This document shows positions 1 to 64,000 of a DNA stretch of 64,000 bases, one piece after another; position 1 is the first letter of the stretch; every line of letters starts with the position of its first letter. Under the pieces are notes generated by a model. It ran no database searches, was not told the origin of the DNA, and saw only the letters and a list, made by a program, of their open reading frames with translations. The translations under genes were made by a program, and so were the position numbers. This stretch comes from Struthio camelus (taxonomy: Eukaryota > Chordata > Aves > Struthioniformes > Struthionidae), in the NCBI RefSeq assembly GCF_040807025.1, contig NC_090964.1, forward strand, positions 7,061,214 through 7,125,213. The letters are read 5' to 3'.

Positions 1-2869
1 GCAGCCCGATCCCCTGCAGCAGGCAGGGCCCAGCGCTGCCGGGACGCTCCGGTAACCGGACGCCCAGGGCAGAGGTGTGAACCCTGGGGCTGCATCCCCT
101 GGGGTAAAACACTGCAGTTTTGGGGTTTTCACCAGCACCAGCTGGATTTATACCGGCTCGAGACCCCCCAGCCCCTTCGTGGGTGCTGCTCGGGTCTCGG
201 CATCCCCAGGACGACCTGCTCCTCCAAGCTTCACCACCTCTGTCTCCTCGCAGCCCCCAAATGAATCTATCTCCAGTGACCAGGGGAGGCATTTTAACCC
301 AAATGCCTCATTTTTGGCTCACAATGAGAGGGAAAGGCAGCCCTGGAGGAGCCCTGTTAGTCTCCTGTCCTGCCGAGATTTTAATCTCTTTGTGATCAGA
401 TAAAGGGCGAGAGAGATGGAGACGCGCTCCCCGCAGAGAAGGGCCATTCAGACCTGGTTCCTGTAATAAAGTGATTTAATAGATCTAAAGAGGCCAATTC
501 CCTTCTTTCTCCCACGATTACTTCCTGTGGGTCATCATTCACATATGTAAATGAAGAGGGGAAGGAATGGGTTATCGGGGCTCTGTTAAACCCGAATGTC
601 TGGTTTGGGGCACCGCGTGCGGCACCCTCAGCCCGGCACCCCCAGGCCCCACCGCCCCCCCGCAGCAGAGTTTGGCTTTCGCCCTTCGAGGTCTGGCTCG
701 CTCCCCGGGCAGCGGAGTCGGGTGCCGGCCCTTCGGCAGAGCCTCGATGCCCGACTCGGGGAGCAGGGGCAGACCTGCCCGCTCCCCCCGCCAGGCTCCC
801 GTGCCGGTTTGCTCCCTCTCCCCAGGACGCCGAGGATGGCACAGCCTGGGCTGGTTTCACCCGCGGCTCAGCCGCCGGAGAGAAACGACTTTCCACCGGT
901 AGCAGCCTGGGGCTGGATTCGAGCCTGGTCTCGAGACGAACGGCTCTGCTGATGGTTCCCCGTATGGGCAAACCTACGCGAAAGCATGCCGCCCTTCGCT
1001 GCAGGCGCACGGGGCGGCCACACACGCATCACCGCTCGGACAGCGCATGCTGCCTTCCCGGCTCCTCTCCGACACCAGAAACCACCCGCACGGTCCTGCG
1101 CGCTCGCTGTGCTCCCCGAACGCACCGAGCCCCCCGCGTGCCACCGGCCGCCAGGGTCGGGGCTCTCCAGGTCCCGGCCGGGGAAGCTGCTGGTTTGCGA
1201 CCTTCCCCTGGGTGCCGGGACGCACCAGGCAGAGGCAGCCCGGCTTGTTCCCTTTTCCTGCAGAAACGCGAGTAAGAGCAATCGGAAACCTCGACTCTCT
1301 GGGGGCAACAGACCCAGGGGAGACTCCTCCGGTTGGCGCTGGGTCACGCCAAATTGCACTGACATGCAAAGCCCCATTTGCTCCCTGCAGGGAGGACCCG
1401 ATGCTGCGGCGACTGCCTGCAGGGACAGCGGGGCTGTGTGCGCTCCCTCGGCCGATTTGGGGCCCTTGCTCACAACTGGAGCCACGTTTAGGGTCCGGGA
1501 TAGTAGCTGCTACAAAAGGTGTTTTCTTGCCACGGCTCACCATGCTGCAAATGAAGGAAAAGGGATGCAGCTCTCCCACGTTTGTTCACTTGCTAAATTA
1601 GTCCAGGCGGGACAAATCCCATGTGGCTGCCCCCAACCGCACCAAGGAAAACACCTGTGTTTGCTCTGGAGACACCCGTGCCCCTTGGCCAGCGCTCGCC
1701 GTGCTGCCCAGCCCCGACGGCCGCCGCTTTCCCACGGGGCTCGCGCAGACCCGGGGCTCTCGGAGAAGGGAGCCAGCGCGTTCGGCGCAGCCACGTTTCC
1801 AAGCAAGCCCGACGTCTCCCTCCCGCGCTGCCCAGTGCTTGCCCGATGGCCCCGATTTGGGCACCGTCTTCCAGCCCGTTTCCCCAGCTCCCCCCGACTC
1901 GGGTCTCAGCTGCTGCAGGCAGCACCTTCACCCCCGAAGCGGCAATTCCCCTTAGCGCAGGGGCAGGATCACAGAGCAGATGCGCGCGGGGCTTCTCTGC
2001 TCAGAAAGGTGCTTGCAGCTCAACCCCGACACAAGACCGTCACTACTATATGCTACTATATGTTATATGCATTAGATAGAAACTATAGGGGCACGTGTGC
2101 GACCCCACGTGCCTTTGTGCCAGCCGCAGCTGGGGCGACCACAGCTAGGAAGTGCCCCTCCATCCCCATACAGGGGAGCAGGGCAAGTTTCCAGCAGGAC
2201 TTTTGTCCCCCAAGAGCGCAGCACGGGGACCGAGCACACGTCACCGCGTTAAAGACCATTTTGTTCCTCTAATTCCCAGGGCCAGCGTCCCAGGGCCCCG
2301 AGCAGAGTCAAATCCCCCCTCGAGGATGAGCCACCAGCTGGGGAAAGTCCCATCTCTCCTGCCTGCCCGGCTCAGGGCTCCCAGGATCTCGCACCCAATG
2401 CTGGGGGGGGGGGGGGGGGAGAACAGACAGCTCTTTCCCCTTGCCAGCATCCCCCCTCCAGCATGTGCCGCTCACCCTCTTCTCAAGCCGCTGGGCACCT
2501 GCTCCCCCCGGATCAGGGCCCCTCGCCCCGCTCTAAAGGGCTCCCCAGGGAACCATGATGAGAAAATGAAATCGCTCCGGGATCAGTTTACAGGGCCGGT
2601 CCCTGGAGATGAGACCCGGGCTGCGGAGGGGCGACCGCTGTCCCTGCCCTCCCTCTCTCATCAGGCTGAGAGAGAGGCAGGGGCTGGGGGGGGGAAGCCC
2701 CAAGCCTGAGGGGTCCCCAGCTCCCCCGGGGGATGCTGGCATGGGGGGGGCAGTTGCCTCCTACGGAGGCAGCATAGGGGTCCCCATCCTGACCGGCATC
2801 CCCTGGGGGTGCCAGGGGCTGCACCCCCTTTCCTCCCCCCGGGCAGGAGCCGTCCCCGCTGCCGCGTAC
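1..2869 (-). other. LIN28A: LIN28A intron 2 (part), non-coding
   Basis: This stretch lies downstream of the second LIN28A coding exon on the minus strand. I looked for the rest of the cold-shock domain and the two CCHC knuckles of exons 3 and 4 and found neither, so those exons should lie beyond the left edge. It is GC-rich with a G17 run at 2403-2419, and has one AT-richer island described separately. Open frames here are GC-driven and show no domain. Confidence 0.75.
280..600. promoter_or_regulatory. AT-rich island inside LIN28A intron 2, candidate conserved element
   Basis: About 320 bases stand out from the GC-rich surroundings by being AT-rich and of high complexity, with no tandem structure and no coding frame. 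They contain a GATA-like CAGATAAAG near 398, TAATAAAGTGATTTAAT near 465 and ACATATGTAAATGA near 541. This is the usual look of a conserved intronic enhancer in a developmental gene, but conservation itself cannot be seen from one sequence. Confidence 0.35.
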
Positions 2870-3883
2870 CTGGTGCACGAAGACATCGACAGGGGAGTCC
2901 AGCGTCGCGCCGCCCTTGGCGGTCATGGAGAGGAACCCGAAGCCCATGCGGACGTTGAACCACTTACAGATGCCGGAGCCGTGCAGCAGCTGGGGCTCGT
3001 TCTCAGCCTTGGGCGAGTCTCCCGCCGGCTCCTCGCCCGTCTTCGCACCTGGGGACAGACCCATGAACCGGCTGAGCTGAGGGGCCGGGGGAGCTGAGGG
3101 TCCCCGCCAGCTGCCCCATCCAGGCCCCGGGACCCCCGAGCCTCCCCTCGCAGCACGGCTGCTGCCTGCCTGCCCCGGAGCCCCAGGGAGCCGGCAGCGG
3201 GGGGAGCGAGCACCCCTGGAGGGGCCAAATCCTGCTCGGGTCCTGCAGGCTGGCATGCAGGGAAAAGGCACCCCGCCCCATCCCCAAAACAGAGAGATCA
3301 GCTCTGCCTCCGTGTGCGCGCAGGGATCGCTCCAGGAGCCCGAGGAGAGGAGAGCAGCTCCTTTCGGCACGACCCGGGCAGTGCCGGGCTGGCAGCCCCT
3401 AAGTCCATCCCTCCCTCCCCAAAAAACCCCCACAAACAAACAAACAAAGCACAAAAAAGGAAAATCTCCCCCAAAATACCAACCCGAAATCACCCCGTCC
3501 CCAGCAGACCACGCTGGAGAAAGTAGCTCTATTCCCCCCTCCCAAATCAGCAGCCATCCGGGCACAGCAGGAGCCCCCGGTTCAAAACCGACCCCGGCAT
3601 CCAGGGTCAGCCCCAAACTTCTGGGCTCATCCTGGGACGGGGAGGGGGGGGAAGGAAAAAACAAAACAAAACCCCCAAAAGCCCAAAGCGCAGCCCTAGA
3701 GCTGAGGCAGCAGGGCGCAGGGCGCCGGCCTCGCTGGCAGGGCGCAGCGGGCCCAAGCGGGCCGGGCTGCGCGGGGGCCCTGCGGCCGGGCCGCGATGGG
3801 GTTATTAATAATCGCGGAGCCGAGGCGGGCTGCGACAATAATATAACTTAACCTGCAAACTGCTGGTTGGAAACAGACCCCAT
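2870..3883 (-). CDS. LIN28A: LIN28A, coding exons 1-2 (5' part of gene)
   Basis: LIN28A is an RNA-binding protein that blocks let-7 maturation and supports pluripotency. Exon 1 is 3853-3883 (ATG at 3883) and encodes MGSVSNQQFAG, the familiar N terminus, followed by donor GTTAAG. Exon 2 is 2870-3048, after acceptor CCCCAG and before donor GTACGC. Lengths 31 and 179 nt join in phase to give 70 codons. Exon 2 holds EPQLLHGSGICKWFNV and the first half of the cold-shock domain, with RNP1-like GFGFLSM and RNP2-like VDVFVHQ. The linker between the N terminus and the domain differs from mammals (PAGDSPKAEN), and LDSPVD replaces the LDPPVD I recall from human. The rest of the cold-shock domain and the CCHC knuckles are outside the window. 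The gene is head-to-head with ZNF683, as in mammals. Confidence 0.95.
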
Positions 3884-4450
3884 CCCGACACTCGCTTGCA
3901 AATTCCGAGCTGTGGCTGTTACCGCCTCCTCCCTCCTCCTCCTCGGCCAGCTTTGAGGGTATCAGCCCAGCCAAAAAAAAAAAAAAAAAAAAAAAAAGAA
4001 ACCAACAAAAAAAAAACCACAGCTTAGACCCCGACAGGAGGGAGCCGGGAGAGGTTTGACTCCATCTTCACTCCAACAATAGGGGTGGGAGGGAGCGGGA
4101 GGGTTTTTTCAAAGGCTCCCAAATTCTCGGAGACAATAGCGGCCCCCGCCGCCCCCGCCCGCCTCGCAACACCCCGGCACCCACCCGCGGGGCCGGGGGG
4201 CGCGGGGCCCCCCTCCGCCATCCCGCCGCGCCGGCCCTGCGCCGCCCGCCCCGCCGCTCCGCGGGTTCGAGCCCGCCCGGGGGGCGCCCGCCCTCCCCCC
4301 CCACGTGACCCTAATTAACCCCCCCCCCCTCCGCGTTAATAGCGATACATTCCGGGAGGGATTTGGGGAGGGGGAGGTTCTCCCCCCCCCCCCGCTGCTC
4401 CAATCAGGGCGAGGCCACCTGTCAAGCCGAAGAAATGACCCCCCCCCCCC
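3884..4450 (-). promoter_or_regulatory. LIN28A: LIN28A 5' UTR and promoter region
   Basis: The sequence upstream of the LIN28A ATG combines a CpG-rich core with short AT-rich motifs. Two SOX-type ACAATAG sites lie at 4076-4082 and 4133-4139, a TCF/LEF-type TTCAAAG at 4108-4114, a MYC/USF E-box CACGTGAC at 4302-4309 next to CTAATTAA, and a CCAAT box at 4400-4404 followed by CACCTGTCAA. A 25-A tract (3973-3997) falls in the presumed 5' UTR. SOX2, MYC and Wnt inputs are known for LIN28 genes; that these copies are used is inference. No TATA box is obvious. Confidence 0.6.
3973..3997. repeat. A25 homopolymer in LIN28A 5' UTR/promoter
   Basis: Uninterrupted A run of 25 bases, followed after a short gap by a second A-rich stretch. 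It reads as poly(T) in the sense orientation of LIN28A. Length is likely variable and prone to sequencing error. Confidence 0.8.
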
Positions 4451-7084
4451 GATGCGCTAAGGCCGTGGGACCCCCCGGGGGGGGGGGGGGACGGAGTTTC
4501 CCCCTCATTTCTCCACGCTTCCCCCCACCCCCGCGCAAGCGAAGCCACCTGCGACCCGGGGGTCCCCGGGGACACCCGCCGGGGTTGGCCCGGGACAACC
4601 GGGCCGATCCTGCCCTGGCAGCCGGGCACCCGCGGGCCCTTCGCCCCCGGGGGGGAGAGGGAAAAAAAAAAAAAACCCAAACGGGTGGGAAAAACTCGCA
4701 GGTCCGCGGGGGGCTGCGGCCGCTTGCCGGCGGCGGGGCCGTGCGCTCCGTCGGGCCGGGCCCCCCGCGGACCTGAGCTCACCCCGGTGCTGCGCCCCCA
4801 GCCCTCCTCGGGCCGGGCAGCCCTCGGGGCCCGCGACTGCGGCCGGGGGTGGCGGGGCCCCCGCGGGGCCGCGGGCCGCTGCCCCCCCGCGCCGGGCGGG
4901 GACAAAGGGCGAGTGACCAGCGCCTCCATTTCCGGTGGCCAGTGCGGAGCGGACAATGCCCCGCTCGCCATCCGGCCGGGCCCGGCGGCGGAGGGACAGC
5001 GCCGCCCGCCGCCGCCGCCCCGGCCCGGCCCGGCCCGCAGCGCGCTGCGCCCACGCCGCCGGGCGGGTGGTGGCGACGCGTGGGCTGCCCCCACGGCGAC
5101 ACCACCCAGCACCGCCCCTCCAAGCCAAGCAGGGGCAAACGGGGAGAGTCCCCTCCACCCCCGCAAACGCCCCGTGGGGAGCCGTATCTGCGCTGCCCCG
5201 GCGTTGCCCCACGCGGGACTCCCAGCCGCGTGGGCCCCGTTTCTCCGGCGAGCAGCGGGGCACACCCTGCTTGCTAGGTTGGGCACTCTAGGGGGGCGGC
5301 GGGACCACCCTGCCCACCCCCTCCTCCGGGCCCCCGATCCCGCGTGGGGACCCCCGCGCGGCGTGGGGGCGCCGCCCGCCCCGGCGTCCGCGCCGCCGGC
5401 CCTGGCCATGGTGCTGAAGCGCCGCCGCTCCCTGTCCAGGGTTCTGGGGGCTCCCGCCCTTCCTCCTCCTCCTCCTCCTCCTCCTCCTCCTGGCCCGCAC
5501 AGCCATCGGGGGCAGGACGGACCCGCCGAGCCCCCCCGCGGCTCGGCCTCCCCCCTTCCCTTCCCGGCAGAGCTGAGAGGCTTCGCCGCGCTCCGACAAG
5601 TGAGGTTTGGGGCCAAAAAGGAGCAGCCGGATTTTTATTTTTGTTTTTCATTTTTTCTTTCCCTGTGTCTGCAGCCCTGGGAAAAAAACGGGGGGGGGGG
5701 GGGGGGGGCTGCGACCTGCCACAGCGGAGATGAACCAGAGAGAGATACTTGTGGAGACAGGAATTGCCTGTTATCAGCACTCAGCAGGGCTAATAATGGT
5801 TCAGGGAAGTTCTCGGGTTGTCCCTGCGCTTTGGGCCGATGCCACGGGGACGGGCGGGGCAGCGGGAGCTGCCAAACCTCCCGATTCAGCACACCAGCCG
5901 CAAGGCAACCCCCCCACGAGGGTTCGCGGGGGCGACGAGGACGCGTCCGTCGGGCGCGCCAACGAGCCCCCCCGCCCCCCCATTCTCATTCTGCGCGGTC
6001 CGGACACTAATGACTTCTGGTTATTACCGAGCAGTGACGCGGGCCGAGGCTCCCGGTGGCACCGGCCCCTGCGGCGCCGCCTCGGCCCGAGCGGAGCCCG
6101 CTGCGCCCCCGGGCTCCCCCCGGCCCCGGCTGGAGGCTCCCGCCGGCCCGGCCCGGCCCGGGGAGCGGCGGGCGCCGCGCTGCCTCTGGCACCCTCTCCC
6201 GGCCACGCAGCGGCAGGCCAGCCTCGGGTTCGTCCTCCTTTTGCTGGCTTGCTTGGGATAATTTGGAGGAAAGAAGAAAGAAAGAGAGGAGAGGAGAAAA
6301 AAAAAAAATTGAGGGAGACGCTTCTGTGTCTTTTCCTCCCATCTCTCCTTTCCTGTTTCCTCCTCTTCGCTCTTTCCTGCCGGGCAATTTCAGTTGTGCC
6401 ACACACACCGTCTGCACAATTTGCTCCTGCGCTTTGCTCCTGTTTCACCCCTGGAAGCAGTAAAGCGAAAAAGCCCGCAAGCAAGCCCAGACCCCAGGGG
6501 GGGATAACAGGCAACTCCCCCCCCCCACCGTGTTTGTGGGGCTGGGATCAAGGTTTTCCGAGCAGCCCTGAGAAGCATCCCCCACAGCTCTGCACCTTCT
6601 GCCACCAGTGGAGGTGACACCGAAACGCCAGCGGCTGCAGGAAGCCCGCCTGGGGACGGACCCCGCCGTGGACGGAGGGCATCCTGGGGCAGGCAGGACA
6701 TCCTGTAACGCAGAGGGCAGACGGAGGTGGGCAGAGCTGCAGAGCAGCCGGGCGGCTCGCTTGGGAAGGATGTGGCAAGGAATCAGTCCTCGCTTTCTGT
6801 GAAACTAATCCTTTGGAAAATAATCCAGCATTGTGCATCGACTTCCTCCCTCCAGCCACTTCCCGTCTTCTCGCAGCTGATCAGGCGCAGGGCCCGGCAG
6901 CCCCAGATGCCTCTTTCCTGCAATTCTGTTCAAACTTGGCGGCAAGTTTCTCAACGGCCGCCGATTTGTGCCCGGTCGCCGTGACCGGCTCTTTCTATAA
7001 CAGCGCCGCAGCCCTGAGCACGGCAGCTTCCCCGTTACAATAAAACCTGGCACTGCCGAGCCCCTGCGACACAGCCCGCAGCAG

Positions 7085-7345
7085 AGCCAGCCCAGCCCCG
7101 CGTAATATTTGTGTGTGTGGCGTATTTGTTTTCGGGGCCTGTTGAATGGCGAACGTGAAAGGGAAGGGGAGTCCTTCCTGTTCTTTCAGAGCCCGTCGCT
7201 GCGCTCTGCTCTGCTTCAAGGGAACAGCCAGCAAAGCGGCCGCTTTCACAAATAATGGCTTCATTAGATTGAAAGAAGTGGACAGTGACCTCTCCGAAAT
7301 GGACTTTCTGACCCCTGCTGACCTTTCGCCCTCGCTCTGACAGCC
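7085..7345. promoter_or_regulatory. AT-rich island with a perfect DR4 nuclear-receptor element
   Basis: High-complexity, AT-richer sequence. At 7309-7324 the plus strand reads TGACCCCTGCTGACCT. On the minus strand this is AGGTCA and GGGTCA as direct repeats spaced by four bases, the geometry bound by thyroid-hormone receptor/RXR or LXR/RXR. A third TGACCT half-site lies at 7286-7291. Nearby CACAAATAATGGCTTCATTA looks like a homeobox/POU cluster. Enhancer function is inferred. Confidence 0.4.
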
Positions 7346-8734
7346 TGTAAATCTTCCCCCTCGCGGCAAGGCCGGGGCGAGCAAAGCGAGCGCCCCGCCG
7401 GAGCGCGGTGCGCCCGTCCCGCTCCCTGCCCGCGCCGGCGCGAGCCCAGCTGCCCGGCGGGGCGGGTGCCCGACGCGCTGCTGCCCGGGGGTCCCGGCCC
7501 GCTCTGCCCGGCTGCGGGCAGGGGTCTCCCCGCTCCCAGCGGGATCAGGGCCTGGCAGCGCGTACAACCCGGGTGCACGGCTGGGCGAGCCACAGCTTTG
7601 GCCAAAACGGGGACTGGTGTCCTCTTTTCCCCCGCAAGCCAGAGCTGGGACGGGCTCAGGGGAGCAGGAGGGACCTGGGCACTGGGGAACGGGGTTATCA
7701 GCGCGCCACGGGCCCAGGAGCCCCTTGGTGGGGGTCTCGCCCTGGCGATCACCGGCTCCGCGCACCGGGAAGGTGCAGCACAGCTCACCGCGCGCGCTGC
7801 CCGCCCGCCCGCAGGCTCGCGTGGGGCACGTCAGCCCCTGGGGCTCCTGCAGCTCCTGTCACAGGGCAGACGTGGCCTGATCTGCAGATGGGGAAACTGA
7901 GGCATGCTGGGGCTGCACGCTGGGAGCCCCGAGCGTAAGGCAAACCGGTCGACGCGCGGGGCTGGGAGAGGGGGAAGACGGGCCGATGCCTGTGCTGGGC
8001 TCCCTGCTCTGGCTCAGCTCTCCGGGCTCCCCCATCTCCCAGCCTGGCACCCATCCCCTGGGCTCTGGTCCCCGGCCGCCAGCCCCGCGCTCCCCAGCGC
8101 CTCCCTCCTCCCCAGCCCGTGCAGGGACGCCGCTGACCTTTGGCTACGGAGCAATCAATAACGGAGGCCGCGGAGCCGCTCCTCCCCCCTGCCCTTCCCC
8201 CTGCTCCCCCAGTGCCCGCTGCACCGCTCAGCGCCTCTAATGAGCCCCGGCCGTGATTGAGGAACTGTCAGGTACCCCCGGCCGCGGGGTAAACGGGGCC
8301 GGGGGCTGCATCGACCCGCCGGAGACACAGGTGTGTTCCCGGGACCGCCGCCACCACCGGGAACCCCCTTCCCCACGCCGCCCTGCACACGCTCCCCGGC
8401 ACCCGCCGGCGGCTCGGTCCCCCCGGCCCCCGCGTTCGGGGACACGCAGCTCGTCCCCGCCGCGGGCACCGGAGCGCGTCCCCTCCTGCCGCGATCGGGA
8501 GCGACGCTCCCCGGGGGCATCGGCTCTTTGTGAGCGAAAGTCGAGGAGGGCGAGGAGCAGGGATTACCGCTGCTGTCTGCCTTCCAACGTGCTTCGCTGC
8601 TTTTCTGCGATTTCACTGCATTTTTTTGGACAAGCTGGGAAGATGAGAAATGCGGCGAGGGAGATGATCGCAGCCGGGAAGGATGGGTCGTGCCCAAACT
8701 CAGCCTCTCCCCTTTGCATTCCCAGCTCCCTCCG

Positions 8735-8880
8735 ATGACAGCCCTCGGCCAGCAGCGGCTGATTGATTGGCTGGAGAGCGGGGATTGATCAGGATTTCGG
8801 CCCCATGCATATTCCTGCTATCTGATAAAGGGAAATCGATAGCTGAAAGAGATATTCCTCGGAGGCCGGCCTCTCCGGAG
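8735..8880. promoter_or_regulatory. AT-rich island with clustered GATA, PBX-like and homeobox-like motifs
   Basis: In about 145 bases there are TGATTGATTGG, GGGATTGATCAGGATT, ATGCATATTC, a facing GATA pair TATCTGATAAAG and AATCGATAGC. Such density of PBX/HOX-, POU- and GATA-like sites in otherwise GC-rich DNA is typical of a tissue-specific enhancer. Assignment to LIN28A or ZNF683 cannot be made from sequence. Confidence 0.35.
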
Positions 8881-11554
8881 GCAGCAACCTCGAGCAGATC
8901 AAGGCTTGCAAGCCTTTCCTCGCCCCCTAGATCCCCCCAGCCCGGTTCAAGCCCTGCTCCCCCCAATGACAAACCCATGCAGCAGGGCAGGAAAGAGCCG
9001 AGGGGCAGGAGAGGGGGCCGGGCTGGCACCGGGGGGACGCAGAGGGGCCGGGGAGAGGGGACAAAGCCTCTGCTCCTGGGTCTCACCTCCCAAAGCATCG
9101 GCCGTCCCCAGGTCTTCCTCCTCCTGCTAACACCCTGGCAAAGGGGCTTTTCCTCCTTCTTCTAAGATACAGCGATGCCCCAAAAGCTCTCCTCTCCCCC
9201 CCAAGGAAGCAGGGGGGCTCGCCAGAGCTTTCCCGCGCTTGCAAACCCCCTCTGCCCGCCTGGGCCTCCTGGGGAAGCGCCAGGCTCTCCTCTCCTCCCC
9301 TGCCCGTAACGGAGGGCCAAGAGCGGGTGGAAAGCCGGGCAGCGGCGAGGACCCCTGGCCGAGGGGATCCTTGGATCCCAAGGCAGAGGAGCCAGCCTCA
9401 CTCGGCCCGTGCTGGACGCCTCCTGGCCCTGCCAGCTGGGCCTCCTTGCCCGTCTTTCCCCCAGGCTGCAGCAGCTGCCGTCTCGGGTCCTAAGCGGGCC
9501 GGGGTCTCGCCTCGCTGCCCAGGCCACCCGGCAAAGCCCCGGGCCCCGCTGCCCCTGCTTTGTGCCTCCCGCTGGCCCCGGGGACCCGGCCTCCCGCTGG
9601 GGGTTTGGTGCCGTGGGGGTTTCAGCCCCGCTCCCCCCTCGCCAGCCCGTGCCAGCCAAGGGGGGCGCTGGGCCTTGGCTTTCAGCAGTGCCGCAGCCCC
9701 GGGGGTCCCCCCCAGCCGCGGGGCGAGCGGGGCCGGCTGGCGCTCGCGTGCCCCCGGCCAGCTGCCGCTGAGCCGAGTCCTGGCAAAGCAAAGCACTTTC
9801 CTTCGGGCAGACGCATCTGCAGCCCGTCACCTCCAGACACCAGCACCCTGCGGAGACATCGCCCCCGGCCCTTCACCGGCGCTGAGGCCTGGAAACTCAT
9901 TGCAAGCCTGGCAGGAGCTGCCTCCCGCAGGGGCACGGCCGGGGCAGCGCCCTCCAGCCCCCTCCCACCCTGGCGTGCTCCAGCTGCCCCCCATCGTCAG
10001 CAACCACACCTGGGGGGGCGAACGGGCACCGGGGCTGAAAAATCCCCTTGAAACACCGCCCGGGGGTGAGCGGGAGGGTCTGGGCAGGCGGCGGCGGGGG
10101 CATCCTGGTGGCTGTGCGCCCCCGCAGAGACCCGACGCTCTCGGTGCACGGCAGGGCTGCGGTGAAGCCTGGCAGCGGCGGCTGCTCTCGCCGCTTTCCC
10201 ACCCGGGTGGCTGCGCGGCAGCCGGCACCCGAAGCCTTTTCTTATAAACGCCCCAGGTTATTTTAAACCGTGGGGCCCTTCCAGGAAACCCCGAGGCGAG
10301 AACGGGCAGGCAAGGGGGGGGTGCTTCCGAAAGGCGCCCGCTGGCGGGGCTGCCAGCTGGCTCGGCACTGCCCTGCCAGCATCCCCCCCTCCCCGTGCCA
10401 TGCCCGGGCCGGCTCTGCGTCATGAGCGGTGCCAGGCCTTAGCTCCGGCGCTCGGCGCCTGCCCCGCGCTGCAGCCCAGCTTATCTCGAGGCATCTGGCG
10501 CGGGCAGGGGAGGCGCCAAGGGCTGGCGGGGGCGATGGGGTCCCCGCGGTGCAAACCGAGGGGGGTCCGCACGCACGGCACAGGGGGTCGGGGGGGGCGC
10601 GGGGTGGGCGGCCACGCGGGAATCGCGGCGGGGCGTGGGAACGGCGGGAGCGCGCTTTCCTTTGGAAGCCAGCGCTTGCCTCCCGGCCGGCAGCCCCTGG
10701 CCCCCCCTTCACCCTGCCCACCCTCCCCTTCCCCGCTGCCCTCCCTCCCTCCCGCGCACCCGCCGCCCTGCCAAGCTGTCCCTGGGCGCCCCACGTCCCC
10801 CGGGGCCGGGCACGGGTGCAGAGCCGGGCAGCGGCGAGGACCCGTTTCCCCCCCCCCTTTCCGCCCTCATCGCTATTTCGGTCTCGCGGTCTCGTTATCT
10901 CTCAGCCTCCTTTTACTTTTCCTTTCCCTTGGCCTCCTCGGAGCCGCCTTCCCCTTCGCGCCCTGCGCGGAGGCAGCCGGGGTCTCGGCCCCTTCGGCCC
11001 CTCTGCAGCCCGGGCCGCGGGCGCCTGCTCCCACCGGCGGGCTACCTGCCCCGTGGGTCCTTCCCAAGGGCGACGAAGTTCCTCCTCTGGCCGGGGCGGC
11101 CGGCGACTTTCCCTTTCTGCCACCAAAGGCCTCGGGCCGCGAATAGCCGCAAAGAAAACTTGATTTTTTTGGCAGGCGTTTCGGTACGCGAGGCAGGAGG
11201 AAGACAAGCGGGAAAAAAGACGTTTCAGGCTGAAAATCCCGTGCTCCTTCGACCGCCTGCCTGCGCGTCGCGGGTGGCGAAGCCGCCGGCTTCTCCCTTG
11301 CGCGTCCCACAAAAGACGGCGGACGAGGGTCCGGCGGCTCCGCGGAAACCTGCAGAGAGCAAGGACGGGGCTTTTCCCGGCCGTCGTTTTACCTGGGGAT
11401 AGCCGGACGCTGCGGGGCGACCCCGGCTCTCGTTCGGGTTCATCCTCCAGCGCCGACGAAGCTGCGATTTTAAGCAGGGGCACGGCTAGCGCTGGCCCCG
11501 GGGTGCCGGCAGCACGGCCGCCGTGGGCGCTGCTGGCAGCGGGGAGGCCGGCCT

Positions 11555-12316
11555 GGTTCCCGGCTCCCAGCTCCCAGCTCCCGGCTCCCGGCTCCCGGCT
11601 CCCAGCTCCCGGCTCCCGGTTCCCGGCTCCCAGCTCCCAGCTCCCGGCTCCCGGCTCCCGGCTCCCGGCTCCCAGCTCCCAGCTCCCGGTTCCCGGCTCC
11701 CAGCTCCCAGCTCCCGGCTCCCGGCTCCCGGCTCCCAGCTCCCAGCTCCCGGTTCCCGGCTCCCAGCTCCCAGCTCCCGGCTCCCAGCTCCCAGCTCCCG
11801 GTTCCCGGCTCCCAGCTCCCAGCTCCCGGCTCCCGGCTCCCAGCTCCCAGCTCCCGGCTCCCGGTTCCCGGCTCCCAGCTCCCAGCTCCCGGTTCCCGGC
11901 TCCCAGCTCCCGGCTCCCGGTTCCCGGCTCCCGGTTCCCGGTTCCCGGCTCCCAGCTCCCGGCTCCCAGCTCCCAGCTCCCAGCTCCCAGCTCCTGGCTC
12001 CCGGTTCCCAGTTCCCGGTTCCCAGCTCCCGGCTCCCGGCTCCTGGCTCCCGGTTCCTGGCTCCTGGCTCCCAGTTCCCAGCTCCCGGTTCCCAGCTCCC
12101 GGCTCCCGGCTCCTGGCTCCCGGTTCCTGGCTCCTGGCTCCCAGCTCCTGGCACCTGACTCCCAGCTCCCAGCTCCCAGCTCCCAGCTCCCAGCTCCCAG
12201 CTCCTGGCTCCCGGCTCCCACCTCCCGGCTCCCACCTCCCGGCTCCTGGCACCTGGCTCCCACCTCCCGGCTCCCACCTCCCGGCTCCTGGCACCTGGCT
12301 CCCACCTCCCGGCTCT
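11555..12316. repeat. Heptamer minisatellite (GCTCCCR)n, about 108 copies
   Basis: The plus strand is an almost perfect array of a 7-base unit GCTCCCG or GCTCCCA, with GTTCCCG and GCTCCTG variants. The left two-thirds is most homogeneous. The right end carries a longer higher-order unit with CACCTCCCGGCTCC and GGCACCT, repeated at about 12235-12310. Because 7 is not a multiple of 3, every frame reads as a 7-residue peptide repeat, and several frames on both strands stay open across the array. The minus strand has runs of three G every seven bases, a strong G-quadruplex pattern. Embedded ORFs should not be read as genes. Confidence 0.95.
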
Positions 12317-15300
12317 CCTTCCCTCTCTGGGCTGGGTTTTGCAGCCGGCAGAGAGGTGGCCGCGGAGAGGTGGCTGCGCTCCGGCCCCCGGTTCCCCGCG
12401 CCGCCCCGCGAGACGCGTGGGGACGCCGGCACGGCTCCACGGCGGCTCGAGCAGGCCAGGAATCGCTCCGCGCCACGCTTCGTGCCTTGTCCTCGTGCCT
12501 CAGGGCTGCAGACCGGTGCCCTTTGCATGGTTCGGGGCAGGATTCGGCCTGAGCTCTGCCTAAAGCCCCGTTTTGTGACGTGCCGGTCCGTTGGGAAGGG
12601 GACCGCGGACCCGGGCTGTCCCGCACGGGGGAGAGCAACGCGCCCTCCCACTGCCACTTTGGCTCCGGAGCAGGAGGAAATCCCTGGAGGGAGACGGGGG
12701 CGGCGAGCTGCATCGCCCGCCGGACGGGTCCCGCTGTCCTGGCTCGGCCGCGGGAGCCGGGGACGTCTCCGGGGACGTGCCGGACCCCGGGGACGGTGGG
12801 CAGCGCCGGCGCACCGAGATCACGGCAGCAGCCCCGCGCGGCCCCCGGAAAGGCGTCAGGGTGCCACGAGCCGGAGGGCGGACGCGTCGCCCCGCCACCC
12901 CCGCAGAGCCCAGCACCCCCGGTGCCTCCGCCTGGGGCTCGGCCCCTCACCCGCGTCAAGCCGGAGTCCGGGGGAACGAAAACATACGGAGCAGCTGGGT
13001 GGCAGCCGGCGGCCGGGACGCCTCTCCGGGGCCGGGGGAATTGCAGCAGGCGGCGGCCGGCTAGGAAATGCCGCGGGCCGGCAGCCGGAGCACGCCAGCT
13101 GCGGCGGGCCGGGCGCGGGCAGCAGCACGCCGTCCTCCGCGGGCGCTCCGGCGGTGGCGGCGGCGGTTAGCGGAGGAAGGTGGACGTTTGGCAGCCGGCT
13201 TCAGGGCGCTCCTGGATGCGCCTCTGAGGCGGGAGGCGACGTAACGCGTTTGTCGAGCAGGTCTGGCCAAACCCAAGAAAGTGTTAGCCACCAGTAGGTT
13301 TCAGAGTTAACACCCCAGTTGAGGGCAGCCATTCATGTGGTCTCAGGCTGTCAGCCGACTCCAGCAGAGGCTGCTGCCTCTCTTCACAGTTTCTTTAAGG
13401 CTCCCCGCACCGCCCGCGGACGGTGACGTTGGCTCTAGCCCCTGGGCCACGCTCCCGCTCGCCGGGGAGCTCCGCGAACCGCTGGCACCCTTTTCCCTGC
13501 TCCGTCCGTGCCCTGCTGCCGTCCCGCTGCGCCCGGCCTCCTCCTCGGCCGATTGACCCGAGCGGGGCGTTAGCGGAGAAGCCGGATGCCTGGGGAGGGG
13601 GTGCCGGGGTGTTTGGGAGCCAGCTGGGAGCGAGGGCAGGATTAAGGTCCGCGCGGCGTAAACCAGCGCAGGGATTGCGGGAAAGCACCGGGCTCGGGCT
13701 CGGATGCATTACGGACACCAGAGCGAGGGGGAATGGCAGGTCCTGGGAGAAGCGAGGGGAGGCTGGGGACTTCCCGGCCGCGGTGGGAGCATCCCCTCCG
13801 CCGCTGCGGGACGAGGCCGGCGAGCCCGGGAAGGGCCTGAGCCTGGCGCGGCCTCCCCACGGCGCAGAGGCTCAGCGGCCAGGCCAGCCGCGGCCCCGGC
13901 TCTCGGCCCCGGCCTTTCCGCGCTCGGGGGACGGAGGCAACGGCAATTTCGGCAGCGAGCTCCCAGCCACCCGCCGGGCTGCGTGGCGGGGTGCCAAACT
14001 GCAGGGAGCCGGGGCCGGACCGGCAAGCGGGTCCCGAGTCGGGCACGGCCGACGGGCGGCCCGGGTGGGAGAGGACGGCGCCTTGCCCCGCTGGGACCCG
14101 CTGGACCGCGGTGGCCGGGGGACAGGCGGGACGCGGCCCCAGGGGGCAGAGGACGGCGGCCCCGGCGCGGGCGAGAGGAGCAGAGGTGCCGGCCCCGGGG
14201 CTGGGTTTATTAAAGCTAACGCGGTTTTCACCTCCTCCTCTTCCTCCCCGTGGTGCTGCCGGTGCCGAGGCTTCACCTTGCCTCTCCAAATTTAGCGAGG
14301 GCCCCCAAACCAGCCGGGTTTCCTGTTCACCGCCTCTCGCCCAGCAGCCACCGGGTCAAGGCGAGCGAGCGGCTCGTCTCGCGTCCTCGGCGCCCGGGGC
14401 CCAGGCGCCGCGGCCAGAGCAGGTAGGAGTCCCCGCGCTGCCGCTCCTGGCTCGGGGACGTCCCCCGTGCGCAGGAGTCTCGGCCTTTTCAGCCTCCTTT
14501 CCCCGCTTCCCCTGCCGCCCCCGGTTCAATTACCCCAAAAGCCAGCACCCGTCTGTTTTCTTTTGGGTGCACGGTGGGAGCAGGGCAGGGCTCGGAGCCG
14601 GGGCCGACGGCACGGCCTTACCAGCGGAGGCCGGTTTCTATTTGGTCCCAGCGGCCACGGTGCAAACTAATCTCATCCTTGCAAACGGCTTTGTCCGGCC
14701 AGGGCACCGCTCCTGGCGCCGGGCTCGGGCCCCGCGGTTTGGTGCCGCGGCATCGGCGTGCCCCGGCGCCCGCGAGCCCAGCTCCCGGCAGCTCCCGGCT
14801 GCCTCCGCCGCCTTCTGATGCCCCAGCTGATCCCGGCAGCTCCACGTCCCTCGGCCACTTCGCCGGGGCGGCTCGTGCCCGGGCGGGTTTGCAGCAGCGG
14901 GGGCCGGGGTGACATCCCCCTCGCCACCGCTGCCACCCTGCTCCACATGCCGGTGCTGGCAACGCTGCCTGCGTCAGGTTCGGGTTTCCTCCGCTTCTGC
15001 TGGCGGAGCGCATCCTTCCCGCCGCCTCCGCTGCGTGGGCACGGCGGCTGCAGGTCACAAAAAAAAAAAAAGCCACATCTAGTTGCCCGCAGGCTTTGGC
15101 TGTCAGTGTTTGCAAGGCAGAAGCTAAAGGCAGGTTGCAAGGGGCTCAGCGGAGCTCTCTGGGGTACGGCCATGCCCCGGGGCACCGGTACCCCTCTGCC
15201 TGCTGCGCCCCGGGGACACGCCAGCCCCGGCTGGGCGCCAGCAGGGCCGAGCGGTGCCCGTGAGCCCTGGGCGCCTGCCGGGACGGCGTCTGGCCGGGCT

Positions 15301-16415
15301 CTGCAGAGACGGGAGAGCTTGGCCGGGCGCTCGGCACGGGGCACCCGCGGGCGCAGGCCGGCGCTTGGGTGCTCGTCCTCCCTGACCCCAGCCGCCGCGC
15401 GGGGCTGCCGGGAGCAGCAGCAGGAGCAAAAGCGATCTCGGTGTCACGAGTCGTCCGGTCTCTCTCCTGCTGTTGCGGGCAACAAATTCCTGCAAAAGGA
15501 GCCCGGGGGAAGTTGGTGGGGGGGGGATCAGGGCAGGATCAGGCCCTTTGGGGGTCACTGCTCTCAGCAGGGCGGCTGCGAATCTCTCCTGCTGATAGAG
15601 GAGGAGGAGGAAGGAACCGGCCAGGTCCCCGTGACAGGGGCTGGGGCAGCCTGGCCGCGGTGCCCGGGCAGGAGAGGGGCGCCGGGCCGCTCTCGGGCAG
15701 CAACGGACCCGGGAATTTGGGGCTGCCCAAATCCAGCCCGGCCAAAGGAAGGGTTTTTCCGCTGCTGCCGGTGCCGGGGCAGAGCCCGCTCGCTCTGCTT
15801 TCTCCTTTCTTAGGAGGAAACGAGGTGGCGGCGGCGCCGAGCCTGGGCAGCCCTCCGCGCTCTTCCAAGGGAGCCGGCGCGGTTCGTGCGCCCGCTCTCG
15901 GGGCGAAAGCGGCACGGAGAAACCCCGGCACTGCCGGCGGCGGCGGGGGGCCGGGAGGCGAAACCGAGCCCGGCGCCGCGGCGGCTGCGCGCTCCAAACC
16001 CAAAACCCCCCGCCGGGTGCCCAGGCTCCGGCAGCGAGTCGGGGACCCCACGGGAGCCCCCCGTCCTCACCGGGGCGGCCTCTCGCTCGGGGGAGCCCCC
16101 TGGCCCTGGCCCTCGCTGTTTTGGGGTCAATTTGTTTCGACGGGGACGAATTAGGGCGCGGAGCTGGGAGCGGGGCAGACCGGATGCCGGGGTCCTTCTC
16201 GGTGTGTCCGCGGGACGGGTGGTCCCACCGCTGCGTGCTGCAAGCCCGGACACCGGGGTCCTCCTAGGCTCTCGCATATAGCAAGTGCCGGGGCAGAGCT
16301 GCCATCACCCGGGAGGCCGGCAGATCCCCCGGGACCGGCTCGCGGGGACGGGAGAGGCCCCGGGCGCCCCGCCGCAGCCCGCGGGGCTCAGCGGCTGCCG
16401 TCGCTCGCCCCGCAG
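12317..16415. other. Upstream region of ZNF683, no coding exon identified
   Basis: CpG-rich, with an A-run at about 15059-15071 and a (GAG)n patch near 15600. I looked for further upstream PR-domain exons matching the PRDM1 family and found no convincing match. The ZNF683 promoter and first exon probably lie here but no TATA box or unambiguous first exon stands out. A less GC-rich patch at about 13250-13340 is unexplained. Confidence 0.5.
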
Positions 16416-16662
16416 ATCCGCTCGCCCGGAGGGGAGCCCCGGCGCCTCCTCGACGCCCGTCGCGGCGGCCGGATGCGCTACGACGTGAACCCGGCGCCCG
16501 CCTGCCCGACGCAGGAGCCGGCGGCCTGACCCGGCGGCCCGGACGTCTGCTCCGACATGCTGCGGCCGGTGCTGGCCGGCACCCAGCCCGCCGCGGGGTG
16601 CAGCCGGGAGCTGGGCCAGCACCTGCGGCACCCGCTGCCGGCGGAGCCGCCCCCCTGGCGCA
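16416..16662 (+). pseudogene. ZNF683: ZNF683 upstream exon: decayed PR domain with in-frame TGA
   Basis: The exon follows acceptor CGCCCCGCAG and precedes donor GTGAGG. Read in phase 0 it starts IRSPGGEPRRLLDARRGG, then MRYDVNPAP, TQEPAA, TGA (16527-16529), then PGGPDVCSDMLRPVLAG and RELGQHLRHPLPAE. This is colinear with the PRDM1 PR-domain exon as I recall it (IYSRGELHHFIDG, MRYVNPAHS, NLAACQNG, FYTIKPIPAN, AERLHYPYPGE), with 39 residues after the TGA position in both. The TGA sits where PRDM1 has the Cys of LAAC. After the stop the frame is open to the exon end, and the one-base overhang joins in frame to the next exon and the ZNF683 fingers. Catalytic PR function is not expected, as the family is already degenerate in mammalian HOBIT. 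The TGA could be a true nonsense change, a polymorphism or a consensus error. Confidence 0.65.
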
Positions 16663-16939
16663 GTGAGGACACGGCCGCCGGCGGGAAGGGGCTCCTGCAC
16701 CCCTGGGTGCTGCTCTGCTGTGCGCCTTCCCCCTTCCTCTTTCCATCCTCTTCCTCGCCCGCTTTCATTCCCTTCTTGCTGCCCCGCTAACGTCCCCGTG
16801 TGCTCCTCTGCCCGCAGCCTGGGGTGACACGGAGGGAGGTGGTGCAGGGGCCGCCGCGGCCCCCGCCGGCCGCGCGGAGGAGGAGGAGGAGGAGGAGGAG
16901 GAAGAGGAGAGAGCTGGTGCCGAAGAGCCGCCCGGAGGC

Positions 16940-18508
16940 ATGGAGCCTGAGCCGGCCGCATCGCCGGCCGCCAGGAACGGGCCCTCCTGCCGGGGCGAGC
17001 CGGCGCCGGCGGGGTCGCAGCCGCCCCACGGCACCCCCGGGCAGGGGGCCGCTGCCGAGAGGTGCGGCTCTGCCCCTTCGAGAGCTGCCGGCCCCTGGCA
17101 CCCGGCGGCCGGCCTCTTCGCCCCCTTCCCGCTCTGGGTGCCCTGGGGTCCCCCGGCCCTGGCGTCCCTCTACGCCTGCGGCCCCCTCCCGGCCGCCCGC
17201 AGCCAGCTCCTGCTGGCCCCCTGCCCCGCGCACATGCCGCTGGCCCGGCCGGGCGCCGCGGGGCGGCCGGCGGCGAGGGGGCACCCGCTGCTCGCGGCGG
17301 TGCCGCCCTCCGCGGGGCCCTACGGCACCGTGCTGCCTCCCAGCCCGCTGCCCCGGCCGGAGCTCCCGAAGGTGCCGGCTGCTTTTCTCCTGCTGGCCGG
17401 CTGCGGAGAGGAGGGGTGCCCGCGGGAAGCGGCCCCCCACGCCGCCCCCCAGCCCGCCGCCCCCAACCCGCTCCCCCAGCGCCACGACAAGGTCAAGTAC
17501 GACTGCACCACCTGCGGCAAGAGCTTCGGGCAGCTCTCCAACCTCAAGGTACCGCCGGGCGCCCCGGCACCCGCCTGGGTGCGGACGCGCCGCCCGCTAG
17601 CGAGGGGGACGCGGCCCCGCTTGCCCCCCCTGCCCCGGGCCGAGCGGACCGACGCGTCGCCCCCCGCCCCGGCGGCAGGTCCACCTGCGGGTGCACAGCG
17701 GCGAGCGCCCCTTCCAGTGCCCCGTCTGCGAGAAGCGCTTCACCCAGCTGGCGCACCTGCAGAAACACGGCCTGGTGCACACGGGCGAGAAGCCGCACGA
17801 GTGTCCGGTAGGTGCCACGAGCTCGCGGGAGCGATGCCGAAAGGCCCGCGGCGCGCGCCCTGCGCCGAACCCGGCGGCCCGTTCGCCCCGCAGGTGTGCC
17901 GCAAGTGCTTCAGCAGCACCAGCAACCTGAAGACGCACCTGCGGCTGCACTCGGGCGAGAGGCCGTACCAGTGCCGCCTCTGCCCCAGCCGCTTCGCCCA
18001 GCACATCCACCTCCAGCTGCACCGGCGCCTGCACGAGCGCCGGCGCCCGCCCCGCTGCTCCGGCTGCCCCTTCCTGCACCCCTGCAGCCTGGCCCTGCCC
18101 CGCCGCGGCTGCGGCCCCCCGGACCCGCTGGGCCCCCTCGGCGCCGCCACGGAGCCCTTCGCCCTCAGCCTGCAGCAGCAGCAGGAGGAGGAGGAGGAAG
18201 GGGGGACCCGGCCCGGCCCGGCCCTCCTGCAGGGCTCGGTGCTGGGGGAGCGGGCGACGGGCCGGCCCGGGCAGCCCCCCGGCCACGCGACGCCCCGCGC
18301 GCCCGCTCTGCCCCGCCGCGGCGTCCCGCCACGTGGCCGGCTTGAGCCCGGGGCCGCCAGATCTCAGGGGTGCACCCCGGGGTGCGCACCCCCCCGGGAC
18401 CCCCTGCCACCACCACCGCCAGCGGCTCGCGGCAGCCGAGCGTCCCCCCCCCGCCGGGCCGCGGGGATGGGCGCCGGGGGCGGCGGAGCGCCCACCGAGA
18501 AGCTGTGA
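16940..18508 (+). CDS. ZNF683: ZNF683 (HOBIT), BLIMP1-like zinc-finger transcription factor
   Basis: ZNF683 is the PRDM1-like repressor of tissue-resident lymphocytes. The exon beginning at 16818 (acceptor CCCGCAG) runs to 17548; then 17679-17807 and 17894-18508, all in phase 0. From the first ATG after the upstream stop (16940) the product is 450 residues. An acidic Glu run encoded by (GAG)n precedes that ATG, then a Pro/Ala-rich region, then four C2H2 fingers: [51 protein letters not shown] and [17 protein letters not shown], with SGERPF/TGEKPH linkers. Intron positions inside finger 1 and between fingers 2 and 3 split the finger array. A fifth finger survives only as CSGC...[10 protein letters not shown], lacking its histidine. 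The C-terminal tail has a QQQQEEEEE tract. The start is uncertain because of the TGA in the exon before. No nearby AATAAA follows the stop. Confidence 0.9.
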
Positions 18509-21500
18509 GCTGGCAGCCGCCGGGCGGCCGGCCCGACCCCGAGCCGCGAGCCGGGGCCGGCGACCGGCAGCGCTCCGGCGTCTTTATTCAATACCATTTT
18601 CTGCCTTCGGAGCTCAGCTGCCTTTTCTGACCTGGGCTGGGGGCTGCGCGAGAGCCCGGGTGCCCCACGTCCCTGCCGGGCCGGGCGCCGGGAGCAGCGC
18701 GGGGCCGGAGCGGGGGGACAGGGCGCGCGACGCCCCGGGGCAGCCCGGGGAGGAGGGGGCTTCGGAGGCTCCCCTTCAGAGGGAAGGGGAGCTGGGGGGG
18801 GGGGGGGGGCGCGGGGCGGGCGAGCCTCGGCTCCGTGCACGCCGGGGTTTGCCACCGCGGGGCAGAGTCCGCCGTGACCCCCCTGCGTCTCTCCGGGATG
18901 GGCGCAGAGGAAGGGGCGCGAGCTCCCCGACCCCAGCCTTCGGCCTGCGCCTCGGTTTCCCCTGCGGTGTGCACGGGGCATCTCGGGGCGGCGGGGGTCT
19001 AGGTTGGATATTCCTGGGGGGGGGGGTCACATCTGGCAGCTTTTCCTGGCTCGGGGTGGTGCGGGGGAACGGGAACAAACCCACCAAACATCCAGCGCTC
19101 GAGGCCAAATCTCAGCTGCGCCAGCGGCACCCAGGGCCGGGCGATCGCGCGCACCCAGGGGTGTCCCCAGCTGGAGACGGCCTCCGGGAGGCCGAATCGC
19201 GCCGCTCGTCGCTGGCCGCGGAGGTGTCCCTGCCTCAGGGGGCTGTGGGGGGCAGCAGGGCACCCGCGGGTGCTGGGGACGAGCTCAGGGCAGGGTGCTG
19301 ATACCGGCCGGGTGCCGGCTCCGACGCTGCTCAGAGCCCCTCCGGGACGAGAGCCAGCGCCCAGGCCCCTGGGGCAAGGCTGAAGCAAGTGGCTGAGCCT
19401 CCCTGGGTGGCCCAGGGCCACCGTGACCCCCTCTCTGTCCCCCAGCCACCGTGTCGCCCCATGGACGAGGCGGCGGGGCAGCTACGGGGACCCGCCGGCC
19501 GCAGCCACCGCCGCCTGGCCCTGGCCCTTCGCGCGCCTGCAGAGACCCGCCGCGGGCAGCGACGCGGCCGTGCGCGGCCGGCTCCAGCTCTCCTCCACCG
19601 AGGTGCTGGCGGAGGCGCTGGGCAGCCCGGGGCTGCCGGCCGCCGCGGGCGCCGAGCCCAACGGGGCGGCCGGCGCCGGTGTCGAGACGCCCTCGGAGCT
19701 GCCCACCGACCCCAAGACGCTTGGAGCCACCTTGGATCGAGCTGCGGCTCCGGAGGGTCCAAGCGGGAGGCCCGAGGGGCCGATGGCGTTGGCTGCGGTC
19801 GTGGACCCGGGGCTGCCCCAGCCCCTCGCGGCCACGGGCCGGCAGAGCCCCGCTGCGGGAACCGACAAGACGGGTGCAAGATCTGCTACTGGGCCACCAT
19901 CACCTTGACGGAGGCGGGCGAGGATGAGGAGGGTGGAGAAGCAGAGGCAGCGGGCAGGGGTCCACGGAGGCCCCCCCGCCGGCCGCCTGGGCGGGCAGGC
20001 CACCCTCCCAGCCCTGCTGAGTCGCAGGAAACGGAGGAGCCGAGCCGGCTCGCCGGGGGAACCAGCCCGACCGGCTCGCCGGCTGTCAGCACCTGAGGAA
20101 TGCCAAACCTCCGCTCGGCCGGCCAGGGCTGGCTGCTCGGCGGCGAGGGCCGGGTGCTCAGCCGGTCCGCCCAGCCGCCGCGCGCCTGGCGCAGCCAGCA
20201 GCACCCGGCGCCCAGCGCAGCCCGCCCGGCCAGGACAGCGCGGCCACCCGCGGGACACCCCTCCGCCCGGCGGCACCCTCGGCCGGCAGGTAGGCGGGGG
20301 GGGCTCCCGCGGCCGCCCGTTGCTGTCTGGGAACCGGCGGAGGGGGGAGGCAGCGTGTGAATCCGGGCTGCCAGCGCCCAAAACCCCAGCCAGGCTGCGA
20401 GCGCGGCCGGCAGGCAGCGGAGGGGGGGGCTCAGCCCAGGCCCCCGGCCCGCGCGCACGGCGAGACGGGCTCCCCGCTCAGCCCCGGCGGCGCAGGAGGG
20501 AAGCGGATGGGGATTCGGGGCTGAGCCCGGCTCTGGCTCTCGTAGGCTCGGTCCCGGGGGGCTGCTCCGGTTTAAACCCTGCTCCGAGCATCACAATATA
20601 GCCCAGACCCACCAGGAGCAGCGGGGCTCCCCCGTCCCCCCCCCTTTCCCCACCGCCTGGGCGTCCGAAACCGCGACAGCTCCGCTCGGTGGGAGGGAAG
20701 CACCAGGCACCAAGGGGAAATGGAAATTGCCCTGCCCTAATTATTAACCCCAAAGTGAGCAGCAGACGCCCAAACCAAACACCTGCGTTTCCTGCAGGCG
20801 GCGGGTCCGTTTCCAGCCCGCCGCTATCGGACACGTCCTCGTGCGTCCAGAGGCCCAATCTTCTCCCCGGCCGCCGGTTCGAAGCCCGCTACGGCTGGGA
20901 CGCGGCGGTCTCTGCCCTCGGCAGCCGGAAGGGTCGGCCCCTCCGGCACTTTTGAACAGTAAATGGCATTTTTGGCCTTTTAATTGGATGCTTATAAGCC
21001 CTGAATAGGGTGCTTAAAGACCCCCCCCGCCCCGCACGGCAAATCGTTCCCTCGTGGCAGAAGCCAACAAATTAGCCGACCGGGTTCGCTTCGCCTGGAC
21101 AGGGGGTGATTAATGAGCCGCGCCGTTGCGACAGGCGCGCTCGGCGTTAGCGCGCGGCGGCGGCGTGGGAGCCGCCGAGCCGGAGGCAGCGGGGCCGGGC
21201 AGCGCCGCCCTCGCCCCAGCCAGCGTCCCCGTTTCGCGGGGAAAGGGCCTGTCCTCGCCGGCCTCTTCGCCCCCGTCGCGGCTAGCGATAGCCTACATAA
21301 AGCCGCCGGGCTCCGCGGGTGACGGCTGGCGGAGCAGGGCTCCGCGCCAGCCCCGTCCCCAGGCCGGCCCAGGGCAGCGCAGGGCGCAAGAGGCGGCTAC
21401 GGCATGTAGAGGGGGGGGCCAAGGGCCGGGGAAAATAGGGCCTCGAGATGGTTTGGAAATCGGGCTCTGGGCAAAAGTCAGCCCGGCTGGCTGAGTCACC

Positions 21501-23389
21501 GGGCCGGCACCGGGAGACCCGCGGGCTCGGCGGGGAAAGCCCTTCGGAGGCGGCAGGTAGCAGCAGGCAGGACGGCGTCGCGGGGGGGGGCAGAGCGCCG
21601 CTGTCGCAATGCAGGATGCGACCTGATTGCAGCAGAAAACGCAGCCGCTCCGGCGGCGCGGGGCCGGGCTCCCCGCTCGCCTCCAGCCTCCCATCCGCCC
21701 GAGCGGAGCCCGGCGGCTGCCTGAGCCACCCGCGCTGCAAAAGGGGCCCCGGACGGCGCCGCCGCTCACGTGCCGTCCGAAAGGGCGGACAGCCTGGCGG
21801 AGAGCGCCGCTGGCTTTGCTGATTTGGCTTCGAGCAAGTCACCCCCTGCGCAAGCCTGGCCAGCTCGGGGGCAACTCGTGCGAGCGGGGCCGGGGCGCCG
21901 AGCGCCGCAGGCGGCAGCAGCCCTGCGCGGCCGTCCCGGCACGAGGCAGCGGCCGTGGAGCCCCGCTTCGTCTGCCGTCCAGCCTAAACCTCGTCTTGGC
22001 CGTTTGTTCTTACACCCACCTTGTGCCCGGCTCCTCGCCCTTAAAATAGCCAGGGCTGGTCTTGGCCTCGAGCTGTGCTCCCTGGCGAGGTCTCAGCGCC
22101 GCTGGTAAAATGACTCTAACCCTTGCTATCTCTGCCGGAAAGACCTGCCGGGCCAGGGGACGTGAGACGCAGCGGGTGCTGGCGGGGACGGTGCCAGGGA
22201 CAGCGCTGCCTGGCCCCGGCCTCCCCAAACGCCCCAGGGAAGCCCAACCTGGGAAACAGCCGCGGGGAAGCGAGCTCTGAGCAGGAAGGTTTTGCCCGGG
22301 CTCCCAGCCGGGAAAGGCCCAGGCGCAGCCCCTCCGCGGGACGTGCCCCAGACCCCCTTCCCTTCCGCTCTCGCTGGGTCGGTGACACCAACTAAATTGG
22401 GAGATGCCGAGGCCGAGAGGCCGTCACCGGCGGGTGCTTCGTCAGCTGCTTTCCAGAACCCAAACACAGCAATAAAACCGTTCTGGGGCAGTTACGCCGC
22501 CTAATCACAGCGTCGCCTCCCCGCGAGCCCGAGCTAGGACGGCTCAGGGCAGGGCTCCGGTCCCCGCAGCCTCCTGCCCCGCGTCCCCTGCCGAGCAGGA
22601 CGGGGCCGCATTGGCATGGTGCAAGAGCCCGGTAATTAGTGCGGCTCGTTTGCTCATGCCAATGGGGCCCCTGGAGCTAGAGGGAGCAATGCCCTCTTTG
22701 CCGAGCCGCAATAGCCACCGCCACGGGGCCGATGCTGCAAGGACAAGCCGAGCCTGGGGCTCGACTGCCACCTCCTCCTGCCCCAGCCAGGCCGTTTCGC
22801 TCGCGCTCCCTCCCGGCACAGCAGCTTTTTGGGCTGTTGCTTTTCGGGCTGGCTCGTTCGCAGCGTTGGCTGAGTCGGCGCAGCCTGACCCTTCGTGCTG
22901 CCGGGACCCTGCCACCCCTCTGGGCTGCTACCGTGTGCGGCAGGGCCCCGGCGGGCAGCGCGGCCGTGCCCCGTTGGGGACCGGGGACGGAGGCAGCCTT
23001 GCGGTGGTGGCAAAGCGCCTCTCCCTCTCCCTGGGCCACGCTCAGAAAGCAGCCAGCGCTGGTGCCTGTGGATGGAGGGGGCTCCGCGTCCCAGGCGCGC
23101 TGTGCCAGCACCGCAGGAGAGGAGGTGACTGTCCCTAGAAATACAGCCCCGTGGTGCAGCTTTCCGGAGAGCCCAGCTAGCGCCCCAAATTCACCTCTTG
23201 TCCTCAGCTCAGCCCGGCGCTGCAAGGGGGGCGCACCACGTCGCGAGACTCGGGGGTGTTCGTTAGCGCGGACAGTGTGATTTCTCTTGCCCGTTCTCTG
23301 CAGCTCCGGCAGGCCCTGCGCGGCGTCACCGGGGGGACGGAGGCTGTCGGAAACGCGCCGCAGCGTCGGGCCGGAGCAGGATCCCCGCC
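18509..23389. other. ZNF683-CRYBG2 interval, mostly no gene seen
   Basis: It is GC-rich with G runs at about 18797-18810 and 19014-19027. One stretch with coding-like codon use at 19446-19908 is listed separately. A plus-strand AATAAA lies at 22471-22476, far from the ZNF683 stop, and could end ZNF683 or an unrecognised transcript. An AT-richer island at about 20950-21025 (GGCATTTTTGGCC, TTATAAGCCCTGAATAG) may be regulatory. The sequence just before 23390 is an exon continuation: acceptor CTCTGCAG ends at 23303 and the frame of the CRYBG2 ATG is open back to it. Confidence 0.5.
19446..19908 (+). CDS. Unassigned coding-like segment between ZNF683 and CRYBG2
   Basis: I do not recognise the product. 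After a good acceptor (CTCTGTCCCCCAG ending at 19445) one frame runs open to a TGA at 19906-19908. For about its first 90 codons third positions are almost all G or C while the residues look like ordinary protein (RRGSYGDPP, WPWPFARLQRP, GRLQLSSTEVLAEALG, ETPSELPTDPKTLG). The codon bias weakens after about 19735, so a donor may lie inside. It could be an upstream exon of a long CRYBG2 isoform, an alternative 3' exon of ZNF683, or chance in GC-rich DNA. A second frame is also open here, which lowers confidence. Confidence 0.25.
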
Positions 23390-26300
23390 ATGGATTCGCC
23401 TTTCCGCCCCGCCAAGGCCAGAGGTTTCATCTCCAGCACGGAGCTGAGCATGAAGCAAGCGGCGCCCGGCACGCCGGGGCCCGAGGCCCGGCCCCGCTTC
23501 CAGAAGGTCTCGCTGGCATCGCGGAGGCTCGAGAGCGCCGCGGCCTCGCAGGGCCGGGACGGCAGTCCGTCCCGCGTGTCCATGCTGCTGCAGGCCTGGG
23601 AGCGGGAGATCGTGGAGAAGACGGCGGCCAGGCCGTCGGCCCTGCTGCACCGGCAACGCTCCTCCTCCATCAACCTCCTCAAGGACTTCACCACGCACGG
23701 CCCCATCTTCTCGCAGGTTTATTCCCCCGTTCAGAAGCCGAGGAGGCAGGATGAGAGGGGAAAGGCAGCAGCGGCTGGGAGCGCCCGCGCCGCCGGCTCA
23801 CCCAGGGCAGACGGCCCCGGCAGCGCCGCGACGCCCGCGGGGTCCCCCCGCGAAATCCCCGTGCACCGGGAGAGCTACCTGCACGGTGCCCTCAACGCTG
23901 CCAGACCCACCGACTCGCCCGTGGCGGCGCCTCTCGGCAGCTCCTCCTCACCCGCGGGGTCCCCCCGGGACGGCCCCGGGCCCGCGGCAGCCAGCGCCGC
24001 GCCGGTCCCCGGCTCCCCATGCAGGTCCGACCCCGGCTTTCGCCCCGCCGTGCCCAGAGCCAGGCACGTCACCGTGCTGCGGGCGGGCAAGGAAGCCGCC
24101 GGGTCCGATCCAGGGCTCGCGGAGGGAAGGGGAACACCAAACGGGTCACACGAGGCTCCCAGCGTTGCGGCCGCGAGGGCGCCAGGGGAAAGCTGCGGGC
24201 AGCCGGGCAGCGACGTCCCCGATGCCGCCGTCCCCGCTGAAAGCTCCCCAACCACCTCGGAGGCTGCGAGGCTCTCGGCCGAGGGATCCCAGGAGGAGAA
24301 ATGCTCCACGCAAGCCGAAAACATGAAGGCGAACGGCTGCCAGAGAGATGGCGGCAGGCCCGGGGACCTGCAAGCCAGTATAACCAGATCCCAGCGTTGC
24401 CCATCGGAGGAAGCCGGCAGCCAGGCAGACGGGGCTGCCGCGGAGAAAGAAAGCACAACAGATGGGGACAGCCCCGCTTCAACCACGCCACCGAGCACAG
24501 AGAGCTCCACGGCAGCTGGTGGCACCCCCGAAAACCCCTCCGCAGAGGAGAGCAATGGCCCAGAGCCATTACCTGAAGCCCAGGAGCCTCTGAAGGAGGT
24601 GGAGGTTGAGCAGGAGGGTGGAGAGGCAATGAGAGACCCCCAGGGAACAGCACAAGAGCCGGAGAGCAGGACAGAGCCACCCCCGGAGCCCGTGGCCTCC
24701 AGGCAGCTCGTGGAGAGCCCCCCAGACACGGCCGAGGAGGACCTCGAGCTGGTGGTGGACATGGAGCTCTTCGTGGACACGCTGCGCAACATGGAGCCCT
24801 CGGAGATGCGGAAGGCGCCCAAGGGGCCGCGCCAGCCGCGGCCCTCGTCGCTGGGCCGCCGCGCCGTCCTGCCTCCCATCCACGAGGACCGCGTGGCGCC
24901 GCGGGCGCAGCGCTCGCTGCCCGCCGCCCTGCGAGAGCTGCTGGAGCAGGGCGACTCCGCGGCCCGGCAGGAGAGCCCCGAGGAGGAGGTCGAGAACCCC
25001 TATCTGAGCTGGGACGAGAAGCCGCCGGCTCCGGCAGCGCCCCGGCGGGGCGTCCTCCGGGACGGCGGGCTGGCCAAGGCCGAGCTGGAGATGGACTCGC
25101 TCCTGGGGGTGTTGAGGCAGGCCGGGGCGGAGGAGAAAGCCAAAGTCGCCATCCCCAGGGCCTCCCTCGACCACAGCATGCTCTTCCGAGGCAACGTCCT
25201 CACGGGCACGGCGCCGCTCCCCGACTTCCTGGAGCACCGGGCGGCCGCCGCGGACCAGGGCAAGCCCTACTCGCGCCTGGACAACAGCGTGCTCTACGGC
25301 CGCCTCGTGTCCCCCGGCACGGCCCCGCTCGAGGCGCTGGAGAGGGAGGGCCCCAGCTCGCCTGAGCCCGCGCTGCCGCCGGGGCAGCCCGACCAGCCGT
25401 GCCCCAACCACCGCCGCGGCCCCGAGCCCTGCCGGGATGCGGCCCAGGAGACGGCCTCGCCGGAAGACCCAAGTCCTGGCCGTGTCCCTCCTGTCGCCCA
25501 AGAGCCGGCGCCAAAAAGCGCCCTGTGCCCTGCTGACCGGCTGGTGAGTGAATCCCGGCAGGCGTTTGCCGGCGCGGGCAGCCACAGAGCAGCGCGGTGC
25601 CCGCAGAGACATCCGTCCCCCCTCCCCGGGCGCGGGCGGAGGAGGCCTGACGCCAACCCCCAGAGCAGCCGTCCCCTCCCACCGGGGACATCTGACCTGG
25701 GCCAGGACCCAGCGGTGACACGGCCCTGAGCGGGGACGTGTTACAGGGCCGGGCGGGCAGGTAACGGGTGGCGCAGGACGGGGCGAGGTGGGGCGAGGCG
25801 TGCGCGCCGCGGCCATGGGAGGGATCGGCGGAGGCGAGGCACGAGGCTGCGGCCGCGGCAGGGCTGGCGCAGCCGACGCGCCTGCGCTGCTCCTCACGCC
25901 GCTCCGCTCTCGGGTGTTTGCAGCAGGACGACACGGAGACCCTCAAGAAGATCAACAAGAGACCTGGCAAGGTACGGGGCGCGCGGCCGGGGCCCGGGCC
26001 GGGGTTGCCATCCCCGCAGCGGCGCTGTGGTACCACCTCTCTGCCGTGTTGCCCCCTTCCCAGATCATCCTCTTCTCCGAGTCGGGCTTTGCGGGCCACA
26101 AACGGGAGATCTGGGGCGACGTGCCCGACGCCACGTCCTGGGAGCTCTCGCACGCCGTCTCCATCCGCGTCATCCGAGGAGGGTAAGCGAGAGGAGGGGC
26201 CGCAGGAAGCGCCAAGGGAGCCAGCCGCCGCGCCAGGCTGCGCGCCCCGGGGCCGGAGCTGAGGTCCCGGCCTGGGGCTCGGGTGTCACCATCGCACCAG

Positions 26301-29300
26301 TGCTAATTATCGTGGCTCTTACGCAGCATCCCGGTGGGTGGCCGGCAGTGGCGGGGAGTCCCCACCCATGCTGTGCCGCCGGCGTCTCCTTACGGCCGGC
26401 TGTGGGCCTTGGGGGCCGCATCCTGCCGACCGCGTCCCGCACGGATTTTCCTCCCTTTGCTCTCGCCCCCCCGCTCCCAGGTGGGTGATGTACGAGAAGC
26501 CGCGGTTTCACGGGCGCAAGTGCGTGCTGGCCGAGGGCGACGTGGAGATCGACAACCCCTGGACGGCCTACGGGCAGAGCGGGCCGCCCAGCAGGACCGG
26601 ACCCTTCCGCATCGGCTCCTTCAAGAGGGTGGTGCGGGTGAGCGACCCGTGTCGGCCCTCGCGCGCTCATCCCGGCGCCAGCGACCGGCGGGCAGAGCGC
26701 AGGGCGCCGGAGCTGGCACCGCCACCCCGCAGCCGGCGGCTCTGCCGGCCCGGCCGCCCCTCATGCTGCCTGTTCCCCCCCGCCAGGACTACTGCGTCCC
26801 TGAGATCAGCCTGTTTGCGGAGGAGAACGGCGAAGGCGCCAGGCTGACGTTCACCGACTCGGCGGAGGACACCCGGACGCGGGGCCAGGCTCTGATGGCC
26901 TCCTCCGTCATCGTCCACTCGGGCCTGTGAGCCGGGGGCCGAGGGAGCGGGGTCGGGCCGCCACGAGCGGCGCCCGGGAGCGGGGCTCGGGCGTTTCAAA
27001 GAGGTTTTCCTCCTTTCTCTAGGTGGCTGGTTTACTCCAAGCCGTTCTTTGACGATGACCCCTACGTTTTGGAGCCGGGTGGGTACCCCAACTTAAAGGC
27101 GTGGGGAGCGAAGGACCCATCCATCTGCTCCATGCACCCCATCCGGCTGGTGAGTGCCGCTTCCCGGCGGCAAACGAAACGAAGCCAAAAAGATCTTTCC
27201 TTGAACGAAAATGGGGTTTGGCTCGGTTAGCGCTGGCCGGCAGCGTCCGGCCGCCGTCCCCTCCTGCCGCGGCCTCCTCGGCCTCACTGGGGCTGTTCTC
27301 GTTGCAGGGCTGCCCTGTCGTGGAGCGACCCGGGGAGCCGCAGGTGAGCGCGGCGGCACAGCAGCGCCCGTCCCGGGCGGCTGCAGGGCCGGGCCGCGCC
27401 ACGGCCGCTCCTCACCCCTCCGTGTCCCCAGGCGGTCATCTACGAGGACGCGGGCTTCCAGGGCCGCAGCTTGGCCGTGAGCCGAGACATCTACGACCTG
27501 AGGAGCCTGCCAGGGCTGCCGCTGCCCACCGTGGGCTCCCTGCACGTCCTGGGGGGCTGGTGAGCAGCTCGCGGCGGGCACGCGGCGGGGAGAGGACGGG
27601 TTTGGAGCGGCACAGCCGACTTCCCTGCGTCCTGGTGTGCGCCGGGAATTGCCCCGCTCTGCTCCGGAGACCCTGGCGGCCTCACCGCCCGTGTCTATCT
27701 GTGTGTCCAGCTGGGTTGGCTACGAGAAGGAAGGCTTTCGGGGCCACCAGTACCTGCTGGAGGAAGGGGAGTACCACGACTGGACGCAGTGGGGTGGCTA
27801 CAACAAGGAGCTGGTGTCCCTACGCCTCATTCGGACGGTGAGGGCAAGGCCGGTGGCAATGGGGGGGTGGTCAGCAGCAGTCAGGGCTGGGCCTGGTGTG
27901 GGCAGGGTGAGCTGTCCCCTCATAGTCCCATCCTTGTCCTCCCGGTCTACACCTGGCATCTGGATATGGCCCGAGATCCCCCAAACTCGTCACACACAAC
28001 GAACTAGGTGCCTAGAGCTGGTCCCACAGTCCCTGGGGTCCCGGCAGGAGAGAGTCCGGACCGCAGCCCCATCCCCCAGGCAGGCTCAGGGGCTCAGAGC
28101 GGTCCCCTCTCCCGCAGGACTTCTCCAACCCAGCGCTGGTGCTCTTCGAAGCCGTGGACTTCGAGGAGGGCCCCAGCGTGGAGCTGCGCGAGGCGCTCCC
28201 CGACACGCAGCTGGCCGGCTACGGCCCCGTCACCCAGTCCATCCACGTGCTGAGCGGCGTGTGAGTGCGGGGCTGCGCAGGACGAGGGGGCCGGGGCACG
28301 GTCGTGAGCCGGTCCCCGCGGGGGGCGAGGGAGGAACTGAGCCAGTCCCCATCTTTCCCTGGCAGGTGGGTGGCCTACGAGGGCACCAACTTCTCGGGCG
28401 AGCAGTACGTCCTGGAGAAAGGAGTGTACCGCAACTGTGAAGACTGGGGCGCCGCCGACTGCCGCATCGCCTCGGCGCAGCCCATCCTGCAGGTGAGAGC
28501 ACCCGTCCCCCGGGGCGGCAGGACTCCGGCGCAGGTGCCAGGGGCCCATCGTGGCGAGGGCTGCTTGGCAGCGCCTGAGCCCGAGCCATGCCAACCAGCC
28601 GCGCTCTGTTTGCTTCCAGGTCGGGGAACACAACCTGCACTTTGTCTCCAAGGTGAGACGGCGCTGCGCCCGTGCACGCGGTCAGGAGGGGGAACCTGCC
28701 ACTCGCTGCAGCGCCCGTTGTGGGATGGCAGCGGTGGCTTTGCCCCCATCTCACCCAGCCCCTTCGCTCCCCTTCCTCAGATCCAGCTGTTCTCAGAGCC
28801 TGACTTCTTCGGGGACCACATCTCCTTCGAGGACGACCAGGACGCCCTGCCCGCAGCCTTCGTGCCGCACTCCTGCAGAGTCCACGGGGGCAGGTAGGAC
28901 CATGCTGGCCCCGACCGCACCGGGATGCAGAGACTCGCCAGCGAGCGGGATGGGCACCCTCCCCGCCGCCCTCCAGCACCCCCGGGGATTGGGGAGAACT
29001 GGGCATCACATCTGCAGGGTGGACCAGGCTAGCAACCCCACAGGTGCCCCATGAGGGCACCCACAGGTGGCTCCGGCAGCACAGGGAGGCAGCAAGAGGG
29101 CAGGGATGGGCAGGGGTGGCCCTGACATTCGAGGGGACTGCAAGGGTCAGACACCCACCGTGACAGCAGTGTCACCCCTGGGAACGCTCCTCTCCGCCAG
29201 CTGGACCCTGTTCGACGGGCAGGCGTTTGCGGGGGAGCAGCACGTGCTGTCCGAGGGCGAGTACCCCACGCTCAGCGCCATGGGCTGCCTCTCCTCCACG

Positions 29301-31977
29301 GTCATCCGCTCCTTGAAGAAGGTCCCAGTGGTGAGTACTGGCCCTCCCTTCCCTCCACCAGCGCTGTCGGCTGCCCCGGGGCCACGACTGGGGAGAAACC
29401 CCACAGCCGCCTCTGCTGCGGGTTCCCCAGGCTCCCTCTGCCCTGCACGGGCTCTCCGCCCTGGGAGCCCTTCTGCACCTGTGGGTGGCAGCTCCTCCTG
29501 GCTTGCCCCATCATGCCTCTGTCTCTTCATCCCGTTCCCACAGTTTTTCTCGGAGCCCTCCATCTTCCTGCACGGGCTGGAGTGTTTCGAGGGGAAGGAG
29601 ATCGAGCTGAACCATGAAGTGCGGAGCCTCCAGGCTGAGGGGTTCAACAACCACGTGCTGTCGGTGCGCGTCAAAGGAGGGATGTAAGTGAGGCCAGGGC
29701 CCTGCCCGGCTCTCTGACCTCTTGCTACCTGCTGGCCCTGGCTGCCCTGCAGCCAACTGGCAGCATCTCGCGGTGCGCTGGGGTGACCATGCCCTGACCG
29801 TGTCCCCTCAGCTGGGTGCTGTGCGAACACGGTGACTTCCGAGGCCGCCAGTGGCTGCTGGACTGCACTGAAATCACCAACTGGCTGACGTACAGCGGGC
29901 TCCAGCACGTGGGCTCCCTCTACCCCATCCGCCAGGTGAGCCCTGCCAGCTCCCTGCCCCGCCTGCCGGGATGCGGCGCTGCCCGCGCTGGTACCTGCGG
30001 GAGCAGGCGGTGATGGTGAACCCCAAAGCAAGCCCGGGGCAGGCAAGCTGATGCAAAGAGGATGGAGATGAGGTTTGTCCCCATCAGAGCTCTGCAGGAG
30101 GCGAGGGAAAGAGGAACCAAGCTGAGGGTCAGATGAGGCTGATAGGCAAGGAGGGGGCCGTCCAGGGCCTGTGAGACAGGGAGTCCCCGAGGATATATTT
30201 GGATGCTTTAGGGATGCTCATGGAGAGCTCACAAGGAGCTAAAGAGCACGAAATCCTCAGCCTGATGGAGAGAGGCCTGAAGGTGGATGCAATAGCGGCT
30301 CTGGGTGACCTGGAGGAGGCAGGGAGGGCAGGGCCTTGGAAAGCGGCACACCGTTGACAGCTCTCGCCCATGAAGGTGCCACCAGCACATCATTAGCACC
30401 ACTTTAATCCCCGCACCCCTGCGCCACGCTCCCACCCTGGGAGCGGCTGCGTTTGTGGTGAAACACTCCCTGTAGGCAGGCAGCTTGCAAAATGCACTGG
30501 CATCCCGGCAGGGAAAGTCATGACCGTGCCAGCTACAAAGGAGATGAGCCAGAGTTATGGCCATCCCCTTGGCACTGCTGGGGGACACAGGTGGCTGGAG
30601 CATCCCCTGGCCAGGGCTGCTCAGACCGTCCTGGCAGGAGCCACGGAGTCCAGGTCCTCCCTTCCCAAAGCCACCGAGCTGGGAGAGGCCCTTTGTCTGC
30701 CGGTAGCAGTGAATGGTGCAGGACATGCACACAGCAGCGCTTTTCAAGTGCTGTAGAGACCAGCAAACTGCTCTACAGGGCTGAAACGCAAGGGAGACCC
30801 CGGTTCGCAGAGCCAGGAAGCACAGCCCAAGCGAAAGAGGCAAGCAAAAATCTCTCTTTCCTTCCAGAGACGGATATATTTCCGGATCAGGAGCAAGGAG
30901 CTGGAGCGCTTCCTGTCCGTCCCTGATGACGCTGAGGACATGAAAGCAGGGCGCGTGGTGGTCTCGAGCCTGAGCGACCAGAGCAGCTCCACCTGGTACT
31001 ACGAGGAGGGGCTGATCAAAAACCAGGTCAGGACTCGTGTGTGACCGCCAGTGACTCGGAGGGGTGCAACGGGAGCAGGAGGAGACCAGGAGACACCTGG
31101 CAGGACCTGTTTTGTCTGTGTCAAACCTGCTCCGAGTCCTGCTTGGGTATTTCCCACCCTGGAGCAATCTTTCAGGGATTATACAGTACAGAGCTTTTCC
31201 TAGTATCTAGCCTCAGCCTCCCTCTCTGCTGCATAAGCCCAGGGTTTCTTATCTGCTATCTGAGGCATAGAAAGATCAGTTGATTCTCTCTTCCCCACGT
31301 CTCCCCTGGAGTTCTGAAGGTTTTCCTGCCTCCTCAGAGGACTTTCATTGCCCTGATCGTGCCCATCTCTCTCACCGAGAGGTTTTCCTGCTTTCCCCAC
31401 ATAGTGGCCCACTCCAAAACCAGCTCCATTTGACCAGCGGCAAAATCCTCCAGGTTCATAGCCGTCGAGACATGCTAGCACCTGCGGCAGGGAAAGCATC
31501 AGACAAAGATGAGGGAGGGGAACAGGCTGACCTGGTGGCTGCGGTTCGTTTCAGGTTGCCCCCAACATGAGCCTGCAGGTCATCGGGCCTGCTGGGAAGG
31601 GTGCGAAGGCGGTACTGTGGTCTGAGAACCGGATGCCACGGCAAACCTGGAGCATCGATTCTTCAGGACGGATCCACAGCCAGATGTTTGAGGACATGAT
31701 CCTGGATATAAAGGGTGAGGTCTCGACTGTGGCACTGGGGCAGCCTCTCCAGGGACCCCTTGAAATGGGGTGTTTGGCTGCAAGATGGAGCACCGACCCC
31801 TTCCCCACCCTCGGGAGCAGGGGGAACGGAGACCACTCTGCCTGCAAGGTACTTTGAGTCTTCCTCAAACTCTCCCCTCTCTCCACAGGTGGCCGAACGT
31901 ACGACCGGGATCATGCCATCATTTGGGACATGGCTGAGGAAAGACCCACACAGATCTGGGACATACAAGTGCTATGA
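23390..31977 (+). CDS. CRYBG2: CRYBG2 (AIM1L), beta/gamma-crystallin and ricin-B domain protein
   Basis: CRYBG2 belongs to the AIM1 family of non-lens crystallins; its cellular role is poorly known. Exons: 23390-25543, 25924-25971, 26064-26182, 26481-26637, 26787-26926, 27023-27149, 27308-27343, 27432-27559, 27711-27837, 28118-28260, 28366-28492, 28620-28652, 28781-28893, 29201-29330, 29544-29683, 29812-29935, 30868-31026, 31555-31714, 31889-31977. All junctions are GT-AG and in phase; the total is 1417 residues. The first exon (718 codons) is a low-complexity Ser/Pro/Glu-rich tail. Twelve Greek-key motifs follow, two exons per domain, most second motifs starting W-x-x-Y/F (WVMYEKPRF, WVGYEKEGF, WVAYEGTNF). 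Motif 4 (WLVYSKPFFDDDPY) lacks the usual glycine. The last three exons resemble a ricin-B trefoil (RQTWSI, TQIWDIQVL). The ATG is in good context (GCCATGG), but the frame is open upstream to an acceptor, so a longer N terminus is possible. A poly(A) signal lies at 32746. Confidence 0.93.
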
Positions 31978-32745
31978 GGGGGCCGCATGTGGCCCCGGCT
32001 CCAAGAAGTGCTGTGGGGCAGGAGGGGGACACCTCACCAGCTCCTCTGTACTGGGGGACTGCCTGCTTCCCTGCGCACACCGCACCCAAAACCCTCCTCT
32101 GCCCTGGCTGCTGGCATGAAGGACGCCCAAAAAATCATCAATCTACTGTGCTGCCTCCACCACCGAGGGGAAACCAACCCCATCACCCTCCTGGGGCGTG
32201 GGAGAACCAGGAGCCCCAGCAAGCTGCTTGCAAAGGCCCCATGAACACCCAGGGGATATGTGGCGTGGGACCGTGCGCAGCACTGCATGTCAGGGCTCCT
32301 TTCCCACCCCGGCTTCCCCCTCCAAGCTGTATTTATGTATGTGTGTAAGATACGGCCCCTCTCATGCCGGGTCAGCTCTGCATGCATAGTTGGTTGTCTT
32401 GCATGCTGGCCACTGTGCACCGCTTTGCCAGGGGCTGAGATACCTCAGGCCAGGGCCTGGCACCCCTGTGAGACACCCCTGCAGCACCCCTAATCCTGCT
32501 CCCTGGACGGGAACCCAGTGCCCTCTAGTGTCCAAAGATCACACGCAGGATCTGGGACCTGGATTTTAAAAGGCAAGGCAGACTCCAATGGGCTATCCCA
32601 GACAGGAGCGTGTCCATCCCTGGACGCGCTGAGCAGAGCATTGTGCCCTGGACGCCCAGAGCAGCAGAGCATCGTGCACAGCATCAGCCTGGCCACAGGC
32701 TGCTGGAGCCCTGAGCAGCCCCATCCCAGGGCAGCATCTCTGCTA

Positions 32746-32751
32746 AATAAA
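32746..32751 (+). terminator. CRYBG2: CRYBG2 polyadenylation signal
   Basis: AATAAA 769 bases after the CRYBG2 stop codon, the first canonical signal on the plus strand after the gene. It implies a 3' UTR of about 0.8 kb. Confidence 0.6.
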
Positions 32752-32770
32752 AGGGGCTCTGAATACATCT

Positions 32771-35310
32771 CACCCCCTACTTCTAAAGGGACGTAGAGAG
32801 AGGAGAGGTCTTTACACACAGGCATGAGACTATGTGGCCTGCCCCAAGGGGTGCCTTGCCCTAGCACTGCCGGTGGGCCACCCAGTCCCACAAGAAACAC
32901 CTCTGCTGGGGGGGAGAGGTGGCTCTGAGCAGTCCACACAAGCACGGGACTCTGCAGCAGGGCATCTGCCAGGCTCTCCTCAGGCCCAAGGACCCCCAGC
33001 CCAGGGCAGGGACACCCTTCAAGTAGGAGTCCAGCCTGTTGGTGCCCCCCTCCCCAGACCCTGCTTGCATGCCCACATTAGTGTTTTGCATCCTGGCTCT
33101 GGGCCTGGCCCAGCCCTGGGCAGAGAAGATAGGTGGAGGAGAGCAGGGCACCTGGGCCCTACAGGTGGGGGACATTTATCTAGGTAATTCTCTATCATGA
33201 AATGAGAGGGGTAAAAAGCATAGGGGATCAGAAAGAGGACTTTGATTCAGAGTCATTTAGTGGTGTAGGACACAGTGGTTTCAGCCCAATGGTGGCAGAG
33301 GCAGTCCTGAGACAGCAGCTCAGCCCCAGGCTTCGTGCTCTCTGGCAGAAAGCACTGGGGTCTCAGGAGCAGGCAGCCCAAGCTGGGTGGCAAGCACCTC
33401 GGGTCAGAGCCCTGCTCTGCTGCAGGCCCAGGACCGCTTTAACTCCATCAGCTGGAGGGCTGCAGAGGTGCCAGGGTAGCTGTGTCACCACCAGGATGAG
33501 CTCTGCCTTGGCAGCGTTTAACTACAGCCCACACCGGGGGGACCCTGGGATGGGGCCATGCAGGGGCAGGACCAGCAGCGAGCCGGGACCACCAGGCTGT
33601 GAGCAGTTGCCCCACGCCAGGGCACAGCCTGGGACCGGGCTGCCCAGTGTACAGGTCAGTGTGCTCGGCCTCAGGCTCACTGGGCAGAGGTTTCCTCCAC
33701 CGGAGCAGAGGGCTGGCGCACGGCAGGAGCTCCTCAGGGACATGACTCACTCAGAAGGTATCTGTGGAGGAGAAGTCCACGCACTGAGACACTGACTGCT
33801 TTGACTGCTAGAGAGGAGGCTGCTCTTGACAAGCACCTGGTCTGCTGAACTGGTTGGGACAGCCCCAGGTACAGACAGCCCAGCTGCGGAGACTCGGTTC
33901 ATTTGGGCAGTATCAGTTACCAGCCCCGCAGCGCAACCCAGCCATTTCGGCAGCAACAGCGCACTCCCTGGAGGTTTCTCTGACAGACTCAGGCACACTG
34001 AAGTCCATAGACCAGGTGTCTTCAGATGGCCAGTGATTACTCTGGCTTTCAGGGACAGCTGTGATCAAATGTCCATCGTTATGCTGAACCATGTTCTGAG
34101 CTGCCCACAGACTGGTTCAGGCACTGAGGACACATAACCAAGCACACATCCCAGGAGAGTGGAGCACGCTGCACTGGGGAGCTGAGCTCAGACATGCTCA
34201 CATCACTTCTGCAGTGTCCGGCCAGGGGGCAGGTGGACTTTCACTGGCCAGAGTCCAAACCACCGCACGGAGGCAGCAGCAACAGGCAGGGCTGCGTCTT
34301 GACCCGCTGCTCCAGGAGGCACCAGAGCAGCTCAGGGTAACGCTGGGCCCGAAGGACAAGGCTTCAGGGTAGCAACACAGCACAGAGGGTGACGCCGGCA
34401 GCCCTGGGAGGTGTTCCCCGGCCATGGGGCTCACAGGAAGGGCTCCAGGCCAGCTCACCGCTGTGGCAGAGCTTGCTTTGGCAAGCAACGTGGCGAGATA
34501 GTGAACTCGTTCATACCGATGGAAAGAGACTTCGGCCTGGCAGGCAGGCATGCACACTCAGTGCAGGCAGGGGTGGCATCACCACAGGCAGCCGCAATAC
34601 CTATGTCCCTTCTGAGTCCTTGGTAGGACAAACATGTGAAGCTTGATACTCTCATATTCTGGAGAGCCAGGCAGACACATGGAGGTGGAACATTTGGGCT
34701 TTCAAGGTCCCGAAGTGTCACAGCAGAGGACCACAGACTCATCTCCAGGCTCTGGAGAAATGCTGAAGATGGCTGGAGCATGGAAGAGACCAAGAGAGGG
34801 TTTTGCCTTGAGGCTACATGTCTGCCAGGCAGTCAGAAGACCCACAGGGGAGGTGTCACCATCTCCACAGGCTCTAGGCCAGGGCTGCAGCACAACAGAG
34901 GCACCTGGAAGCTGCTGAGGATTGTTGAAGCACGAGCTCAGTTCACCAGGCAGCGAGTATGATGCTACCTGGCAGCTCTGGGGGCAGCAGGTTCCCATCA
35001 GAGAGGCAGGCTGGGCTGCTTGGGAGATCAGGCAGATGCTGCCACTCAGCGCTCGCTCCGCGGTGAAGGACAGCAAGCAAGCACTGGAACAGGCACAGGC
35101 CCTCACGTATCGCTTGACACCACGGCACTGCTGATGATCAAACCCCAGAAGAGCCATTTCAGGAGCAAGTGCAGGGCCTGGGCAGCCAGGGAGCATGCCA
35201 GCAGCTGGAGCAAGCAGGTGTAGCAGCAGGACAGCAGGCAAGAGGCTTCACTGCTCACTTCAGTTTCCCTGAGGCCAGCAGGGAGCCAGGATCAGCCACC
35301 TGGGGCTCAC
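32771..35310. other. Intergenic region between CRYBG2 and the CD52-like gene
   Basis: Moderately GC-rich unique sequence with no recognisable domain on either strand. If the minus-strand promoter at 35.5 kb is real, its downstream exons should lie here. One possible second exon follows acceptor TGTGCCTGTTCCAG on the minus strand and begins near 35080 with CLLAVLHRGASAEW. I saw no minus-strand AATAAA, and I regard the region as unannotated. Confidence 0.4.
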
Positions 35311-35394
35311 CTGCTGCCCCACACCAATCCCCATGCTGGCATCAGCCCCAAAACACCCTTTGCACCATGCTGCCAGGCAAAGCTCCAGCAGCAT
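35311..35394 (-). CDS. Possible first coding exon of an unknown minus-strand gene
   Basis: I do not recognise this product. On the minus strand, downstream of the TATA box at 35538-35543, the first ATG in the putative transcript is at 35394 with A at -3. It opens a 28-codon frame beginning MLLELCLAAWCKGCFGAD, hydrophobic and Cys-rich at the start, that ends exactly at a strong donor (CAG then GTGAGC, exon end 35311) in phase 0. A matching downstream exon is only conjectural. It might be a short secreted peptide or the 5' part of a non-coding RNA. Confidence 0.25.
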
Positions 35395-35510
35395 CCTCTC
35401 AGGGTGGAGGAAGGAGCTCACGGGGGCTCAGGCCCGCCTCCAGTCACGTCAGACACAGCCGCAGGAAGAGCCAGCAAGACCACACAACCACACTGAGCCC
35501 CACCACACTG

Positions 35511-35627
35511 CCTGGAGGACTGCGCCCTGACCAGCCTTATATAGCCCGCCCGCGGGCGCGGCTGGCCAGGAGCGGCCAAGTGTCAACACCGGATTGGTGA
35601 GGAGCACGAGTGCTGCCATGCTATTGG
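35511..35627 (-). promoter_or_regulatory. Orphan TATA/CCAAT promoter
   Basis: The minus strand has CCAAT boxes at 35623-35627 and 35593-35597, then a GC-rich spacer with GCGGGCGGGC, then TATATA at 35538-35543. A start near 35511 would place them at about -114, -84 and -30, textbook spacing for a minus-strand gene. The TATA core also reads TATATAG on the plus strand; there an ATG at 35618 opens a 129-codon frame starting MLLVCCCVGVGW, so direction is not fully settled. No known gene of this region starts here. Confidence 0.45.
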
Positions 35628-36224
35628 TCTGCTGCTGTGTGGGGGTGGGGTGGAGAGCAGGTCCGCCCGGCAGGGGGCGCTGCACAGGGTGTGGCGGTGC
35701 CCCCAGCAGTGGGGCCCATGGGGCGAGCGACCCTGAGGCTGGGCCCCGTGCCCCCTGCCCACATCCGGGTGGGCCCCTGCAGCCCCCGGGCTCCCTCTGC
35801 CCCTGGGGGTGTCTGTCGGGAAAGCCGCAGCGACCCCCCGGCCGTTTTGCTCCGGGGCTGGCGCGGCGACAAGGACGACACCAGACGTTTCCTGCCAGAA
35901 AACCTCAGCCCGATTACGTGGCCCGGGCTGCTCGCGCGCCACGGGCCCCTTTGAGCACCGACAGGTTTCGGTTTCGCTCACGTGGGTCGGGACCCCCCCC
36001 GCGCTGAAGAGCCCGACGCTGCCACGACACGACGGGACGTGCCAGCCCCAGCTGCCCTCCCCTCGCCACGCGCAGCCTGCCCCCTCGCTGGCCTTGCAAA
36101 CGGGGCACGAGGCGCCCTGGCCTTGTCACAAACGCGCACGGCCACACGAGTGTTCCTCATCACCCATGTTAAGTTTAGCATCCCCAGAAGAGACGAGGCA
36201 GAACCACAGCCACTATAGCAATGT

Positions 36225-36230
36225 TTTATT
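36225..36230 (-). terminator. CD52-like gene polyadenylation signal
   Basis: TTTATT on the plus strand, that is AATAAA in the sense of the CD52-like gene, 400 bases downstream of its stop codon. Confidence 0.6.
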
Positions 36231-36629
36231 TCTCAAAGCCTCAGCAGCACGCCTGCTCCCGAACCAGGGTGGGTTGCCTGCTCCCAGCTGGGGCGCACGG
36301 AGCCAGGGCAGCTTCGCCATCATGTTGCAAAGCGTCGCTGTGGCGTCGGTCCATCCCACCGGGGCGGCTGCCCTCATCTGGTGCCGATACTCTGGGGCGA
36401 GGGGAGCTGGAGTGCAGCGCGACAGCCTGAGGGGCCCATGTGGGGCCAGGGGAGTGAGCACGGAGCAGCCGGCTGGCTGGGGAGAGGGACTTGCAGGTGG
36501 GAGCGATGGCATCATGCTGGCCGGTCTTCGTTGCGAGTGTCCAAGGAGGGCCCAGGGCCACCGTCCTGGAGGTCTCTCTGCGGGGCGGACCGGGAGGCCA
36601 GGGCGCTTGGGTGCCGTCAGCCCCGAGGC

Positions 36630-38741
36630 TCAGCACATCCGGAGGAGGAAAGCTGCAGCCAGCCCCAGCATGAGGGAGATAAAGGCTGGGCCACAGCACG
36701 AGGTGGCCAGGCTGGCTGGTTGGCCGTGGGGGCTGGTCATGCCCTTTGTGGTCATGACCTCCGCCCAGCCGAGGGGCTAGAAGAGCAAATAGGAGAGTCA
36801 GGCTCTGCTCGAAACCAGGCTGGAGGGCAGTGCAGGGTAAAAAACCTCCAGGACCCCTTTCCTGGCCTGTACTCAGCCCAGGGGCTTTATGCCACCACAA
36901 GAGCCCCTCTTTGGCGACAGGAACCCAGCCCAGCATTGCGCGGGCCCCAAGGAGGGTCCATCCCCGCTGCAACACATTCCCAGCTGCTGCTGAGACGCTA
37001 GGGCAGGGAGCACAAACCACGCCAGCCCCAAAATGGCTTCCTGCCCCTGCCCAGCCCCACTTTGCAGACATCCTGAGGAGCAAATCAAACAGAAACAACT
37101 GCCCAAAGGAGCCTGGGCACAATTCCTGTGCCAATTGCCCCCCCTCTTCCCTGCAGAGACATGAGGCATCCTCTTCTCCCCTGGCTGTTTCTCCTTTGTG
37201 TCATACAGAAATCACCAGCTGCTTCTGGATTTTCCCAAAGGAGGAAGCAAAAAAAGCGCTCTCCTCATGTTGTTCCCCTGTTTCTAGCCAGGTGCCTGTA
37301 GACATTGCGGGGGGGGGGGGGGGGATGGGGCAGAAAGAAAGCAGCCATCTCTGCCCCTTTGAGGAAGCAGATGGGGATGTGGGGGCTTGCGAGGCCCACG
37401 ATGGAGGATGTGGGGTGAAGACACAGAGCCGGTAACCCCCTCATGCTGGAAAAGAAGGGAAGGAGAAGGTACCCCCCCTTCCTCAAGGCACCACAGGGCA
37501 GTGGTGGTTGGAGTAGGTCTTGGGCACCAGCGGGAAGTGGTTGGAGCCAGCCCAGAGGGACCCAATGGTTGCCGCAAGCAGAAACATTGCAGTCATTGAG
37601 ACATGAAACAGCAAGACAGCCTGGATGGTAATTTCAGGGCAGCTTCCTTCCCCTCTCAAACACCTTAATCTGGAAGGAGAGGTCTTCAACTTGAATTCCT
37701 CCTGCCCTAGCTGTGCATAAACTCTTCTCTAGGTTGTTTGGTCCTTCCCTGGGGATTAGTAAGATTTTGATGAAGGCAGCAGTGAGTTACACCTGTGAAT
37801 GGGGCACCACGGTGACAAGCACTGCCTCATCTGCTGGAACAGGGTTGCCAAATCTGCCTGCACACCTGTGCTTGTTCACACTGCTCTTCAGCCCCCTGGG
37901 GCTGAGCTGGGGACGGGGACGAGGACGGGGTCCCTGCATGCTGCTCTGGCTGCTCACAGGCACTCTTTCACTACAAGCATTTTTGGCTGCAACTGGCGGG
38001 TTTGCCCAGACACAGAATGGGACTCCTGACATGTAAATGCATCCAGTAGAGCCTGCAACAAGTCATGTTGCCTGTCACATTTGTGACTGACAGAAGCCCA
38101 AAACGATCTGGGAACAAGCTGTTGAAAAATAGTTGCAGGAGCTGCTCTGAATAGCATCACCTTCCCTGTAAACACAGGCACAAACGTAATTGACTCCCAC
38201 AAAATGGTCCTCACCCAGGAGAGAGCTGCCTTCGACCAGCACAGTGCTGGGGGCAAGTTCAAATCAAGTCCTCATCAAGCCTCCTGGCAGGGAAGGAAAA
38301 AAAACCTTCAGCACGGAGAGGCAGAAGGAAGCATGCAGCCCCCGCAGGCATCCCTGCATGGGCCAGAGAAACTGCAAGATGAGGTAGCGAGCTGGGAAGC
38401 ATAGAGGTTACGGATATGCATACTGCTGGTAAATAAAAAAAAGCTTTTTAAAAAAAACATATAGAACTATTTAAACCTTACAGAGCACACTGCAAAGCTT
38501 CTTATAAGGATTAAAGTCAGATAGAAAGTAAAATGCTCTGTTTTCTGGCTGTGGGCAGAAATTCTTCCACTTGCTGAACCCTACAGTGCCTCGACTGCAG
38601 GTGCACCCGAGGGACGCATCCAGCTGGGCCTCCCCCAGCTTTTGGGGCTCCCCAGGCTTCCCTGAGCCATGGGTTTCTTACCAAGCAGAGGGCAAGCAGA
38701 GCAAGCAGGAGGAGCAGGCAGGCACGCTGGAGAGGCTGCAT
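36630..38741 (-). CDS. CD52: CD52-like small GPI-anchored glycopeptide precursor
   Basis: CD52 is a tiny lymphocyte and epididymal glycopeptide held by a GPI anchor. Exon 1 is 38682-38741: ATG, then QPLQRAC and a Leu/Ala-rich core, ending at donor GTAAGA. Exon 2 is 36630-36776 after acceptor CTCTTCTAG. Both are phase 0 and give 68 residues (human 61). The order is: signal peptide about residues 1-25 (cleavage likely after GWA), a mature peptide of about 25 residues (EVMTTKGMTSPHGQPASLAT), a small-residue omega region SCCG, then a hydrophobic tail (FISLMLGLAAAFLL) ending RMC. The two-exon plan, size and position between CRYBG2 and UBXN11, divergent from UBXN11, all match mammalian CD52. The N-glycosylation sequon of human CD52 is absent; Ser/Thr could carry O-glycans. 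Sequence identity to CD52 is minimal, so the call rests on synteny and architecture. Confidence 0.7.
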
Positions 38742-38830
38742 CGTCAAGGCTCGGTGTGTCCTGGATGCACAGCACTATGACACTTCCTCATCTGCTTGCA
38801 GTGAAAGTAATACAAGGCTTTAAGCACAGG
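38742..38830 (-). promoter_or_regulatory. CD52-like gene 5' UTR/promoter with ETS (PU.1-type) site
   Basis: On the minus strand, 40 bases upstream of the ATG, TGAGGAAGTG (38781-38790) matches the PU.1/ETS consensus typical of TATA-less blood-cell promoters. CTTAAAGCC at about 38816-38824 is a weak TATA-like stretch. This agrees with an immune gene, but use of the site is inferred. Confidence 0.4.
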
Positions 38831-40442
38831 AGCCACAGCCCCGTCTCACCAATCACAGCCGTGCACAGCCCTTCCTGTACCCCTGAACACCCCACGTCAC
38901 ATCTGAACGCGCCTGCTGGCCTCCAGATCTGAACCTGGGGACAATATCCCGCAGCAGCGCTCGCCAGCTCTCACCCTGCCAGGGCGATTTCCTCCAGCTA
39001 AGCCAAGGGGCTGGTGCAAGGGGTGCACAGGGATGCTGGTGGCTGCAGAGCTGTGCCGGCAGCCCTTTGGGTCTCTCTTCTCCAGAGCTGTCAGTCCCCA
39101 TCACCCAGCACAAGACCAGCTCCTGTTTCCCAGCCCGTTCCCAGCACAGCCTCGCTCCCTCTCCACATCCTGGAGGCTGCTGTCGTTTTGTCTGCAGGCC
39201 AGTCGCGTTTGGCACCCAGGAGCCCAGAGCGGGAGGTCCCAGGGCAGCGGCGCCAGACAAACGCTGAGAGCCCAGCGCCCTGCCTTTGCCACATCACATA
39301 ATGCCCCCCCTGCACCTGCAGCACGAAACCCCATGGATTGATTATCACTGGGGGGCTCGTGGTCCTGTCCCTCATGCCTGTGTAGGACTAATAGTGGAAA
39401 AAAAGGTCATGGTTCATGGGGAAGGTTTGCAAATCATAGCCAACATTTGAACGAGGGCCCTGCCTTGTCCTCGTAACGAACCTCTTTCCCTGCAACTCGG
39501 GACAAAAGACGGACCCAAGCTGCCAGCTCGAATTGAGGTTACAAGCCTGCCTGGTCTCATCCAGGCCTTGTTCAACGTCATCTCTAATTAAAATATCTAC
39601 AAAATACTTCTGCGGCGGCTGCTCTAGATTGAAAAGATTTTACCACCTCCCAAATCGCTAGCGCTCAGCCAAGGAACTGCTACCACCAAGGGCAGCACAC
39701 CTAACACGCGATGGAGAAACGCTGCTAGGAGATAGGGCCGCTACTTCCTCCCCAAGGCCCAGTCATTTCCTCACAACGGCCCTCTGAGCTCATTCACCCG
39801 CTCAACTGTGGTGGCAAAAAGCAGGAAACAAAAGGCATCCGCCTATATTCTTTTGAAGATAGGTTGAAATAGTTAAATCCACGGAAACACACCATCCACA
39901 GGCAGAAAATACAGCTGTTGCCTTGTTTTGGTTTTGCGAAGGGCTTTCGGGCACAGAGAGCCGGCTGCCAGCCTCCACAGAGCCGAGGACCTGCCGGCTC
40001 TTCCGAAAGCCGCAGACAAGCTTCACCTCGTTTCGTTCATTTTTGCCGCTCATGGAAGTGTCAAAGCAAAAGTCTCTTGCAGACGGCTAACGTGCCGTAA
40101 AAGGTGCTAAAAACGGACGAGCTCCTGCTGCTCTCAAACTAAGGCGGCCAAGCGCCCCGGAGAGCAGCGCGGCTGAGCTGCGCTCACGGCCCCGGGTCCT
40201 GCCCTGGAAAACGCTTAAAGTGCCGTTAAACGACAAGAGGTTGGAAAACACGGCTCCGGGGGGGGGGGGGTGCGTGTGTGATTTTGGGGGCAGAGAGGTG
40301 AAAGAAAGGCGGCCTTTGGGCCCGGCCGGCGCGGGGGACGGCCCGGCCCCTCGCGGAGGCCCGACGGCCATTTCCTAACGGCCCCGCTTCCCGCCCGCCG
40401 CCGGGCCGGGGGGGGGGGGGGTTCAGGATGGGGGGGAGCGGC
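38831..40442. other. Spacer between the CD52-like gene and UBXN11, no gene seen
   Basis: Sequence between two divergent start regions. Composition becomes more balanced at 39400-40100, then a CpG island with a G run at about 40260-40270 leads to the UBXN11 promoter. No coding exon, RNA gene or clear repeat was found. Confidence 0.5.
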
Positions 40443-40577
40443 GCATGCTGGGACATGTAGTCCTCAGGCGGCCTCCCCCGCCCCCCACGTGGCCGAGGCG
40501 GAGCCAATCCCCGCGGCTCGCGTCGCCGCGGCAACCGCGTGTAAACAAGGTGGCGTCGCCGTGCCTGAGATGGGGGG
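40443..40577 (+). promoter_or_regulatory. UBXN11: UBXN11 promoter: ZNF143 site, CCAAT box, RFX X-box and forkhead site
   Basis: The core CpG promoter holds, in order: GCATGCTGGGACATGTAGT (40443-40461), an exact reverse complement of the long ZNF143 consensus; CCAAT at 40504-40508; GTCGCCGCGGCAAC (40522-40535), a perfect RFX X-box of the form GTNRCC-NN-RGYAAC; and TGTAAACA (40540-40547), a forkhead core. A likely first exon ends at 40577 with donor GTGAGT. RFX factors and FOXJ1 jointly drive motile-cilium genes, so the pair suggests ciliated-cell or testis expression of UBXN11. Use is inferred. Confidence 0.65.
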
Positions 40578-40599
40578 GTGAGTGCTGCGCGGGGGGGGG

Positions 40600-40935
40600 G
40601 CACGGTGCGACTCCCCCCACAAGGACCTCTCCCCCCCACACACCTTGTGGGCCCCCCCTTACACAATATAGGGGTCCCCCCCCAAACACAGTGTGCCCCC
40701 CCCCGTACCGCCCAGCGGGGTGCCCCCCCCACGTCATGCCCCCCCCCCAGACAGGACTCCCCAGCCCCAAACCCACACTGTGACCCCCTGTAACACACAC
40801 ACGGTTTGATCTCCCCTTCATACACACAGGGACCCCCCCCCAATTACACACCCACAGTGATCCCCCCCATGCCCACAGCCCACCCCCCCAATAACGCATA
40901 CACACACCCAGCGGTGCCCCCCCCCGCCATGCACA
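40600..40935. repeat. Degenerate C-tract/CA tandem region
   Basis: About ten blocks, each 25-45 bases, consist of a run of 6-10 C followed by a short A/C/T-rich spacer often containing CACA (for example at 40651, 40675, 40699, 40725, 40741, 40829, 40867, 40915). It lies just inside the first UBXN11 intron and is G-quadruplex-prone on the minus strand. Minus-strand open frames here (40226-40968) are by-products. Confidence 0.7.
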
Positions 40936-41140
40936 CAACTCCCCCTTAACGCGCGTACACGCTCCCATCCCTGGGCCTGGGACCGGCTCGCGGCTTTGGG
41001 AGGACGAAAGGACGCGCTCTGAGCTGCCCCGAAGGGACCCTCGCGGCCGGGCGGCAGCCGGCTACGTCGAGCGGTACCTGCTCCCCTCGGTGTTGCCTCC
41101 CCTGCTGCAGCACCCTCCGTCCCTTGCGCATCTCGGGAAG
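40930..41140 (+). other. Candidate UBXN11 5' exon or orphan exon
   Basis: A GC-rich stretch ends at a good donor (GGGAAG then GTAACG, exon end 41140). One frame is open throughout and reads like real protein, including SRLWEDERTRSELPRRDP and AAGYVERYLLPSVLPPLL, in phase 0. Another frame ends in phase 1, the phase required by the next UBXN11 exon (42731), but it has no ATG and an upstream stop. I cannot decide between a 5' UTR exon and the coding exon of another product. The left boundary is a guess. Confidence 0.25.
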
Positions 41141-42730
41141 GTAACGCTGTCTTCGTTCCCCAGAGTCTGAGGCCGTCTAACGTTTAAATCATGACTTCTC
41201 CTCCTCCCTCCCTGGGAGAGCAGCTAAAGCCTAAACTCCTGCTGCGGCTTTGCACTCCAGGGTAAATCAAATTAACACGTCTTCGTTCTTGAGTCGTGTT
41301 GTTTTAGTTTATTTGATACCAGGCTATAATCAAAGGACCAATGATAATTATGTGGAGACCAGCAGAGTGTCACCCCACCGGCTGTCTCTTGTTGTCTATG
41401 ATCCTTCAAAAAGTTGATCGCTATCAGCTTTCTATGAACTCAGTCAATACAGAGGTATTTATTCTTATTTGGATTTCATTTTGGTTTTGCAGTATGGGGC
41501 ACTGCAGTTTAGTACTGGGCCTAACAATAACAGTCTCATCAACGGTACTAACTAGAATAAATTCCCCAAACTGCCAATTCTGTTGCCTTCTGGCTCACAC
41601 TGATCCCCAGGTGGTACTAGGAATATTGGACAGTCACGTCTAGCACAGGTCCATATCATGTTTATGTTTTCTCAGTCTCAAGCAGATTAGTGTTGCTTAA
41701 TGCAACTGCAATGGTATTACAAGCGATATCATTTTCCTAGACTGAAGCAGTTAACACTGGCTGCATAGCACGGGCATATCGTTTTCACCTTTCTCTCATC
41801 TCAGACAGTTAACACATATTGCAACTCAAGGATTTCAGCTGCTGCTACAAGGCACAGATTTAGCTGTTTGTGTGTGAACCCACTCAGCCCAGAAAGCAGG
41901 CAATGTGGACTGGGAAGATGGGCTGATGAGAAAATGTACAGTATGGGCTTTTTGGGACAGTCTGCAATTACATTTTGAAAATTTGCCCATCAAGCAAGTC
42001 CTCCAACAGTTACTGAATTAATCTGCCTGTTGTTTTTCTAAAAATAAGAGGAGAGAATATATAAAAACAACAGAGCTATCTAAGGACATTGCTTCCACTG
42101 GTAAGGCTTTTCTTAACATCCTGTGTGTTTTGCGTGGCTTGTAGCTCTCTTCCTGTCCTCCATTTTTCTCTCTCTCACATATGTTCAAAACCAGATAAGT
42201 TACAAATGGCTTCCACATTCTCAGCAAGCCCTAGAACACTTACCTAGTTTCATTTAGCTTCATCTCGTTTTACAGTTCCATTTTAAGAAATATCCTTCCT
42301 ATTTCTTGATCTTAGAGCAAAAAATATCTTTTCTCTCTTGGTGAAATTTGTGAGATCCACAAGAGTTAGTCCCAGACTGTTGTACTCTTGTTAAAACAGC
42401 TCAAATCTACCACTGGTCTTCCTTACTGTGCAACGCAGAATGCTCTAAATTAGCATCATCGTCTCTTTTTGGCAGCCCTATTTTGTATTCACTCTTCTCA
42501 ACTGCTTAGATTGTACCTTCCCTTGGGTCTTGTGTTATAAAATAAGTGCCCTCATACACTCATTATTTTGCAAGTGTTTATGAGAGGGAGTGGACTGGGC
42601 CTCTCTACTTTCCTCTGCCCTCTCTTTTCCTCAGCGTAACCCCTATGTGTTCTTTACCTGGTACCGGTGAAGTTGTGTCCGAAATGCTGACCTGTTTTCT
42701 TTCTTTCATGCTTTTTATGCTTCTTCTCAG

Positions 42731-45700
42731 AAGATGACAGCCTCTCTCCTAGGACAAAGAATCCAGTGCAAGGCAGTCTACCTTCTTGCTCAACAGGGAC
42801 AGCACTGAAAAAGAATATGCAGGGTAATATCTCAAGGATTAGAGGAAGCCAAGCCATCAGTTTCTCAGTGACATGGGTGGACTCAACACCCCAGACCAGG
42901 GCTGGTTCAGGTGGTCCTCCCCTAATGTACATCAGCACCTTACACAGCATGCCGTTGGCGGCACAGCCCTCTCCTCATCAGTCAGGAGCCAAGGGATTTA
43001 TACACAGTACCCACAAAGGACCCCTTGCCCTACTTGCTGTGGCAGAACACAAGTTCTTGTGTGGGGGTCTTCTACTCAGAAAATACGGCAACGCATTGAG
43101 CATAAGATGCCCTACAGTGAAAATAAGCCTGCGATACTGATTGCTGTTTTAAAGGGGTAATACATTGCATTTGTGCTTTCAGGTGCAGCTCCCACTGACA
43201 TGGAGCTCATCTCCTCCATGATGCAAAAAATTGCTCTGTTGGAACAAAACGTAAAGAAACAAGCACAGGAAATCCAATTGAAGGTAAAAATCCTGGCCCT
43301 TATAGGGCCTGTTCTGTGTCCTACTTTAACAATTCAAGCCACAGTAGCGATATACCTGCTCAGACCTAGTTTGAGCTAAAATAAGTTAATCTGTAGTCTG
43401 CTCCGTTAACTACAGAAACAACCCAACAGAGCAGTCATCTGTCCTTGGGCCGGGCGACGTGACAGTCCATTATGCGGAGCCTGCTATGGCTTTAAGAAAT
43501 GAATCTCAGCACACTTTCCCTAATATCTTTAGCTGTTTGGCTTCAGACTTTTCTTCCCTTTGCTTTCTGAAACAGCAGCTGCTCAGGTGGCAAGGTTATC
43601 CCTGAACAGGCCTCTTCGCCTAACTGCAGTTTAGAATAAATAGCATTTTTAAAGTTATGACTACAGAGATGCTGGTTCAGTTTCTAGATTTGTCACTTAC
43701 TGCGGGTCAGACTATGAACTGTGCCTAAGGGAGCACAAGGGCATGGGCCCATATATCCTACAGCTCTTGCACAGATGGACAAGGAGGGGGTAGGTAGGTC
43801 AGCATGTCCCTTATCTATTCTTGGAGCAGTGTAATTATATCCCACTTTTCATTTGAGTCTAATTAAGGTATTTATGATGAGATAACAGCCCTTCTAACCC
43901 TTATTTTGCCTATCTCTGGGTGTGGTGGGAGTGTGTGCACTACTGACTTACTCAGCCAGGACTGATTATGCAGACTGTACCTTAAGGTACTGAAAGTAGA
44001 GGAGCTAAACATGGTCATTATTTCTTCTGGTTCTGAAGGACAGGAAGATTGCTGAACTTGAGGGGAAGATGAAGACCCTTCAGAAAGGAGAAGGTAAAAA
44101 TTGCTCTGCTCTTGGCATCCTGCTCCTACTTGTGGGAGAGCCACAGAGCTCCAAACCTGTTCTCTTGCAGTACCAGGAGACCTAGCACTTCTGACCTGCC
44201 CTTGCCTTAAATCAGTTATACACACACGCTGCCATTTACCAAGGCAGATCCTTACTTCATATGTGCATCTGTTACTCTGCTTTTCTGGTGCAGCACAATA
44301 CATTATTTCCTGACCCAATTTCTTTGTGTCACTAAGTTTCCATAAGCATAGAATAACCACACAGGTACCTGACACTGGTCAGAGAAAAGAACAATAAGCA
44401 ACGTGGAATTTAAACAGACTAGAAAAACGGGGCTACTCACAGCTAAGCAAAACCAAAGTTCTACTTGGAGTCTCAAACAGTTCTTTCAGGTCCAGGTTCA
44501 CTTGTCCTGCAAGACAGCCTAGCTCCAAATTGAATCCAGCCTTGAGTGAGTCACTCCGCAGTTCTTGCTCCTCTACTCAGTTCCTTGGAAGCCAATAACC
44601 CCCTCCAGTTGAGCCCAGATGCATTTCCTATGATGGCCGAGCTACCTTATTAGCACAAAGATGTGACGGATTCTCCGTTTCCTGAGCAGAGAACAAGAAT
44701 ATACCTGTCAAAGGACACATGGGTTTTGTACCTCATCATACATTGCTCCAACCATTCAGCCTGGTTTTATGGATCCAGCTTTAGTGGACACCTGCTGATT
44801 TTTGAGTAGGTCCCTTGAGACCAAGTAAGCCAAGCAATCCCCATTGTGTAATTGCTAACAGCACCATTCACATCAGCTTACTGCAGCATAAGACCTCACC
44901 ATTATCACTCACAAGTATCTTTTAGTCTCTCCACATCTTTTTCAGAGCGCTACAAGTTGAATTGTCAGGGACAGCACATAGAGCTCATGTTCAGCTCCTG
45001 TGGCTTATGGGCTCAAGTTCATTTACGGTGCAGGCAGGTTGCTGGGGCATCTGCACTGCATGACATGGGTTATCTGCAGCTCTTCTTTAAGGCTGTGGAT
45101 AGGAAAACAAGTCTTCCCTGTCAGATGCTCCTGACTCATCCAGAGCAGAGAAACTGGAAACGAGGTGCCTTCAGCTGCAGACCCAGGTCTGGGAGATGGA
45201 GGTGAGACTCTTGCTTTGCTTACTCTAAGCTATCTGTACCTTTGGCTTGAGTTCTTCCAGTCCTGCATTCCTTGACTCTCCTCAAGCGGCTGGATTAATG
45301 GTCACAAATCTTTACCTCACCCCTCTGAAAATTAAAAATAGGTTGGATGGGAGCTAGTAGTTTTTCATACACAAATGTCTGTGCCTCCTCTGAGCTGCCT
45401 CATTTTGATTTCTAGGGCTGTCGTCTTTGCCGCTACCAGAGCTTTGGGAGACTACTATATCACTAAGGATAGTTTCATTCTGCCTTTAGTCTGCTGCTAC
45501 TACGTCAGTGAGTTTGTCTATCTGACAGGGCTAAATAACTGTACGAGGAGCCTTCCTTCACTTTCACCTCCCCTTCTGTGTCCCACAGTCACAGCTGCAT
45601 ACACTCAGGCTTCCAGTTCTAGTTTCTGAGGTTCTGGGCCTACAATACTGACTTGTGTTCTCCTCTTCTTAACACAGCGGTTTCTAAATGACTATGGTCT

Positions 45701-48700
45701 GATTTGGGTTGGAGAGAGTCATGAACAGCTGGAAGATTCAGAATCACTCAAGGATAAAGAAAAGCTGCCAGCAAGGAGCCTCTGGAAGCCAGGTAAAGCG
45801 CCAGCGCTTTGTTGAAGCAGCAGCTGTCCTAGCTCTTGCTGTATGCTTAGAGAAGGTGCAATGCTTCCTAGAGTAGATGAGCAGGTCATTAGAACTTGTG
45901 ATCCTGTGCTGGGGTCTTCGCATCAGCCCACCTCAGGGCGAGAGACATGGAACAATATAACAGAAGCTAGGCCAGGCCAAATGTTGATATGTTATATGCA
46001 TATATTTTATAAACACCATTTGAGGGAAGAAGAGAAAACCCGGTAGCTCAACCATTTGGAAGGATACCCTCATAGCAGCTGTTTTCTGAAGAGTTGATGT
46101 ACCCCTAAATGTTTGAAGCTTGATTCTGCTCTAATAAGACTGATGTAAAACGGGTGGAAAACGGAATCGGATGCTTTGTGTATATAGTAGCTGTAGTAAC
46201 TTATCCACATTGTCTTGCTCCATCAGGGAGCATTGTTTGCCTTTCCTCCCCTCAGCCATGTGAGTGGTTTAATTGGGACCTGATTGTGCTGTATGGAGTC
46301 CAAGGCTATTTGGCAATAGCTTCCTAGGAAATGCTAATGGGAAAAAAAACAATAACACTTGGGCTCTACAGCCAACGCTGCCTCCTGAACACTGTGCAAA
46401 TACTGGCTAATTAATCTTCCCCTCCCTTAGAGGCAGGAGGAGATAGGATCGGGAACGTAGCAGAAATAATTTTCCTGATTTTCAGTTCACTTACCCCTTT
46501 TTAACTGATTTCCTCCACCCCTTTTCTTCTCTCCTCTTTACCAGATCTTTGAAAAGCAGAACAGAAAAATAACAAAGGCCCTGGGCCCCACCTCTGCCTG
46601 CATCTCTACTCTCATTTCCTCTTCTCATTTCATTCTTCTGTCCCATAGCACTTTTACTGCTTCACCCTACCGAAACAAACATACTCAGCAATATCTCCCT
46701 CTGTGAGAGAGGGAACTGCTTTTGAGAGAAAAATCTGCTGGTGGCTGAGAGCAGACAGACAGCTGTGTTTACACTGGCATTTCCTCAGCAAGTCCAGCCT
46801 GGTCCATTTACCCAATCTAGACAACAGGTTACTCCCTCTGTGCATTTTTGCAGCACCATGTTAAGGGACAACACTCATTAAATTACAAGCAAACACAAGG
46901 ATCTGAATATGGTCACAGAACAGCTAGCTGTGACTTTAGCTGACTGTGGAGTTACTGTCAGCTTTTAACCAGTGGACTGTTTCCCTGCTGCCCTGCCTTT
47001 GTGGTTTTGTACACACCCATGTAAACCTGGCAGCACAGCACCGCACCGCAGCAGTGTTGCTGCACCACATTTTGCAAACATGAGAAAGGTGAAACGTTTG
47101 CAAGGCAGCAGACAGCCCCAAAAAATATTAGAATTCAAATGCACCTTGAATATGTCCCCACAGAGGTGAAAACTGCTTAGTTGGCATCTCCTTCCCCTCA
47201 TAACTCAGCTCCTTCTGCCACAGGTGAAGCAGTTGCTTCAAAACACCAGATTGATTTTGACTTAATTTTGGAAAACGTGAAGGATTTGAATGCCCTGGCT
47301 GGGGAAGGCATTTCTCAAATCGAGCACATGCCTGGGGGTGCTCGACTGAGACAGCCAGAAGCCCTCCCTCTTATGCTGTATCAAAATGGGATCATCCTGT
47401 GCAATGGACCCTTTCGGCCCTACGAGGAACCATCTACACAGGTACGGAGAAGTTTGTGGGGGAACTCAACTTACAGCCATCGTGGTATTCCTCCACCAAG
47501 TCTCAGAAGAGAATGCAATAAGAATAGGGCTTGTGAGCTCATCCCAGTCCTAAAAAGGAGCAGCTATTGAGACTTCCGAGCCTCGCCCTTATGCTCCCAT
47601 GATGCCTTGAAAGACTGTTTCCTGCTTGGTACAGTAACTTTTAGAGATGGGGAAATCTAGGTCTTCGATGCAGACTTTTCTTCACTGCAGTAACACCAAT
47701 AGGAGCAGCCCAGGAGGAATCTATTAGTCATGAGACAAACACAAAGTATGAGGAATGGTGATGAGGCTCTTATGCTTTGTTTCAGCAATGCCTACAGGAT
47801 ATCATGGATGGCTATTTCCCTTCAGAGTTGCAGACACGCTACCCCAATGGTGTTCCTTTACAGGTAGGCAGTGCAAAGCTCTCTCCATCAGCTTTTTGAA
47901 AGAAATTGCTCTCTTTGCTCCCCAAGAAAAGTGCTCAGGTTTCTTCCACTGTCAATCTGCTAGAACGTCCCCACAGCAAATGAAGTCTGAGGTTTCTGAA
48001 CACAGCTTACAAGCAGCTAAGTTCCCTGCACGTGTGTCTTGGGAAAAGGGTGGCTAGAAACAACACCTGCTAGAGCCATTACAGGAAATAAGTGACCATT
48101 TGTGCATTGGGACTGAACGCTTTCTTTACCTCCGTGAATCGTGGCTTGGAACAAGACTTCTGAGAGCATAACAGGCTTTGTAGAAGAGAAGCAGTGTGTG
48201 CAGCATCCGAGTAGCTGTGTAACAAAAAGGAGAAAAACTTCTCGAGCAGTTCCACTGGGAAAGGTTTTAAAACAGATCAGACAAATGTCTCACAAGGAAG
48301 TAGGAAAAGTTGATTTTGCCATAATCTAAATGCCTTTGGCCACCTGAGGTCCTTTTTAGGCTCCATTTGTTGATTTCTCAGAAATGGCAAAAAAAAAAAA
48401 AAAAAAAAGGCCATGTTTTCAGGCAGAAAGCAGGCAAAGAGAAAGAGCCTCACAGGACTATAATCTAGGTCTTCAAACGTATCTGGAAGAGCAGGCCCAG
48501 CCAGAGGGGTACACCTACCTACTGCCATGAAGAACGCAGGCCACAACTGCATAGGCAAATATTACTTCAGCCAAGCTGAGATAGTAGGTATGGTGGTTGG
48601 AAAGTCAGGTGAGAGAGGAAGAACTGTTGCAAGGCTGTTGGGTCTGTGGTTCCCTATAAGCCCTGCACAGCTGACCAGGACTAGAAGCCACAGAACGGTA

Positions 48701-51700
48701 CTGTAGGCTGGGGTAAGTACATACACAGAGTTCATCCAACTCTGATTTGGCCAGAGGGTGTAAAAGGGACATAAACAGAACCCAAACAGAAAGACTGTCC
48801 CTATTTTAGAGATGGGATATACCTAGAGATAGAGATACACCTCTCCCCTGCTGCTGGGGGGCCTCAGACTGGCACTCTCCCTTGTTTTGAGAGCGCGCTC
48901 TGGCAGTCCCCCCAGCTCTCATCTCTTCTCCTGCAGCACTGGCTGAGCCTAACTGCAGTGCGAGTCTGGCAGTAAATCCCTCTTCGCCCCCAACCTGCTT
49001 ACACATTACTTTCCACCTGGAGAGCACGTTCAAGTGTGGAAACTAAGACACAGAGGGAAAGGTCAGGCCAAGCACATTTCTTGCAGCTTTCCCGTGCCTG
49101 TTGAGATGGATGAATGACCACTCTGGAGTCTGCACGGGCCTTCAACGAGTTCTGGACTTCAGGAAGCAGCCAGAATTTACTTTGAGAGCCTGTAGGAGCT
49201 GAAAACATATCTCACTGAGTTTTGATAGGCGGACCAGCTTGACAGGGACTGGCTTTCTCAGTTTCATTTAGGGTTTACAACTCTTGGTTGTTCTTCCTGT
49301 GTTTTATTGTGCTCTGATGCAATGAGAACTGGTTGAGGGCAGCAGTCAGATTTGCTTATAGCAAAAAGCCTTCATTCAACAGGTCACTGACAAGAGGGAC
49401 GTGGTATTTCGGGAGAGATGCCTTCCAGGGAGTTTTCCTGGCCATGGCCAAGTGGTTGGCCATTCAAAATCAAGCGAGGTGCAGGAAACCACCGAGATCC
49501 CAGGTAAATTCTTAAACCTGCCTGGAAAATCACAGCCAAGTCCCAAGGAGGAAAATCTAAACCTTACCAGGGTGGTCCAGCTAGCAAGAAATGAACGTGT
49601 AGGGTCTCAGGAAGACAACATTTCTGAGTGAAAGCCCTCCCCCTTGTAGCCCCAGTGTTGCTTCAAAAGCTGGGAGCCAGCCAGTACACAAGGTGTCCTC
49701 TTTATCACTAAATCTTCCTAAGGAATGAGGCATGTCAAGCCTTAAAAGACCAGATCAGCAGGTTTCCCAAAACATGCTTGACACTCCTCCCCCCCAGTTC
49801 TGAAAGACCCAGCTCCTTCTAGCTTCACCTATATCATCAGCATCCAAAGATGTTGAGGGAACCACGCAGACATGGGGGAGAGTAGCCTGCAAACACCCCT
49901 TCAGTTCCCATACAAGCTCCATTTGTAAAGGTAGACATCTTTAAACAGACCCATCTTAACTGTTCCAAAAACAGCATGGTTCTTCTTCAAACTTTCATGA
50001 GAGGATATGGTATATATAGTCAGGGCACAGATTCCTCATTCTGCTTCTATACTCCCGCAGTCTGCTTAAGCAGTACCTTGCCAGATACTGTCATTGTTTG
50101 GAAAGCAAAATGCATTCAGTCATATAGACAGAAAATAGTATTAGTTTTGTGCATGTATAACCACATAATCTGTACATTTGCATTAGTCATCAGCAACAAT
50201 GTCATCATCCTATATATATGTAAACACTGTACTACTTGCTTATTGATCTCAAGGACATTCACAAATAGAAGCTGTGCTAAATGTTTCTTTTATCCAAGTG
50301 GTAATAAATAAGTGCTCAGTGACACCACACCGAAGGGAACTGATACCTACAAATACACCCTCACAAGATGAAATTTTCCAAGTTTGTAAGAATTCCCATA
50401 GCTTCATCAGCTTTCCCCATTCAGAGCAGGGCTAACCAGTTCCTGCCAGTTGCCCATCCCAGCTGTGTACTGTATTAAATAGGCTGCACAGTCACTCACT
50501 GCTTTTGTTGACAGTCAGACATTCAGTGGACCAGAAAGTGGGACAGCTTCAACAATGGAGACCAAGAAGAACCAGTCTCAGCATAGCTAGAGGAGCTTAG
50601 AGCTCTCCCTATTGGCTATTCTGGTCTCTTTTTTCACCAAATCAGCATATTCTGATGGAAAATTGTTTGTCAAAAAGGTGTCACATGGATACATTTCCCT
50701 TCTGCTCTGACAGGTCCCAAACTCTCACTGGAGCAGTTTCTGAACAAACTCCCTAAGTCCTTGATCCGTGGAGGACAAGCGATCGCTGTCCGAGACTCAA
50801 TCAGAGCAACGCTGCAGGTACGAGCGGGCCCTGTGCCCTGTCCACAACATGAGTCTGGCTGTGGTTCCTGGGGCTCAGCACCCTGTGCAGCACCTCCTCC
50901 TTGAGCCTCAGTCAGCTCTGCATAACCTCCTCCTCCCCAAAGAGGCTATACCACAGGGCACGTGGCATCTTGTCACCTAGTCCCAGGCTTTTCTAGCACT
51001 GCTTTGTCTCTGTGCAGAGCCTGCAGTGGCTGACACTCACCTATTTGCTTTCAGGGCTCTGATGGGGCGCAGAGCAGTGAAGTGATCCGAGTGGAGACAC
51101 CTAAGCTGTCTGCCCTGAAGAGGTACAGGCATGGACCCTCCGTCTCTGCCACATCAGGCTCTTATCTTCCTCCTGTTTTGTCACTGCAGGTTTTTTCAGG
51201 GAGTTGAGCAGAGAGAGTAAATGGACTTGCCTCTTTTCACTCCTTTTATCTTCCACCTTAGAAATAAAAAACAGACCAAGCTAGGTCTTTTGGGAAAGAC
51301 TGCCGAATTTTTTTTATGGTGAGCCTGCTATCATTTACATCTTTAACAAAGGCTTCTGTTGTTCAAAACATTACTTACTTACAGGTAAATACTTTTCACA
51401 ACAGCAAGCCACGGCTAAGAGTTTGAAACCATCTAAGAAGCCGTTTGGCTGTTTGCCGTCATGCTAAATAGGAGAATCCCTCCAGGAAACTGATGAGCAA
51501 GCGGAGGGTCACACGAACAGCACTTTTCCACTCAGTCTTCTGGGCAAGATAGGACCCAAATAGCTAATGAAAAAACCCCAAGCAGATTAATTTTAATCAA
51601 AAAAGTAGAGCAAAGTACTTACCCAACAGCCCTAATCTAAAATAAAAAAAGCAAAAAAAGGTCAGCAACCTTCTTTGCAAAACACTTAAGCAGTGAAAGC

Positions 51701-53423
51701 AAAGTAACAGCTTGGTCTGTGGGTCGGTCTGTTTGCCTGCAGTGAGACAGGGCTGTGCTGATCCTGTTTCAGCCTCCCCCATTTTATTTGGATCGCCCTG
51801 GCATGTCAGAATCTGTTCAACCCTACCCACTGAATAAAGCTTTCAATCTGATGGTGGCAGAGTCCTTGCTCCTCAGCTAACAAGGTTTTCTGACCTCCAG
51901 GGTGAAGACAGCTGAAGAGGCTGAGCCTCCTGCCCCAGATATCTGCACTCTCCGGATCAAATCTGAGACCGGGGAGCAGACATACGTTGTAAAGATGCTC
52001 TTCACAGAAACCATAGGGGACCTGCGCCAACACCTCACCCACACCAGGTAGGCCTAGGACTTCCGCCCCTCTGTGCTTTCTACCCCACTCTGTCAAGCCC
52101 CCAGGAAGGTTACGCAGCTGCTGTTCCCGGCCCTGGAGCTGTGTTTCAAGCAGATCAACATGAGCTGAGCAGGGCTCAGCCTTACAGTCCCAGATGCCAG
52201 GAAGAGCCAGGCATCCTCTGCTCCTTTGGCTCTTCCTAATAGCAGAGGTGCTCCCTAGGAAATACTGTCAGGTAGTCTAGAGCATTTAACATCCCACCTC
52301 TGCCAAAAAACTGACCTATCAGCAGAGATATGTCTCTTTTGTCCTCTCAAAATTCCCATCTCACCTGGCTCCATCACTGCCTTCCAGCACTTCCTTCCAG
52401 CTGCTCAGCAGCACTCACCTGACTAGTGCCAGTGTTCCCCAAGGTGTTTGTGCAGCCTGGAGACTAAGCTGCAGCCTTCAGCCTGGGTGACAGATCAGCT
52501 GTGGGACAAACCATCCTTGGCTCAGCCAGCTCTATCTCCTAACGCACTTAATGCTGCCCAAGGACTCACAAATCCTTGTGGGGGCAGTTCTAGGCTGCTG
52601 AGGGGACCCTTTTGCTCTCCCCCTTGCCCAGCTCGTGATGTGGCCTGTAGCCCTGGCCTCAGTTTGAGGCCCATGAAGAGCTCATCACTGTTGGGATGTA
52701 AGCGTGTCCTTCCCTGCTGCAGCTGTGCAGGCTGAAGCAGCTGCTCTGTGCCTCGTTGTTTGCAGTTAAGACAGGAAGCCCTTTTTCTGCTTGGTCTGTG
52801 ACTGTAAAACAGTTTCCCCCGCTCTGCTCTTACATAACTGCAGCTGGATTAGCTAGAGCATTGGAGCAAAACCTTGGGGGATCCTGTGCAGAGGAAAATT
52901 GCTGGGCTTTACAGGCTTCTACAGGCCTGAACGGGACTCTATGGGCTCATACGAGCCCGCGCTGAGCACATACAGGCCCGCACGGGCCTGCAACAGGGCC
53001 TACGAGCTTGTGCAGGCCCGTGCCAGGCTCTATGAGCCCATGCCAAGCTCATTCAGGCCCGCACTGGGCCCTACTGACTTGTACAGGCCCCCACAGACTT
53101 GCACGGGTCTGCCCCAAGCTTGTATGGGCCCGTGCCAAGCTCCACAGGCTTTTATGGGCCTGCACGGGGCTCCACAGGCTCCTACAGGCCTGTGCTGAGC
53201 TCATATAAGCCTGCGCCAAAGGGGAAAATTTGGGCTTTTCTTTCCTAGGGGTGGAGACTCCGAGTCATATGAGATCATCAGCACCTTTCCCCAGAGGGTG
53301 TACGCGGACAACTCCCAGAGCCTGCAGGACTGTGGCCTGACCCCTCATGCCTCCTTGCTGCTGCGAGAAAAGACCCCTTCCAGCAAGGGGGGACAGGGCT
53401 GCAAACACCTCAACAGCTTCTAG
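42731..53423 (+). CDS. UBXN11: UBXN11 (SOC), SEP- and UBX-domain protein
   Basis: UBXN11 is a p97/VCP-adaptor-type protein reported to bind Rnd GTPases. Exons: 42731-42823, 43183-43283, 44039-44093, 45146-45201, 45678-45792, 47224-47441, 47786-47863, 49383-49503, 50714-50817, 51055-51122, 51901-52047, 53249-53423; all phases agree, 442 residues from 42731. Features in order: basic N terminus (SLSPRTKNPVQGSLPS, similar in style to human), coiled coil (MELISSMMQKIALLEQ, RKIAELEGKMKTL, KLETRCLQLQTQVWEME), conserved YGLIWVGE, SEP domain (LQDIMDGYFPSELQTRYPNG to HGQVVG), linker helix (LEQFLNKLPKSLIRGGQ), and a C-terminal UBX beta-grasp (TLRIKSETGEQTYVVKM) whose TFPQRVY loop keeps the FPxR type of p97 contact. 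The human poly-(PG) tail is absent. The exon carrying the start codon is unresolved; exon 42731 needs a phase-1 exon before it, and an in-frame ATG at 42817 is a fallback start. Confidence 0.9.
48389..48408. repeat. A20 tract in UBXN11 intron
   Basis: Uninterrupted A run, not preceded by a recognisable SINE or LINE body. Confidence 0.7.
52900..53215. repeat. Degenerate 15/30-bp minisatellite before the last UBXN11 exon
   Basis: Some twenty diverged copies of a 15-base unit, alternating as 30-base dimers (for example TGTATGGGCCCGTGC, CAAGCTCCACAGGCT, TTTATGGGCCTGCAC, GGGGCTCCACAGGCT). Because the unit is a multiple of three, one frame stays open and gives a five-residue periodic peptide. It ends about 30 bases before the final UBXN11 acceptor. 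Confidence 0.8.
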
Positions 53424-56016
53424 CAAGACAGTTGCCATTCCAGCTGCTCCTCCTGTCAGGACTGGGCTGGTCTCTGAAAGAGGAAGGAGTTGTCTTGGGC
53501 AGTTAGCCAAATTATAACCTCTCCCCAAGCTGGGAATAGAGAGGAGAGGGTTGTCTTTCTAGATTTAGTTTCATAGCACGATTACCTGGGGCAGAGAGGA
53601 GAGCTCCGAGGCATCGGTTTGGCCTCTCCCTTCAGCAGAGGTGCCACATGCCAGGCCCAGTCCTGCTGCCTTGCAGGCAGGTATTTTCCCCCAAGACAGG
53701 TGGGCTCCTTACACACTGGGGCATTTCTGTCAGGTAGAGCTCAAACCAGAGGCCTAGTTGCTCACCTCGGTTGAAGGTTATATCGGCTGATCTCTGCTCA
53801 GGAAAGGCTGCCAGCTTTATACCAGTACCAGGCAGTTACTTAGCTGGGCTCAGGGATTCTCTAGCAGCAATCGCATCTGGGCAGGACAGACAAACAGCCA
53901 GGGTCAATCTGCTTTCCACACACAGCTGCTCCCCAGAGATTTCAACTGCACTTACACCAGGAGAGAAACAGGCTCAGTTATACGTTCACTGGTAAAGCTA
54001 AACCACAAGGCCTCAAGCCATTGTAATGCTGGGACTGAGCCAGGCTCATTTCAGCTAGGAGATCCTGCTACTGGGTTTCCTGTACGTGAACAACTCCTTC
54101 CCTTGGACAGCCCCCAGATCCAGTGGGGCTGAGGCTCACAGCCCACAGCTGTGCCGAGCCAGCACACAGCAGCGCTGAACTGGGCTGCCCTTCCTCCCCC
54201 GGCAGCCTGCTGCATCCGGGAGCTACGCTGCTGCAACAGGACACCATGTCATTGGAGAGCATAATCCCTTCGACTCTTCTTTGCTCAATCCCCAGCAAAA
54301 CATCTCCCTCCCTCTCCCATGGGCCGGGGCCGTGCTCTGTGGGCCCCTTTCCCAGCACATTCTTCCCGTTTCAGCTATGACGAGTTCCCACTTGACTCCC
54401 AGCTGATGACACTCCCACTTGCGTGAGGCAGCACCTTCTGGCAGGTTCCTTCTTAGCAGTGGCCCAGCACACGCCGCCACCCAGCCCTCATTAAAGACTC
54501 CCAAGAAGCACTTAGTAGCAGTTTCCACTTACATTAAGTTTCAAAGCAGTAGTTAGCCCTGGAAGAGGAGAAGATGCCCACAGCACTTCCTGGCTTAGCT
54601 TCACCATAACCCCTCTGACTGCAGTTGGGCTGCGCACAGCTCAAATACAGGAAATGGCCGCTAGTGTGTGCCAGCCACTTCTGCAGGCTCCCATGACCAG
54701 TGACTTGATCCCTGCAGCTGTGAGTTAGTTTTCTCCTTTTGCCAGCTGTAACAGGCATAGGAGCACACAGGGAACCCTGCTATAGGGCAGCCTTTCCCAT
54801 CGCCCCTCAGCTGTGAGCCAGTCTATACCCAACCAGGTAATTTTTGGGCTTGTCTTTTGCTCGTGTGTCTGGCTGAAGCTGTCCCTCCCCAAAACTGCTG
54901 TTCTTACTAGGCACAGGAGAGGACCACCTGAGAGAGGTTAACTGTCACTACTGAACTGTAGGATATTCTGGCAAGTCCTGCAAGCCTCTGATTAGCAACA
55001 GCGATCTAAGGAGTTAAGGTCTTTATGTCAGGCTGCAGCAATGAGTGCAACTGACTCAGCTCCTCCAAGCTGGAACTGACTCAGAATTGTTATGTAGGAT
55101 GATGTTAAGCCTGTAGTCAAAATAAAACCAATGTAAAAGAAGCCCACAAGTACCAATGTGAAAGGTACAGTAACATTTAATAGCATATTGGAAGACAACA
55201 CTGGTTATAAACTTGCTTTTTTGGCAGGAAAACAAAAATGCACTTGGTCCAGGTTGCAAAAAGCCAACTCAAAAAAGAAAGATAAGACAGCTGGAGCATC
55301 AGCTGTTTTGGAGCAGCCTTGAGCCATTAATGCTCAGGAGGGAGCCCTCACACCACATCAGAGCAGAGGGCACTAATGGAGCAGCACGAGTCCCAGTGCT
55401 AGGCCCGTCTGTCCCCACCAAAGCTGCCTGTTGAGTGACATGAGCCTTACGCTCCCAGCCCTTGCCTGCTCCATGGTGGCCAGTCAGACCCCACCTTTGT
55501 GCAGTATTTCTGCATTGAATTTAAACAAACCAAAAAAATCAACTTAGTTGCCATAATCTCTGCAGTTGAGATGAAAAGGAAGTGAGGCAGCAGGATTTAT
55601 ACTTTTAACAGCAACCATGAGGAGTGGGAAGTAACATGCAGCCCTAAGCCCTTCCCTTCTAAAGCAGAAGCTCTCCCTGTAGAGGAGAGGGCTGATGGAC
55701 AACTGCACTTCGCACAGCCCGAGAGGCTTTGCTGTTTACAGAGGCACCGGAAGCTGCGTTGTGAGCCAGGCCCAGCTTTGTTCAAAGGCGATGCACAGCG
55801 AGCATCAGACTTTCTTTGGATCCCTCTGAGATGATAGCAGGGTTAGGTGGGAGGGAATCGTAGACAGCTGCAATGATAGTTTTGGTCATGGGTTTCCCTG
55901 TGCTGGGATACAGGTCATGGTGCCAGGACAGCACTGACAACCTGGAAGTGAAGGTGGTTGAGATGAGGGCACTCAGGAATGCAGATAGAGTCCAGGACGG
56001 GAGGGGAACCCAGGGC
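53424..56016. other. Convergent 3' UTRs of UBXN11 (+) and SH3BGRL3 (-)
   Basis: No coding exon is seen. Plus-strand signals are ATTAAA at 54490-54495 and AATAAA at 55121-55126; a minus-strand ATTAAA lies at 55177-55182. If the distal signals are used, the two tail-to-tail transcripts end within about 100 bases of each other. Open frames here are short and unsupported. Confidence 0.5.
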
Positions 56017-57137
56017 TCAGGCCAGCTTCAAGAACTCTTGCAGGGTGTTTTGTTCCACCGCTTCCACAAAGAGCTCATAATCCTGCAGAGAGAAGCCAGA
56101 CGGTTGCTCACAAAGCAAGAAGCGCACAGCTCAAAAGCCTGGCATGCCACAGACTCCCCTCCAGGCAGGCAGCGCAGGATCCCCTGAGCACCCAGCACAA
56201 ACTGGTTCACAGCTCGGGCGTCAATCATTCAGGCAGACAATGACGGGGCTAAGCATGGACAGCCCTGTCCAGCACAGCCCTACCTCCCATGGGTCACCCA
56301 GCTCTCACGGTGATGGTCCTGGCAGCATTTTTTTTACAAGCCACTGTGCTCCAAGAGCATGATAACCCAGAGAGTGCCTTGACTGTGCACCTCATCAGAA
56401 ATGTGTTTTGAAAGGCATCTTGACACTCCGTTTGTAGCAGAAGCAAGGAGACAGGATTGTTCCCTGTCATCCAGGTTTCATGGTGCCTATTCCCAAGCAC
56501 AGAGCTCGCGCCTTACCCCGCAGTAGTGGTCTCCGTTGACAATCTGGGGCGGGATGGCTTTGGGGTTGCCTGCCTTGGCCCTCATTTCCTCCCGGAGAGC
56601 GTTGTCCTGGGAGATATCCACCAACTCGTATTTGATATTTTTCCCATCAAGGATTCTGATCACTTCGCTCTGTTGGGATTTGATCTGAAACCCAGACAGG
56701 AGAGGCAGGTTATCGGGAGCTGGGACCAGGGCTGGAGAGGAGCCCAAAGGTCTGCGTGTGCACAACCAGTGTGCCAGAGACACTCAGAGCAGTGTTTGCA
56801 GAGTGACTGCTCCTTATGGGCCAAGGTCCAGACTCCAGCTGGCCACAAGGCTCGGCCCTGTGTGGCGGGAACCCAGCATGAGATGAAACGGAAGGAAGGT
56901 GGGGATGGGGCAGTCCCTGGGCAGGGGAAGGGGCACCAGGATGATGCAGAGGGCACACCCGGGAGTGTGGGGGGGGTGGGGGGTGAGGGGGGGTCTCGCA
57001 GCTCCACGGGGGGGGGGGGGGGAAGACACCCACCCTGAGACGGGAAGAGGGGCCCCAGGGTGCCCAGTCCTGCACCCGTCAACGCTTACCTCCCGGGAGC
57101 CGGTCACCGAGGTGCTGTAGACCTTGAGGGTGCTCAT
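56017..57137 (-). CDS. SH3BGRL3: SH3BGRL3, thioredoxin-fold SH3BGR family protein
   Basis: SH3BGRL3 is a small glutaredoxin-like protein without the redox CXXC. Exons: 57090-57137 (MSTLKVYSTSVTGSRE, donor GTAAGC), 56517-56684 (IKSQQSEVIRILDGKN to IVNGDHYCG), 56017-56082 (DYELFVEAVEQNTLQEFLKL, A, stop). All are phase 0 and give 93 residues, the same as human. The N-terminal beta-strand, the VDISQDNALREEMR helix and the cis-proline segment IPPQIVNGD are all present, so the gene looks intact and under strong constraint. It is transcribed from a CpG island immediately downstream of the CEP85 3' end. Confidence 0.97.
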
Positions 57138-57455
57138 GCTGGATCGCGGCCGCTCCCTGCGCGCAGCCCAGCGGACGGAGGCACGGAGGGAAGGGAGGAA
57201 AGGAGCGGGCGGCCCCGCCGCCGCCCGGCATGTGACTGCGGGGACCAATGGGGCCGGCGGGCCCGGGCATGCGGCATCGGTGGGGCCGGGCCGGCGGCGG
57301 CCCTGCCCCGGGGAGCGGCCGCCACTCCCGGCCCCCATCCCCGCACCGCCGCCGGGGCGCAGCCGCCCAGCGCATCGCAGCCAGGCGCCGTGCGGCCGGC
57401 CCGGTTCCCTCCTCGCTCCGCCGCCCCGCAGCTGCCCACAGAACTGCTTTGCGCG
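57138..57455 (-). promoter_or_regulatory. SH3BGRL3: SH3BGRL3 CpG-island promoter
   Basis: About 300 bases dense in CpG, directly upstream of the SH3BGRL3 ATG, without a TATA box, including a CCAAT at 57245-57249 (plus-strand reading). The island ends where the CEP85 poly(A) signal begins. Confidence 0.6.
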
Positions 57456-59828
57456 AGTGGAGCGGAGCAGCTTTATTTTATACTCAAAATACTTAGTACA
57501 AACAAGCGGGTAAGACAAACGCTCACATAAATAGGCCCGCGCTTAACTTCACAAGGGAAAACTCAACACAAGGCAGACAGAGAACTGTTCAAACGTGAAC
57601 TGCACAAGCAACAGGACAAGGCAAGGGACATGTGTCGTCTTGCCTCCCGTGTCCTGAACTGTTACCAAAAGCCCAAGATTTCCCCAGCATGGAGACAGGC
57701 AGACTCATGTATGGCAGGTGGGATTGCCATCTTAACCAGGTATTTATAGATACAGTTTTGCAAGAGGATGACATGGGAAGTTTCTCTTCTGAGCACTACG
57801 AAAGCTAGGACTTGTTGAGGGCCCCAAAGCTGACACAGCCAGCCCAGTCGCAGGACCCCGCCACAGGGCCAGAGACAGAAATAGGCTCAAAACATCAGCT
57901 GAGATAGCGTTTAACGCCACAGTTTTGTTTCCACAGCCAGTTCTCCGTGAGGACAGAGGGCAAATGTGTTCCCGTACAGCACCTGGGAATCAGATCTCCC
58001 ACTTACACCCCAAAGAGAACATGGGGAAGAGAGATGGTGCTAAACAGCACACTGTCAGCCTGCAGGAGAGAGCAACTTTCACAGCTGGTGCTGCTCTTCC
58101 CCCCACGCCCAGAGAGCTCCCAAAAGCCAGGACAAATGAATTCAAGAAATAGCCTTGGCCCACATTTAACTCAGTACAAGGCAACACCAGTCTGGGAACA
58201 GAAATGCTCAGAAATGTAAATACTCCAGAGGCTGAGAGGGCAAGGAATAGGCTAACAGCTAGCTGCCTGGCAGACACTGCTACGCTCTCTCTGCATGCCA
58301 TGCTGGGGGTAGCTTGGGATGGCATACTAACCAATTTGTTGCCACAAACACCTGTCATCAGACTTCGAAAACAAAACAGATTTGGTCTTAAATTTTAATA
58401 CAAAGGAATTATGAAAGCATCCTCACAAAACTAGGGCTCACAACCCCAGTGTGAACCAGGAGCAACCGAATGGAGAGAAGTGTTTCAGCAGTTTTTTACC
58501 CTTATTATATAACTGACTTCTTAGCTTGTGAGACAAGAGTGAGATGACAAGCAGAAAGTTTCACCCTTAGTCCCAAAGCGTTGTCTCAAGCAAGCACTCA
58601 GTACTGTAGAGTCATCATCACTAACACTAAAAAAAATGGTGACAAAGAATGAGCCACGTCCCAGGTTGATTTACTAATTCAATTATTTAACAGGGGAGTG
58701 GGGAGCTCCCAGAGAATGGGCTAGGACAAAGCCTGAGCAGCCACTGCCTCGCGGCAGCAGGGAAAGCTCTCAGATCCAGACAGCTGTACAATCCTACTGC
58801 AGTTTTAAGACCAGAACAGCCTTCCCCCTAACAAGCAGCAGGCAGAGAGCCGCGCAGAGGTGTGTCTGCTGGCCAGCAGCAGGGTCCCCTGCACAGAGGC
58901 TCTCTGCAGCTCAGGCAGGGATTACATACATTCAAGGCTCTGCAGGATTGTTTGAAATGGCTTTAAGGGCTGCTACAAGGAACAGAACAATTCCTCACCC
59001 TGCCAGCAGATGCATTAGGCACAAAGCAGTTTGTGGAGAGGAAGTTTCTCTAGCACATTAAGGCACTTCAGCATCTACCTACCTCCTCTGCAGTCGGAAT
59101 CACACCCACATTCAGAGTGTTATCTCAGGGGGGTGAAAGGTTTAAGGCTTCTAGGGCAACAGTGCTCAGGAGGAGCATTTTCAGCGTCTTTTAGTGTCAC
59201 TTTATTCCCCAAATTCTGTCGGCTACTGAAAGACTCCCATTGCATTTACCTGAGCAAAGCAGGTCCTGTTCCACAAAAGGCTACACAAGCGTCCAAGCCA
59301 GACCTGTGCACATACACACTTGACAAGCCTGGAGCACCTTGATATAATTAGCAGTAGTGTGAAATCCACAAATAACCCCTGAACACTTCTGATAATACTC
59401 TTGCCTTACTAGTCGCACAGGATCTGCGCAGAGAATTTATCAGAAAGACCAGGGCATACATTTGCTCTTAGTGTTGGTTTAAACTGTCACATTTGCATGT
59501 TCAGGGTATGACATGCCTGGAAGGCAATTCAGAATTCATCTCCCAGAGTCAGAGACCACACCAGCTCCAGCAAATACAGCACAAACACATTCCACAAGAT
59601 CAAAGCTATTGCAAAGCCCAGCACCAAAGCCTTGAATGATTCCAGTTAGCCAGTCAGCAGCTAAACACTTCTGGTAACAAAACCCCTGATTTCTCATGGG
59701 TAAGCCACACATCTTGTACCCAAGCAATGGGATGGTAAAGTGCCGAATAAGTTTTCATTTGCAGGAGCTCTAGTCTCCTGAGAGTTTCAGGTCTTCATTT
59801 CCTGTCTTACTTGGGGAGAGCATGTTCT
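57456..59828 (-). other. CEP85: CEP85 3' UTR with poly(A) signal
   Basis: From the CEP85 stop the minus strand runs 2.35 kb without a coding frame of note to AATAAA (plus-strand TTTATT, 57472-57477), preceded by an A/T-rich stretch. This is the natural end of CEP85 and places its cleavage site only about 320 bases upstream of the SH3BGRL3 ATG. Confidence 0.65.
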
Positions 59829-62800
59829 TTACTGGGTGATGCAATTGTCTCCCATGTCCTGGGCATATCTGTCAGATATTGCCGTCCTTAAGTCCTCCAC
59901 CTCTCTGTGAAGCTGTTTTACCTCCGTCAGTTTTTTCGCAAGTACATCAGGGCTCAGCAAGTCGTCCGTCTCCTTAGCAGAGTACTGCACAGCTGTGGAG
60001 TCAGAGACGGGAGTTACCTCAGACGTGCAATTTTGAGCAAGGGTCCCACACATTTGCAAATGACCCAGAAAAAAATCAAAGCACATTTGCAGCAGAGATA
60101 CTACTTAACATTCAGTTACTACAGCAAGGAAGCATGAATTTTTAGAGCTTGCTAACCACAAAGGAAGGTTCAGAATCCTAGAAAGACAAGAACCTTATAT
60201 CTATATAATATAGAAGTTATTTAATTCTACCACACAGCACGAACCAAAGAGTTTGCTAAGCCTTCACTCTGCATACTTACAGCGAATGCCCAGGAGCAGG
60301 GAGAGATTGGGATCCTTGCCCTGAGCCCTCTGAGTCACAATGCTGTAGACAGACTGCAAATCCTGCAGACAACTGGCCAACTCGCTGTGTAACTCCTGGG
60401 CAAGGTGGGCTGCCTCACCAGGGAGTGGCTGGGTTAGCTCTGCCTGTCGGAGTCGCTCCTGAAGGGTCAGGTTCTTCTCAATGAGATCCTGGTTCTGCAC
60501 TGAAAGCTAAACAAATGGCCACAGCGGATTAGCGGTCACTCGATACAGAACTATCAGGCTTAAAGCAACTTAAAGCGAATACTCGATGATGATGGGAGCA
60601 AAGACAGGAGGAACAGGCTCCTCCTGTCTTAATGTGCTAGAGAACAGGTTTACGTCAGGCTCTCCAGACAGATGAACAGCACACAAGTGTCAGTCTTACA
60701 GAACGCGAGCAGTCAGCTTTCCTGGCTCACACAGGAAACACCCATTACACTACACTGGCCCTGTCAAGGCCTGATGCAACAGAGAAGCTTCCAGACTGTG
60801 CACCAACCTCTCACCCGGACACAGGCCATCCTTTCCCTCAAGGATTGCCATAGAGCTTAGCTTCCTTTAGGCCGGCCTCAAACTGGAGCTCAGCCCCATC
60901 CTGCAGCCCAGTTTGGACGTCTGCTCACTGTGTTGCTGCCCCCCACTGTCCAGCTCAGCGTCCAGCACCGCGACCCGACCCGCAGCCCCAGCTGAAGTTT
61001 GAGGCAGAAACAGTGTCTTTCCCCTCCTGTTTCTGAACAGAGGAGAAAAGCTCCTTTCAGAGCACTGACAGGGCAACTGACTGGCAGGAGAGGTTGAGCT
61101 CCTGACTGCAAACTAAGAGCCTCGCTAAAAGACAATTCACTGTTTGTTCCATTGCTGTGCTCCAGCACTCAAAATGTTCCCATGCTCTTACCTCTTTCAC
61201 AGCAGTCCGGAGCTGCTGCAGTGCGTTTTCTCTTCTCATTGCCTCCTCTTTCAGAGCTTGGCTTGTCCCCTCTTCCTGAGCCACCTGTTCTTCCAGGCTC
61301 TGGAACAGACCACAGGAAAGACGCAAGTCTAACTCACTCTATAGCAAACGATCCGAGTTCTAGATCCCTCCGGATCCCTCCACAGTAGCCTCTCACCTTT
61401 ACTTGCAAGGACAGCTGCTCCATCTTCTTCTGTTGTTTGTCTGCAATCTGGAATCAAAGGTAGAAGCCAGTAAGAATAGGCCACACAGACTCTTCCAGCA
61501 ATACCAACAGGATTTTTCCTTCAGCAGGACAGTTCCCCCTCTCCTCCTCTCTCCTGTCCACTTACTGCTTTAATTACCGCCTATTTGTTAGCGGAGAACT
61601 TAGATGCCCTGATGAAAGGAACCATTAGAAATATCAGCTATAAAAAGGACTGGAGAAGTTACATTCTTGTGGTTTTCCTCCCGCCTTTTCTGCATTCTGC
61701 AACTTTGCTCTAGTGAAGTGTTCAGTGATTACTCTAGGACTCCATGGTTACCATATCAAGAACAGCTCTTAAAACACCTCACTCTGCAATGCCAGGAACA
61801 ACTCTTTCAGTGCAATTGTGACTGCCTGCTAAGGCAAAAGACCGTGATTTCATTTTAGCGCCTGGCCGGTATAACACAGTGGAAGGAAAAAAGTGTGGTC
61901 ACTCCACACTGTTCCCAGCTGGGAACTGGCCTGTTACCTTCCTGAGGCAGTCACATTCTTTCTTCAGAGAATCATTTTCTTTCTGTTTCTCCCCATCTTG
62001 GGCAGAGGGTCCTCTCTCTACATTCTTTACACACTGCTGCATCTTGTCCTGCAAGCTGAAATTAGCAGAACATCATGAGAAAAAAAAAAAAAAACACAAC
62101 CAATCAGCTTTATTTGGGGCATTTCCCCCTCATTAGACAACATGGGAAGGTGAGAGACTTCCATAGCAGAAGATGCCATTGTTGCCCTGTTTGCATCCCA
62201 CCTTGCAAAGCGCAAGGGCTGCAAAGGAGGGAGTTCCACCCCCTGGTAAAACCCTGCCCGTCATACTGGCTCGCTTGCAGCAGCGCCACGATTGCAGATT
62301 ACATAGTTCTGTTGTGCAAGGAGTTACAGTTGAAAGCAATAACCACAGACAAACCCAGATGATAAATATGGGCCCCCTTTCTTTCAGCCACCTGGATCTG
62401 CTCCCAGCCTTCACTCTTTGCAAGCAGAATTTGAACAGAGTGTTGGTGAGTGCTCGCACAATCATAGCAAATCCAGGGTAACCCAGTTCTGACAGGTGGG
62501 ACAGCAGCTGTGCTGAATAATCACTGTTCTAGTGCTGTGACTCCTTCAGTGCTAAGATGAAGCTCACTCTAATCCTTCAGGTTTTTACCTGCGTACAGAG
62601 GAAAGAAGCTCCAGTTCTTTGCGTTTTTGCGTTTCTAGCTGCATCTCTTGCTCCCTGCAGGCAGCCCGAACGTCTCCAAGCTGTGTTTCCAGTGCCAGCA
62701 CTGTTTCCTGCAGAGTAGTACTCCTCAGTTCGGATTCCTTCAGCTGCAACAAAGATCATCACACTAAAGATCTCCCAGGTGTTTCACCACACGTTTCAAC

Positions 62801-63726
62801 TACCTTCACAATGCAGTTTTCACTACTGATATGACAATTCTCAGCTATATAGCTCAGAACATTCCTCCTTCCAAAAGGGCACACTGCAACTTTACTTGTG
62901 CCGCTGCCCAGGGGATTATTTACAGCTGTAGAAAACCCACCTGAGCAAACATCTAAAGAGATATCATTGCTCATGGGAAAAAGTTTTACCTGCTGACTCT
63001 GTTTCTGGTGGTCCTCAAGAGTTGGTAGATCAGCCAGGTATCGCTCAAGGGTCTCAATTCTTTGTTGTCTCTCCCTGTTTTGCTCAGATTCCTTCTGGCA
63101 TTTCTTTTTCAGATTATTAATGTGTTTATCTCTTCCCTTTACCTGCAAAGGCAGTAATACAAAAGTTCAGTTTTTATTATAACTCCTTGTCCATTCTTCA
63201 GTCCTCTGTATGCCCATTCATTTACCTGTCTGTATAGCACTCATCACCAAAATACAACATCATTTTACCGCAGCAGCATTTCTACTCACTTAGCCTAACA
63301 CAGGCTTCTTCTTTGGTTAAGAGAAGAGGCATTAAAATACTTTTAACTGCAGGAGGGAGGTTTTTTGCTTATAAACCAAAGTACTCTACAAGGAGATTAG
63401 AAAATATCTGCAATAACATCTTGCCACAGACACTTTAATTCGCCTATTACTATGTCAACTTCTGTATTCTTGTGTATGTTGGGGCAGAGGAGGAAGGAGG
63501 AGGAAAACATCTCCACATCTCTAAAGCAATGGGATCATACCCTTTCTTCCTGTTTCTTTAACTCCTCTGCATGTTTCTGCATAGTTTCCTTCAGTGTCTC
63601 CCGGATCAGCTTTGCATCCACCTCTGCAGCAGCCAGTTTTCTCTCCAGGTCAATCTTTTCTTTACTGAGGGATTCCGTCTTCTCTGTGAACTGCGCTCGG
63701 AGAAACGTGTTCTCCCGTTGCAGCTC
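59829..63726 (-). CDS. CEP85: CEP85, C-terminal half (last eight coding exons)
   Basis: CEP85 is a coiled-coil centrosomal protein that restrains NEK2A and, with STIL and PLK4, acts in centriole duplication. Exons in transcript order: 63541-63726, 62990-63142, 62589-62743, 61938-62055, 61397-61447, 61192-61299, 60281-60506, 59829-59992; all phases join, 386 residues to the stop. Nearly all is heptad-rich coiled coil ([88 protein letters not shown]), close to the human sequence as I recall it. The C terminus [15 protein letters not shown] is the conserved tail. The 51-nt exon at 61397 is small and in phase. The N-terminal half lies beyond the right edge. Confidence 0.95.
62079..62094. repeat. 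A-run in CEP85 intron
   Basis: Short poly(A) tract just upstream (in transcript sense) of the exon at 61938-62055; it reads as poly(T) in the gene's sense and may be part of the polypyrimidine tract region. Confidence 0.5.
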
Positions 63727-64000
63727 CTGGAGACAGAGACAGCCTGTGAATTCTGTCCATCAAAGCTAACAGTTACAAACTGACCCTAAGCAGCCGACTT
63801 GTCTCAGAGCCGTATTCTCAGCCATCGTAACTCCCAAATATCATTCTGCTTATCTTACACGCTCTGGTATCTGGAACAGCACTTGTCAGGGCTGTCAGAC
63901 ATTTGCACCGCTAGCACGGCTTCTAAACAAACCTGAGTAGTTCAGGACTTGAAATCTTGAGAGTTACCAAAAACCTCAGAGATGACAGATAATTCAGACC
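63727..64000 (-). other. CEP85: CEP85 intron, partial
   Basis: Sequence upstream (in transcript sense) of the first exon seen. It contains no further exon with a matching phase. Confidence 0.6.

Follow-up and report, generated by a model that had tools for sequence, protein, structure and literature searches.

In the window, which is the whole 64-kb stretch of DNA analysed here, a gene with PRDM1-like zinc fingers is preceded by an exon which aligns with a part of the PR domain of PRDM1 and carries an in-frame TGA. The original prediction described this exon as a fossil PR domain, disabled by the stop and caught while its loss was in progress. The locus raises the question whether the stop removed the PR domain or arose in an exon which had already ceased to be one. 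The exon with its TGA is a genuine trace, and an informative one, of how ZNF683 lost its PR domain; the stop itself probably came late, when the exon was no longer a PR domain.

The ZNF683 gene of the window and its neighbours

The window occupies C23:7061214-7125213 of a 1.45 Gb genome, and the gene lies on its forward strand. Downstream of the exon at 16416-16662, a phase 1 intron (16663-16817), as found after the same PRDM1 exon, leads to a coding exon at 16818-17548 which contains a Glu-rich linker, a proline-rich part and the first half of zinc finger 1. It is followed by a zinc-finger exon at 17679-17807, whose two ends are in phase 0 like those of its PRDM1 counterpart, and by the last exon at 17894-18508 with zinc fingers 3 and 4, a degenerate finger 5, the C-terminal tail and the stop. 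Splicing of 16662 to 16818 gives a phase 1 join, and the frame is then open through the zinc fingers until the stop at 18506-18508, as had been predicted. Four zf-C2H2 stretches were recognised by Pfam in the spliced protein, and the array is PRDM1-like both in sequence and in its intron phases. Inspected by eye, the fifth finger (18043-18120, +) looks degenerate compared with that of PRDM1, PRRGC standing at the place of the HLKGNC end, and no acidic C-terminal tail like that of PRDM1 is apparent.

A minus-strand exon at 2591-3847, divergent from ZNF683, possesses the LIN28-type cold-shock motif GICKWFNVRMGFGFLSMTAKG; the cold-shock domain near 2974 (-) was matched with an E value of 0.0013 and 19 bits, under the 27-bit cut-off of CSD. 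Downstream of ZNF683, a beta/gamma crystallin gene was found at 28265-28894 (E 1.1e-17). These two genes we take to be LIN28A and CRYBG2, in line with the published gene order. In the study of Perdiguero and colleagues (PMC7662092), LIN28A-ZNF683-CRYBG2 is the published neighbourhood, and both neighbours in the window agree with it. According to the same study, mammalian ZNF683 (HOBIT) resembles the window gene in having PRDM1-like zinc fingers, no SET/PR domain and a position beside CRYBG2 and LIN28A (PMC7662092). The PR exons of PRDM1 are situated on C3 and the window on C23, so the window gene is distinct from PRDM1 in the same genome. We identify it as ZNF683 (HOBIT), in a genome that looks bird-like from its chromosome sizes, G+C content and sequence. 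An open frame with a strong periodicity peak (12.4 near 19558) was observed at 19384-19908 (+), between ZNF683 and the crystallin-family gene, hinting at a possible coding exon, and a second periodic stretch (score 11.3) at 20106-20210 (+).

Origin of the exon at 16416-16662

The exon is 247 nt long (16416-16662, +), enters in phase 0 and leaves in phase 1. It is bounded by the acceptor CGCCCCGCAG/ATC and the donor GCA/GTGAGG, and its phase 0 reading comprises 82 codons with a single stop, the TGA at 16527-16529. Coordinates, splice sites, frame and stop are all as originally described. Scored with splice-site matrices, the acceptor reached 7.9 and the donor 4.9, compared with 8.5, 2.4 and 8.9 for the remaining acceptors of the gene and 4.6 and 7.8 for its remaining donors. 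With the same matrices, the best of the five AG sites which could serve as alternative acceptors inside the exon past the TGA scored 0.3, against 7.9 for 16416.

The reference for the sequence comparison was a 61-residue segment of the PR domain of human PRDM1, obtained from a PDB alignment. The local alignment of the exon with this segment scored 65, the best of the window; the runners-up in the six frames of the 64 kb were an overlapping piece of the same exon (45) and an unrelated place (42). A score of 65 was never attained in the controls: 20,000 residue shuffles peaked at 51, and 19,235 random segments drawn from 12-28 kb at 38. Taken singly the halves of the exon are weaker, the score being equalled by 164 of 20,000 shuffles for the part before the TGA and by 20 of 20,000 for the part after it. 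On one ungapped diagonal, the part after the TGA scored 32, a value not reached in 50,000 shuffles (mean -53, standard deviation 14). The length changes of the exon relative to PRDM1 are whole codons, and the TGA aligns with the Cys of the PRDM1 LAAC motif, where the prediction had placed it. In plain database searches the similarity is weak. PRDM1 was the top of three matches when the exon was searched against PDB, but at E values of 0.57 and 0.61, and the exon was not among the 17 matches listed by a whole-genome search with the PRDM1 PR domain (E up to 10).

The decisive evidence for homology is the gene structure. In the same genome, the last PR exon of PRDM1 (C3:58444788-58445040) has 253 nt against the 247 nt of the window exon; its first codon, ATC in phase 0, comes straight after the Arg codon of FWR, its end is in phase 1, and the exon that follows has a phase 1 acceptor at 58452597. 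The window exon has the same ATC in phase 0 at its start and the same phase 1 at its end, and the neighbouring exon begins in phase 1. Both introns in the zinc-finger part are in phase 0 and interrupt the same residues in ZNF683 and PRDM1, so that four of four compared boundaries match in position and phase. With collinear protein sequence and PRDM1-like fingers downstream added to these shared boundaries and phases, we judge the homology to be secure: by comparison of sequence and structure, the exon descends from the last PR-domain exon which ZNF683 has in common with PRDM1 (Blimp-1). The predicted alignment with the PRDM1 PR-domain exon is thereby borne out, as the score of 65 against 42 and the shared boundaries and phases point to a PR-derived exon.

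Coding pattern of the exon and nature of the stop

Descent from a PR exon did not leave a recognisable PR domain. With X at the stop, Pfam found no PR/SET family at E values up to 1, neither in the exon alone nor in the spliced protein. As positive control, the matching PRDM1 exon alone was recognised as PF21549 at 8.5e-31, and it contains no stop, whereas the window exon is not recognised and carries the TGA. We searched upstream for exons that would encode the first half of the domain. In six-frame alignment none of the six best places listed per query fell within 3.2-16.4 kb, and in a splice-and-frame search the best of 328 candidates scored 27, the same as the best of 466 reverse-strand controls; both searches are of moderate sensitivity, and a diverged 40-codon exon could escape them. 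As the exon is unrecognisable as a PR domain and no upstream PR exon was found, the fold appears to have been lost before the TGA arose. The PR domain was probably not disabled by the TGA, as had been proposed, since it is unrecognisable apart from the stop. For the same reason, and with earlier PR exons not found upstream at that moderate sensitivity, the description of a loss in progress is not supported.

The exon is not decayed: its codons follow a coding-type pattern before as well as after the stop. A or T occupies codon positions 1, 2 and 3 in 15, 28 and 3 of its 82 codons, as in live exons. The counts are 7, 12 and 2 in the 37 codons before the TGA and 7, 16 and 0 in the 44 codons after it, and the flanks at 16100-16405, 16672-16800 and 18700-19400 have no such pattern. 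The whole exon had a periodicity score of 19.9, whereas 1,733 flank segments did not exceed -2.0. For the stretch preceding the TGA the score was 6.9 (maximum 5.4 in 1,810 segments) and for that following it 15.1 (maximum 7.0 in 1,798 segments); in a scan of 3-26 kb only five peaks were stronger than the latter. By themselves, the first 19 codons (16416-16472) scored -0.2. The flanks of this control were chosen by us (6500-16300, 18700-19400 and 20600-23200) and omit 3000-6500 and 19400-20600, where unassigned periodic peaks reach up to 9.3 and 12.4; adding these two would weaken the control, most of all for the part before the TGA. Periodicity kept on both sides of the TGA suggests that the exon was apparently still translated after the PR fold had gone, and the word fossil does not suit it.

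This pattern bears on the reading closest to the original prediction, that the exon is an old non-coding relic, either untranslated leader or skipped exon, whose PR domain was disabled by the stop and behind which translation runs from 16940. One stop per 82 codons would be common in random sequence of such composition, which is in line with such a relic. An old relic is, however, at odds with the retained periodicity on both sides of the TGA, with length changes of whole codons relative to PRDM1 and with the fact that PR features besides the Cys are already gone. We regard it as unlikely.

Since the exon is intact apart from the TGA and its coding periodicity runs straight through it, the stop could also be due to a miscalled base or to an allele private to the sequenced individual, in which case the species would have an intact coding exon. 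A single copy of the exon was found in the genome, so there is no second allele to compare. Against an error or allele, 476 further codons of the gene are uninterrupted within the same G+C-rich stretch, and long-read errors are not usually single-base substitutions. Such an origin of the TGA is somewhat unlikely, though it deserves to be kept in mind.

A further reading is that the TGA is decoded, either as selenocysteine at the Cys position or by stop readthrough. The frame is coding-like on both sides, and TGA at a conserved Cys is the classic selenoprotein pattern. However, no SECIS element was present among five Rfam matches (E up to 10) in 15000-23200, 3' flank included, which makes selenocysteine unlikely and led us to set aside a selenoprotein identity; PR domains are also not known to have a selenoprotein function. 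Decoding of the stop, in either form, is highly improbable. Human HOBIT probably has a related stretch (LLACLQDL) which is diverged and open, with a Cys at the place where the window exon has its TGA.

Possible starts of translation and proposed order of events

With the stop in place, translation of the zinc fingers calls for a start downstream of it, and two ATG codons come into consideration. The first, in frame inside the exon after the TGA (16557-16559, +), has G at -3 and would give a spliced protein of 526 aa. The second, at 16940-16942 (+), has G at both -3 and +4 and gives a spliced protein of 450 aa. A shortened protein, as originally proposed from 16940, is thus possible, but 16940 is not the sole possible start, as the in-frame ATG at 16557 precedes it. 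A start at 16557 would include the Glu-rich linker at 16820-16939 (+) in the protein, yet this linker shows no codon periodicity: A or T is found at position 3 in 11 of its 40 codons compared with 14 of 203 afterwards (p 0.0005). This favours the start at 16940 over that at 16557, and the periodicity beginning at 16940 also counts in favour of the relic considered above. The absent periodicity could equally stem from a young low-complexity expansion in the linker.

The CpG ratio over 15800-16662 is 0.93-0.99, compared with 0.68-0.87 in the other stretches tested. Such values allow a promoter close by, so the exon at 16416-16662 may be a first exon; a promoter or first-exon region would likewise fit the relic considered above. 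Eight candidates (donor at least 4.5) for an alternative first coding exon joining 16416 or 16818 were evaluated and none is clearly periodic, the best (16184-16201, six codons) scoring 0.4. A strong acceptor-like site (score 13.5) is located at 15814.

A possible short frame of 18 codons extends from an ATG at 16473, with C at -3, to the TGA (16473-16529, +). If the TGA is fixed and in use, the former PR exon might serve as a translation-control leader: the short frame from this weak ATG would stop at the TGA, and the level of HOBIT would be set by leaky scanning to 16557, 27 bases on, or by restart there; the protein would retain the last third of the PR exon at its N terminus. We consider this role very doubtful.

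The reading we prefer, to which we give a probability of roughly 0.58, is that a PR-derived exon was kept as an N-terminal coding exon after loss of the fold, that the TGA came late, that translation starts downstream and that the fingers are intact. In this order of events the PR fold would have been lost first, with the upstream PR exons gone and core residues replaced. The exon at 16416-16662 would then have been retained as ordinary coding sequence for the N terminus, until a single, late nonsense change produced the TGA at 16527-16529. Translation would start downstream of it, most likely at one of two ATG codons, that at 16557, with the final third of the exon still translated, or that at 16940, and the zinc fingers would stay intact.

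According to PMC7662092, ZNF683 has lost the SET/PR domain in human and mouse, but the orthologue in trout retains it. In that study, human ZNF683 is without a SET domain and each of the six Prdm1-like proteins of rainbow trout, prdm1b among them, has one. Fish prdm1b, the znf683 orthologue, belongs to the same lineage by tree and neighbouring genes and, unlike the window gene, has kept its SET domain (PMC7662092). No report of a PR-derived exon in bird ZNF683 was found in the portions of the literature available to us. Among 587 pattern matches for relatives in bacterial and archaeal contigs, none was confirmed.

ZNF683 is called absent in chicken in PMC7662092, which makes a G+C-rich, bird-like copy with open zinc fingers useful in itself. 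An exon with unchanged PRDM1 boundaries and no PR signature represents one route by which a PR domain may be lost, in which the fold goes first and the exon stays coding. If the stop is real and common to relatives, it would provide a dated later step of this loss and a test of the role of the HOBIT N terminus.
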